Part shown: positions 1 to 64,000 of the stretch, piece after piece
Layout: each line of letters starts with the position of its first letter
Position numbering within the stretch: the first letter of the stretch is position 1
Assembly (NCBI RefSeq): GCF_026151205.1
Contig: NC_087077.1
Location: 12,498,983 to 12,562,982, forward strand
DNA length: 64,000 nucleotides
Origin: Bolinopsis microptera
Lineage: Eukaryota > Ctenophora > Tentaculata > Lobata > Bolinopsidae
Direction: 5' to 3'
Translations under genes and position numbers: made by a program
The notes under the pieces: model-generated
Told to the model about the DNA's origin: nothing
Databases searched by the model: none
The model's input: only the letters and a program-made list of their open reading frames with translations

Positions 1-839
1 TGAAACAAAGATCACGACTAGGTTTTATCAAAATTGAAAAGAAAACCGATCGAAGTGCACTAGAGATATAGTTTAAGTTTAAAGGGTCATCATTACTAAA
101 ATCTCTTCCTAGCTCCTAGCAATCAAGTTGTTAATCCTAGTTCTACACCTAAACAAGTACAAAATTACAGCCTTACATTTTGAAATTTTTCGATATCCAG
201 CTCAACATAAGACTTCGATACCAATAATGCATAATGGGTACATACCGATGATCGGTGTTCGTAAATATTTGATTATTTATAGTATTGAAGTTTAAAATCT
301 TCCTAATTATGTAAGAATAACAAAAGGAATCACGTACTAGTGTGCTGTTACGAAAAACAACTATTTAATAAAAAATAAATTAACAGTATTCGAGTACAAA
401 ATTAAAAATACAAACTCCAACATAATCGACAGACAAACTCAATAAATGAAGATTTCGTCGTGAAACGAGCTATATATACAGCTATAACGTAGCGCTCGAC
501 TCCAGTCTGAACCAAAATTAAGTCGCGTTCGTAGGAAATTGACCACCAGCTGCTGGTGGTTCGAATGTTGGTTTGCACACTACTGTGGTTGCGAGAAGCA
601 TTATTTGATGCGCGCGCGACCCAGTAGTGCATCGCGCTACAACTAACTTTGTGAAAAAATTATATATATTTTAAAAATTTACTATGTATTAAGAAAAACA
701 AAATGTTTATAGAAAAACAACATTTTTACTTACCACAAACAATCAATACATATAATTATATTATATCTAAAGATAAAGTCAAAGTTAAAATTCAACCATA
801 TACACAGCCCGCCGCGCACACAGCCTGATTCACCTAACC
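1..839. other. Non-genic repeat-bearing stretch
   Basis: No credible coding region is visible. Positions 590-650 hold a GC-rich patch related to patches near 30,160 and 34,200 (CAGTA.CGCATCGCGCTACAAC). Positions 701-830 resemble the sequence on both sides of the LTR retrotransposon at 30,313-48,842 (shared TACCACAAAACAATCAATACA-like stretch, then CGCCGCGCACACAGCC), so this looks like an uninterrupted relative of that insertion site. Confidence 0.5.
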
Positions 840-1165
840 ATGTGCTTTCGCGCCGGTTCGGGCGCGCTTGTTTCACAAGTCAAGAAAAGCCGGCCTTTTT
901 ACTGCCGTGAGGTGAGCGCGCGCTACTGCAAGCGCAAGGGCTCTGGATGGAGCAACAGCCATGATACATTGCTGAGAAATCTTCAGGTGTGGGTGTTATG
1001 TAAGCGCCGCGCTCAAGGTCTACTTAATTATTATCTTAGAAATCACATAGCCATGTGTCTACGCGTACTGCGTGACGCGCTTGCTTCACGGTCACGCGCT
1101 ACTGCAAGCGAGAGGGCTCTGGTTAGAGCAAATCTTAGAATTACATGTATAATGTTACATTTATT
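840..1165. repeat. GC-rich dispersed repeat module
   Basis: Two adjacent diverged copies of a module that recurs through the window. Shared words are CACATAGCCATGTG, GCGTACTGCGTGACGCGC, CGCGCTACTGCAAGCGAGAG and GGGCTCTGGTTAGAGCA. Other copies lie near 21,545-21,680, 28,790-28,855, 29,255-29,335 and 29,610-29,672, in both orientations. The open frame across it has no recognisable domain and is best read as an accident of GC-rich sequence. Confidence 0.6.
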
Positions 1166-1398
1166 ATAAGTTACCGGAGCCGAAGTATAATAATTTTTGG
1201 GGAAAATACTAAACATTAGAAATTAAAAATATCATCACATATCTTACTTACAATTCAAAAAATTCGTATTGTATGTATGTACGACCGCCCACGTGCAAAT
1301 AGATAAGAAATAGGTAGTTGCATAATAACCATGGTAACGGCCGGTTTTTGTACGCAAAGATTGTTTTAACGGCATTTTGATCAGTTTTATGGTAATTA

Positions 1399-1470
1399 CT
1401 TGTATCACGTTGCGACCCCCACGGTCGTTTCACTATAGTGAAACAGGGGGCTTTTACTAATTCGCTCGCC
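1399..1470 (+). repeat. Partial hairpin module plus GGGCGAGCGA end motif
   Basis: Begins TTGTATCACGTTGCGACC, the same start as the modules at 1719, 20,719 and 49,811, but lacks the central GC-rich hairpin. It runs straight into TACTAATTCGCTCGCCC, a reverse-complement variant of the GGGCGAGCGATTTAGTA word found beside many repeat fragments here. Confidence 0.5.
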
Positions 1471-1530
1471 CAAAAATTTCACGTGACTTTGGTTTTTATG
1501 GTTTTGCAGCCGTACAAAACGGTTTTACAT

Positions 1531-1612
1531 AAACCCTTATCCCAACCCTAACCCTAACCATAACCCCGAACACCGAAGCTAACCATAACCCTTACCACAA
1601 CCCTAAACCTAA
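1531..1612 (-). repeat. Degenerate telomere-like (TTAGGG) block inside a dispersed repeat
   Basis: Contains CCCTAACCCTAACC and several one-base variants. The whole block, including the flanking CCGTACAAAACGGTTTTA and the interruption CCGAAGCTAACCATAACCC, recurs inverted at 49,243-49,345. It is therefore part of a dispersed repeat, not a true chromosome end. Confidence 0.6.
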
Positions 1613-1718
1613 GACGAGCCCTAAACAACCGAATTCGTATTTTACTAGCCTGTCACGTGACCAAAAGTTTTTTTGCCCATAACTCTCCAGGGAAGCATTT
1701 TAACCCTACGTCATGGTT

Positions 1719-1815
1719 GTATCACGTTGCGACCCCCACGGTCGTTTCACTATACAGGGGGAGCCGCGCACTTCGTGCGCGGCGGATCATACAACGTATG
1801 ACAACGTATGACAAC
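1719..1815 (+). repeat. GC-rich hairpin module
   Basis: About 95 bp starting TTGTATCACGT and ending CATACAACGTATGACAA. In the middle a near-perfect stem, GCCGCGCAC with GTGCGCGGC, would fold as a tight hairpin. Close relatives sit at 20,719-20,815, 21,410-21,530 (inverted) and 49,811-49,917, with a more diverged one at 29,418-29,515. This copy lies directly upstream of a truncated LINE. Confidence 0.6.
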
Positions 1816-1900
1816 GTCATGGGGGGTGATTCGGAATCAGTGTCCAAAAATACACCGATTCCGATCACTTTCATGCCCAAAGGGCCTTTTTACAAAGGCG

Positions 1901-3518
1901 ATGAATGCAAATTTGTGCTCTATGCTGATGACACAAATATATTTATCACTGGACCGTCCAAAGAAGCAACATACTTGAAGGCCAATAAAGTTCTTGATTT
2001 CGTATGCAAATTCATGAGAAGTAATCTCTTACATATAAATATGTCTAAATGCTGCTACATACATTTTCTACCTGCATACGAATCTGATGAAACCTGCGCC
2101 AGGGTTAGGCCATATGCCAATGAATATGACAAATCACAAGGAATATTTATAAATGGACACAAAATTGTCAAGGTTAGCAACACCAAATTTCTTGGTGTAG
2201 TAATTGATGAAAAACTTAGCTGGGGCCCACATATAGAATATCTAAGAAAAAAAATTAGATCCACTACAGGAGCACTTAACAGGATTAAACATTCAGTTCC
2301 AGGGGAACACTACCAAAAAATATACTCTGCATTATTGGAATCACATCTTGCTTACGGAATAAGTGTTTGGGGCTCAGCCCTCAAAGACCAACCAAACGAT
2401 AAGCTGTTCATAACTCAGAAACGTTGTATAAGAATCCTTTTTGGAGACCTAAATGCATACCTCGACAAACATGCCACTTGTGCACGAGCCAGACCTTATA
2501 CAAAACAGAGGTTTGGAGCTGCTTTTTTCGAAAAAGAGGACACCAAGCCCATTTTTAATCGACTAAAATTGCTTACTGTTCAAAACTTGTACAAATACCA
2601 CTGTATATCTGAGATATTTCAAATTATGAAATTTCGCACTCCATACTCGTTGTACTGTACTATAGACTCATCAAAACGTGATACAAGCAATTTCATAATC
2701 CTCCCAAGAAAAACCAACACTTTTCTTTATATAGCCTCCAAATTGTGGAATAGCATACATAAACGGATTCTAAATGAGAATGGGGAAATCCTCACTACTT
2801 CTGTATCTTTGGTTAAATTACGCTGTAAAAGTATCATCCTGGGATCCCAATCCATCAACAATAATAACACCTGGACTTACCACAACTTTCACATCGCCCC
2901 TCACTCAGTCACAGACCAAACCATTTCATCACTCATTCACCAAATTGCCGACCCAATAATATCTACTGAAGTGGCGAAAATTTTCTATACAAATGATATT
3001 TCGATATTATTGCTGCAGCAGACACAAATACCAACATTATTATATTCCCAAACGTTTGAACCTTTAAATTAACTAGGAAAGTCAATCCTCAACTTGACTT
3101 TTACTGTTTTAAACAGATATGATGATAATAACTTAACTTATTATTTTTTTTTTACATACTCCTTCTTAATGTGGTGACTTGGGGTCCATAAATATAACAA
3201 TACAAGCTGATAAACCAAAAAGAACAACTGGGGTAGGTAGGTAGCCCTGGTGGGTGCGTAAACTTTACGGTCTGCTCTCTCCAAGATCAGCCTGCTTCTC
3301 CATTTTACCGTGAAGCCTAATTTCTAGTTTTTATAAAATATACAATGCAAGTGCAGGTTTACTAATCTTAATCTACTTAACAACTCAATAGCCCAAGTCA
3401 CCATACCCGTAGTATATTCCATGGTAATAGAAGAGCTTTAAAGTTTTTCAAATTGTTGCTATAATTGATTTAAATAAAAATTTGTTGTTTTCTTGAAAAA
3501 AATTTGTTGTTTTCTTGA
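1901..3518 (+). mobile_element. 5'-truncated CR1-like LINE copy
   Basis: The sequence becomes alignable to the full LINE at 24,791-28,776 just before the reverse transcriptase YADD box and stays so to the end of the 3' UTR. It shares with the full copy a 24-base identical 3' UTR block (3252-3275) and a terminal repeat of TTGTTGTTTTCTTG in two copies (3482-3518). A related uninterrupted sequence near 49,597-49,650 matches both flanks, which marks this as a retrotransposition event. Confidence 0.85.
1902..3072 (+). pseudogene. Reverse transcriptase C-terminal fragment (CR1-like LINE ORF2)
   Basis: About 390 codons remain open, beginning DECKFVLYADDTNIF, so the catalytic YADD is present but motifs A and B and the whole endonuclease are missing. 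Downstream, LHINMSKCCYIHF, KFLGVVIDEKLSW and SHLAYGISVWG match the thumb and C-terminal region of the full copy at 24,791-28,195, at roughly 60 percent identity by eye. The usual stop after the NF.. segment is lost, so the frame runs on about 60 codons into former 3' UTR. The open frame also extends upstream to 1657 through unrelated repeat, and that part is not LINE. Non-functional as a stand-alone enzyme. Confidence 0.85.
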
Positions 3519-3525
3519 ATTTTCT

Positions 3526-5880
3526 TAAAATTTGGGCGAGCGATTTAGTATACAACGTATATACAACGTATGACAAGTAATTACGTTGTGTTCAGTGCTA
3601 GCTACATTTTAATCGGCTGTATCTTCGGTTGTACTGACGGATATTTTTTGATGCGATAAAAACTGACTACCGCATACCGATGACCAAAGAAATAAAATAC
3701 TATTAGCTTCCTCCCTCTGACCACGGGTTTTTTAGTATATTATAAAATCATAATTTTATTAATAATTGTTTTTGCTTTGTTTGCTTTGAGTTAAATCAAA
3801 ACTTAAATCATCAATCATGAATCAGTCATATTTTTAATTTTAACAGTTAAGTAATGATGAATGAGTTTGGTTGATTTGTGATTATCATTTTCAAATTATT
3901 GACTGGCACGCCAATTTCTGTGCACAGCGCTTTTTTCAAGCTTCATCCGTGAGAGAAGCAAGCAATAAACTAAAAAGCTAGGTGCGACAGTTCTCCATTA
4001 AATTAACGAACTGACCCAGCGTGAGCTAATACAAAAGAAAATTTTTAACTATTATATTAAGACTAAACGTTCAATTGGAAAGTGAATCGAATTGTACACA
4101 AATCAACATTTTTTGACAAATCCTAGCCTAAAAGTCGGGAAAATACAGGTCTCCGAAAAACCATGCATATAGGTTTAATATATAATTTGAAAAGGAATAC
4201 AAATATGCAAATTGAATATACAAAACAATATATTAGAAATAAAGAATACTTCCTCATATCAGTCCTGAGTCGGTAACTGACTCTGTTCTTGTGTGAACGG
4301 TCAATTTCTCTAACTATCAACAAAAACTCATTTCTATCTTTCGCTCTGTTCAAGGCTTACCCGTATCTGTGCACAAAAACGAGTGAAATGGATCTTGAAG
4401 AATTATCATAGTTTGAATTGGCAAATGACAAACATGTGTCTGGTAATGAGACTAACAATGAATATGTGTTGATGATGCAGAGGTATCTGGTATGTATATT
4501 GGAATGGAAAATTGTATGCCCAGGCCGGTTTAATTGCACCCTCAGTTTTGTGAAACGGAATCGTCATGTCAAGCTATGACCTGAAAAGGTCTCGTCATAA
4601 TAATTAATGAATGAGGGATTAAGTGGCTTATAAAATACGAGATAATACTGGTTTAAAATTTTTTTCTCATAAAAGAAAAGTATTCTTAGATCTCTTATAA
4701 TAAGTGTCTTCGGCCAGATTATTCATGTTGAGTCCAAATTCAGCTAAAAGTTTTAAAAGTTGTAAAAAAAAAGAAAATAACATTTCTTGAACTACCATGA
4801 TAATTTAACTCGAAAAAGGCTTTTAACTTAAATTGTTATGATTTAGACTCCATAAATTAGGCCCAAATGCCTTAAAGAGGATTGTTGATGACCGGAACAG
4901 CCAACTTAGCACCAAAAAATCTCAGACCACCAAACTGCCAAACAATTTTAAAAGGTGCTGAAAGGTGGCAAAACTTTAATGGTTAAATTCCTGGTTGCTG
5001 GAATAAAATGCGATGTCTTAAAATCTGTAACAGGACAATAGATGTATGGCTTTCTCAGACTTAAAACAAGTTAGCAGCGTCTGTTTTAACAGAAAGAGAG
5101 GTATGTAATTGTGTCTTGTGTACTCAAACAAGTTCTCAAATTTGAGATTTGATTTATCAAATACATCGTGGAATCTATATCTTTAAACGAGAATCCATGC
5201 CATGCAATCTTCGCCTCCACCAACTAGGCCTTGTGACTATGTCGGAAAACTGAAAAAATTGTTCTAATTCTCTGTCCAATAAAGTCCCAAATTTAACTCC
5301 AGCAATAAATATGTTACTGGGACCATTTTAACTCCGGATGCGAACCCAGTGCGGACCTGGTCCATGGATGGAAGTTTCACCATGTATGCCAACATGTGTT
5401 TAACATGGCACCTAAATGATTGCTTAGATATTCAGAGCAGAATTTGTTATTTGACTTGGAATGAACCATTTGTGTTCTGCCAATTGCAGCACATTTAATG
5501 TAATGAGTATATAGTTTTCTTTTTTAACTTTTTAAGTTTAAACGGCAACACAAGTAAAACAGAATCTAAATTTTATTGCCTGCATCACAATGAATAATGA
5601 TATCATAATAAATATATATAGACATCTGATAATAAACTTGTTAGGTTCGCGCGGAAAATGGAAAAACTAGCGGTGCGGTGCGCCTAAACCATAAACTCTA
5701 CATATTGTTAGGATAAACGAGATTATTTAGCATGCTGACCTCGTATCATATTACAATTATACTCGTTCCAGCTCCAAATGTGAGTCAGCGCTTAAACCAA
5801 AAGCAGTTGGCAAAAGGAGCCAGTTGCCTGTAATAGCTTTACTAGAACCCGATTTACCACTTTTGGAGCACAAACTCAAG
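3526..5880. other. AT-rich intergenic stretch, no gene seen
   Basis: It opens with GGGCGAGCGATTTAGTA followed by short ATACAACGTAT repeats (3534-3575), remnants of the module family to the left. The rest is AT-rich single-copy-looking DNA. Open frames of 60-76 codons on the minus strand at 4123-4539 and 5757-5945 have no domain or coding character that I recognise. Confidence 0.5.
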
Positions 5881-5884
5881 CCTA

Positions 5885-6160
5885 TTAAATAATAATATGT
5901 AAGTTCAGACCTTAGCAATACACAGTTGATTATTGACGCATGCATAATGTAAATTATGAAAATTGCACTGTCATGATTTATTTGATAAATTATATTTTAT
6001 ATTCAGATCTGTAAACAGATGTAAAGTTAAGAACAGTTGTGCATGTATATAATCTAATTTAACAATTTGTAAACCTGCGCAATTAATCATTATGTATTTA
6101 AAATTCGAACTGTCATTAGTTGTTGTGTTGGTAGTAATTAATTTATTGATTAAAATGTAA
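5885..6160 (+). repeat. Diverged direct repeat, upstream copy (flanks the zinc-finger gene)
   Basis: Aligns through about 280 bp with 7408-7695. Shared landmarks in the same order are AATAATATGTAAG, AAAATTGCACTGTCA, TATTTTATATTCAGA, AATTTAACA.TT.G.AA, ATTTAAAA.TC.AACTGTCA and GTAATTAATTTA. The two copies bracket the zinc-finger reading frame. Confidence 0.7.
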
Positions 6161-6253
6161 AGCTATTAAACATTTTATATATATTATAAGACTTACCTCA
6201 CAACTTATTAATTGATCTTAATCGAATTCATTATATTAGCAGTAGGATTGGCT

Positions 6254-6988
6254 ATGTCAAAGAAGAGGAAAATATCCCCAGTTGCAGTGGTAGGCGACAC
6301 TATCATGAATTACAAACCTAACAATGCAACTGTAATAAAAAAGGAGATTAAAACTGAGCAGGAGGAGTTAGAAGGTAAATCCCATGGGTTTCTTTGTCCG
6401 AAATGTGAAGCTCATTTTCTGTATGAGGAGTACTTTTGTCATCATATCAGAGAACATCATGAAGATATTAGCAGTGTATGTAATTTGGATTCCAATGTGC
6501 TAAGAAATTCCACGAAATTGTCAGGAAAGTTGATGAATCCAATATCAGAAGAAAAATCTCTCAAGTGGAATGATTGCTCCTTATCATTCTCTAACAAACC
6601 TACTCTCAGAGCACACCAGCGTATTCACACTGGAGAGAAACCTTTCAAGTGTAATGATTGCTCCTCATCTTTCTCTCAGAAATCTAATCTCACAAAACAT
6701 CAGCGTATTCACACTGGAGAGAAACTTCACAGGTGTAATGATTGCTCCTCATCTTTCACTCAGAAATCTAATCTCACAAAACATCAGCGTATCCACACTG
6801 GAGAGAAACCTTTCAAGTGTAATGAATGCTCCTCATCTTTCTCTCAGAAATCTAATCTCACAACACATCAGCGTATCCACACTGTAGAGAAACCGTTCAA
6901 GTGTAGCGAATGCTCCTCATATTTCTCTAAAAAATGTCATCTCAGAAGACACCAGCGTATTCACACTGGAGAGAAACCTTTCAAGTGA
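6254..6988 (+). CDS. C2H2 zinc-finger protein, truncated array
   Basis: A 244-residue protein, probably a nuclear DNA-binding regulator. The first ATG of the frame (6254) gives a basic start, MSKKRK. An acidic stretch near 28-40 contains IKTEQE, resembling a SUMO acceptor site. A divergent finger lies at C48/C51/H64/H69. A degenerate finger follows, with Trp105 where the first Cys should be (then C108/H121/H125). Four canonical fingers joined by TGEKPF-type linkers come next: C133-H153, C161-H181, C189-H209 and C217-H237. Three of them share nearly the same helix (QKSNLTK/T), which suggests recent internal duplication and similar base preference. The frame stops exactly at the first Cys of the next finger. 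A 5' non-coding or extra coding exon upstream cannot be excluded. Target genes cannot be inferred. Confidence 0.75.
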   Translation: MSKKRKISPVAVVGDTIMNYKPNNATVIKKEIKTEQEELEGKSHGFLCPKCEAHFLYEEYFCHHIREHHEDISSVCNLDSNVLRNSTKLSGKLMNPISEEKSLKWNDCSLSFSNKPTLRAHQRIHTGEKPFKCNDCSSSFSQKSNLTKHQRIHTGEKLHRCNDCSSSFTQKSNLTKHQRIHTGEKPFKCNECSSSFSQKSNLTTHQRIHTVEKPFKCSECSSYFSKKCHLRRHQRIHTGEKPFK

Positions 6989-7060
6989 AAAGAGTGTTCA
7001 CATCCTTCTTCTGACAGTATAACCTTGTCAAACACCAACGTATTCACACATATTAAAAAC
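6986..7060 (+). pseudogene. Decayed additional zinc finger after the stop codon
   Basis: After FK the next codon is TGA where the other fingers have TGT (Cys). The following bases still resemble a finger unit (AAAGAGTGTTCACATCCTTC against the unit pattern AATGAATGCTCCTCATCTTTC), and a CACCAACGTATTCACAC remnant corresponds to the HQRIHT linker, out of register after a small deletion. Confidence 0.7.
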
Positions 7061-7407
7061 TTTAAAACTCTTTTAAGAGGACTCACAAATAACAGACTCT
7101 TTGAGGCCTTCGGGTAATTGTTAAATCATGATCATGTTCTATTGACAAGATTAGGGAATTATTTTCATGTTACATTTGACTCAGTTAACCATATTAACCA
7201 ATGATAATTTTAGTGCTGTGTATTTGAATTTATCAACTCAATTTAAGCTCTGTTTCTACTTATTATCAAGTTGCGATGATATGGATTCTGTCCAAACCTT
7301 GTTCTCACTAACTTGAATTCCATATCGATTAAGATTTGTAAAATTATTTGATTTAAAAGTTACTTTAAAATTTGAACTGTGACGCAATCGAATCGTTATA
7401 ATATAAT

Positions 7408-7695
7408 AATAATATGTAAGACAGTAAATTTAGACCATAGCATTAAACAGTTTATTATGGACGACGTAATATGAATTATAAAAATTGCACTGTCAGCCTT
7501 TCTTTAATCTTTAGTAATATGTATATATTTGTATTTTATATTCAGACGTGAATTGATGTAGCGTTTAGGACGATTGTATATCTAGTATTTAATTTAACTG
7601 ATTAGCAATTTGTATACCTGAACTTTATTATTTGTTCTGCATTTAAAACTCAAACTGTCACACATTTTGCTGGTGATAATTAATTTACTTAAATA
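7408..7695 (+). repeat. Diverged direct repeat, downstream copy
   Basis: Second copy of the block at 5885-6160 (shared AAAATTGCACTGTCA, TATTTTATATTCAGA, AACTGTCA). In the first copy the zinc-finger frame begins about 95 bases further on; no finger gene follows this second copy. Confidence 0.7.
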
Positions 7696-7821
7696 GTTCT
7701 AAACTCTTGGCCTCCTTCTGTGAATTTGTATGTACCTTACTAGTATAAGGGTCTTAACCAATTGTCTTCAATTCTGTTTAGAGCAATCTTGAAGTAAAAT
7801 GACAAACTAACTTTTTAGGAT

Positions 7822-10800
7822 ATGGGGGTCTCTGATTTCCCCTCCTCAAGGATACACCTATGGTAAGTTACCACTGACATGACTGATGTCTGAATTATTC
7901 AGAGTTAATATTATTAAGTAAAATGGTTTTTATGTTAGCTTTTTGTCTCCTTTTCCAGCTAATTAGACCTCAGTTTAAGTTTTAAATAATTTGCATATCA
8001 AAATTTCAGGAGCTCCCAACCAACTGGGAAAGTGGCTAAAGTCAGCTTATCTCCAAAATGGTGAATATAATAATCACATTGCATTAAATCTCATAATAAT
8101 GTCATACCAGAAGATCATCCAAATAACATTAATTGTTCATTGATATTTACAAATGTTTAAACAATAACATATATATATTTCAGTGTTGGTAGCATAGTGA
8201 TAAGTGAGCATGTTTTGAGGCGTGCCGCTAAGCTGAGCTCAGTACAACGTGCTGGGTTTGATTGCTTCCTTTTGGGAACCCCCAAGATCACAAACCAAAC
8301 TGTGTCTGTTTGTGTAGACAGAATGGACCATGGCAAGGAGACTATATCAGGTTATTAGAAAAAAGATTGTGATTCCTCATTTTTCAAGTTAAGTATATAT
8401 ATGCACTTTGTATTAAATATTAGCCCAAAGCGTACTGGTCTCTGGTCTCTGTAGGTCCTCAATGATTTAAATAAGTCACACGAAATATATTTGATAAACA
8501 GTTATTTTTCACAGATGGTAAAATAGTGAAGGTACCTACGATGTTGATACCAGGGGATATGATCTTGCCCACCAAGATATTATCTGAGGAGGACTCAATG
8601 ACCTACACCACTGACCAATACCTTCATTCTTTCAATGTAAGCTTCTCAAATCACTCATCTTTTCCCTCAATCCCCTGACTGATTTTGGTCACACTATATG
8701 ATTGCACTGTTTCACGGTTAGACGGTTCATATTTCTCTGCACAAGAAATAAACATGTTCTCGATATCCCAGGAATTAGAAAAAACGTTGAAAAACGGTAG
8801 TAACGTGGGAGAGTTGTTGAAAATGAGGTGCATTATATCGCTAATGCCAGATGATGATCTGGGTACCCCTCTCAAAGTGACGTGTGAGATGGTCTACCCT
8901 GGAGTAGGGTTTGAATTGAAACCTGTCGCCCCCCTCCCTTTAGCCTCCACCCCTATCACTAGATCTCTCAGTGGGGACCTAGCTGGGGTAACCAAATCAG
9001 GGTTAGTGAACTATCATAATATCTTAACTACTGATTTGCTATGAAAGAATAGTAAAATGTGGCCAAGTTTCAGTTAAAGTAAAATATGTTAAATATGTGA
9101 AATTTATTGAGTGAAATATGTGAAATGTGTGAAATACTGTATGTGAAATATAATCAAAACATGTCAGGTATTTGACACTAGACAGAGCAAGACGAGGAGT
9201 CCTGATTCTTTCTGGTGATCAATCTAACATGACTGATAGCATCCTAGTTGGTGGGTGGATCTCACTTCCTCTCTCCCATCCCATCAACTCTGATCCTTCT
9301 TACCCACTGGGTCCTGCTATCTGGCAACTCCTCCTCAACTATACCTTCAATACTTCTCTTATCAGGTAACATAACATTCTCCTCGTGCTAACTCTCACTC
9401 TCATTCTTCCTCCTGGCATTATCTCGGTTTGTAAGAGTAGTTTGCTCTTTTGTCTTTAGCTCTGACGAATCCGTCCAACTTGTTCCACCGCCTAAATCAA
9501 ATTAGATCTAAATATATAATCACTAGGGCGTGCTTATATTAGAACAGTTAGGGAACTTAGATTTGTTACAATGTATCTTAATGTTTTGCTATCGCATTAA
9601 GACTTTTGTTAAGAAAATGACTATATCTGAGAGTTAGTTTTAAAATAACAAAGTTTTGTGACATTAGACTATCAGTCAAAGTTGCATATTCAGAAAGAGG
9701 CAACTGCAACCCCTAATCTTATTTTGTCCCTATTTTCAGAGAAGCGCAACCCCTAATCTTATTTTGTCCCTATTTTCAGAGAAGCGCAACCTCCAGCTCC
9801 CTTCTTACTCTGTGTCTTGTCTGGTGGCTCAGTTCTGACTTGGGAATGTTCAGTAAATCAGCAGCTACCTTCCTTCAGACATGTCAAGTAAGTTATACAG
9901 TTAGACGTTAGTTTTAAGTTTTTAAATATTAATTAAAATCATAGTTTAGTTATTAAACACTTGACCTGCTGTTAAAACGGCACCAGATGATACGACGTAC
10001 TGTATAAAAATAGTACCAGCTTTTTAGCGAAACAATGTGTGTTTTGAGTTCAGCATACACTGCTCTGTAATGCCGATCTCATATTAAATATGGAACTTGT
10101 GCAATCTAATTAATGGCCCTGTTATATGCAATATGCACATGTCATTCTGTTCCCTAGCACCTAGCATTAAACTAACGTAATTTACTGCTAATCTTTACTT
10201 AAATGATTTGTAAAGTCACCTGAGGTCACTGCTAGAATAACCGTGCTTAGTATTCTATAAATACCCTTTCCAGTGCCTTACATGGAGCTTGTCTTTGGTG
10301 TGTATTTTGTATTGGTAAATTTAAACCAATAATTAAAATCATTACACCTAAATGTTGCCATGGCGACGTCTTGCTACTCTAACGATTTATTATTTAGTGC
10401 CCTGGCCAGTCACTAATATGACCTGCTCCCGCTACTCTATGAAAATATTGAGAGCTAACCAATACCAGACATGAGATTATGTGCAGATATTTGCACATCT
10501 GCTCTGTTTTGACTCAAGTCACGGTTGAGGGAGGAGTGAGGCTCTCATAAGACTTAGTGTCTAATTTTGTCTACCTTTTTTTTGAGGTTGGAGAAAAGTG
10601 TACAATAATTGTCAAAATATTACCGAATTTCGGCTAACACAAATAAAGTGAATTGAAAATTTTCAAAAAGTACACATAAACTTGCGCTAGAGTTGTTCTT
10701 TTAGGTAAAAGTACCTATAATGGAATATCAACTTAAACTGTAGGGTGAAATGTACTGTGATTCAACTTAGTATGATATAGATTGATCTAGCTTGATCTAG

Positions 10801-13800
10801 CTTGATCTAGTAGATCTATGAAGCCCGCTCTGTTTTTAAAGAACTAAAATATTGATACCCCCTTTACGATGCACATTTAAAAATTGTTAACACCTAGTAT
10901 AGATGTTGTTTAGAAAACTAAATTTTGAGATAGCAATGGTCAAATTACAGTATAGCTGTTAATGTAATGGTGATGTTTAAAGTTAATTTCGATAATTACC
11001 GATTCTAATTCTTCTACCACAATATGTAAAGCTCTAGGAAACCACCACCAAAATGAGATGAAACTGACCCTTGGTAGATATTGTTAGAGTAAGTTTGTTG
11101 TAAAGCAAGCAGCACATGTAAAACACATGATTCCTAGCATGCAGGGAGGAGTCATTTCACACATTTACATTACACACATTCCTGGCAACAAGGTTCACAT
11201 TCCTCTTTAAAAAGACAGGTAGATAATCTAGAGTAGATAGTCTGGAGTGTTTTATTTGATTTGTCCCGAGCCCTATGTCCTAAGTAACCACCCTTACCCC
11301 GCACTGTAATGTACTGTCAGAGGGGTGTAATGTTTAGCTGCTAACAGTTGGCAGTACTTGGCGAGGAATGTTACACTGTCATGTACCAGTGTGCACGTGC
11401 TCATCACATGATCTCCACGTGCGATATCTCTGCTACTTAATTGGCTACTTGCCACGCACGTGCACTTTGGCTCACTGGGATATTTGGTGAAATGCTCATT
11501 GGTCAGGTTATGTCACGTGTTATGCTTCTCTGCTCCGATTGGTTGATCCGCGCGGCTCCTCCTCAGGATTCAGCTGAATATTATATTATTCTAGTTTCTG
11601 CTTGAGTGCTTGCAGACTGCAGTTTCACCTCCTCAACTTCATCTCTCTGCTCCATCTATCTTCACGTGTGAAAACTCTGTAAATTTGTTTCTGTAGCAAA
11701 CTGCAATTCTCTCAACACGCATGAAAATGAATTGAAACTTTGAAACCAGCACTGATTTTTCTTCACTAAGAATAGGGACGCTATTGTTATCATCACCACA
11801 GAATTAATTCTATAAAAGTAGAAATTACACGATCACAAAAAATCAATAATTTCATTTTTGGTTTTCCAAATGAACTACTAAAATCTACACTCTACAGCAA
11901 AAGAAAACACTGATCATGTTATTATTCGTGTCTAAATTTCTCCACCTTTAACTTTATACGATCTGATAGTTTCTCTTCGTTATATATATTTGGTACTGGG
12001 TCATTCTTTACTCACCGTAGTGACTGTATTACTACAATTGCTCTAGCCTCTAATCATTATCAATAACTCCAATAATATTTTCAGATGTACAAAATATGTT
12101 GTAGTCCCGGATACGCAGATATCAGACACAACAACTTTCTACCTGGAGAATGTGCCCTCTGATAGCAATGCTAACAAAATGTTCACCTCTGCTCTCAACA
12201 CTATTACTCATAACATCTGGTAAGTTAATTTCTCGTTGCAACTATTGGCGAGATTTATTATAATATAATTATTATATGGTCAGTGAATTACTCATTACAT
12301 ACTTGGGTAATTTCCTTTTCCTTGACAACCACGAAAACCGGCTTGTTAAGTAGATATCTGGTGAATAGATTTCTCGTAACATTTCACTGAATAACAATGG
12401 GAGGTCTATACTGATAAGAGTGCAGATTGTGCATTGGTTAGAGTATCTTAGTATCCAGTTACTAGTCAGTAACTTCCTTGGACGGTATCAGAACACTGTA
12501 GTAAAGTGGACAAACCTCACAATATTATTATCTGCTTACTAATTTGTTAGGTTTTCTCTAGTGATATTGTACTGATAATTATGGGTGTGTGGATACTTTT
12601 ACCAGTATATTTGTACCATTAGCAAGCAGTAATTTAACTGGCCCTGTCAATCATGTTAAAGTGGTGGGGTCGCTTCTGGTGGGGTAACTTCTCACTTCTG
12701 TTAAAATGGGGCGAGTTCTTCTCCAACAGTCTCCATTTACCTAATTAAGGCCACAGGGGGGGGGGGGGGGGTCCGAGGTCGATTTTGAGATTTTGAGATA
12801 TGTTGTAGAGCTCGATCTAAATTTTCAAATGCTTTTGTCCTTACGGAAAACAAAGTTTCCTATTTGAAGATATCGCGCGTTGAATTTTGAGGTTTACCTG
12901 TAATTCTATTGTAAATGAAAACTTTAAATGAAATCGTGTTCAAAATCTATCTTCTTTTTCAGTTTATGACTTAGAACCTTGTAACTTGGCAACAATGTTC
13001 TTCAAGGTATTTTGAGTTTTTTTTATGTAACGATTTATGATATCTTGCTCCAAAGCTGAGATATGAGTTTAACCATGAGTGCGGGTTACAAAATTTAAAA
13101 TGGTTAACCTCATAAAAAGAGTTAGGAGCAAAATTACAACAATCGTTACATAACAAACTTTTAAATTTATGTCAGGAACATAAGTTCCAAATTTGAGGTG
13201 AAATGGATAAAAACTCTAGGAGAAGATAGATTTTGAAGTCAAAAATTCGAGGTTTTCAGGAGAGGCAAAAAACTGTTTTTTATGTTATGTGATTTTTGAG
13301 AATTTTGCCTTTATTTGTATATTTTTCAAAGTTTAACTGCTGAAATAACACAAAAACAATAAAAACAAAGCTTATCGTAGTTTTCAGTTGTAATGGCATC
13401 AATATTTCTGCCCTCCATTATCGATTTATCAAAAAATGAGGTTAAATGAGAATTGGTTAACCTCATTTATTAAAAAAAGTAAAATAGCTACAGACAAATG
13501 AGTGGTGGCAAAGTATCCACCACAAAAATATATATTGATTCAAAGCATAATGTTTTTTTGCATTTTTTGAGGCCTCGACCCCCCCCCCCCCCCCCCCCCC
13601 TGTGGCCTTAATTTCAACGTGTTGCAAAACCCACAATTCTGCCTGCACTGCATTCAATGACCAAATAGAACTCATCCCACGTGACAAGAACCAACCAATC
13701 AGAACACTGGCTGGGAAGTCAGTGCGTAGTGTGTGGTAAGACTGGTAATGTGTTAAATGAACGACACGCAGAGCCTACAGGGTCCAATAATGTCAGAATT

Positions 13801-16800
13801 TGACAGTATTAACCCAACTATAGTATTTTATCTAACTGTTAAGATGAACTCTACAAAAAAGGTAGCCTATAAATATAATCAAAATAGCAGAAGTGATCAA
13901 CTCCATCAAAGTTCAACTATCCATAAACATTTCACACGGGACAGTTATTGTGGGTTTTGATTGGTCATTGGTGGAAGCTGATTAGTCACGTGTCAGAAAA
14001 ATAAGGTTCGCCTCCCCACCAGGATCGATATCCATTGATAGTGTGTAATAGCTCCATGCAGGCCCCAACTGTCACTCAGTCACTGGGTAACATAAGACGA
14101 GGTAATAGTTACCTGGTGATATAAACCGTTATTAACAGTTACCTGACCAGGTCACACGTTAAATGTTAAAATCTAATTACCTCACATCTCTACCCGACTG
14201 CAGGCCCTAGTTGTTACCAATTATTGATCGGAACAAACCAGTGAAACAATTTCCTTTTCTAGATGTGCAGTAGACTGAGTAGATTCACGAATTGCTCTGG
14301 GTGTCTTGTAACAATATTTCAGATCTATTTTGTGATGTTTGGTTTAATTAATTAACTTAACTCGTAGCTGCTCTGGAATATTTAAGAGGTAAAATTAGAT
14401 CAGGGTCAATATGTAGTATTACACCACGATAGCTGTTATATTATAGTAAAAGATACTAAAAGACTGATTTATCTCAGGGATAAGCCAGGAGAAGAAGAGG
14501 ATCCTGATGAATCTGGGCGTGGCAGTACCCACAATGATTTAGAACCGAGACCTGCTCCCAGTGCTACTCCCTCTAAAACTCCCTCAGCCCCTCGCCGCTC
14601 CCTCTCTCCTCTTTCCATACTTGGACCCTCCTCCAGTGCGACACTAACTAAAGCTAATGATAATCTTAACAAATCAATATTACACAGCCTACAGTTAAAC
14701 AACATATGTAATGGAGTTGCAAATGTAAGAGTGGGATGTGATGGTAAAGAGAATGGGATGACAGCTGATAAGACGGAAGAAGAGAACGGTTATACAGAAG
14801 GAGGAGATAACGGTTTTACAGAAGATAACGGAGGAGAGAATGGTTTGACAGATAAAGCGAACAGTCCCCCGGACCCCACCTACCCGCCCAACTCACTGCT
14901 CTCTCCCACCCACTACCCTCCTGGTGCTGCTCCATTCGACCCTCGCTACATGTACGCGGGGAGGGGTGACTACACGGGGAGAGGCGACTATACAGGAAGG
15001 AGCGAGTCTGATATGTACTCAGCGCATTCCAGACAGGGATCAGATCCTTACAGTGCACCTGGAATACACAGCCCTATATCCCCCTACTATTACAACCCGT
15101 ATATAGACCCCATTAGGTACCAGTACCCCTACCCACACTACCCACCTATGTACCCACATAATGTACCTGCCTTCTACCCGCCTAACTATTCTCCTTCTCG
15201 TCGCTCCAAGAAGCTGTCCAAAGAAAAGGGAGAAAAGCTGTCTAAAGAGAAGAGTGCATTCCGTACACTGGGCCGTGCGTCCCCCAACAAGCGCACAAAC
15301 CACCGCTCGCCTGACAAGTCCAGTTTTTCTTCTGCTAACAAATCTGTGTGTTCAACTTCCACTGTCAGTTCTCGTGACTCAACAAATAACAGGCGAGTTT
15401 ATAATCTTTATCTGTGATTTCTGAGTAACATATTTGTCCTTTTCGGTAACATTAAACGGTGATTGTGTCATAAATTGGTATTAAATTGGTATTATTCTAT
15501 TACATAATGTTACTCGTATTAAATTTCAGTAACGGTTGTAAAAATTTGTCAACTCTGAAGGTTGCATAATTTTTGTAATAACGTAATCGGACTAAAGAAT
15601 TGCAGGAACATTGACTAAGTAATTACTTAATGACACTAAAGAAGTGCAGTAAAAATGACTAATTGTTCCTACAGTTCACGCTCTAAACGAAGTGGAAGGA
15701 GCAGTGCTAAGAAGCAACTCTATCCTGAGAGTAACAACACTACACGCTCTATGAAAAGTAGTGCTAGTAGCTCCGTTTCTGAGAGAAGGAAGGATACTTG
15801 CATCAGAGATACCATCGACAAATCTTGTTAGTTTTATTTTATTTACTGTTCAAATTCTAGTTTAAATATTGGAGAAAGCCCTAACTTCTTCAATTTTATA
15901 TCGAAATTGTGAAATTTCTGTCGAAATGATAAAAGGGTAAAATATCCCTGGTACTTCACTTTTTATCGTCTTTGCCGTCAATAATATCTTTTTAAGGGGG
16001 CCGGGGGGGGGTCTTCATCAAAATTCTCTCGAAATCGACTTTATAGTTGTTTCTGATAGAGGGGAGTGATATCTATCAGCTGCTTTTGGTCCCATGGAAA
16101 AATATTGTTCCTAGCCGAAATTATCGCCGGTCTAAGGTCAGCGCTTATGTGTAATTGTATTGCGCGAGCGATTTTCAATCGCAAATTCTGAAAATCGAGT
16201 CTAAAAATCTATCTTCTCCCACATTTTTTGAGCAATCACCCTGAAACTTTCAGGATATGTTCTAGGGACCATTTAGAAGAGAATGATCATACAAAATTTT
16301 GAGATAGGCCTTTAAAAATTTTTTATTCAATTTTGAAAATCTTGGACCTCAAAAAATCGTAAAAAAACGAGGTCCAAGATTTTCAAAATTGAATAAAAAA
16401 TTTTTAAAGGCCTATCTCAAAATTTTGTATGATCATTCTCTTCTAAATGGTCCCTAGAACATATCCTGAAAGTTTCAGGGTGATTGCTCAAAAAATGTGG
16501 GAGAAGATAGATTTTTAGACTCGATTTTCAGAATTTGCGATTGAAAATCGCTCGCGCAATACAATTACACATAAGCGCTGACCTTAGACCGGCGATGATT
16601 TCGGCTAGGAACAATATTTTTCCATGGGACCAAAAGCAGCTAATAGATATCACTCCCCTCTATCAGAAACAACTATAAAGTCGATTTCGAGAGAATTTTG
16701 ATGAAGACCCCCCCCCGGCCCCCTTAAGTGTTAGATTACCCTTTCAAATGAATGGAGGGACATTTAAATTGATTTATATCTCCGAAAAACTGGCTCACAC

Positions 16801-19331
16801 ATAATATTATCGCCAACATCTTGCCATTCATGATTTAGCTTTGTGCTAATTGCCTCAATAGTTCATGTGTTCATTTTAATTCTGTCTATTTAAATCCAAT
16901 ATCTGAATTTATTAATATAGGTAAAATTTCAGCGCGAAGCAGCAGAACAGCTTCATCTCAGAGCGAGTCTGCGTCGATTAGCGCTAAAGCATTAAAAATG
17001 TTGACTTTGCAGAAACGGCAACTGGATCATCTACAGCAACAGGTACTTATTACTTACCACTTGTTAGTTATTAACTGGAACATATTTATGATGGACGGTT
17101 TTTCTGATTCATTTTCAGTCCTTCCTGTTTCTATCAGAGTCATTAATTTTCGGAATCATTAATTTACACTTTATTTTCACTATGTTCACACTTTTCTGTC
17201 ATTCTACGTTTTATGTACTAGTTATACAGACTTCAGTTAATGAATACCTGGACACAAGCTTTTTTAATTGAATACTTGGGATAGTTTTGTAAAATTGTCT
17301 AATAGTCGATAAGTCGACGGTCGACCGAAGGCGCCATTCAATAATTATTGCCGTTAAAGTGCGATTTAAGAGGTGTGTGTATGGTTCAGCACTGTCTTTT
17401 TGATCCACGATTCGATTAAAATGAAGTAGTTAGTGACTAGTGTGTCAGGATGCATGCCACCTAACTTACCGCGGCAAATACGAAATTTGTAATCAAATTT
17501 TTGACATTTTTTTATGAAAATAACGTTTTGTCAGCATTTAGTGTAACTTTATCCGTAATTACATGCGCGCGCGGTGCCCGCGCGGCATTTTAAGCAGCTG
17601 CACGATGCAGAGCCAGTAGAGGCAGCTGCACGCTAAATGATTAGTGTTGTGATGTTATAATGACTCGAGGATACACACAATATGTTCCCTTGCTTGATGA
17701 TGTTAATTGGTTGTGTCCAGGTGTCTTTGTTAATGAAGAACGCACACACGACCACCCAACCTCAAAGTGAAGTAGTAAGTCTGGATAAGAGTATAGAGAC
17801 AATGAGAAATCAGATGGAGATACTGGAACAGCAAATAGACAAGGTTAGCATGCAGTTACATTGTAATCAATTACTACATTTGAGTACATTCACGTGCTCA
17901 CTTACTATCTGCTCAATTTTCTATAATTTTTTATTTAATATGTAAAGTAAAGTGGGATCCAGCAGGATATTAGTAGAGGTTAATCCTCGTTCCTTTTTAT
18001 TTACTAAACCACACCCTAATAATCAATCAAAGATATTCTGCCGTACTAAATGACAACTCACATTATTATCTATAGCCTTGATAGAGACCCAGCACGGTTA
18101 CATTATATGGACCACGGCTAGATTTATTAAGATATATTTTAACTCAACCTACTAACGCCCTTTTTTGTCATGATTATGACCTCAATTTATGTACATTATT
18201 GTTCCCATTACTAATGACTAATGTTATATACAATAAACTTATCAGTGGTATCTATAGTAACCAAATGTATTTTCATTCATAACCAGGTTAAACTAAACAA
18301 TGTGCTTTTGTTTTTGGCCAGAGTACTATGATATTTTATCAACCCACACATAATATTACCATAATATTACCAGGGTGTCTCCAGCTCCACGGAGACTAAC
18401 GATATGTGTGTTGGTACTGGCGAATCACTGGTTCTCACTGAAAACACAGCAACTGAGATGACCCAACACCAGTTAAATGACCAGTCAGCCCAGTGTCCAG
18501 TAACTTGGTCGCATGATGTGTCACGTGATACATCTCTGAGTGAGAGGTGCTGTGATGGAGGGCCCAGTGAGACTGACTCTACCTCATTCTACCTGAGATT
18601 TAAGGAAAACGAGGACCCTCACCGCTCTAACGGCTGGGATTCGTCAGAAAGTAAGTTTTATCAGAAATATTATTATTAGAAATAGTTTATTTCCTAGTAA
18701 GGTGTCTGCAGTCCGAGTGTCGTTAACAACTTCAAATATTACGTAATCACGGTGGGGGAGGTAGGGGGTTTCTAAATGATTATGTTAGTGTAATTTTAAC
18801 ACAACAGCTATGTTTAAAACTGATTATGGAGGGGGCAAACATTTACCAAATAGTTATTACGTAATATGTGAACGACCCCTAATACTCCATAATTACAAAT
18901 ATGTTCTAATTTGGATAACTTTAACTTGCTGATATAGTTAAACACTTCTTAACAATCTTTTCTAAGTTTCGTTACTTTCAGATCAAAATGTAAAGTTCTC
19001 GCCGGACGATGTTGTATCCACCAAATACCGCGATCAGTCCATCTTTCAGCACCCGAAAATACAAGCCCCCTCTCTTAATCACTCTATCTACAACAGCGTG
19101 TATTTTGGGGAGGAGTTTGACAAATCATCCTATCCCAGCTCCAGATCTGTTGTTAAACCGGAGTACTCTGTCGCGAGCAGGAAGTATTTAGAGAAACATC
19201 AATTAGTTTCCCCACCCACCAAGCATGTAGACAAGAGGAAGAAGGAAAAGATCGTCTATAAAAATGGTAAAATAATGCAGCGAAATATGGATCCTGAGTC
19301 AGTGGACTTTCATAGACTTGAACTGAAATGA
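7822..19331 (+). CDS. STIL: STIL orthologue (centriole duplication factor), multi-exon
   Basis: STIL is the PLK4 and SAS-6 partner that starts procentriole assembly. Exons read from splice signals: 7822-7862, 8010-8060, 8515-8636, 8722-9001, 9168-9365, 9780-9897, 12085-12219, 14478-15392, 15675-15826, 16933-17042, 17721-17843, 18374-18650, 18982-19331; about 950 residues against roughly 1290 in human. Family matches in order: FPSSRIHLW at the start; LIPGDMILPTKI; PVAPLPLASTPITRSLSG; GYLTLDRARRGV with IWQLLLNYTFNTSLIRE; a CPAP-binding-like EPRPAPSATP in the long proline-rich exon; the PLK4-binding coiled coil KALKMLTLQKRQLDHLQQQ continuing into VSLLMK; a STAN-like VGTGESLVL; RKYLEKHQL and the terminal VDFHRLELK. 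Problems: phases do not close between exons 2/3 and 3/4, so an N-terminal exon is missing or misplaced. Exon 8 appears to use a GC donor. Confidence 0.88.
8185..8290 (+). repeat. tRNA-derived SINE-like sequence in STIL intron
   Basis: GTTGGTAGCATAGTGATAAG resembles a tRNA 5' half with an A box, and GGGTTTGATTGC about 60 bases later resembles a B box. The anticodon and acceptor stems do not pair properly, so it is a SINE head or tRNA relic, not a working tRNA. Confidence 0.5.
9705..9784 (+). repeat. 40-bp tandem duplication carrying a 3' splice site
   Basis: Two tandem copies of a 40-base unit containing CTAATCTTATTTTGTCCC and TATTTTCAGAGAAGCGCAAC, so the branch region, pyrimidine tract and AG of STIL exon 6 occur twice, 40 bases apart. 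The exon frame that joins the preceding exon uses the downstream AG (exon from 9780). Confidence 0.85.
9898..12084. other. Large STIL intron; CCAAT/E-box-rich segment at 11,390-11,660
   Basis: No coding sequence seen. At 10,785-10,815 CTTGATCTAG is repeated. The segment 11,390-11,660 is unlike the rest: it holds several CACGTG or CACGTGC words, two ATTGG (inverted CCAAT) boxes and a GATTGGTTGATCCGCGCGG stretch, which looks promoter-like. Similar combinations occur at 13,680-13,990 and 52,680-52,750. Confidence 0.35.
12745..13611. mobile_element. TTAA-flanked element with poly-G/poly-C terminal inverted repeats
   Basis: An 867-bp segment bounded by TTAA on both sides. The left end reads GGCCACA followed by 16 G; the right end reads a run of 22 C followed by TGTGGCC. 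The inverted repeat is imperfect beyond about 45 bp. TTAA target sites are typical of the piggyBac superfamily, so this may be a non-autonomous element of that type, but no transposase is present. It lies in the STIL intron between exons 7 and 8. Internal words such as AGAAGATAGATTTT are shared with the element at 15,992. Confidence 0.65.
13612..14477. other. Remainder of STIL intron; CCAAT/E-box patch
   Basis: No coding sequence. 13,680-13,710 has CACGTGAC with CCAACCAATCAG, and 13,955-13,995 has GATTGGTCATTGG with CACGTG, an arrangement mirrored around the centre of the patch. A 67-codon open frame between them has no recognisable content. Confidence 0.35.
15992..16727. mobile_element. TTAA-flanked near-perfect palindrome (foldback MITE)
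   Basis: 736 bp that is almost entirely an inverted repeat: each arm is about 355-360 bp, starting GGGGGCCGGGGGG next to TTAA, and meeting around 16,351-16,368 between CTTGGACCTC and GAGGTCCAAG. I see only a few mismatches between the arms (for example near the TATCTATCAGCTG / CAGCTAATAGATA segment). It sits in the STIL intron between exons 9 and 10, so the pre-mRNA would contain a very long hairpin. Confidence 0.9.
17043..18373. other. STIL introns around exon 11; GC-rich patch at 17,565-17,635
   Basis: Apart from exon 11 (17,721-17,843), no coding sequence is seen. 17,560-17,590 is locally CpG-rich (GCGCGCGCGGTGCCCGCGCGG), and CAGCTGCACG occurs twice nearby (17,595 and 17,622). Confidence 0.4.
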
Positions 19332-20718
19332 GAGATACATTCGACCCTGCGATATTATAGTTCGCCAAGAATCAAGTTATTGAAAACGAGTATTGTACAG
19401 AAAATGCTCGTTTTTTCTGCTGAGTTAACTGTTAGGCACGGATGATGTTACATTTCGAATTTTTGAGTTTCAATTCAAAACTGGTCTTAGAATGCTGACA
19501 CTTTTCAACATATTTATTGTTCATGCGTGTGATCAAAATTTTGAGAACCCCAAGAATAAATCAACTGTTAAGATGGTGAGCATAATTGCGATTTGCAATT
19601 GATGTTCAAATACGTTCGCGGCAGCATGTGAGTAGCAGTGGTAGAGGCCACTTCGTGGGGTAAGAAAGAAGGAGGTTCAGAAACTTGAGGTAGTTTCAAG
19701 TTGTATCAGTTGAATGATTTGGGATATAAAAGCAAAAATTTAGTGTCCATTTTCCTAAAGTGACCTAGAACGGCAGCCTGTCGTCCAAATAAGTTCCGGT
19801 TGGAATTGAGAAATCAGTTTCATGTTGTATTTGTACTCCTGAGTCATAGCCTTGTGTTAGAGTTCTCTAATCTCACATTCGCATTTCAATAATACACTAT
19901 AAGACCCTCCGCTCAAGTCTGATGATATATAAGTATAATTTTAATCATTATAACACTGTTCGGTTTGTTCTAGGTTCGGTCCGCTTGCGCGGCTCCAAAT
20001 TTCACTAGTAAATTGATTAGATCCACGCAACCGAACCGTACCTGCTAAAGTTCAGCATGGCAGTGTACAATTATGCATTGTTGTTCAGGAAAATTTACGC
20101 AGTTTCCATAATTTGCATTTATTTTATTTTCAGGAAGCGATTTAAGTTAAGTTTTAGACTAGGTGACATATTGTAGTTACATGGCTATGTTATTTGTATA
20201 ATGCATTTGTAATAATTTTTCTTACAATAAGAACTGTTGTCTCCTGTCTTACAACATAACATGAACAATGAAGCGTCTCCAAAAATATGTGACATACTTT
20301 GTACTTGTTAAACCAGTATACTTATAGCACTGCGCGCGCTCGAGGGATATTATTAGGTTACTATTATATGCTAATAATTAAATAAGTTCACGCCAATATG
20401 GACAGTTTATCCTAATTTAGTTGCTCTAACCCCAGCTCTCTGATCTCGCGCTTGTAGTACTAGTAGTATATATATAGTCTATAGTATAGTACGCGTAGAC
20501 ACATATCATGCAACATATTTAATGTTACACTTACATTACGTGGGTAGGTTGATTGACGGTGTCAACCCTTCCAGATCGTTGCTCTGCAAATTAACATAGC
20601 AACGATCTAGTCAGTCGATGCGAAGCAAGAATGCTTATTTGCGTTAACGGGTGATACTCGTAAAATATCTGTTCCAACTCGGCGAGCGTCTTGGTAGGTT
20701 GTAAACCTACGAAATTTG
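19332..20718. other. STIL 3' flank and intergenic repeat fragments
   Basis: Presumed 3' UTR and beyond, with no gene. Near 20,575-20,610 GATCGTTGCT and AGCAACGATC can pair as a hairpin. At 20,640-20,690 a fragment with GGGTGATACTCGTAAAATAT and AACTCGGCG recurs at 28,932-29,020 and 29,750-29,810. Confidence 0.45.
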
Positions 20719-21530
20719 TGTATCACGTGGTGACCCCCACTGTCGCTTCACTGTAGAGTTTCGACGATACAGGGGGAGCCGCGCACTCGTGCGCGGCGGG
20801 TCATACAACGTATTATTATTATTATTATAAAACAGGATCTTACCGACAAAAATGATTCTTAAAAATACCTTAATGCGGTAAACTGTACCCTTGAAAAAGA
20901 TTTTCCCAACATCTGTTGCATGCAGCTATATCTTTAATTTCGTTCAATTCATACAAGTTGTCCATTTGCAAACTTCTACTATTTAAATCACTTCTTAAAA
21001 CCGATAACAAGTTCATTTTAGGTCTCCCCAATCTTCCAATGAATAAATTATCTGATTCAATAGCAAATGAGAGAGCCGTTTGGGCTGGGGTGTTCTCCAT
21101 ACTCCTGAGAATGTGTCCAAACATTTTCCACCGCTGGTGTTCAATGCGCTTGGATAACTTTTCAACTTTGCACCTTTCATACAATGCTTTGTTGCTTATC
21201 ATACCTTTAGGCCATTTGATGTTTAAAATGGACCTGAGGTGTCTACGATGGAGTGTGTCCATTTTCTCCATGGTTGCTTTCTTATATATTATATATATTA
21301 GGACTACAACGTATGACAACGAAATTTACCTGGCAAAGTCCTACAACTACAAGTGCAAAGTGGGACTGGGTAGGTGGGCTAATTTTTCACACAGCCATGT
21401 GTAACTTTGTCATACGTTGTATGACCCGCCGCGCACGAAGTGCGCGGCTCCCCCTGTATCGTCGAAGACGATACACTATAGTGAAGCGACAGTGGGGTGA
21501 AGCGACAGTGGGGGTCACCACGTGATACAA
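20719..21530. mobile_element. Inverted-repeat element carrying a LINE 3' fragment
   Basis: The left end (20,719-20,815) and right end (21,410-21,530) are inverted copies of the GC-rich hairpin module. They begin and end with TGTATCACGTGGTGACC / GGTCACCACGTGATACA and contain CATACAACGTAT next to the hairpin. The right end has an extra GTGAAGCGACAGTGGGG duplication. Between them lies a reverse transcriptase-associated C-terminal fragment and a short (ATT)n tract. No transposase is visible; this looks like a composite or foldback-type non-autonomous element. Confidence 0.7.
20870..21290 (-). pseudogene. LINE ORF C-terminal fragment (RT-associated domain)
   Basis: About 138 residues. HRRHLRSILNIKW, KRIEHQRWKMFGHILR and IGRLGRPK match the C-terminal segment found after the reverse transcriptase domain in many animal non-LTR elements (the R..R..GHI.R ... 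GRP pattern). It is a different family from the CR1-like copies in this window. The polymerase core is absent, so it is a 5'-truncated relic enclosed by the inverted repeats. Confidence 0.7.
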
Positions 21531-22600
21531 GTGTAACTGTATTGTGTATACGCGTACTGCATGACGCGCTTGTTTTTATTTCGGCGGTCGCGCGCTATAT
21601 ACTGCAATCGAGAGTTGCTCTATCCAGAGCCCTTGCGCTTGCAGTAGCGCGCGCCCGCCTCACAGCGGTAAAAAGGGCTCTAGCCATGAACCCACCCAAC
21701 GATTTTGGCACCACTGTACAGTGGTGCCAAAATTTCCCGCGCTTTTGTCCTCATATGCAACGTGTGTAGTCTTTTAGACATTGATTGTGTAAACGAGGTG
21801 TCGTACGTCACCTAAAGATCGGATGACAGGGGGCTGACCATGCCCAAACCTAATTGATCATTGATCGGGTCTGAGGTCACCTAATTATGAGCCTATGAGG
21901 TCACGTGACTATGACGACACCAGACCTTGTCCTCCGTTTCCCGCTCATTGGACCAGGTGAGCTTGCATGCTTGTGAATGTAGGTGTAAGTACAGCTGTAC
22001 TGTAGTTTATACCTAATTAACCCCTATACACGGTCACTGTGCATTATAGAAACTTGAAAAGTGGTTACTGCATACTGGAGGGAGAAGTGCCAAGACTTCC
22101 TTCGCTACATAGACGCTGTTGTCAGCACTGCACGCGCGCGCACGAACCTTCCCATCGGGGTTCGTGGATAGGTGCTTTTCTTGATTCTTGAGTTTTAATA
22201 CTTTCAACACTACTATATAACAAGTAATTTGAGGATGTCCAATATGTCCATGGCTTGCTAAAGTCAACTGCATCGGGGGTACTATGATGGTCCAGGGGTT
22301 GCTGAAACAGAAGACTGGCACTCTTAACCTGTTAAGAAGTTAGGTAGTTGTAGTGAATGATGTTTCTGTTTGGCAATGTATAACTCCATTCACACCACAA
22401 TCCACAATTGGACAATTGGACAACCCTGATTAATGTGTAGATAGTGTTGAAAGAATTTTGGACTTAAAACTTGAACATCACTTCTGATAACTTTTGGGGC
22501 TGTGCTCCAAGAACAGGCTGACATATATGGCTTATGGATTATATATATAATGTATTCTGATTAAATGATAGGGCTTGCCAGTCCAACCACCTCATATTTT
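21531..22600. other. GC-rich repeat, palindrome and LINE upstream region
   Basis: 21,545-21,680 is an inverted copy of the GGGCTCTGGTTAGAGC / CGCGCTACTGC module. 21,702-21,733 is a perfect 32-bp palindrome. The rest may include the 5' UTR of the LINE that follows, but I could not find a 5' boundary. No separate gene is seen. Confidence 0.5.
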
Positions 22601-22823
22601 TCATACTCACCCACTCTCTTGTCCCATGTGTCGTAGTCCGTCAGTCTGTTCAATTTTTCAATCAATCTTTTGAATCATTTTGACTAATCCAGTTTACACT
22701 TTCATTGTTTTCCACAACAGAACATTTCAAACTGCTTTCTGCTCTTCCTTCTTTTCAGTGAGTGTGCTAGTTGGACGTGAAGGTGCCCCCTGGTCTGCCT
22801 GGTACCCCCATTGCCTCTTCACC

Positions 22824-24794
22824 ATGATGGAAACCCCCACTCACCCAGAAAATGGTGAGACTCTTCAATCTGTTCCGGACCAGACTTCTTCTACCACGGT
22901 TCCGGACCAGACTACATCCAACACTCCTACCGTCATTGGAGATATTGACGAAGTACTGAAGGACGTTGAAAAAATAATTCTTTCAGAATACCACGAATCA
23001 GAAGAACATAAAAATTGTAGTAGCCTTCTAAGTTTCTTCTCAAATGGGTCTGCCCCCCTCGACAACTTTCTGTTGACCCATTCGCAGAGCCTACGCTCAG
23101 AGATAGACATAATCAAGCTAAACATTTGTAGCATTCTCAAAATTGATATCAACAAATTTGCAATCATTACACCATCCATGGTTAAGGGTTGTTCTTCTCT
23201 TAAAAAAATCACCCTTGCAGAGGGTCTCCTATCCTTGCTTGGGCTTGCTGAAAATGTTTGTGCTGTAGTGAGTGGCAAGAAATGTGACGATGCTAAGTCC
23301 CCTTCCTACTTGTCAGCTCCCTCCAGCATTCTAATGGGTCATACTACCTCAGACGAAAGCTCCATACACAAGTCCTTAGAAGCCATTCAGACGTCCATTA
23401 AAAACTTGAAAGACAATGATAGCCATCTTAGGACTCTCGACTCCATCAACACAAAGCTCGCTGAACTAAAACTAGACATCAACTGTTTTAAAAACAGTAG
23501 ATCATCAAATGTGTCCACTCCTGACCTTCCCATGCCACCTTTTAACATAGGGTCACCAGCAGCATCTGAGACAGTCAATGAACAGCTCCTTCTGGATGCG
23601 CAGAAGCATGCAAGTGCAGAGGATTCCAAGTCCAAGCACATTGTGTCGTATGTCCCGGACTTCATAGACACAGACTTAAACACTAAGCTGCTGGTTTTCC
23701 TTAATCAACAGAAGGAAGCCTTTGATGGCAACTCAGAGAATGGCCATGACGTTCTGAGCTTTGGCGAACCGTACGACTACCCTGGAGCTAAAGCTGCAAA
23801 GCCCAAATCAACAGAACTCCCTGAGGTTCTTGCTGAGCTAGCCTCTAAAATAAAAGATCAGCACCCAGGATCAGTGACTAACCAGTGCCTGATAAACCGA
23901 TACACCGACGAGAACAGCTTCCTTCCTAAGCACTCTGATAACGAACAGTCACTGGTCCATGATAGTTCCATCTTTACAGTATCCTTAGGAGGAGAATGCT
24001 CTGTCAAGTTCACAAAAAAAAGTGATCTTGAAGGGGAGATTGTAGAGACAGTAGAGGGATGCAGTCTCTATGTTATGAGCAAACAGTCTCAGTTTCACTG
24101 GGACCACAGAATTGACAAAAGCACGGAAAAGAGACACCTACGATATAGTATCACCTTCCGATACATAAGCAGTAGCACCAATGCGACACTGATTATTGGT
24201 GACTCCAATACCCGGTACCTCCGATTTGGGTCTGGAAAAGGAACATTTGGACACCGCTTGCCTGGAAGAAGAATAGAATGCTTCACCATAGATAAGCTAG
24301 ATCCTACCCTTTGTGTAGGTTATAAAAACATTATAGTTCATTGTGGAGTAAACAACATCAAGAATGATGGGGGGAATGTTAAATATTGGGCAAATGAGCT
24401 GAACAAAAAGCTCAAGACTATAAGTGAATTGTGCCCTTACGCTAAAATAATTGTTTCACCTATACTGCCAACTAGGTCCTCCTTGCTGAACGAAAGGGCT
24501 ATGGAGTTTAACAGGTTTTTATTTGGATACTGTGATACCAATTCTAGAATAGGTACATTAGATTTTAATAGCTTTGTTGACGAAGATGGTCTGCTGAATC
24601 AGCAGTTTTGTAGATATAAGAAGCCGGATGACCCAATTCACCTTGGATCAAACGGTATATTCAAACTCTCCCGGGCTTTTGCTCACAAGATATTTGGTAG
24701 CCCTGTTGACGGGAGATCATTCAGTGATGTTGTTAATGCCAAAGCTAGAGGCAGATTTTCCCCACGACCACGTAGATCTATACTTCAGTCATGA
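22824..24794 (+). CDS. LINE ORF1: AlkB-like dioxygenase fused to SGNH esterase
   Basis: 656 residues from the first ATG (ATGATG in a favourable ACCATGATGG context); the open frame upstream of it lacks an ATG. Residues 1-290: low-similarity region without a recognised fold. Residues about 295-450: AlkB-type 2-oxoglutarate/Fe(II) dioxygenase, with INRYTDENSFLPKHSDNE supplying H370-x-D372, the third ligand as H425 or H428, and RYSITFR giving the R440-x5-R446 pair that binds 2-oxoglutarate. AlkB enzymes demethylate nucleic acid bases oxidatively. Residues about 455-640: SGNH/GDSL hydrolase, with GDSN (Ser461 nucleophile), GVNN (508-511) and DPIH (Asp603/His606). Esterase domains are known in CR1-like ORF1 proteins; the dioxygenase is the surprise. 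All catalytic residues that I can place are present. Substrates are unknown. Confidence 0.82.
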   Translation: MMETPTHPENGETLQSVPDQTSSTTVPDQTTSNTPTVIGDIDEVLKDVEKIILSEYHESEEHKNCSSLLSFFSNGSAPLDNFLLTHSQSLRSEIDIIKLNICSILKIDINKFAIITPSMVKGCSSLKKITLAEGLLSLLGLAENVCAVVSGKKCDDAKSPSYLSAPSSILMGHTTSDESSIHKSLEAIQTSIKNLKDNDSHLRTLDSINTKLAELKLDINCFKNSRSSNVSTPDLPMPPFNIGSPAASETVNEQLLLDAQKHASAEDSKSKHIVSYVPDFIDTDLNTKLLVFLNQQKEAFDGNSENGHDVLSFGEPYDYPGAKAAKPKSTELPEVLAELASKIKDQHPGSVTNQCLINRYTDENSFLPKHSDNEQSLVHDSSIFTVSLGGECSVKFTKKSDLEGEIVETVEGCSLYVMSKQSQFHWDHRIDKSTEKRHLRYSITFRYISSSTNATLIIGDSNTRYLRFGSGKGTFGHRLPGRRIECFTIDKLDPTLCVGYKNIIVHCGVNNIKNDGGNVKYWANELNKKLKTISELCPYAKIIVSPILPTRSSLLNERAMEFNRFLFGYCDTNSRIGTLDFNSFVDEDGLLNQQFCRYKKPDDPIHLGSNGIFKLSRAFAHKIFGSPVDGRSFSDVVNAKARGRFSPRPRRSILQS

Positions 24795-27700
24795 TAGTTA
24801 AATTGATATGCGAAATTTGCTGCTGCTGCAATAAACCTGTACGAGCTGGACACCCTTTCATAATTTGTCAGATGTGTGACAAAATAATGCACAAAAAATG
24901 CAAAACTAATGACAACATAGTCAAATTTCGAGATGAAATATACTGCAAAGTCTGTATTGAAGCCAACGATATTATTCGATACAACCCTTTCTACCAAGCT
25001 CCCCACTTTGCTAACAACGGCCTTATTGATGATGAGCCAGTTAATTATATTGAATCTATCTACAACAGCTCAAAAATTCTTGAAAACTGCAAAACATTCT
25101 CCATAACAGAGTTGAATGCCACCACCCTGCCTGGAAATTCAGTCGAATATATGTCCACTTTATTCCTCAACATTGATGGGAATGCAACAAACTTTGACAA
25201 CTTTGCAGTTGAGCAGTCTAGTATAAACCACAAGTTTTCTGTTATTGGTCTTGCAGAAACAAACACTGATGCTGACAATGGAACACTATATCAGCTCAGT
25301 GGATACTCCTCGTGTTACCAATCCCGTTATTTCTGTCAAGACAAAAACCAGTTCAAGGCTAAAGGATCAGGAGTTTGTCTTTACCTGAAAAACTCTCTAA
25401 ACTTTAATAAGATTACTGGATTATCTCTCTGTAATGAGCACATAGAATCACTGTTTGTATCTATCACCAGTATGAAAGACCCAACCGTTGTAGGGGTTAT
25501 CTACCGTCCTCCAAACGCATCACTTGAACTGTTTAACGAAGCATATGAACGTATTCTCTCTAAACTGAATGGCAAGAAGGTATATATCCTTGGGGATTTC
25601 AATGTTAACATTTTAAACCACCCATCTTCATCAGAGGACAAATTCCAAGAAATAATATTTAACAATGGCTTTATACCAACCATATCAGTGCCAACTCACC
25701 ATATGCCTGGTTGTTCCAGGACTTGTATTGACAATATCCACACCAATGTATTAGACCAATCCCTTATCTCTGGTGTCATATCTGACAAGATCTCCCATCA
25801 CCACCCTATATTCACTTTTGTTAAGCTTTCCCCCGACTCTGTGTCACTATCTGATTCACCAGACAAAATTACTATACACTACGACTATAGTAATGCTAAC
25901 CTAGAGAAGCTCTGTCTTGAAATAGAAAACGATTTGGATAGGTTCCACTACAGTTGTGACACATTTGACTCTTTTATGCAGCTATTTCAAGAAAAAATAG
26001 ACTTGTCTTGCAAACTTCTAACTCCAAGAACCACTAAACGTAATAGCATAACCAACCCTTGGATTACCCAGGGCCTAATTAATTCCATCGAGAAGAAAGC
26101 TAGATTGTATTTCGAATGGAAAAAGACTTGTACATTAAAATTACCTGACGGGGATCCGAATAAGCACATTTGCTACAAGGAATTCGACAAGTTTCTCAAA
26201 AGCTCAATAAATATGGCAAAGGCTATGTGCTACACTAGAAAATTCGAAAAGTACAGCATGAACTCTAAAAAGACGTGGGAAGTTATTAATGAACTCCGTG
26301 GTAAAACTATGTCTCGATGTAAGGACGATTTTGTCATAAACGGTCAGAGAGTTACCTGCAGACGAATAATTGCTAACAAATTTTGTGAATATTTTACATC
26401 TCTTGCAAGTAATCTCAATAAAAATGTACTGTCGAACAATAGTATTTCTCTGGAACCAATTGAATCATTTGCTCAGTTCATGTCAAATTCAGTATCTGAC
26501 TCCATTTATCTGGAAGAAACTAATAAAGACGAGATCATCGAGGTGATCAAAGATTTTCAAAATGGCAAGGCGAGTGACATACCAATAATTGTTGTAAAGA
26601 AATCATCAAAGCTTATAGCTGGTACCTTGGCCAGGCTTTACAACACATGTATACAAAGTGGTACATTCCCGACTATTTTTAAAACTGGTAAAGTTATTCC
26701 CATTTACAAGAAAGACAATAAGGAATGTATCGAAAACTATCGGCCTGTATCAATATTACCTTTATTTGGAAAAATTTTCGAGAAGATCATTTACAAACGG
26801 CTCTATAATTTCTTCACATCTAAAGGTGTACTGACAGACTCACAGTTTGGATTTAGAAAAGGTCATTCCACCACTCATGCTCTACACAAATCTATAGACT
26901 CCGTTACAAAGACTCTAGCTGGCAATAAACATGTCTTAGGAATATTCATTGACTTAAGCAAAGCCTTCGACACCCTTGACCACAACATTCTTCTAAGCAA
27001 ATTAAACTCCTATGGTATTAGGGGCACAGCACTTACCTTACTTAAAAGCTATTTGACTAACAGAAAGCAGTATGTTATGTATAACGATGTACCATCAGAA
27101 ACACTGGATGTGAAATTTGGGGTACCACAGGGGTCAATTCTAGGGCCGTTACTCTTCCTACTGTATATGAACGATATAGTGAACTGTTTTTCTGACAGTG
27201 AGGTGAAATTTGTACTTTATGCTGATGACACTAATATCTTTATATCAGGACCATCTAGAGAAGCAACATACAAAAAAGCAAACTTAGTTCTTAAACATGT
27301 GTCGATTTACATGAAATGTAATCTACTCCATATCAATATGTCTAAATGTTGCTACATCCATTTTAAACCTGCCTCTGAATATGATGAGACCTGTGCAAGG
27401 ACCAGACCATTTGCTAACCTGCTAGATGAGTCTAGGTCAATATTCATCGATGGTAAGGTTATTACTAAAGTCAAGGATACCAAATTCCTAGGTATTGTTA
27501 TAGATAGTAAGTTAAACTGGGCTGCCCATATGCACTACATTCGTAAAAAACTTCGGTCCATGACTGGTGCAATCTGTAGAATTCGACACTCGATACCTGG
27601 TGAACTATATTTGAAAATATATAATGCTCTCTTTGAATCACATCTCAGTTATGGTATAAGTGTTTGGGGCGTTGTCCTTAAAGAACGATCAAATGACAGT

Positions 27701-28195
27701 CTTTTTATCACACAGAAGCACTGTGTAAGGATCCTTTTTGGTGATCTCGACTCATATTTAGATAAACAATCAACATGTGCACGTACTAGACCGTATGGTA
27801 TGCAAAAATTAGACCATAAACACTTTGAAAAGGAGCATACAAAACCCATTTTTAATAGACTAAAAATTCTAACGGCTCAAAACTTGTACAAATATCACTG
27901 CATTTTAGAATTCTCTAAGATTATCAAGTACCACTGCCCCTACTCCCTTTATGAGGCCATCAACATTTCAAACCGTGCAACGAGTCTAACTGTTATTCTT
28001 CTAAATAAATCAAATACCTTTTTGTTTAATGCAGCCAAGCTTTGGAACACAGTTCATAAAAAAATTTTAACTTCAAGCAATTGCCTAGAAACTTCCATTA
28101 ACTTGATAAAATTGAGAACCAAAGCACTATTAGTACAATCACAGGCAGCTGACTTAAAAGATACCTGGACTCCAACCAATTTTAAATTGCAGTAA
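24791..28195 (+). CDS. LINE ORF2: PHD finger, APE endonuclease, reverse transcriptase
   Basis: 1134 residues; the start ATG overlaps the ORF1 stop as ATGA. Residues 7-55 form a C4HC3 PHD-type finger (C10/C13, C26/C29, H34/C37, C52/C55). Residues about 110-350 are an APE-like endonuclease: LAETN, YRPP, GDFN (about 267-270), CIDNI and SHHHP near 335-339, where the family usually has SDH.P. Residues about 560-850 are the reverse transcriptase: FIDLSKAFDT (motif A, about 720), GVPQGSILGPLLF (about 778) and FVLYADDT (about 808). The C-terminal 280 residues match the fragments at 1902-3072 and, more distantly, 42,104-43,066. The protein would nick target DNA and reverse-transcribe its own mRNA. No frameshift or stop is seen. 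Confidence 0.92.
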   Translation: MIVKLICEICCCCNKPVRAGHPFIICQMCDKIMHKKCKTNDNIVKFRDEIYCKVCIEANDIIRYNPFYQAPHFANNGLIDDEPVNYIESIYNSSKILENCKTFSITELNATTLPGNSVEYMSTLFLNIDGNATNFDNFAVEQSSINHKFSVIGLAETNTDADNGTLYQLSGYSSCYQSRYFCQDKNQFKAKGSGVCLYLKNSLNFNKITGLSLCNEHIESLFVSITSMKDPTVVGVIYRPPNASLELFNEAYERILSKLNGKKVYILGDFNVNILNHPSSSEDKFQEIIFNNGFIPTISVPTHHMPGCSRTCIDNIHTNVLDQSLISGVISDKISHHHPIFTFVKLSPDSVSLSDSPDKITIHYDYSNANLEKLCLEIENDLDRFHYSCDTFDSFMQLFQEKIDLSCKLLTPRTTKRNSITNPWITQGLINSIEKKARLYFEWKKTCTLKLPDGDPNKHICYKEFDKFLKSSINMAKAMCYTRKFEKYSMNSKKTWEVINELRGKTMSRCKDDFVINGQRVTCRRIIANKFCEYFTSLASNLNKNVLSNNSISLEPIESFAQFMSNSVSDSIYLEETNKDEIIEVIKDFQNGKASDIPIIVVKKSSKLIAGTLARLYNTCIQSGTFPTIFKTGKVIPIYKKDNKECIENYRPVSILPLFGKIFEKIIYKRLYNFFTSKGVLTDSQFGFRKGHSTTHALHKSIDSVTKTLAGNKHVLGIFIDLSKAFDTLDHNILLSKLNSYGIRGTALTLLKSYLTNRKQYVMYNDVPSETLDVKFGVPQGSILGPLLFLLYMNDIVNCFSDSEVKFVLYADDTNIFISGPSREATYKKANLVLKHVSIYMKCNLLHINMSKCCYIHFKPASEYDETCARTRPFANLLDESRSIFIDGKVITKVKDTKFLGIVIDSKLNWAAHMHYIRKKLRSMTGAICRIRHSIPGELYLKIYNALFESHLSYGISVWGVVLKERSNDSLFITQKHCVRILFGDLDSYLDKQSTCARTRPYGMQKLDHKHFEKEHTKPIFNRLKILTAQNLYKYHCILEFSKIIKYHCPYSLYEAINISNRATSLTVILLNKSNTFLFNAAKLWNTVHKKILTSSNCLETSINLIKLRTKALLVQSQAADLKDTWTPTNFKLQ

Positions 28196-28776
28196 TTAAA
28201 TTGCACATGCAGCAGCACACACCTAATATCACTATCATGATTGAACTATAAGCTGTTAAGCTTTCAGATCCATTTTTAACCACTTGATGTAATTTTTTTT
28301 AAATAATTAAATATTTTATTTTACAAATTTATATCAGATCGAACCTATATTTGATAATCGAACCTATATTCGATAATCAAACCTGTATTCGATAGTTAAA
28401 TTTATGCGATAAATTGATATTGATATTATTATTGTTGAATGAAGTTAACTCCTGAGATAAATTTTATTAATTTTTTAACAAAGGGACTTGGAGTATAAAC
28501 GACCAAGTTCGCATAAATGCCTACCCAACCAAGAATTTAGGAGGCAAGGGTGGGTGCGTAAACTTTACGGTCTGCACTCTCCGATCCTGTATCACCCTGG
28601 ATTCTTTTTGACGTATTTTTGTATTAGGTATATACCTTCTATCCATTCTCTTGCTACTCCAAGTCCCCTAAGATATCTGGTAAAAAGGTCCTGCTAGTTA
28701 TATATAAAATATATTTATGTTTGCTTTAATTGATACTAAATAAAATTGTTGTTTTCTTGAAATTGTTGTTTTCTTG
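28196..28776 (+). other. LINE 3' UTR with conserved block and tandem tail
   Basis: 28,552-28,575 is identical over 24 bases to 3252-3275 of the truncated copy and contains CGTAAACTTTACG, which can form a small hairpin. The UTR also has short TCGAACCTATATT.GATAA repeats at 28,335-28,400. It ends with TTGTTGTTTTCTTG in two tandem copies. Confidence 0.75.
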
Positions 28777-30312
28777 TGAAACAAGCGCGCCCGCAGTGGC
28801 GCGAAAGCACATGGTTAGGTGAAAATCGAGAGGGCTCTAGTTAGAGCAAAGCTAATTTAGTTCTACTTCTAGACTGACTATTTATATTTCCACAATTATT
28901 AAGCAAATTCCTTTACCTAATCACAAATCATTTAACGGGTGATACTCGTAAAATATTTGTTTCAAATATCGCAGGACCGTCGACGAGTCCAACTCGGCGC
29001 GCGTCCTGGTAGGTTATAAAATTAAACCTACAATAAATCATATGCGCTTTCGCGCCACTTATACTTATTATACATTACACGTTATATGCGTGATGCGATT
29101 GTGATTCATTTACCTAGCTTACTATATATACTAGTCTATTGCTCGCTACTCTGCTCAAATATTCAGCTGGTATTGCTCGCTACTCTAAATGCGAGAAGCC
29201 CGAAAAAAGCGCTGCGCATTGGGATTAGCGTGCCAGGTAAGTGAGGTAACGTTTTGCCTTGCTCTAACCAGAGCCCTCTCGCTTGCAGTAGCGTGAAACA
29301 AGCGCGTCACGCAGTACGCGTAGGCACATGGCTATGTGAACGTTTTGCCGCCGAATGGCGGGTGAGTACAGTTTTTTGGATTTGGTTCATGGTTAGTGAT
29401 TCAAGCTTGTGGCTTGAATCTCGTGACCCCCATTGTCGTTCAATTCAACTAAGTGGCGAAAGCCACGATAGTGAGCGCGCGTGCGCGGCAGGTACTTAGA
29501 TCTACAACGTGTGACAAATTCAACATTCAAGCAAGGTAGTTTATATAATCCTAAAAAAGTTGGATCGGTGAGGTAATTTAGTAAAATATATTGAGAATAT
29601 GTCCACATAGCCATGCATGTGCCTCCGGCGGTCGCGCGCTACTGCAAGCGAGAGGGCTCTGGTTAGAGCAAAGAATATGCAAACTTAGTATTTGACGAGT
29701 CCGGCCTATTACTCAGCGCACGTCTTAATAGATTAATTTATAATTACTTAATGGGTGATACTCGTAAAATATTTGTTTCAAATATTTTACCGTCGACGAG
29801 TCTTACTGGGCCGCGCTCAGCCTGTCATTCCGCCAAATCTTTATTCGGCGTTAATGAACATAATAGCCTGGGGTCCTCAGGTAACGACGAGTCCTGAGAC
29901 CTGAGTCCAACTCGGCGCGAGTCCAACTTGACGCGCTTGTTTCACGCAATTTTTTCTGCTGCATGGTTAGAGCAAGTTATGAACCTACAAATAATTACCT
30001 ACACGAATTAATATTTTGAATAAAGGTGCAAATTCAAAATTTTAATATTGAATTTTAATTTATACTACAAATAAGCGCTCCTACTTAATTGACGATGTCA
30101 ATTCATGGCAGCTCGGCGCGGCACAGTAGCGCATCTCGCCGATCTAGCTGTGAGAAGCCTTATTAAGTGCGCGGCGCGGCACAGTAACGCATCGCGCTAC
30201 AACGCTCCTACTAAATCGCTCGCCCATTAAATTTTGAATAAAATTCTTGTTTTTTGAAAGAAAAATTTATTTTGAAAGAAAAATTTTTATTTACCACAAA
30301 ACAATCAATACA
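28777..30312. repeat. Mosaic of GC-rich repeat modules
   Basis: No gene. Recognisable pieces: GGGCTCTGGTTAGAGC modules (28,800-28,855; 29,255-29,335; 29,610-29,672), GATACTCGTAAAATATTTG modules (28,935-29,020; 29,755-29,810, the latter followed by its own inverted copy), a diverged hairpin module (29,418-29,515), a CAGCCTGTCATTCCGCC segment shared with 49,740-49,800, and GGGCGAGCGATTTAGTA in reverse (near 30,222-30,236). Positions 29,885 onward are repeated at 33,921 onward as part of a 4.04-kb tandem duplication. Confidence 0.6.
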
Positions 30313-31593
30313 TGTTATAGATGGGTTTCGCTGTGTCAAGGCGAACATGGTGGATTTCATTTAGTTCTTATTCACCAGTTGTAGTGTAATGGTATGGATG
30401 ATATTCCCTGAGTCGAGGCGATTTAAGGACCTTCATTTATATTCCTTATTTACCATAACTAAGTTTAACTTTTATCTTGGGTACGTTGGTGAACTCTGCT
30501 GAAAGATTACGGTATCAACATTACATGACATGCCACACGGATTCATCCATAGTTGTCAGGTCACCCGCAAGATAGTCAATGTGTCATCTAGGCATTATCT
30601 CTTGCCCGTATAGGAGCTCTTCCAATGGGGCGGCCCGTCAAGCTCTTTAAAATGCAACACGGCGTGACAAGTGAACATTAGTGCACTCAACCATACTTAT
30701 TGAAATTGGTTATCACCTCACACATGTATAGCTTCTCGCTCACTATAGCCCCTACAAATGCACCCTATAAATGCACCCTATAGTTCTACCATTGTGTGAC
30801 AGCTGGTAACGGCTGTTACTAAGTAACTATCAAAATCGAATCTTATCCTTATCTTCTAATCACAACTGAAGCGGCTCAACTACCTCACGGACATTGACAG
30901 CCCTGGTACAGGCGATCGAGCAGTCTCTTCGACGCGGAGAGCTGCAAGATATTACCACTATCAATTTATCACGTACCTTGTCAGTCGCTTCAAGTACATG
31001 AAATCATTGTCACATGATCATTCAAGCACGTGGGTCACATGATCACCCACGCGACTATATATATCTTTTGATGCAAAGAATATGGCAGAGTTCAGCACCA
31101 CAATCCCGATGTGTATTGCCAGCTCTCATATGAGTGACTGTCTTAACTCTTAGTAGATAAATTAGTTAAGTTAGGAAAGTAAGTTATAAGTTAGGAAGTT
31201 CATTATAAGTTAGTTATTAGTTAGGAAAGATATTGATATATGCTATTCATTGTAGTCCACTCTCTCTGTAACTAAGAGTGTCTACCGTATTTATTCTATG
31301 TGTTACTTTAACCAACAATTTAAGTGTCTTTATTTTGTAACCCTTAGCATTAGGAATGGCCGTTTGGCTCATGGCTTAGAATCAAGTATAAGTAATTAAA
31401 TGATGTCACAAATACTAATCTCAAGGTTACAGTCCTAAGTAAATCTTAATCACTAAAGTATCCAGACGTGAGCATTAATAATCGCACTACGTATGAGCAT
31501 CGTATCAATTATCCTAGTACGGCTCCCTCCCTAGCGTATTGATGAGGTTAGCTCGAACCCGGAGTCATTTTATATCAACAGCAGTCTTTAACA
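30313..31593 (+). mobile_element. LTR (copy 1, 5' LTR) of a gag-only retrotransposon
   Basis: 1281 bp, beginning TGTTATAGATGGG and ending CAGTCTTTAACA, so it has the usual TG...CA ends. It is virtually identical to 34,354-35,634 and 47,562-48,842; I noticed one base difference (CCCGTATAGG here, CCCGCATAGG in the other two). Preceded by ATACA, which also follows the third LTR. Confidence 0.92.
31010..31075 (+). promoter_or_regulatory. Candidate LTR core promoter
   Basis: TATATATAT at 31,056-31,064 follows a cluster of CACATGATCA, GCACGTGGGT and CACATGATCACCC words arranged as imperfect inverted and direct repeats. This is a plausible U3 promoter with E-box-like sites. The same sequence occurs at 35,051-35,116 and 48,259-48,324. 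Confidence 0.5.
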
Positions 31594-33770
31594 TATGGAG
31601 CCCAATACAGCCTCTTTCTCGTGAAGGGGGAGAGTCGCTTGATACTTTGCTTGTCGAGGCGATGAGCAAAGCCGCTCATTTTTTCGTATTACTTTTAGAA
31701 TTAGTACCGTAGTTGATTTTCACGCATTTGTTGCTTGTAGTTATACCTAAATTCGTTACAAGAGATTGTTAATAGAAGCCAATTCGCTGAATTGGGTTAT
31801 TTTAGATGGACCAGAAGTGTCGATTCTTATAGTTATAGTTAATTGACATATTTCATATCGGTAATTTCTTATTCCAAATTAATGTGGAGTCGTTTAACAA
31901 GAGACATATAAAGACAGTCAGGTATATATTTCAATAATCAGGTACATACTCTATTTTGACAGTCAGGTCAATATTCCGATAGTCAGTTATATATTATATT
32001 GATAGTCACTGTCAGAGCTATAATCTATGTTGACAGTCAAGTCGATGTCTTGCGATAGTCAGGCCTATATTTTGATAGTCAGAACTATATTCATGGAATT
32101 CGTTTCTAATTCCAAACTCAGGATTGTCGAATGTCGCGACACACGTACGCTCTTTATTCGTTTCGACAATACTAATAGTTAAGTTATAGTTTGAGTAAAC
32201 GTTCGTGGTTATCACTCGTATTTTTGATTGTTAAAACGTAAAGGTTGTGATCGTTTATTTATGAGCATTCGTCTAAAATTAATAAGTAAGTCGGCTACGT
32301 AGAACAGACCAAACTGGTATCCGTATAGCCATTAGTCATTATACGTAAGTCTAAAACACTACTGCTGTGAAACTGACAGAGACTATATAACAAATTCATA
32401 TTATCTATGGCTTACTATAATGGGTCGTTTATTTTCGAAATCTAACGTTTTATTTTATTCATTTTACAATAGTTACAGATTAGTAACATTATTATGAATG
32501 AATACATTGCAGTTTAATAGTTTAAACTAGTTAAGTTGCTACTACTATTTTACAACTTATTAATTCAATTACAAGAGAGTACAATATGTAAGTTAGTAGC
32601 GACACCGTTCGGCGAGTATAATGTTACCGATTAATGTGAGAGAAGTTTTGGCACAATGAAGATGCGTTTGTAAAGTGTGAAGGATATAGACGATTGAAAA
32701 GCTCGGGATAGCTTTGAGTAACGATAGATTACTTGGCGGGAATTACGGTGAGGTTGGGATATGATGGAGGATATATTGGATTTAAAAGCTCGGGATAGCT
32801 TTGAGTAACGATAGATTACTTGGCGGGAATTAAGGTGGGGTCGGGATATGATGGAGGATATATTGGATTTAAAAGCTCGGGATAGCTTTGAGTAACGATA
32901 GATTACTTGGCGGGAATTAAGGTGGGGTCGGGATATGATGGAGGATATATTGGATTTAAAAGCTCGGGATAGCTTTGAGTAACGATAGATTACTTGGCGG
33001 GAATTAAGGTGGGGTCGGGATATGATGGAGGTATATATGGGACTGGGCTTCAGGTCCGTCAACAATGACACCTCTGCTGTACAGCTGACTAGTTCAGGCA
33101 CCATTTAAGGGACCAGAGATTGATCACCTCTGAAATCTTAGTGGTGGTTATGGTAGTAAAATCTTGAGTCGAGACAAGGTCAACGTTGAGACGCTGAAGT
33201 ATATTTAGAGCTCTAAAGACCAGTTAATGATATGGGGATACAAGATGTGATGATTTTACAAGAAATGGGGATTTTACAAGAAATGGGGATTTTACAAGAT
33301 GTGATGATTTTACAAGATGTGGGGATTTTACAAGAAGTGGGGATTTTACAAGATGTGATGATTTTACAAGATGTGGGGATTTTACAAGAAGTGGGGATTT
33401 TACAAGATGTGATGATTTTACAAGATGTGGGGATTTTACAAGAAGTGGGGAATTTACAAGATGTGATGATTTTAACGATGTGGGGATTATACAAAATTTG
33501 GGAATTTTACAAGTGTGATGATTTTGATGATGAGGAAATGGTGATGATGTGGGGAAAAGTAATTTAAAGATGTGGGGATTTTAAGGAGTGAAGTGAGTAT
33601 GAAGTGAAAAAGTGAAAAGGAACGGTGTCGCAGAAACAAATTTTCAAACATATATAAAATGATTGTAAAAAATAAATAAACCTTCCCCTAATCACCCTTA
33701 ATCATCCTCTTATCATCAAAGTTTAAATTATAACATAACTCATTTAGCTAGTTAAAGACCAGGATTAAAC
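31594..33770 (+). other. Long retrotransposon leader with three tandem-repeat arrays
   Basis: About 2.18 kb between LTR and gag start, without a convincing gene. 31,910-32,095: degenerate repeats around ATAGTCAGG.ATATATT. 32,694-33,035: four copies of an 87-bp unit containing GCTCGGGATAGCTTTGAGTA. 33,239-33,482: an 18-bp unit (ATTTTACAAGATGTGGGG and variants) in about 13 copies, with a 54-bp higher-order period. Because 87 and 18 are multiples of three, long accidental open frames arise on both strands. Confidence 0.75.
31595..31612 (+). other. Putative primer binding site
   Basis: TGGAGCCCAATACAGCC starts two bases after the 5' LTR. TGG complements a tRNA CCA end, as expected of a minus-strand primer site. 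I cannot match the rest to a particular tRNA. The same sequence follows LTR copy 2 at 35,636. Confidence 0.45.
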
Positions 33771-33925
33771 ATGGAACATCAAGAAGGAAACATCGAACAG
33801 GCACCAGGAATCATCCTAGAGGCCCCAGAAGTCCCACCAAGAAATGCTGGCCACGGGGCGGTTAACTTCATGAGGATGCCCCCCAGATATACCCAAAATA
33901 ATGACATAGACATGTTTCTGCGACG
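33771..33925 (+). pseudogene. Truncated gag start (duplicated copy)
   Basis: The first 49-50 codons match the gag frame at 45,371, up to MFLRR. The sequence then switches at CGACG into flanking repeat DNA (33,921 onward equals 29,885 onward). The open frame continuing to 34,055 is therefore chimeric and not a protein domain. Confidence 0.9.
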
Positions 33926-36900
33926 AGTCCTGAGACCTGAGTCCAACTCGGCGCGAGTCCAACTTGACGCGCTTGTTTCACGCAATTGTTTCTGCTGCAT
34001 GGTTAGAGCAAGTTATGAACCTACAAATAATTACCTACACGAATTAATATTTTGAATAAAGGTGCAAATTCGAAATTTTAATATTAAATTTTAATTTATA
34101 CTACAAATAAGCGCTCCTACTTAATTGACGATGTCAATTCATGGCAGCTCGGCGCGGCACAGTAGCGCATCTGATCTCGCCGATCTAGCTGTGAGAAGCC
34201 TTATTAAGTGCGCGGCGCGGCACAGTAACGCATCGCGCTACAACGCTCCTACTAAATCGCTCGCCCATTAAATTTTGAATAAAATTCTTGTTTTTTGAAA
34301 GAAAAATTTATTTTGAAAGAAAAATTTTTATTTACCACAAAACAATCAATACATGTTATAGATGGGTTTCGCTGTGTCAAGGCGAACATGGTGGATTTCA
34401 TTTAGTTCTTATTCACCAGTTGTAGTGTAATGGTATGGATGATATTCCCTGAGTCGAGGCGATTTAAGGACCTTCATTTATATTCCTTATTTACCATAAC
34501 TAAGTTTAACTTTTATCTTGGGTACGTTGGTGAACTCTGCTGAAAGATTACGGTATCAACATTACATGACATGCCACACGGATTCATCCATAGTTGTCAG
34601 GTCACCCGCAAGATAGTCAATGTGTCATCTAGGCATTATCTCTTGCCCGCATAGGAGCTCTTCCAATGGGGCGGCCCGTCAAGCTCTTTAAAATGCAACA
34701 CGGCGTGACAAGTGAACATTAGTGCACTCAACCATACTTATTGAAATTGGTTATCACCTCACACATGTATAGCTTCTCGCTCACTATAGCCCCTACAAAT
34801 GCACCCTATAAATGCACCCTATAGTTCTACCATTGTGTGACAGCTGGTAACGGCTGTTACTAAGTAACTATCAAAATCGAATCTTATCCTTATCTTCTAA
34901 TCACAACTGAAGCGGCTCAACTACCTCACGGACATTGACAGCCCTGGTACAGGCGATCGAGCAGTCTCTTCGACGCGGAGAGCTGCAAGATATTACCACT
35001 ATCAATTTATCACGTACCTTGTCAGTCGCTTCAAGTACATGAAATCATTGTCACATGATCATTCAAGCACGTGGGTCACATGATCACCCACGCGACTATA
35101 TATATCTTTTGATGCAAAGAATATGGCAGAGTTCAGCACCACAATCCCGATGTGTATTGCCAGCTCTCATATGAGTGACTGTCTTAACTCTTAGTAGATA
35201 AATTAGTTAAGTTAGGAAAGTAAGTTATAAGTTAGGAAGTTCATTATAAGTTAGTTATTAGTTAGGAAAGATATTGATATATGCTATTCATTGTAGTCCA
35301 CTCTCTCTGTAACTAAGAGTGTCTACCGTATTTATTCTATGTGTTACTTTAACCAACAATTTAAGTGTCTTTATTTTGTAACCCTTAGCATTAGGAATGG
35401 CCGTTTGGCTCATGGCTTAGAATCAAGTATAAGTAATTAAATGATGTCACAAATACTAATCTCAAGGTTACAGTCCTAAGTAAATCTTAATCACTAAAGT
35501 ATCCAGACGTGAGCATTAATAATCGCACTACGTATGAGCATCGTATCAATTATCCTAGTACGGCTCCCTCCCTAGCGTATTGATGAGGTTAGCTCGAACC
35601 CGGAGTCATTTTATATCAACAGCAGTCTTTAACATATGGAGCCCAATACAGCCTCTTTCTCGTGAAGGGGGAGAGTCGCTTGATACTTTGCTTGTCGAGG
35701 CGATGAGCAAAGCCGCTCATTTTTTCGTATTACTTTTAGAATTAGTACCGTAGTTGATTTTCACGCATTTGTTGCTTGTAGTTATACCTAAATTCGTTAC
35801 AAGAGATTGTTAATAGAAGCCAATTCGCTGAATTGGGTTATTTTAGATGGACCAGAAGTGTCGATTCTTATAGTTATAGTTAATTGACATATTTCATATC
35901 GGTAATTTCTTATTCCAAATTAATGTGGAGTCGTTTAACAAGAGACATATAAAGACAGTCAGGTATATATTTCAATAATCAGGTACATACTCTATTTTGA
36001 CAGTCAGGTCAATATTCCGATAGTCAGTTATATATTATATTGATAGTCACTGTCAGAGCTATAATCTATGTTGACAGTCAAGTCGATGTCTTGCGATAGT
36101 CAGGCCTATATTTTGATAGTCAGAACTATATTCATGGAATTCGTTTCTAATTCCAAACTCAGGATTGTCGAATGTCGCGACACACGTACGCTCTTTATTC
36201 GTTTCGACAATACTAATAGTTAAGTTATAGTTTGAGTAAACGTTCGTGGTTATCACTCGTATTTTTGATTGTTAAAACGTAAAGGTTGTGATCGTTTATT
36301 TATGAGCATTCGTCTAAAATTAATAAGTAAGTCGGCTACGTAGAACAGACCAAACTGGTATCCGTATAGCCATTAGTCATTATACGTAAGTCTAAAACAC
36401 TACTGCTGTGAAACTGACAGAGACTATATAACAAATTCATATTATCTATGGCTTACTATAATGGGTCGTTTATTTTCGAAATCTAACGTTTTATTTTATT
36501 CATTTTACAATAGTTACAGATTAGTAACATTATTATGAATGAATACATTGCAGTTTAATAGTTTAAACTAGTTAAGTTGCTACTACTATTTTACAACTTA
36601 TTAATTCAATTACAAGAGAGTACAATATGTAAGTTAGTAGCGACACCGTTCGGCGAGTATAATGTTACCGATTAATGTGAGAGAAGTTTTGGCACAATGA
36701 AGATGCGTTTGTAAAGTGTGAAGGATATAGACGATTGAAAAGCTCGGGATAGCTTTGAGTAACGATAGATTACTTGGCGGGAATTACGGTGAGGTTGGGA
36801 TATGATGGAGGATATATTGGATTTAAAAGCTCGGGATAGCTTTGAGTAACGATAGATTACTTGGCGGGAATTAAGGTGGGGTCGGGATATGATGGAGGAT

Positions 36901-36999
36901 ATATTGGATTTAAAAGCTCGGGATAGCTTTGAGTAACGATAGATTACTTGGCGGGAATTAAGGTGGGGTCGGGATATGATGGAGGATATATTGGATTTA
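33921..36999 (+). repeat. Second copy of the 4.04-kb tandem duplication (left part)
   Basis: Near-identical to 29,885-32,960, covering the upstream flank, LTR and leader through three of the four 87-bp units. The offset is 4036 bp at the start and 4041 bp after a 5-bp insertion (CTGAT) near 34,172. The fourth unit and the rest of the leader resume at about 44,554 after the foldback insertion. Confidence 0.9.
34354..35634 (+). mobile_element. LTR (copy 2, internal, duplicated 5' LTR)
   Basis: 1281 bp, same ends as copy 1, also preceded by AATCAATACA because the upstream flank was duplicated with it. This is why the locus has three LTRs but only one downstream target-site copy. Confidence 0.92.
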
Positions 37000-37490
37000 G
37001 TCTGGGACGAAACGGAATCTCGTTAGCTTTTCGTGTTAAAAGCGATTTCTCAACGGTTATCACCTCTCTAGATGATTCTTAAAACATTTGGACTTCATTG
37101 CATTTTTGAAATAAATGCAATGAGGGCGTTTTCGGCCACACCCTTTTTCAGTGTTTCGCGGTCACTCGGATTTTTGTATTTCGGCTCAGGAAGGTCTTAA
37201 AGACTATTCCGATACACCAAAATGTGCCTAAAAGCCCCATTTATATACAACTTATGAAGCAACATATACCTTAAAATGCTTCGTTTCGGAAATATGGCCG
37301 AAAAATGGTTTTTGGCTTGACGCAGTTCATAATTTCCGTGATTTTTGGCATTTCCGCCTAGGAAGGTCGTAGAGACTATTCTGATACACTAAAATGTACA
37401 TAATGGCCACATTTATATACAACTTATGAAGCAACATATACCCTAAAAGGCTTATTTTCGGAAATGTGGCTGAAAAACGGATTTTTGCCT

Positions 37491-39334
37491 AGCGAACAAT
37501 GACAATATTCACAAATGGGCTATTGGACTGTTAACTATAAGAAAGGTCTTAAAGACTCATGAGCAACATAACATTTGTCACATGATGTAAGATGACTCAC
37601 TTTGTGTCCAGAAACACCTACAAAAATTGGAGAATGGTCTATTTTATTGGGCATCTCTCTTAATGGGCAGCCCAGCAGCATACTTGTGTCTTACGAAAGG
37701 GTAATTTTTAAAAATTACGGTTTCTTTAGTAAAGGTCAAAGTAAAGGTCAAAGGGTCAGTTGCTAACAGCAAATTGTTTGCAATTGCCGACTCATGAAGT
37801 TGAACATCATATACTCAAAAACGTTCACTTTAGCTCTTTAGGAGTGATTAGTAAATAAGTTTAACTACTGCATGATTTGTGAAAACTCCAACATTTTTCA
37901 TTGGCACCAATTTAGCCAAAATGTAATGACAAAAATTCAACTTTTAATTTATTCATTCCATAAAACCATGATATGTACTAAGACTCTTAGAATACCGGAC
38001 CTAAAATAATTCCCCACTTTATAATTATAATTGACTTCACAGCCTCGACCAATATTGGTCTATAATCGCTGGATTGAGATCTGTTGGCTGCAGTTTAATT
38101 TAGCTCATTTACCATAATAGTAATACCGCAGTGGTTTGGTTCGCATAGATTTTCCCATCGTATCATCGTATGATAATGTGTGTCATTCCCTCGTTTTTTA
38201 ATCAAGTGGTTACTTATAGCTAGTTTTTTTGTTATTACAGCTGCCTCGAGATCTTATCTAGGGCACTAATACATTAGTACTAGAACATTAGAACTGTAAT
38301 TCTAGAACTTCAGATTAAGATTACTTGGCTGAATGGCAGGGTTCGAGATTCGACTCTAAAACGCTCAGTTTAGGAGTGATTAGTAGATTTTACTACTGCA
38401 TGATATGCGAAAACTCCAACTAGACAAGGATCATGCTTAATCAAAGTGTTCCTCGACTTGAACTTAAGTCTTGTAACCTACTGGAGTTTGGGCCACTGAA
38501 TCGAATACGACCTGATATTAATTTTAGGATGTCGGGAAATTCATTAAGATTTTTATTCTTTGGTTTTTCAATTGTGCTACGAATCCGAGTTTGAGTTGAT
38601 AACACCGAATTTCCTGTTTGACTCTCAAAGAGAGGAACCAAGGCTTAGGTTCCTCTTTTTGGCTATGAGATCCAACTTTAAGATCGGACTTCGGAGATCC
38701 TCGCGTCGGAGATCATGTAAGTGTAACATCAGTACCGGAGATCAGACTTTTTTGCTTGATATTGGACCTATAAATCTAATTATATATTCGAAACAGCACG
38801 GGATGTAACCAAGGTTAATTTAGATAAGATATACCAGCTTTCGGGGTTGCAAGACCCCATGAAAGGCAGGCAGAGCATCCTAAATCCTCATGCTATCCTC
38901 ACGTTGACCATCTAGGTCCCTGGTCCATACCCCAGCCTCTCATTAAAAAACAGCTATTGGGCCCGATATCCGTCCCTTGTCCCGTAGTGCCCCGTAAGTA
39001 AGAGATCGTTCAGATTTTGGTCATTTAGACCCCCTCCCCAATCTAAAATCTACTTTACCCAAAGCTTGAAAAATTTCACATGTGAAACCTAAATAGCTAA
39101 ATCAGCATCTCGAGACCTTCTATTATATAAACCCCGTGATCCTACTATAAGCTTATAACTTATTAGGCATTGCATGCCGAAATTAAGATTCACCTCAACT
39201 GGTGACATGAACCTGGTATGTTACCTGAATCTCTGAATGCCCTCAGTCAAATCTCGAACCCTGCTAATGCTATTCTGCCAAGTTACCTTAATCTAAGGTT
39301 CTAGAATTACAGTTCTAATGTTCTAGTATTAGTA
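37491..39334 (+). repeat. 1843-bp tandem duplication, first copy
   Basis: Identical or nearly so to 39,334-41,177 at a constant 1843-bp offset, beginning AGCGAACAATGACAATATTC. The junction lies at TAG, shared by both ends. Each copy holds the inner part of the left arm plus a small inverted-repeat element. The 66- and 82-codon frames found in both copies are duplicates of each other and have no recognised content. Confidence 0.92.
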
Positions 39335-39335
39335 G
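38267..39335. repeat. Inner inverted-repeat element (copy 1; copy 2 at 40,110-41,178)
   Basis: Starts TAATACATTAGTACTAGAAC and ends GTTCTAGTATTAGTA. The ends pair over about 85 bp (AACATTAGAACTGTAATTCT, GCAGGGTTCGAGATT and complements). It occupies the centre between the foldback arms, about 1.07 kb. A short inverted GAGAGGAACCAAGGC / TAGGTTCCTCTTT is inside. Confidence 0.6.
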
Positions 39336-41177
39336 CGAACAATGACAATATTCACAAATGGGCTATTGGACTGTTAACTATAAGAAAGGTCTTAAAGACT
39401 CATGAGCAACATAACATTTGTCACATGATGTAAGATGACTCACTTTGTGTCCAGAAACACCTACAAAAATTGGAGAATGGTCTATTTTATTGGGCATCTC
39501 TCTTAATGGGCAGCCCAGCAGCATACTTGTGTCTTACGAAAGGGTAATTTTTAAAAATTACGGTTTCTTTAGTAAAGGTCAAAGTAAAGGTCAAAGGGTC
39601 AGTTGCTAACAGCAAATTGTTTGCAATTGCCGACTCATGAAGTTGAACATCATATACTCAAAAACGTTCACTTTAGCTCTTTAGGAGTGATTAGTAAATA
39701 AGTTTAACTACTGCATGATTTGTGAAAACTCCAACATTTTTCATTGGCACCAATTTAGCCAAAATGTAATGACAAAAATTCAACTTTTAATTTATTCATT
39801 CCATAAAACCATGATATGTACTAAGACTCTTAGAATACCGGACCTAAAATAATTCCCCACTTTATAATTATAATTGACTTCACAGCCTCGACCAATATTG
39901 GTCTATAATCGCTGGATTGAGATCTGTTGGCTGCAGTTTAATTTAGCTCATTTACCATAATAGTAATACCGCAGTGGTTTGGTTCGCATAGATTTTCCCA
40001 TCGTATCATCGTATGATAATGTGTGTCATTCCCTCGTTTTTTAATCAAGTGGTTACTTATAGCTAGTTTTTTTGTTATTACAGCTGCCTCGAGATCTTAT
40101 CTAGGGCACTAATACATTAGTACTAGAACATTAGAACTGTAATTCTAGAACTTCAGATTAAGATTACTTGGCTGAATGGCAGGGTTCGAGATTCGACTCT
40201 AAAACGCTCAGTTTAGGAGTGATTAGTAGATTTTACTACTGCATGATATGCGAAAACTCCAACTAGACAAGGATCATGCTTAATCAAAGTGTTCCTCGAC
40301 TTGAACTTAAGTCTTGTAACCTACTGGAGTTTGGGCCACTGAATCGAATACGACCTGATATTAATTTTAGGATGTCGGGAAATTCATTAAGATTTTTATT
40401 CTTTGGTTTTTCAATTGTGCTACGAATCCGAGTTTGAGTTGATAACACCGAATTTCCTGTTTGACTCTCAAAGAGAGGAACCAAGGCTTAGGTTCCTCTT
40501 TTTGGCTATGAGATCCAACTTTAAGATCGGACTTCGGAGATCCTCGCGTCGGAGATCATGTAAGTGTAACATCAGTACCGGAGATCAGACTTTTTTGCTT
40601 GATATTGGACCTATAAATCTAATTATATATTCGAAACAGCACGGGATGTAACCAAGGTTAATTTAGATAAGATATACCAGCTTTCGGGGTTGCAAGACCC
40701 CATGAAAGGCAGGCAGAGCATCCTAAATCCTCATGCTATCCTCACGTTGACCATCTAGGTCCCTGGTCCATACCCCAGCCTCTCATTAAAAAACAGCTAT
40801 TGGGCCCGATATCCGTCCCTTGTCCCGTAGTGCCCCGTAAGTAAGAGATCGTTCAGATTTTGGTCATTTAGACCCCCTCCCCAATCTAAAATCTACTTTA
40901 CCCAAAGCTTGAAAAATTTCACATGTGAAACCTAAATAGCTAAATCAGCATCTCGAGACCTTCTATTATATAAACCCCGTGATCCTACTATAAGCTTATA
41001 ACTTATTAGGCATTGCATGCCGAAATTAAGATTCACCTCAACTGGTGACATGAACCTGGTATGTTACCTGAATCTCTGAATGCCCTCAGTCAAATCTCGA
41101 ACCCTGCTAATGCTATTCTGCCAAGTTACCTTAATCTAAGGTTCTAGAATTACAGTTCTAATGTTCTAGTATTAGTA
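39334..41177 (+). repeat. 1843-bp tandem duplication, second copy
   Basis: Second copy of 37,491-39,334. After it the right foldback arm starts with GTGCCCATGCCCCAG, complementary to the GGGCAC that precedes the inner element in each copy. Confidence 0.92.
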
Positions 41178-41464
41178 GTGCCCATGCCCCAGATAAGATC
41201 TCGAGGCAGCTCACAGCTGTAATAACAGAAGAACTAGCCAGTCACCACTTGATTAAAAAACAAGGGAATGACACGCATTATCATACGATGGGAAAATCTA
41301 TGCGACTGAAAAAAAGAATATGGGGTCATTATGAAGTGGGAACCAAACCACTGCGGTATTATAGGAAATTAGCTAAATTAAACTGCGGCCAACAGATCTC
41401 AATCCAGGGATTACAGATCAATATTGGTCGAGGCAGCGAAATCAATCATAATTATAAAGTGGGG

Positions 41465-43093
41465 TACTCAATGAAACAAGAAATTTTCAATGAAACAAGA
41501 AATTTAATTTTAGCACATTTTACAGAATAAAAAGATGTAAAACAATTCATAAAATATAATGCCCATTTGGTGTATGACTTTTTGTCCTTGACTGCTAGTT
41601 TGGTTTTGGAAGGACAGGTAACTACCGGGGCAAGGAATGCGCGTGCCTGAAAGCTTTTGCACACACCGAAACGCTAGTTCAGTTAGGTTTTTAGAGACAG
41701 GGCTCATTTTAGGACTAGAAGAAATTTGTTAGTAGACATTAGGGGTTCTGTTTATAGTTGTTACTATAGGTTGCAGTCTTGTTGTGACAAAAAATCTACA
41801 CTAAAACATGCTTTAGTTTATATTGTGTGGTTCAAGGATATAAAATGTGGCTTCAAGGTGGATATTAAAGAGCTTGCGAAAGATTATGGCCTTTGTATCA
41901 ATGGTTATAATAAGCTATAAATATCTTAAACTATACAGTGCTAATTAAAAATTTCTTTATACTTCATTCTCAGATTAGATTTAAAAATTCAAAAAATATA
42001 CATTTATTTTATTAATACCTTCTCACACATTCTTTACTCACAGGACAAGACTTGGAAAACAGTAGCCTAGAGGAATTTAATTGAGATGTGTGTGAACAGC
42101 CAGTTATAATGTTTGGAAAATAATATTTGTGCAGTCAAAATCTTTTACGGTCCAATCAAGCAGGGCGTGGTTATGCTGATTGGCTAATAGTGCACTTTTA
42201 AGTTTTCCTCGCAAGCACATTACACTAGTAGTAAAGTCAGTCATTCTGAACTTTGGGGTTAAAATGTTAAAAATTTTGGTTGACCTAGTGTTGTGGTTGT
42301 CAGGTGGGTCTACCTGACAGATAAGAAGGCAGGGTTTCCTCGACGAACATGTGTAACCCTCATATAGGGATATTGGAGCACGGAATTTCATTATCTTGTA
42401 GAGCTCGAGGTAACTGTGGTATGTATAGAGATTTTGTATAGCTAGAATATTATTATGCTTGAATATCGGTTTGGTGTGTTCTTTTATGAAAAATTTTTGG
42501 TCAAGTTTCTGGTGTCCTATAGGCCTAGTACGTGCACAAGTCTTAAACTTATCAAGGTACGCCAGCCTATCACCAAATAGTACTCTGAGACAGTACTTCT
42601 GAGCAGTAAATATTGAGCTTATACGTTGCTTAGCTGCCCCACCCCATACAGATATACAGTAGGAAAGATGTGATTCGAACAGAGTATAATATAATTGTTG
42701 ATGTAGGAATTCTGGAAGGGAGCAGCGAAGTCTACATAAAGTGGACGTGGAATGATTTAGGGTTCGCTTAAGAGCTTTAATGTGATCTTCCCATGATAGG
42801 TTCTCGTCAATTATAACACCCAGAAATTTTGCGGATGAAACCTTTTTGATTGGATAGTTGTCTATAGTTAGTACAGGTTCAGGGTGTGATAAAATCTCTG
42901 ACTTAGAACCTGCCATGTTGGGTTTGAAGTGTATGTAGCAGCACTTGGACATGTTTATATGTAACTTATTCGCTCTCATATAAGACTGTAATGATGACAA
43001 AAGCTCATTTCCTCGTTCATATGCCTCACGTTTTGTTTTGCCGACAACAAATATATTAGTGGTCAAGGAACAATCTGGCCCGGATCCAGTGCC
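41465..43093 (-). mobile_element. 5'-truncated CR1-like LINE nested in the foldback right arm
   Basis: The right arm is continuous on either side (ATAAAGTGGGG before; ATTTATTTAAGGTCCGG after). On the minus strand the insert ends in two tandem copies of AATTTCTTGTTTCATTGA, a short-repeat tail like that of the other LINE copies. It starts just after the reverse transcriptase YADD codons. Confidence 0.8.
42104..43066 (-). pseudogene. Reverse transcriptase C-terminal fragment (CR1-like, distinct subfamily)
   Basis: About 315 residues with no stop, beginning TNIFVVGKTKREAY, directly after where YADD would be. NKLHINMSKCCYIHFKPN, AKFLGVIIDENLSWEDHIK and LFESHLSYCISVWGGAAK match the C-terminal third of the intact ORF2 at lower identity than the 1902-3072 copy does, so it comes from another subfamily. 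The endonuclease and polymerase motifs A-C are missing. A relic with no independent function. Confidence 0.85.
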
Positions 43094-43511
43094 GATTTAT
43101 TTAAGGTCCGGTATTCTTGGTACATATATCATGGTTTCATGGCATGAATAAATAAAAAGTTTGAAGTTGAATTTTGGTCAACACATTTTATTTAAGTTGG
43201 TGCCAAGGAAAAATTGTTGGAGTTGTCACAAATCATGTAGTAGTTATTCACTAATGACTCCTAAAGTGAGCGTTTTTGAGTATATGATGTGCATGAGTCG
43301 GCAATTGGGAACAATTTGCTGTTAGCAGCCGATCCTTTGACCTTAAGAAACCGTAATTTTAAAAATTGCCCTTTCGTAAGACACAAATATGCTGCTGTCC
43401 TGGCCCATTAAGAGAGATTCCCAATAAAGTAGACCATTCTCCAATTTTTGTAGGTGTTTCTGGACACAAAGTGAGTCATCTTACATCTTGTGACAAATGT
43501 TATTGATTGAA

Positions 43512-43968
43512 ATAAATTTTCGTGCACATACAGAATGAATGGTTAATAATTTAATATATATGTAGACCAAGCTCTGTGCACGGGATGCTTCCTGGAAGAA
43601 TCCAGTTCTTTTAGCGGGGCACCCTACCTAAAGCCAAATTGAGATATAATAATCATATTCCTAGGGAAATAATCAGAAATCGAATACCAATCAAATAATA
43701 TGATATATAGGAGTAGTAACCATATTTACTATGCAAAATGCCCCAACCACATAGTGTAAATTTTTATAAAATTCAAATTCCATATCATCATTAAACCTCA
43801 ATAGTCAATATAATAGCCCAAGCAAAATTAAATAACTTCTTATATACCTTACTGTCATACTACAAATTGATTGAACATTTGAAATCTGTTAACCAGAGAA
43901 TACATTTCTAAACCTAATGCAAGTGAAATAATTTAGATGCAATAATGAATGCCTAATGTTAGTATCAT
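43512..43968. other. About 457-bp insertion in the foldback right arm
   Basis: Present in the right arm but absent from both left-arm copies, where CAAATGTTATGTTGCTCATGAG is continuous. AT-rich, no coding sequence or clear inverted ends. It could be a small non-autonomous element, or sequence lost from the left arm. Confidence 0.5.
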
Positions 43969-44553
43969 CTGTCAATGTTGCTCATGAGTCTTTAAGACCT
44001 TTCTAGTTAACAGCCCAATAGCCTATTTGTGAATACTGCCATTGTTCACTCGGCAAAAATCCGTTTTTCAGCCACATTTCCGAAAGTAAGCCTTTTAGGG
44101 TATATGTTGCTTCATAAGTTGTATATAAATGTGGCCATTATGTACATTTTAGTGTATCAGAATAGTCTCTACGACCTTCCTAGGCGGAAATGCCAAAAAT
44201 CACGGAAATTATGAACTGCGTCAAGCCAAAAACCATTTTTCGGCCATATTTCCGAAACGAAGCATTTTAAGGTATATGTTGCTTCATAAGTTGTATATAA
44301 ATGGGGCTTTTAGGCACATTTTGGTGTATCGGAATAGTCTTTAAGACCTTCCTGAGCCGAAATACAAAAATTCGAGTGACCGCGAAACACTGAAAAAGGG
44401 TGTGGCCGAAAACGCCCTCATTGCATTTATTTAAAAAATGCAATGAAGTCCAAATGTTTTAAGAATCATCTAGAGAGGTGATAACCGTTGAGAAATCGCT
44501 TTTAACACGAAAAGCTAACGAGATAGCCTTTTAGAACGGTTGGGATCCGACTA

Positions 44554-45370
44554 ATTTAAAAGCTCGGGATAGCTTTGAGTAACGATAGATTACTTGGCGG
44601 GAATTAAGGTGGGGTCGGGATATGATGGAGGTATATATGGGACTGGGCTTCAGGTCCGTCAACAATGACACCTCTGCTGTACAGCTGACTAGTTCAGGCA
44701 CCATTTAAGGGACCAGAGATTGATCACCTCTGAAATCTTAGTGGTGGTTATGGTAGTAAAATCTTGAGTCGAGACAAGGTCAACGTTGAGACGCTGAAGT
44801 ATATTTAGAGCTCTAAAGACCAGTTAATGATATGGGGATACAAGATGTGATGATTTTACAAGAAATGGGGATTTTACAAGAAATGGGGATTTTACAAGAT
44901 GTGATGATTTTACAAGATGTGGGGATTTTACAAGAAGTGGGGATTTTACAAGATGTGATGATTTTACAAGATGTGGGGATTTTACAAGAAGTGGGGATTT
45001 TACAAGATGTGATGATTTTACAAGATGTGGGGATTTTACAAGAAGTGGGGAATTTACAAGATGTGATGATTTTAACGATGTGGGGATTATACAAAATTTG
45101 GGAATTTTACAAGTGTGATGATTTTGATGATGAGGAAATGGTGATGATGTGGGGAAAAGTAATTTAAAGATGTGGGGATTTTAAGGAGTGAAGTGAGTAT
45201 GAAGTGAAAAAGTGAAAAGGAACGGTGTCGCAGAAACAAATTTTCAAACATATATAAAATGATTGTAAAAAATAAATAAACCTTCCCCTAATCACCCTTA
45301 ATCATCCTCTTATCATCAAAGTTTAAATTATAACATAACTCATTTAGCTAGTTAAAGACCAGGATTAAAC
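44554..45370 (+). other. Remainder of the LTR retrotransposon leader
   Basis: Last 87-bp unit (from 44,559) and the 18-bp array (44,839-45,082), matching 32,960-33,770 at a constant 11,600-bp offset. It leads directly into the gag ATG. Confidence 0.85.
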
Positions 45371-46270
45371 ATGGAACATCAAGAAGGAAACATCGAACAG
45401 GCACCAGGAATCATCCTAGAGGCCCCAGAAGTCCCACCAAGAAATGCTGGCCACGGGGCGGTTAACTTCATGAGGATGCCCCCCAGATATACCCAAAATA
45501 ATGACATAGACATGTTTCTGCGACGTTTCCGCAGCTATATGCAAGCGGCCGGGATTCGGGGAAATGATAGAGTCAATGCCTCACTGTCGTTGCTCGATGA
45601 CGCAACGATTCTTGCTATTGAAAGACACCTGGACAATGACAACATCACCTTCGAAGAACTGGTAGAAATTCTGCGAAGGGAAACAGGGGTAGCTCTGGCT
45701 AATAGAGAACGGTTCATCAAGGAACTACGGACACGCCGGCAGGAAAAAGATGAGCCAGTTCGAACCTTTTACCAAAACCTCTACCAGCTGGCCAGAAAAA
45801 GCTACGATAATGAAGCAGTCGCGGCAAATGCACTGCGGGAAAACTTCATTTACAAACTCAGGGATTTGCAGATATCGAGCAGATTGCGGGAACACCCAAT
45901 GATGGCAAATGAGGATATACTGCAGCTGGCGGTCACGCTAGAAGCGTGTAAAGTCATCCCCGGTGCGGATTATAGCCTGTTAAATGTGAACGCCACAGTT
46001 ACCGACCCAGCAGGAACTCAACCACTGTCAACAGAAAAGAAAGATCGGAGGGATCATCAGACTACAAGTATGGAGACCGTGGTGGGGATGCTGCGCGGAC
46101 TATCCGCGCAGGTCTCCACCATGGCCAACAACTCCTCGAGAACACCCCCTGACAGTGACAGCGAAGGTTGCTATCATTATAAAGGGTCAAGAATAACGCC
46201 GGGATTGAGAGAACAAGAGCGTCACGGTTATTACCCCGATAACTCCAGTAACAGCGGCTACCATAATTGA
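45371..46270 (+). CDS. gag: LTR retrotransposon Gag (capsid), zinc knuckle degenerate
   Basis: 299 residues. The region about 30-205 has the helical, charged character of LTR-retrotransposon capsids (MFLRRFRSYMQAAGI, VRTFYQNLYQLARKSY). Near 268-275 CYHYKGSR sits where a CCHC zinc knuckle would start, but the second Cys and the rest of the motif are not there. After the stop at 46,268-46,270 the same frame continues in Gag-like charged sequence broken by further stops, so the C-terminus looks eroded. Gag would package element RNA into particles. No protease, reverse transcriptase or integrase follows, so movement would need enzymes from another element. An intact N-terminal half is duplicated only as the 33,771 fragment. 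Confidence 0.75.
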   Translation: MEHQEGNIEQAPGIILEAPEVPPRNAGHGAVNFMRMPPRYTQNNDIDMFLRRFRSYMQAAGIRGNDRVNASLSLLDDATILAIERHLDNDNITFEELVEILRRETGVALANRERFIKELRTRRQEKDEPVRTFYQNLYQLARKSYDNEAVAANALRENFIYKLRDLQISSRLREHPMMANEDILQLAVTLEACKVIPGADYSLLNVNATVTDPAGTQPLSTEKKDRRDHQTTSMETVVGMLRGLSAQVSTMANNSSRTPPDSDSEGCYHYKGSRITPGLREQERHGYYPDNSSNSGYHN

Positions 46271-47561
46271 GACAGCGAGAGCAACGAGGAAGCATATGGT
46301 CGCTGACCTGAAGTAGAAGAGCGCTAAAGAGACCCATATATCCGGGACGGGAAGATCTGTAGCCGTGTAAGAAGTAATTCGGGTCTCTTGGACACTTATA
46401 GTTATAGTTATCAGTATATGAAAGAGTATGTTATGAGAGTTCGGACGTTATCTGTATTTGGGAGACAGTTATATAGGTAATTTACACTCTTAAAAATTTT
46501 TATTGTTTCACACTTCACATTTCATTATTACTAGGTGGAGGTGATGTTATTGAGACTTTGGCCGGAGGCCATAAAACTCTTGTTTTGAAAGTTGTCCTCT
46601 GTAGTTGTACTGTATCACTGATCCACGCTTTTAGCATTTATACATTTCAGCCCAATTTATATGTTCGTTCGAGAAACTATACTCTATAGTGCTTTCGGGC
46701 AGATATCGCTGTCGGACAGATGTCGTGTTACCTAGTAATTAGTATAGGTTTAGCAAGCATATCTTTATAGCCAATCTTTATCATGTCCTCCAGGTTGACG
46801 TCCTCTACTATAATACTGTTTTACTTTTACACTGTTTGCGCATTTTTCTGACAAAAGACTGTCCATTCTCTTCCACCGTTGAAAACTTGTATCGTTCCGA
46901 AGCAGCAGTGTAAGATTCTGATTAGGTGGTTGTGTTTTTCCCCCGTTTTGTTTCGAAACCTGTACGATTATAGTTGAACTTGATACATTCAAGTTCAACG
47001 GTCGTACGTTTATTTTGATTCCTCTTAACGCATATAATTTAACGGGGAAAATTAACTTAGATCGCTTAATCAACCCTCCGCTTGTTGTTTAGATTTGTTG
47101 AGATGTTTAAAGATGTTGTTGCCTTTTCACTTGTAAAACAATGGGTATTAATTACATTAGTTAAGTAATTTTTCTCAAGTCTGTCGAGGCGACAGCAACG
47201 CTAACACCTAAAGTTCCTCAGAGCCAGACGATAAGATAAGTTCGAACACTGACAATGCACTGATCAACGTAGTGCTGGAAAAACTTCCTGGACTGTGAAC
47301 AGCACCTTTCCCGATTTCCTTCTGGAGCTCCCGACACTAAATGGACGACGTTATCCTAATCGCAGAAGAACTAAAAAGAAAAAGTTACCGTCTTATAGTT
47401 ATACTAGGCATTTGCGAAGAACTAAAAACTTTTCCAGAACAATGATCAGAAATATGGCGTGTATATTAGACAGGGCCGTGATTAAGGTTACCATTAAATT
47501 ATTACACTTTAAATTATGAGTAGTTTCTATATCGGGACGATATTTTAAATCAGACCGGTGA
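46271..47561 (+). other. Retrotransposon 3' region without pol
   Basis: About 1.29 kb between gag and the 3' LTR. I find no reverse transcriptase, RNase H, integrase or protease motif on either strand, only short frames broken by stops. A 74-codon frame at 47,295-47,519 close to the LTR is basic but unrecognised. No strong polypurine tract is evident before the LTR. Confidence 0.6.
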
Positions 47562-48842
47562 TGTTATAGATGGGTTTCGCTGTGTCAAGGCGAACATGGT
47601 GGATTTCATTTAGTTCTTATTCACCAGTTGTAGTGTAATGGTATGGATGATATTCCCTGAGTCGAGGCGATTTAAGGACCTTCATTTATATTCCTTATTT
47701 ACCATAACTAAGTTTAACTTTTATCTTGGGTACGTTGGTGAACTCTGCTGAAAGATTACGGTATCAACATTACATGACATGCCACACGGATTCATCCATA
47801 GTTGTCAGGTCACCCGCAAGATAGTCAATGTGTCATCTAGGCATTATCTCTTGCCCGCATAGGAGCTCTTCCAATGGGGCGGCCCGTCAAGCTCTTTAAA
47901 ATGCAACACGGCGTGACAAGTGAACATTAGTGCACTCAACCATACTTATTGAAATTGGTTATCACCTCACACATGTATAGCTTCTCGCTCACTATAGCCC
48001 CTACAAATGCACCCTATAAATGCACCCTATAGTTCTACCATTGTGTGACAGCTGGTAACGGCTGTTACTAAGTAACTATCAAAATCGAATCTTATCCTTA
48101 TCTTCTAATCACAACTGAAGCGGCTCAACTACCTCACGGACATTGACAGCCCTGGTACAGGCGATCGAGCAGTCTCTTCGACGCGGAGAGCTGCAAGATA
48201 TTACCACTATCAATTTATCACGTACCTTGTCAGTCGCTTCAAGTACATGAAATCATTGTCACATGATCATTCAAGCACGTGGGTCACATGATCACCCACG
48301 CGACTATATATATCTTTTGATGCAAAGAATATGGCAGAGTTCAGCACCACAATCCCGATGTGTATTGCCAGCTCTCATATGAGTGACTGTCTTAACTCTT
48401 AGTAGATAAATTAGTTAAGTTAGGAAAGTAAGTTATAAGTTAGGAAGTTCATTATAAGTTAGTTATTAGTTAGGAAAGATATTGATATATGCTATTCATT
48501 GTAGTCCACTCTCTCTGTAACTAAGAGTGTCTACCGTATTTATTCTATGTGTTACTTTAACCAACAATTTAAGTGTCTTTATTTTGTAACCCTTAGCATT
48601 AGGAATGGCCGTTTGGCTCATGGCTTAGAATCAAGTATAAGTAATTAAATGATGTCACAAATACTAATCTCAAGGTTACAGTCCTAAGTAAATCTTAATC
48701 ACTAAAGTATCCAGACGTGAGCATTAATAATCGCACTACGTATGAGCATCGTATCAATTATCCTAGTACGGCTCCCTCCCTAGCGTATTGATGAGGTTAG
48801 CTCGAACCCGGAGTCATTTTATATCAACAGCAGTCTTTAACA
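47562..48842 (+). mobile_element. LTR (copy 3, 3' LTR)
   Basis: 1281 bp with the same TGTTATAG...TTTAACA ends as the two upstream copies. It is followed by ATACATAATG, giving the 5-bp target duplication ATACA with the sequence before LTR 1. Near-identity to LTR 1 indicates a recent insertion. Confidence 0.93.
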
Positions 48843-49925
48843 ATACATAATGTTATATTCATAAATAAATTCAAATTTCAATTTCAAACACATATACAGT
48901 ACGCCGCGCACACAGCCACAATTTAAAATTATTCAGAAATTCGTAGGTCAGCTGTAGGCGCCGCGCACATGATCTATTTAATTGTTATCTTACAATACAT
49001 GTCAATACATATCTTACAATTACATGTCACATTTCTTAATTTCTAGAGCCAAAATTTCAGAAGCAAAATAATTTAAAAGATATTTCTGTCGTTCACGCAG
49101 TACAGGCCGTGAACACTGCGACCTAATTAATATAATAATGGAGAGATTCCAAAAAACCGCGCTCTCGTTATTTGTGATTAAATTAAATTGTGAAAAGGCT
49201 CTTTGGGCATGAAAGTGATCTTTCATGCCCAAAGGGCTCTGGTTAGGGTTAAAGTTGTGGTAAGGGTTATGGTTAGCTTCGGGGTTATTGTTAGGGTTAG
49301 GGTTGGGATTAGGGTTTATTGTTTATATAAATGATAAAACCGTTTTGCACGGCTGCAAAACCATAAAAACCAAAGTCATGTGAAATTTTTGGGCGAGCGA
49401 TTTAGTAAAAGCCACAAATAAGCCACTCGATTAAACATTTAAATTCACATTTAATCGTATTATCAAAAATTTGTTCGGTCAAAATATTTTATTACATTTG
49501 ATTCGGAATCAGCGTAAAAAATACACCGATTTAGATCACTGTGAGAAGCCTTATTGAGTGCGGAATGACAGGCTGAGCGCCGCCCAGTAACAATTTCATC
49601 CCCAAAGGGCCTTTTCACAAGAATGTTATTCAAAATTTGGGCGAGCGATTTAGTAGGAGCGATAATACATTCATTATAATAGCCCCAGTCATCCTGCCCA
49701 TCCTATTGTACATCTATCTATGGGGTTGCTGGGCGGCGCTCAGCCTGTCATTCCGCCGAATCTTTATTTATGAACATAATAGCCTGGGTCTCGAGGTAAT
49801 CTATGAGGATAATTCTTGTATCACGTGGTGACCCCCCTGTTGCTTCACCCCTGTAGAGTTTCTACGATACAGGGGGAGCCGCGTACTCGTGCGCGGCGGA
49901 TCATACAACGTATGACAAGATAATT
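48843..49925. repeat. Mosaic of repeat modules downstream of the LTR element
   Basis: Starts with the continuation of the target repeat (CGCCGCGCACACAGCC at 48,902, as at 810). Telomere-like block at 49,243-49,316, GGGCGAGCGATTTAGTA at 49,391 and 49,641, an empty relative of the first LINE insertion site at 49,597-49,650, a CAGCCTGTCATTCCGCC segment, and a complete hairpin module at 49,811-49,917. No gene. Confidence 0.6.
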
Positions 49926-51579
49926 CTTGGTTAATAAATCTTTAATTATCAGGAAACTCGATGTAAGGCATTATGTAAGATCAAACCTTGTAAGTCAATT
50001 GTCATGTTAAACACAACAGTCGTGTGAAGCATGAATGACATATACTACGCTGTTGAATACCTTGCTAGACTTCATATTTTGACTTTGCTATTGACGATAG
50101 TATCGTGCTTTGCTCTGAAAAGTACCTGTTCGATTTGCTAAGGAGATGATCTCCTTGTTCTTTTGTTGCAGGATCAAAATGATCTTCGTTTGAGTAAAGC
50201 ATAAATTTGTAGGATTTTACTAATTCACTCGCCAGCGCGCTATCACGTGTTTTTAATGCCGTGATTTCATTGGTCACCTCTATAGCGCGCATTATTTGTG
50301 ACAGCATAGTTGTTTTTACACAATTTGTTCACCGCGCGTGCAATAAACTCAATTTAAGCTCTGATTTGTGACCGAAATGGGCCATAATATGGTTTATGAA
50401 ACGCATGGCCTGTAATTAGCTGATTGAATTTTAGGCACTATATAACACTGTACAAGGTTGCATGAATTCACGAATTATCAATAACATGCAATAAAATTAT
50501 TCCTGCAAGTTTTGATTCAATTTCACTTAAGGTTTGTTTGATTCAATTTCATTTAAGGTTTGTTTTCAGTTTTGCATCGCGAACAGATACCACGATTTGA
50601 AGTTGTTACACGGCCAAGGATAAATCTCACAATTGTTTAGATTTGTAGCTCTGTTTATCAACGGTGAGATTTCTGAAAGGGCAATTGAAATTGAGATCGA
50701 TTTGCCTCTTAAACGTGCCTCCAACTGTTAAATAGATCCAAATTCTACATTCTACCAGATTCTTATCTACCTAGATTCTACCTAGATTCTACCATATTAG
50801 TAGATATATTATATACCAGAGCACGTCACATTTCAATAATTTTACAATATGTTATTATATCACTATCAGCTACATATGTTTGAAGGATTAAAACACTTTT
50901 ATAACGGTGCTGTTAGAATAACAGAATATTTACGCTATAAAACAGTTGACATCAAGATTATTATAACATTACCAAACTAAGTAAAAAATAACAACTGTCC
51001 AATGTCCTAACCATGAACCTAACCAAAAATGTTAATAAATATCAGTCTATTCGAAATCAAAGTCATATCACTATGAAGACCCGTGTTTTAGCCCGGTAGG
51101 TGAGGTATGATAGAGCCGGCCAGCCCGGTAGGTGAGGTCCAGTAGTTGCCCGGAGGCGGTGTACATTTGGGTGATGAGGTCTCCTCCTGACACGTTCTAC
51201 ATTCCTTTGTGTGGTTCCTCCTTCCCTCCTTCCTCTTCTAGAATATCTGAGGGGGGAGGGTGATCACAGAGTAGGGAATATATAATAAGGGATATTTTAT
51301 AGTAGTGCTGTCACGTGACAAAAATGAGCTCTCATTCGTTCATTACTTAGCCACGACTCGACCTGTCAACCGTTTTTGGAGAGGTTTATTAACTACTTCT
51401 ATCTTACTCACTATAATTACTGCAGTATTAGATCAGGATCAGAGACGGGTTCAAGATTAGGATATTATATAAGCTACAGGAAAAGAAGATTCATTTTTAT
51501 TAACGGCACTCTTCCCACAAACACCACATACCGGGGAGAACAAGTCTAATTTTAGAGGCTGGATTTCCGTCCAACCACA
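49926..51579. other. Intergenic, no confident gene
   Basis: 50,210-50,330 has ACTAATTCACTCGCC and GCGCGC-rich words shared with 54,050-54,180. The 80-codon minus-strand frame at 50,065-50,307 runs through that repeat and I do not accept it as a gene. TTTGATTCAATTTCA.TTAAGGTTTG is tandemly repeated at 50,511-50,565, and CTACCTAGATTCTACC-type repeats occur at 50,755-50,795. GCCCGGTAGGTGAGGT occurs twice near 51,094-51,140. Confidence 0.4.
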
Positions 51580-51792
51580 TCAGTGCTCTGAATAACAGCA
51601 GGACGTTGATGTTCCATGGTCTGGACTAGCGTACCAACTTTCCACCCAGGGATGGAACAAGAGCTCCAGCTCGTACAAACTGGTCTTGATCAGCGGAAGA
51701 CCAGGACAGAGGAGTTTTATCAGTTTCTCTATCAGAAGGATTAGGTCCTCGTAGGAGCTGGAGCTAGCAGGGAGGTCTCCGTACATGCCTGA
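51580..51792 (-). CDS. Possible terminal exon of an unidentified minus-strand gene
   Basis: On the minus strand TTGGTCAG (from TATGGTCAG) could be an acceptor, followed by 68 codons from MYGDLPASSSSYEDL to a TGA at 51,580-51,582. Codon choice looks like that of the real exons, and the peptide is leucine-rich and helical (ILLIEKLIKLLCPGLPLIK), then aromatic (LFHPWVESWYASP). I do not recognise the family. A second candidate exon lies upstream at 52,066-52,141. Cytological role unknown. Confidence 0.35.
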   Translation of the reverse strand, partial: SGMYGDLPASSSSYEDLILLIEKLIKLLCPGLPLIKTSLYELELLFHPWVESWYASPDHGTSTSCCYSEH

Positions 51793-52065
51793 CCATTATG
51801 TTGGTTAGAGAAATACACCAAACAATCATTAATTTAACAAAACAATTATTACACCAAACAATTATTAATAAAGTGAGGTTATAACTGTAAACTTGTTACA
51901 CCCCGCAATATCACTACCGTCCGGAACAATAATTATTTTAAGTTATGATATTAAGTTTAACATAAGTTAATAGAATATTGTTATATTAGTTACGATCGAT
52001 TGTAACAAACCTAAAACATGACATTATTAAAGGGAAGCCCCCGGGTGGGAGGACTCCGTACCATG

Positions 52066-52141
52066 GTGGGATTTCTGGCAATGTTTCAGGAATTTCTTAC
52101 GCTCTTCTCGAACCTTCTTCATGTGCCGCTGAATCACTTTA
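52066..52141 (-). CDS. Possible coding exon (basic coiled segment), minus strand
   Basis: On the minus strand, after AATAAAG, the frame reads VIQRHMKKVREERKKFL then KHCQKSHH, and reaches a GGTACGG that could be a donor. The high density of Lys, Arg and Glu with helical spacing looks like coding sequence rather than chance. It could belong with the exon at 51,580-51,792, but phase and family are unproven. Confidence 0.3.
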
Positions 52142-52153
52142 TTAAGTTTTTAA

Positions 52154-52223
52154 ACTTTTTCTATGAATCTTTTCTTGGACTAAAGTTAAAACTTTAGTCC
52201 AAGAATAGATTCATAGAAAAAGT
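52154..52223. repeat. Near-perfect 70-bp palindrome (34-bp stem)
   Basis: Left arm 52,154-52,187 and right arm 52,190-52,223 pair with one mismatch around a two-base centre. The arms contain ACTTTTTCTATGAATC and TCTTGGACTAAAGTT with their complements. An AT-rich cruciform or hairpin could form. Confidence 0.9.
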
Positions 52224-52985
52224 AACCAGTAACTGATTCCAATTAAACTAAAAAGTCATTAGGTACTAGTTACTAGTTATTAGTTACTAGTTACTAGTTA
52301 CTATAGTAGAACAATCAGTAAGCTTATCTACTACCTGTTATAACACTGGGTATCAATATAGCAGATTTAATGAAGATCACGGTAGGCTCATAACAAAATT
52401 GACTCTATCATTAATAGTAACAAACCTGCAACATGACATTATTACTGTCCGGGCAGGAGGATCCAATGAAATTACCCCGGCAACCAGTTGAAAAGCCAGG
52501 TAATTGATCAGAAATACAATAACATGATACAACAATCCTGAGTCGAGTTAAGAACCTAAGGTTTTTAGGTCTTGATGTCATTCAGCGCTAAAGAATGCCA
52601 ACAGGGAGTAACAAAGAATAATAAACCGAACATCCCAGTTGAATTTCTACTGCAAATTAACTTGAACACACGTTTGTAGGGTACCACGTGACACGCAAGC
52701 TGGCCAATAAGCTATCGAATAGCAGTCACGCTGACCAATCAGAGGGCTGGCTGTTACATGTTAGTCGGGTGCGGACCACTTATGCCAGTCTAGCTGACGC
52801 CAAACAACTACACTGATACACTCAAATTTATAATTTCCAAATGTGCTCTAAAAGAACAAATAGGAGCCTCGGTTCCTACACCCGAATCTATTTATTACAC
52901 ATCAAAAAGCTTAAACCAAGATTATCCTAGAGATATATCTCCAAATACCATTCAAGTAAGGTTGCGTCCCGATCATGGAACTAGT
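52224..52985. other. Intergenic; short tandem TAGTTACTAG repeats and CCAAT/E-box patch
   Basis: 52,265-52,310 holds TTACTAGTTAC-type repeats. 52,680-52,750 combines CACGTGAC, GGCCAATAAG and GACCAATCAG, like the patches in the STIL introns. No gene seen. Confidence 0.4.
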
Positions 52986-53320
52986 GGGAGGGAGGGAGGG
53001 AGGGAGGGAGGGAGGGAGGGAGGGAGGGAGGGAGGGAGGGAGGGAGGGAGGGAGGGAGGGAGGGAGGGAGGGAGGGAGGGAGGGAGGGAGGGAGGGAGGG
53101 AGGGAGGGAGGGAGGGAGGGAGGGAGGGAGGGAGGGAGGGAGGGAGGGAGGGAGGGAGGGAGGGAGGGAGGGAGGGAGGGAGGGAGGGAGGGAGGGAGGG
53201 AGGGAGGGAGGGAGGGAGGGAGGGAGGGAGGGAGGGAGGGAGGGAGGGAGGGAGGGAGGGAGGGAGGGAGGGAGGGAGGGAGGGAGGGAGGGAGGGAGGG
53301 ATGGAGGGAGGGAGGGAGGG
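52986..53320 (+). repeat. (GGGA)n microsatellite, about 330 bp
   Basis: About 83 tandem GGGA/GAGG units, uninterrupted to 53,300, where a single T breaks one unit, then GCGAGCGGG variants. The long open frames in all registers (Gly-Arg-Glu or Pro-Ser repeats) are artefacts of the 4-base period. The strand is almost pure purine and G-rich, so it could adopt quadruplex or triplex structures. Confidence 0.97.
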
Positions 53321-53339
53321 CGAGCGGGAGGGCGAGCGG

Positions 53340-53650
53340 GCGGGCGACCAGTCTACAGTAGTGAGTTCCTTGTTGATCAAGGCCCAGTCAGCAGCATTGA
53401 AGTTGATGTCATCAAGTGCTGTGACAGGGCGCTGTACTGTTTCCTTGCTGGTTGCTCAAGTAGGAACTGCGGGTGGAGGAAAGTACAAACTACAGGTCAC
53501 TATGACGTGGTCTGATTTCTCCGTCTTTGACACTGATAAACCGTGGATTAAATCGATATTGTTGGAGTGGATCACGTCAAGGATGTTTTGGTCCTTCCTA
53601 GTGGGTTCGTCGACTAGCTGCTATAGGAGCAGTCAGATCATGTTTACTTC
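53340..53650 (-). pseudogene. Decayed LINE endonuclease C-terminal fragment
   Basis: On the minus strand the frame reads VDEPTRKDQNILDVI, NNIDLIHGLSVSKTEKSDH and VIVTCSLYFPPP, the pattern of the APE-type endonuclease end of animal non-LTR elements (the SDH triad is intact here). It contains at least one internal stop (after the PPPAVPT segment) and then runs into the (GGGA)n array. A fragment of an old element of another family. Confidence 0.7.
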
Positions 53651-53654
53651 TTAA

Positions 53655-56325
53655 TGTACAGCTATGATTTACAGAATTGATTTACAGAATGATTTACAGA
53701 ATTGACATGTGAACTCTACCCCAGATCTAGCCCATTTCTATGTCAATTAAATTCAATCCATGGATCACATGATTGCAACCGTGGCGACAATGCAAAATAC
53801 AAACAGTGGACAGTGCCACATAAAAAAGTGCCAAAATCATACATTTTTCTTGGATGTATGTAGCTCTCATGACATTGAAACCATAACAATAACAAAAGCG
53901 TACGAGAAGGGTATCACTTTAAGGCAAATGACAGATGACAGAGATATTCAACAAACTGCAAGCGATAGGTTTATCAAAAGGTTTAATGCAGAGAGCGAGT
54001 GAGAAAGAGTTTGGAACAAAAGCTTGTATCTGATCTCAAGCTAGCACGTACACGCAAGCGCGCTATATCACGCGCACGTGACTTAAACACTGCAATATCA
54101 TTGGTCATCTTTATATCCAATGCGAAATACAAACGAGCGCGTTTTTCCTATAATCCATGGCGAGTGAATTAGTGAAACCGAAATTTGTAGGGATGAGGAA
54201 GTGTTGTTATGTCGTAAAACCAACTTAAATCGATTTCTCATGCAATGTTAGGTGAGGAACAGTCACCAAAATGAGTTGCATAACTGCTGTGTGTCACTCA
54301 AGTTGCAAAGCTGCATTAAACATATTGCAACGAACATTTCTCTCTGAAAATTGTGTTAGTACTTGTTAGATCAGTTAAGGTGACGATTGCCTGGATCTTT
54401 CGGTTTCAGCTTAACTCCCTAGGCCCTAGGTCATGAGTAGAATCGAAGGATTAAAAAGCAAAATTTATGTTGCTTGTTGCTCGTATTAACTATAAATCAT
54501 CAATTTTGAGGGATAGGGAAGTGTTTAGAATAGGTTCTGAAACCTAGTAAAGTCGATTTCTCATGCAATTTTAGGTCAAGAACAGTCATCAAAATGAGTT
54601 AATAACAAGGTCGATTTCTTGGTTATTTTTAAGCTTTCGTTCAGAAATAATTCGGAACTATAGGGGGGCAACAAGAAGGAGTTACAAGCGTTACGAGAGC
54701 GTTGCATAATACAAAATGTGCATCACCTCTTTCTCCTGCTGAACAGGTACTTACCCTTAAAAGTAAACAAATGTGCATCACCTCTCTCTCCTGCTGAACA
54801 GGTACTTACTATTAAAGTAAACAAACGTACCTTTACCTCCCCACGAGAATCCACATCTATAATAGTGTAGTACTATGTTTAGAGTGCACTACAATGTAAA
54901 TGTACTGAAGGGGTATCCTAAGATGATTCTTGATCTTTCGGTAGTGTCCTCTTTGTATGTAGAATAAAATTGCTGTAATTTCTAATAGAATTCTTTGATA
55001 GTTTTTATCACATTAAATCAACCACCAGAGCAAAGGTAAAGATTATGTGTGTTAGACACTGCACACAACGTAATAACCTTAATGTGCTTAGGTTTTAATA
55101 TTCATTTTAGGTGCATTGCACGTTTCTACCCTCGTTGCTGTGTAATCTTTTAATTTTTTCCGTGTGGGCAGTCATACACGCACACAGAAAACTTCGAATC
55201 ATAATTATCATTGGGTGTTCTCAATATAATTGTAAATTGAATAGTTTACTTGAGCTTGAGGGAGTGGATGGCATCTTCTTGTCTTAAGTGTTCTCTTGTT
55301 ATCAGTATTCATATTCTTTTGTCTTTTTGTTCTTTTATACCAATTGTATTGGTACTTGAATAGCAGTTTGTCTTGAGTTGAATAGACCCTTTACCCTACC
55401 CCATCTTGACTAAAAACGTCCATTGTTTCCTCCCTACTGCTTTGTCCCCATTGTAACCTCCCCATTGTCATTATCACTCTTTGATCTCCATAAGTTGACA
55501 GTATCAAAGTTTGAATGATCATTATATCGTTTCCAAACCCTGTGCTGTGCTGTTTTACGTTTTTGGCAACATTTGGATGACTATAGTTCGACAAGATACA
55601 ATGACAAATTCGTAAAATTCGTAAATGTTTCAGAGATTATATTTGTATGGGTTTGAAATATGACTCAATTGTAGGCTTTTCTAAATTCTTTATCTAGTCA
55701 TTTTTTCATTTATTTGACTCTTATTCACCTTGCATTACAATTTTATCTGGTCTTTACTTCATCTCTCATTGTTACATCTACTTTCATTTCCAGAGAGACA
55801 GATAGGGGTAAGACACATAATTTATATTGCAAAAAGCTGCAGTCTGCAAGTTATCAAGTTTTTCTGTTAATAATTTTTCTGATCAGGTTATATGGCTGTT
55901 GATTAACTGCAACTGCAATTAACTGCTATTAAGTAGTTGTAAAATGAAAATTGTCAAGATCTCTGTTGGAAGTCAATCATTGTTTCATAACATTCATATG
56001 TGGTCACCTTTCGTTTAAAGTGCATTATTTATTGTCTACATATACATACGTGCACACATATTGGTGTGACTCGTGATCAACACCATAGAACAGAATTTGT
56101 ATTTATAGCTGATTATTGAAGAATGTTCGTTTTCGTTTCTCTTTCTTCATAGTCTGATCTGTTTCATGTAAGCTAACCTTGTGAGCACAAAGGTATTTGC
56201 TTACTGTAGATTAATGTATAGTGTATAGTATACTGTATACTGTATAAATATGAAATCGGTTTGATATATGTACGATTATTTGATAGAACTGATGCTTTAA
56301 TTCGCCAATTTATAAGGTGAAAATC
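53655..56325. other. Intergenic region upstream of the PMI gene
   Basis: An 80-codon ATG frame at 53,760-54,002 has no recognised domain. 54,050-54,180 is a GCGCGC/CACGTG-rich repeat with GGCGAGTGAATTAGTGAAA. The blocks at 54,200-54,320 and 54,500-54,600 resemble each other (TCGATTTCTCATGCAAT.TTAGGT). A tandem duplication of about 57 bp containing ATGTGCATCACCTCT and CTGCTGAACAGGTACTTAC spans 54,715-54,828. The region just before 56,326 has TATACTGTATACTGTATAAA, which could serve as a TATA-type element. Confidence 0.4.
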
Positions 56326-57516
56326 ATGTCCCAGATAGTGAAACTCACCTGTAGCGTACAGAATTATGCTTGGGGTAAATCAGCAGCAGAAAGCTTGGTT
56401 GCAGAATTTACAAAAAACTCTCACAAAACGGAGCCCTTTGCTGAACTTTGGATGGGAACACATCCCAGAGGCCATTCTGTTGTCAAACAGACAGGACAGA
56501 AACTAAGTGACTGGATTGGAGAGGACCTCAACTCACGTCTTGGAAGTGTATGTCCTGCTATCTCTGGTAAAGAAAATGGGGACTTGCCGTTCTTACTCAA
56601 GATACTGAGCATTGACAAAGCCCTGTCATTACAGGTACACCCAACTAAAGAACACGCAGCCGAGCTGCATGCTCGAGATCCACAACATTACCCAGACCCT
56701 AACCACAAACCTGAGATGGCTATAGCACTCACTGTGTTTGAGGGACTTTGTGGGTTTAGGCCTGTTAACGAGATTCTGGAGAACATGAAGGCTCACAAGG
56801 AGCTTCATTCCCATTTATCTAAGGAGATTGTGGATATCATTAACTATGGGAAACAATCAGTTATTGATGAAATCTCTTTTATTAAGAAGCTTTTCGAAGA
56901 GTTGATAAAGTTGGAGAAATCTGCAGATATCGTAAAGGAAGCGCTAGATAGAAGCAGTGACTTGTCTGCAAGTGATGAGCTCTTTAACAGGATTCATGCG
57001 CAACACCCAGGAGATGGTGGTCTGGTTTGCATTTATCTGCTAAACCACGTGATACTACAGCCAGGAGAGTGCATGTTCCTCGGGGCTAACAAAATTCACG
57101 CATATTTCAGTGGAGACTGTGTCGAGTGCATGGCCTGCAGTGACAATGTAATCAGAGCGGGGTTGACTGTCAAGTTTTCAGATGTGGATACCTTGGTGAA
57201 CATGGTGGACTGCACCCCTGGATCTGTAGCATCACAGAAACTAACACCTATACGAACTAAGGGAGATAACATCAGGATGTACGTGCCACCTGTTAAAGAC
57301 TTTGCAGTGGACAGGGTGTGGCCTAACAATAAACCACTAACCCTGGTGAACAAGGCAAGTCCCCAGATCATGTTGTGTACAGAGGGAAGTGGAACTGTCA
57401 GTTCCGGGGACTGTGCTGAGAATATCTCACCTGGTGATGTGGTCTTTGTGGTCCCTCATGTTAGTGTTAAAGTTACTGGAGATTTTACTATCTTCACTGC
57501 TTACTGCCAAGACTGA
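56326..57516 (+). CDS. MPI: Mannose-6-phosphate isomerase (type I, zinc-dependent), intronless
   Basis: Interconverts fructose-6-phosphate and mannose-6-phosphate in the cytosol, feeding GDP-mannose and glycosylation. The start chosen is ATG at 56,326, giving MSQIVKLTCSVQNYAWG, the family's usual beginning; 396 residues, close to the usual animal length of about 420. Type I landmarks: NYAWG; EPFAELWMGTHPRG; LPFLLKILSIDKALSLQVHP, supplying zinc-binding Gln and His; HKPEMAIAL with the zinc Glu; and GANKIHAY with the second zinc His. The substrate-binding region VIRAGLTVKFSDVDTLVNM is also present. No internal stop or frameshift. The coding region is one exon, unlike the intron-rich neighbours STIL and PGD. 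A tRNA-derived SINE starts within about 30 bases of the stop. Confidence 0.95.
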   Translation: MSQIVKLTCSVQNYAWGKSAAESLVAEFTKNSHKTEPFAELWMGTHPRGHSVVKQTGQKLSDWIGEDLNSRLGSVCPAISGKENGDLPFLLKILSIDKALSLQVHPTKEHAAELHARDPQHYPDPNHKPEMAIALTVFEGLCGFRPVNEILENMKAHKELHSHLSKEIVDIINYGKQSVIDEISFIKKLFEELIKLEKSADIVKEALDRSSDLSASDELFNRIHAQHPGDGGLVCIYLLNHVILQPGECMFLGANKIHAYFSGDCVECMACSDNVIRAGLTVKFSDVDTLVNMVDCTPGSVASQKLTPIRTKGDNIRMYVPPVKDFAVDRVWPNNKPLTLVNKASPQIMLCTEGSGTVSSGDCAENISPGDVVFVVPHVSVKVTGDFTIFTAYCQD

Positions 57517-57539
57517 ATCAATGATACAATACAATACAA

Positions 57540-57795
57540 GATACAAGGCCAGGTCTCTCCCGAACGTTGGGATGGCCTAAGGTGCTTATCTCCTTTTCAG
57601 TAACCCTAAGCCACTCTGTGCCGAGGCACTATACTAGCTGTAGGGGGGTTAGTCCTACGAGCCAGAGAGTGTGTATCACCAGCCGAAACTGTACCAAATC
57701 ACAGCTTGGTAACTGGTCGACTTGCATCCGACCGGATTTGAACCCAGGTCTTCTGCTTGGGAGGCGATCGTGTTACCACTACACCACCCGGCCGA
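57540..57795 (-). repeat. tRNA-Gly-derived SINE
   Basis: On the minus strand GGTGGTGTAGTGGTAACAC (A-box region), GCCTCCCAAGC (glycine-like CCC anticodon loop) and CTGGGTTCAAATCCGG (B-box region) follow tRNA-Gly order. The T stem is mispaired, and a non-tRNA body of about 170 bp follows, ending in TTGTATTGTATTGTA repeats. It begins just after the PMI stop and so probably lies in its 3' UTR in antisense. Confidence 0.75.
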
Positions 57796-57996
57796 AAGCT
57801 TGTTAGCTGCTATTTTATAAAAATTGTTTTGATAAAACTTGTTTAATTGCACTAACCAAGCCTAGACAATTCAAGAATATTGAACAGATTGCACATTTAA
57901 ACTTAAATTGCTTTCAATTGCCTCAATCAAATAAATGCTTTTTGAGATATTTCTAGTTTCAAACTAAACATCTTTATAGGTGAAGGAAACCCTACC

Positions 57997-60900
57997 ATGG
58001 CTAACTCTAAACCACAGTGAGTTTACTTACAAACTATTTAATTGTCTACATTCTACATAGAGCTGTCTCAAACTGGTATAATCCGTGAGGTATCTTGCAA
58101 TGTTGTAACCTGAGTGTTAAAACTCCAGTAATAAGGTTATATCTAGTATGTATCCAGTAATATGAGTAATATCATTTTCAGAGCTGACATCGCCCTGATA
58201 GGGCTAGCTGTTATGGGGCAGAATATTATCCTTAATATGAACGATCACGGTTTCAAGGTGAGTACCAAATAAGTACAGTGATATACTGATATAGCTTTAA
58301 AGAGCATGGTATTTCTTAATCTAACCGTTTATCTTGACGAAGAAGTTATTATTGGTGGATTATAATGGTTACTATCATTACAAAGTAAAGGTTTGAATAT
58401 CAACTGAAATGTTTATTATAGTGTAGTATGGTTGGCTCCAACATGCACATTGTACATTATTGAAATATATAATGCGTTTGAACTCGATCAGGGAAACGCA
58501 CTTGAACGTAAGGCTTGAAATCTTCGTAAAACTACATCATTAGAGCCTCAATAAACGTAAATTTAGATTTGTAGTGTTTAAAAAATATAACCTTATTGCT
58601 CATAGGAGAGGGGGCTTCGAATAGCCGAGTTTAATGTCTAAACAATTGCTACAAATGTGTAATGTAACTAACGACATACTTACTGTCCCAAACTCCTAGG
58701 ATTCTAAGCATTGGTACTAACATTGATAATTTAACTTCTCCCAATTTTCAGGTTTGCGCTTTCAACCGAACTGTCTCGAAGGTGGATGACTTCATGGCTA
58801 ACGAAGCTAAGGGTAAGTTTTTGGACGCTCTCATTCTTTTCACGCTATTAAAAGTTTGTAAATGAAGAGCATTATATGCAATATCTAAACAAACATCCGT
58901 TATCCAGGCTGGTGTGATTGTTATTGTAATGTAAATTTTAGCTTTTATTGTGGTGTCAGTGTTAGCTCACTCTACCAGTAAAACGTGTCACCCACTGCAC
59001 CGGTTGGCCATCCTTGCTAAACTTGTCGAGTGTATGGTAGCAGGACTTGTCGAGTGTGTGTGTATGTGGTTAGATGTGGAAGAAGTTTCCTCATATGTCA
59101 TATTGTCACTGTCAGGAGATGATATTTATTGTAGGTATAAACTATTAGAGTAAACTGAGCTAATGTTACTAGTATAAGTATATCGCTGGTCTGCAAAACT
59201 AGCATTGTTCTGCTATTATAGCATTATATCTGAGATTAACTACTGACTTCTCCTCATTGTACAGTTTATTTAGCCCGCCACCTGCCGTAATGACTCCCAA
59301 TTTCGTAATGAGACCTGTTAGTGACTAGTACGACCTACCATTCAGTATTATTACCTGGGGCATGTGGGATAAAAATATTCAGCAGTACCGGGTGGGTTAT
59401 TTATATTATCTGTGGATGCTTGGCTGATGAATATTGGATATACTAATCGAGGTCAAATGTTTGCGTAGGAAGTGTTATAAAAGAGTTCGTAGTTATTGGG
59501 CGTTTTAAGGTAGGAAAATAAATAATAAATAATAAATTAAGTAAAATTTTATGCAGCACTAAAAGTGTTGAATTTATGTAGTGTCTAGACATATAATGTG
59601 TCTCTGATGAGAAAAACTTACACTAAAGTTAACCCTACTCCCTAGTCCTCATATACTCTTTATCCAAATGTAAACCTGAACTAAATGGTCTCTAAATGGA
59701 TAATTTAATGCAGATATTACTTTTAAACTGTTTTAAACTTTTAAAACCTCAAAGAAGTACTCGATCATAATTATAGATTACCTCAAGTCCTACCTTACGA
59801 CATTGACATTGTAGTTCGCTGTTCAGAGAGTAAATTATAAAATCAATATATTTTTGAAGTTAGGGCCAGTATTTTATGGCGTGTAATGCAAATACAATAA
59901 AGCTTACTTTTAAATCCAGGGAAGTAAGGAATATCATTATTTCATGTTACTGGCTACTGCATGACTATTAGTATTGCTTAGTGATTATGTCTATTGCTTA
60001 GTCATTCCTTATCTGTTACAGTTCAAACTGAATAATAGATGAAGATTGATGTATGGTGATTTGACATAATCGTGCAGTCCTGGGATTTATAATTTCACCC
60101 TGTAAAAGGATACGATCAGGCGTGATAGTATGATTTTACAATTTTGTTGCATTTTTTGTAACGCGCAAATTTAATAATTCTATACAAAGTAAAAATTTCC
60201 CGCGCAGCACAATCTAAAACACATGGTTTAAATATACGAGTTTTGAAATTCGATTTACGTACAGAAGTACATAACACTTCAAAACCCCCTCAAATCATAG
60301 TAGGCCCGCATATTTTGGGCCACGATATTTCATTTATACTTTCAATACAGCCCTTACCTCAACCAGCATATTTCCAAGGAAAGCATTACCCAACCATTTA
60401 GAAATATTGTTCACCGCGATATTTGAATCATCTTTCAAATGATTTGATTTTGTTAATAACATGTGCTCTCAGGAACGAACATCATTGGAGCAAAATCGCT
60501 GCTGGAAATGGTATCCTTTCTGAAGAAACCCCGGAGAGTAATGTTGTTAGTAAAGGCTGGAGCAGCTGTCGATACCTTCATCAACTTGCTAGTCCCATTA
60601 CTCGACAAAGGAGACATTATCATAGACGGCGGTCAGTTCCACTTGTCAGAGGAATTTCTTTGAGGCCAATTTCGCTTCTTTTGGTATCATCCATTGTACA
60701 CAGTACAACTTATGAGTTATCTAAAAGTATGATTGCAGGTAACTCCGAGTATACGGACACTAACAGGAGATGTAAGAGTTTGGCAGAGCAGGGAATCCTC
60801 TACATCGGTACTGGTGTCTCAGGAGGAGAGGAGGGGGCTAGATACGGTCCTAGTATTATGCCGGGTGGTAATACTGAAGCTTGGTAAGTTTGGGAACTAG

Positions 60901-63900
60901 TTTCAGTTATCAGTTAGTCATAGTCCTGATCACTTCTTTCCTTCTTAAGGATCTCAAATAAGGAGTCAAATAATCTTCATATATCTCGAGGACTTTGTAG
61001 TTTAAACTGCCATTCGACATCGTGTTTTAAACGAGTTTGGATTCTACTCGGAACTCATTTCCCTTAACACTATTTACTAAGCAATTAAAATGAGAAACCC
61101 CCAATGCTGCTTACTCTACCCCACTAACCACCTCACTAACCACCTCACTAACAACCCCACTAACCACCTCTTGTTACAGGCCACATGTGAAGGATATATT
61201 CCAGAGTATCTCCGCTAAAGCAGGACCAGCTCTAGAACCCTGTTGCGACTGGGTTGGAGATCAGGGTGCCGGCCACTATGTCAAGATGGTACACAATGGT
61301 ATAGAGTACGGGGACATGCAGCTCATTTGTGAGGCTTACAGTCTCATGAAACAAGCTCTGGGGATGAGCTGTGATGAGATGTCTCAGGTAAGAGAGGGGG
61401 TGGTTTTTGACAATAATAGCCCTAAAATTTCCACAATTACACCTGGCACTAAACAAGCAATTTATTTAACAACAACAAAAAGGGGGGTGTTTAACTTCAG
61501 GGATATTTACAACTTAGTCACACGTGACATTCTCTTTAGTCGCACGTGACATTCTCTTTAGTCGCACGTGATATTCTCTTTAGTGATTGTAGGACTGAAT
61601 CCCTACCGGACGGAATCACTACCACCCAAATATCACTACTGGTAGTGATTCAGTCCGGTAGTGATTCAGTCCTAAAATATACCTCAATCCCTACCAGTTG
61701 ATCTTAGTTCACTAGTCTTAAGTCTAATATCATGAGCCGGTGCTCTCATGGAGTGCTTGCTATGGGGCCTGTCAGACATGTGATCCACAGACTTACGTAC
61801 GCAACGAGGAGCCCTAACGAGAACTGGTTCGGATCAAGTCATCCATAATGACCTGCTATACGACAATACAGTGATGTGAACCTTCACATGCTCGGTATCT
61901 CAATCAGCTAGCGGGAATAATATATAAACCCGCAAGATACTTTTAGTCGACATGGATCGGAACCACCTCCACCCCTCCTCTCTTCAGGCACGACTCCTGG
62001 AATCACCACGAAGCGTCCCAGATGTTACTACCTCGCTCCAGCAACATCGCAGAGGGTTGGAACAGCGGCTTCGCCTCCTTGGTCAACTGTCATAGAGTGC
62101 ATCAAGAGGGAGCAGGCTTTGACAGACATGAAGATCACCAACAACAATGAAATACGAATAATTATGCCTTTATTGCAAAGTTCAGTAGGGATCACATCAA
62201 AGTGGTTAGGTTTAGATATTAGCGGTAGTGATTCAGTCCGGTAGTGATTCAGTCCTAAAATATACCTCAATCCCTACCAATAGTGATTGGTAGTGATTCA
62301 GTCCGTTATGGATTCAGTCATGTAGTGATTCGGTCCGTTCACCCTCTTTAGTCACACGTGACATTCTCTTAGTCGCACGTGATATTCCCGCTTTATCCGC
62401 TACTATTGTACAATTACACACCGCTGATCCATGACAGCAGATAGTTATACCACTACAATAACTGTGGATAGTAACGACCTGTACTATTGTCACTCAGGTT
62501 ATGAATGAGTGGAACAAAGGAGAGTTAGACTCATTCCTGTGTGAAATATCAGCAAATATTCTGGCATTCAAAGACACGGACGGTAGTCCTCTGCTGGAGA
62601 AGATAATGGATAGAGCTGGACAGAAAGGAACGGGCAAGTGGACTGGAATTTCGGCACTGGATATGGGCGTTCCACTGACTTTGATCAGTGAGGCAGTCTT
62701 CGCCAGGTCAGTTTACTAATTTACATCTTTAACTCGTTTAGATAACAAAATAGATAACAAAATACATATCAGGATAAAAACCAACAATGTCAATTAACAA
62801 CATGAACAAGATTGACGAAAACTAAGTTGAACTAACCTCTCTCCAGGTGCCTATCCTCTCTGAAGGATCTGAGAGTCACTGCCAGCACTCAACTCAGTGG
62901 ACCAGCAGATACTAAATATAAGGGCGGTAAATACGAGTTCATTGAAGCTATTAGACAGGCTCTCTACGCAAGCAAGATCATATCTTACGCACAAGGCTTT
63001 ATGTTGATGAGACAAGCTGCTAAAGAATTCGGGTGGACCCTCAACTACGGAGGTAGCTCCATTGAATAATACGTTTTAAATATATATTTTACAAGACATA
63101 TTTATATTAGACATAATTCCGGGGATCGAAAAAATCCCAAATCTTGATTATTTTATATGTACGGAAACGGTTGTAATGGTATCTGTATGTTTAGGTATTG
63201 CCCTGATGTGGCGAGGAGGATGTATCATTAGGAGTGTGTTCCTGGGAAACATTAAAGAGGCATACGATAAAGATGCTGAACTTGAAAATCTGCTTCTGGA
63301 CGACTTCTTTAAAGTAAGTTGTAATTGTAAATTTAAATGTTAAGGAGCGCAGTTTTTAGCAGTATACCGCGTAATATGGATGTTGAATGTTGATGTGATC
63401 AATGTAAATCATTGTCACTAACCGTGTATCCTCAGAAAGCGATTAACAAGTGCCAAGATGGATGGAGGAAGGTGATAGCCACAGCAGTAACCCTGGGCAT
63501 CCCTGTTCCTGCTTTCTCTTCTGCTCTTGCTTTCTACGACGGATTCAGAAGCGAGAGACTACCCGCTAATCTTATTCAGGTATGTATACTGTATAGTATA
63601 CAATATACAATATACAATATACAATATACAATATACAAAATACATACTGCTCAATCCTACTTACTTATTTCAGTTAACTTGTTACTCAGTGATATATCGT
63701 TTATGTAAGGTTAAATTCCCCGGCCCCTCCCTCTCCTGCCTATCTTCCCCCGTCCACCCCCCCCCCCTCTTTCCCTCTTTCAGCATTTTAACCTTCATAT
63801 CCCTCAGGCTCAGAGGGACTACTTCGGAGCTCACACGTACGAGATGCTGGACAACCCCAAAACTTACGTCCACACTGACTGGACCGGACAAGGAGGACGG

Positions 63901-63927
63901 GTCTCATCCACTACTTACAACGCCTAG
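57997..63927 (+). CDS. PGD: 6-phosphogluconate dehydrogenase (decarboxylating), 11 exons
   Basis: Oxidises 6-phosphogluconate to ribulose-5-phosphate and CO2, yielding NADPH, in the cytosolic pentose phosphate pathway. Exons: 57,997-58,016; 58,182-58,257; 58,752-58,812; 60,473-60,631; 60,739-60,883; 61,180-61,386; 62,498-62,706; 62,847-63,052; 63,195-63,313; 63,436-63,579; 63,808-63,927. All junctions are GT-AG and all phases close; total about 486 residues, near the usual 483. Landmarks: [12 protein letters not shown]-binding motif, [63 protein letters not shown] (with the catalytic Lys in VKMVHNG), [32 protein letters not shown] and DYFGAHTYE. The stop follows TYNA. Introns 3 and 6 are the largest; intron 6 carries repeat arrays. 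Confidence 0.97.
61516..62388. repeat. Repeat-flanked segment in PGD intron 6
   Basis: Outer direct repeats: AGTCGCACGTGACATTCTCT-type units of 22 bp, three copies at 61,516-61,581 and two at 62,347-62,388. Inner direct repeats of 56 bp at 61,641-61,696 and 62,224-62,279 (GGTAGTGATTCAGTCC and ATATACCTCAATCCCTACCA), identical by eye. Several extra GGTAGTGATTCAGTCC words lie in both orientations. The 527 bp between the inner repeats looks GC-richer and unrelated to the intron, but shows no clear gene. Confidence 0.75.
63583..63650 (+). repeat. (ATATACAATA)n microsatellite in PGD intron 10
   Basis: Five to six tandem units of about 10 bp (TATACAATATACAATA...), ending in AAAATACATA. Confidence 0.9.
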
Positions 63928-63942
63928 TGTGATAAAATGCTC

Positions 63943-64000
63943 TGTGACGTCATCAGCTGATCTGTGTCGTCATTAGCTGATATGTGACGTCATCAACTGC
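63943..64000 (+). repeat. Tandem CRE-like repeat downstream of PGD
   Basis: Three copies of about 21 bp of TGTGACGTCATCAGCTGAT-type sequence (the middle one changed to TGTCGTCATTAGCTGAT), continuing to the window edge. TGACGTCA is the consensus of CREB/ATF sites, but the position is in the 3' UTR or flank. Confidence 0.8.

Follow-up and report, generated by a model that had tools for sequence, protein, structure and literature searches.

A 64-kb window of Bolinopsis microptera DNA (the whole stretch analyzed here) contains an open frame that raises the question of whether a LINE can carry its own nucleic acid dioxygenase and what the enzyme would do for the element. Less is understood of ORF1 proteins than of the other half of LINEs. 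A preliminary description made from the letters of the sequence had proposed that this frame joins an AlkB-type dioxygenase to an SGNH esterase in one such protein. We find AlkB and SGNH domains with predicted folds, conserved active sites and many diverged relatives in which the two domains stand in the same order.

Organization of the element

The frame, coordinates and motifs are as first described, and ORF1 (22824 to 24794, forward strand) translates into 656 amino acids without an internal stop. At the local base composition, the chance of 656 open codons is about 8e-20, and that of an open frame of the length of ORF2 is about 9e-34. The element comprises the following features.

22708 to 22823, forward strand: 5' untranslated stretch (~115 bases), seemingly part of the element (by-eye comparison)
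22824 to 24794, forward strand: ORF1, 656 amino acids, with N-terminal region, AlkB domain, SGNH esterase and basic tail (at least 33 homologous proteins)
23055 to 23261, forward strand: helical N-terminal domain of ORF1p, residues 78 to 146 (AlphaFold2 pLDDT 74 to 88 over residues 81 to 140)
23361 to 23495, forward strand: helices H180-196 and H199-224, residues 180 to 224 (low confidence, pLDDT ~62 to 68)
23622 to 24173, forward strand: AlkB-type Fe(II)/2-oxoglutarate dioxygenase domain, residues 267 to 450 (Pfam PF13532)
23931 to 23939, forward strand: HSD motif, in which H370 and D372 are iron ligands (both residues invariant across the 24 aligned proteins)
24105 to 24107, forward strand: third iron ligand, H428 (identical in 24 of 24)
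24141 to 24161, forward strand: R440-x5-R446, the 2-oxoglutarate and substrate arginines (both identical in 24 of 24)
24180 to 24698, forward strand: SGNH esterase domain, residues 453 to 625, with GDSN 459-462, PG 480-481, N510, D603 and H606 (fold and motif conservation)
24699 to 24791, forward strand: Arg-rich C-terminal tail of ORF1, residues 626 to 656 (net charge +5)
24791 to 24794, forward strand: ATGA, the ORF1 stop overlapping the ORF2 start (sequence inspection)
24791 to 28195, forward strand: ORF2, 1,134 amino acids, opening at the ATG of the ATGA overlap
24818 to 24964, forward strand: PHD-like zinc finger opening ORF2 (PHD finger protein 23, 6wxk, E 7.8e-4)
25235 to 25789, forward strand: endonuclease region of APE type in ORF2 (sub-cut-off Pfam matches: Exo_endo_phos, E 0.0037; Exo_endo_phos_2, E 0.00094)
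26708 to 27499, forward strand: reverse transcriptase of ORF2 (Pfam RVT_1 E 2.8e-36; LINE-1 ORF2p E ~3e-16)
28338 to 28394, forward strand: 3' region with a 19-base unit in 3.0 tandem copies (repeat scan)

By eye, the translated frame in 22708 to 22823 resembles the predicted N-terminal extensions of the relatives P0003, P0004 and P0008; the true 5' end of the element was not found upstream of ORF1. A comparison of 21900-22840 with 28300-29000 gave no exact direct repeats of 10 to 25 bases that could be target-site duplications, and a bacterial promoter scan and a tRNA scan gave nothing of use. Within ORF1, residues 78 to 146 are conserved among the nearer relatives, and in P0030 to P0033 this domain is swapped for a PHD-like finger and other helices. 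The modeled helices at residues 180 to 224 may form a coiled coil. RRS stands close to the tail end in 8 of the 13 ORF1 tails compared, that of the window among them.

The Pfam PHD match at the start of ORF2 is below cut-off (E 2.9), and the endonuclease matches, both of them sub-cut-off, sit before the reverse transcriptase, where an APE-type endonuclease would be expected in the CR1/L2 (Jockey superfamily) clades. An esterase ORF1 lies upstream of an endonuclease-reverse transcriptase ORF2, which is a feature of LINEs with a type IV (esterase) ORF1, and CR1/L2-like elements often end in tandem short repeats. The element is an intact LINE of the CR1/L2-like kind, as placed by its architecture alone, and from its intact frames only we infer recent activity.

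Other pieces of retroelements were seen in the window. A partial reverse transcriptase copy at 1891-2895 (forward strand), 62% identical to ORF2 residues 800-1133, lies inside a 502-codon open frame (1564-3072) and belongs to a related, apparently 5' truncated LINE; a more distant one, 42% identical to the end of ORF2, lies at 42137-43060 (reverse strand). The 304-codon frame at 45356-46270 (forward strand) looks gag-like by eye, with no Pfam match at 0.01. The window further holds an uninterrupted mannose-6-phosphate isomerase type I frame (56293-57516, forward strand; Pfam PMI_typeI_cat E 2e-46), either a single-exon host gene or a retrocopy; a piece of 6-phosphogluconate dehydrogenase that is probably one exon (61094-61549, forward strand; Pfam 6PGD E 9.4e-19, first 40 positions); a C2H2 zinc-finger array (6212-6988, forward strand; zf-H2C2_2 E 2.1e-38); and a long short-unit repeat coding GREGG, with several open frames on both strands (52794-53654).

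The AlkB and SGNH domains of ORF1

The assignment to AlkB, first made from an HxD...H...Rx5R signature in AlkB order, is far above chance: ORF1 scores 63.3 bits with Pfam PF13532, whose cut-off is 31.2 (E 4.5e-17), and a phmmer search of the PDB gives ALKBH3 at E 1.8e-6. The preliminary description had set in advance that structure prediction should yield a double-stranded beta-helix and that the iron ligands should be kept among other copies. The AlphaFold2 model and fold comparison do give this helix for the AlkB region, and the iron ligands are kept in all 24 aligned proteins, which include relatives from other sources. The third ligand had been placed at H425-428; it is H428, whereas position 425 is mostly occupied by other residues across the 24 proteins and H425 is rejected as a ligand. 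The roles of the two arginines are those given in the available part of PMC544882. Because the catalytic residues are conserved, we argue for a working dioxygenase, and the domain is apparently catalytically competent.

For the esterase, the fold and the conserved motifs of the proposed SGNH hydrolase signature are firm, and it is the sequence match that is weak, with Pfam PF13472 (Lipase_GDSL_2) reaching 18.8 bits, under its cut-off of 32.9. The same profile matches 16 of 24 members at E up to 0.01, and the cut-off is a sequence criterion, not a functional feature. Fold comparison of the predicted structure found an SGNH fold, and S461, G481, N510, D603 and H606 are each kept in 23 of 24 proteins, the exception being P0025, whose gene model leaves out the greater part of the domain. 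The esterase of ZfL2-1 ORF1 (4c1b) matches ORF1 at E 0.0011; counting against this likeness, the family profile places other SGNH proteins (8gr2, PatB, ~6e-6 and 8e-6) ahead of ZfL2-1 (0.0059).

Relatives and origin of the AlkB domain

A homology search returned 33 relatives and a second search with the alignment profile A1 added one new protein, P0035; with only about 8,000 candidates scored in each search, there are at least this many relatives. By hand choice, 10 of the 33 (P0003, P0006, P0009, P0015, P0019, P0021, P0022, P0023, P0024 and P0028) were left out of A1 to reduce the number of near copies and partial proteins. The order AlkB then SGNH is common to 57 of 62 informative relatives and is also found in the predicted model of a distant relative, and neither the iron ligands nor the two arginines vary among the 24 aligned proteins, at identities down to 27%. 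The claim that a dioxygenase and an esterase share one LINE ORF1 is thus borne out across many relatives with intact catalytic residues. Among viral contigs of IMG/VR, two queries gave pattern matches in 41 and 13 stretches with no relative confirmed, as was the case for 30 pattern-matching stretches of GTDB genome contigs.

Two proteins tie the domain to the LINE outside Bolinopsis. P0025 (Mnemiopsis leidyi, 783 amino acids) has an AlkB part followed by 273 residues that are 66% identical to residues 359-631 of the window ORF2, and P0052 (Mnemiopsis) runs from the AlkB core into GDSN and shares 44% identity with the window ORF1 along 124 residues. The AlkB ORF1 and the same ORF2 are therefore found together in a second genome.

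In a tree of AlkB domains from 31 element rows, 20 of 28 stand-alone proteins and 3 human fragments, the stand-alone domains sat on long branches and were nested within the element domains in two separate places (two changes), and the element domains formed one group in 0% of 200 bootstrap trees. A tree that holds them together is as good (p-AU 0.498), and one clade is not rejected. A single old capture of the domain would be compatible with the data. A phage AlkB family lies near the ORF1 domain (E 2.7e-15), and the best 50 viral fold matches are a mix of giant viruses, plant and other RNA viruses and phages.

Proposed substrate and role

The nearest proteins to the ORF1 AlkB domain by sequence are ALKBH3, ALKBH2 and ALKBH8, and the nearest solved structures by fold are ALKBH3 and ALKBH2, with ~22-26% identity over the aligned fold. 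The substrates of ALKBH2 and ALKBH3 are m1A and m3C. Since these two enzymes are nearest, the predicted chemistry leans towards the m1A/m3C type over m6A. ALKBH8, a tRNA hydroxylase, is almost as close by sequence as ALKBH2/3, and ALKBH6 is intermediate by fold between ALKBH2/3 and ALKBH5, which leaves room for a different chemistry. ALKBH5 matches the fold at lower Z; its absence, and that of FTO, from the sequence match lists is no proof against m6A. For AlkB enzymes in general, substrates including m1A and m3C are described in the available text of PMC544882.

The esterase ORF1 proteins in RepBase are described in section 13 of PMC3905857, in the text available, as being without an RRM or other structured RNA-binding domain, and how such proteins hold RNA or join the particle is left open there. 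The window ORF1 departs from these members, which reportedly have no other structured nucleic acid domain, in that AlkB is present. We propose, at a probability of roughly one half, that a LINE ORF1p with an apparently competent AlkB domain acts as a template cleaner on its own RNA while the esterase serves membrane contacts. The protein would assemble on the RNA of the element, and its AlkB domain would supply the structured nucleic acid-binding surface that esterase-type ORF1 proteins reportedly do without and would oxidatively strip methyls of the m1A and m3C type from the Watson-Crick face of bases. Methyl groups on this face stop reverse transcriptases, and in tRNA sequencing such blocks are relieved by treatment with AlkB; the ribonucleoprotein would thus carry a template cleaner, and ORF2 could make full-length copies of the RNA. 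The esterase would anchor or remodel the contacts of the particle with membranes, a role that has been proposed for ZfL2-1. Counting against RNA cleaning, the AlkB domain has a net charge of -7, which is untypical of a strong RNA binder. The wider claim, that these proteins are a distinct old ORF1 class in animal LINEs that demethylates the element's own RNA inside the ribonucleoprotein and thereby keeps the reverse transcriptase from stopping, is more tentative and falls somewhat short of an even chance.

Other roles have to be weighed against template cleaning. The domain might erase host-placed m6A from the element RNA and so avoid readers and decay, by analogy with the m6A-eraser role proposed for an orchid Ty3/Gypsy element in the available text of PMC9289625; we consider this unlikely. 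Somewhat less probable still is a DNA target, in which alkylated or 6mA bases would be cleared from the nicked target, the cDNA or the element DNA during target-primed reverse transcription. ALKBH2 structures with double-stranded DNA tie with ALKBH3 by fold and a DNA N6-methyladenine demethylase is among the weaker sequence matches (E 6e-4), but ORF1 proteins are RNA particle components in the systems covered by the available part of PMC3905857.

If the AlkB fold had no catalytic role and were retained purely for RNA binding or assembly, a binding platform alone could be useful to an ORF1 of the esterase type, reportedly devoid of other structured RNA-binding domains (PMC3905857, text available). 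Binding alone would not demand that the iron ligands and both arginines stay identical in every aligned protein down to 27% identity, and we hold this role to be improbable. The single copy within the 64-kb window would fit an artefact, either an accidental fusion involving a host ALKBH gene or a join made in assembly, but the same domain order in the 57 relatives, in the model of the distant relative and in P0025 and P0052 leads us to reject both, leaving this explanation a very slim chance. A chance motif match is rejected by the E-values, the folds and the conservation.

An intact nucleic acid dioxygenase in an ORF1p makes two questions testable, namely, whether base methylation of RNA, enzymatic or by damage, limits retrotransposition and whether elements fight RNA methylation with a demethylase of their own. 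If the wider claim is true, base methylation of the template RNA would limit LINE copying in these animals, and the AlkB solution would be one also seen, apparently separately, in plant RNA viruses and the orchid LTR element.

Comparison with known systems

The preliminary description was not aware of AlkB as a standard LINE domain, and in our search of the open-licence literature no AlkB domain in a LINE was found among the matches listed; a prior mention may exist in Repbase or in a 2016 review on adenine methylation in eukaryotes, which may deal with AlkB in mobile elements. LINE ORF1 proteins with esterase or PHD domains are known (PMC4120745 and PMC3905857, as far as their text was available), and the available text of PMC4120745 names neither AlkB nor an oxygenase. 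With the type IV (esterase) ORF1 of CR1, L2 and RTEX elements and the ZfL2-1 ORF1p (PDB 4c1b), as described in the available part of PMC3905857, the window element shares an SGNH esterase on the C-terminal side with its catalytic residues kept, predicted helices before the esterase and an endonuclease-reverse transcriptase ORF2 downstream; it differs in having an AlkB domain directly before the esterase.

The human ALKBH3 and ALKBH2 proteins are nearest by fold and among the nearest by sequence. In contrast to the LINE-fused domain, they are stand-alone cellular repair enzymes. Plant RNA viruses with AlkB do not use reverse transcription. In the available text of PMC544882, Flexiviridae and other plant RNA viruses are likewise replicons with an RNA stage in which AlkB is part of a larger protein, with RNA repair as its proposed role, but the context is a viral replicase rather than a LINE ORF1. 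Bdelloid LTR elements have captured accessory enzymes as GDSL esterase or exonuclease ORFs, and their esterases do not cluster with those of LINEs; the available text of PMC5408684, which describes them, names neither AlkB nor an oxygenase.

A Phalaenopsis Ty3/Gypsy element has an ALKBH5-like ORF, also a retrotransposon-encoded AlkB-family dioxygenase, which the title of PMC9289625 calls a recent acquisition in orchids. According to the available text, that element is of the LTR type, and its enzyme is a separate extra ORF with m6A activity in vitro, whereas the window element is a LINE with AlkB fused within ORF1, nearest to ALKBH2/3 and with many diverged relatives. Beside the plant RNA viruses and the orchid LTR element, the window element would be another replicon with an RNA stage that has acquired an AlkB enzyme, here as an esterase-type LINE with an added nucleic acid dioxygenase.
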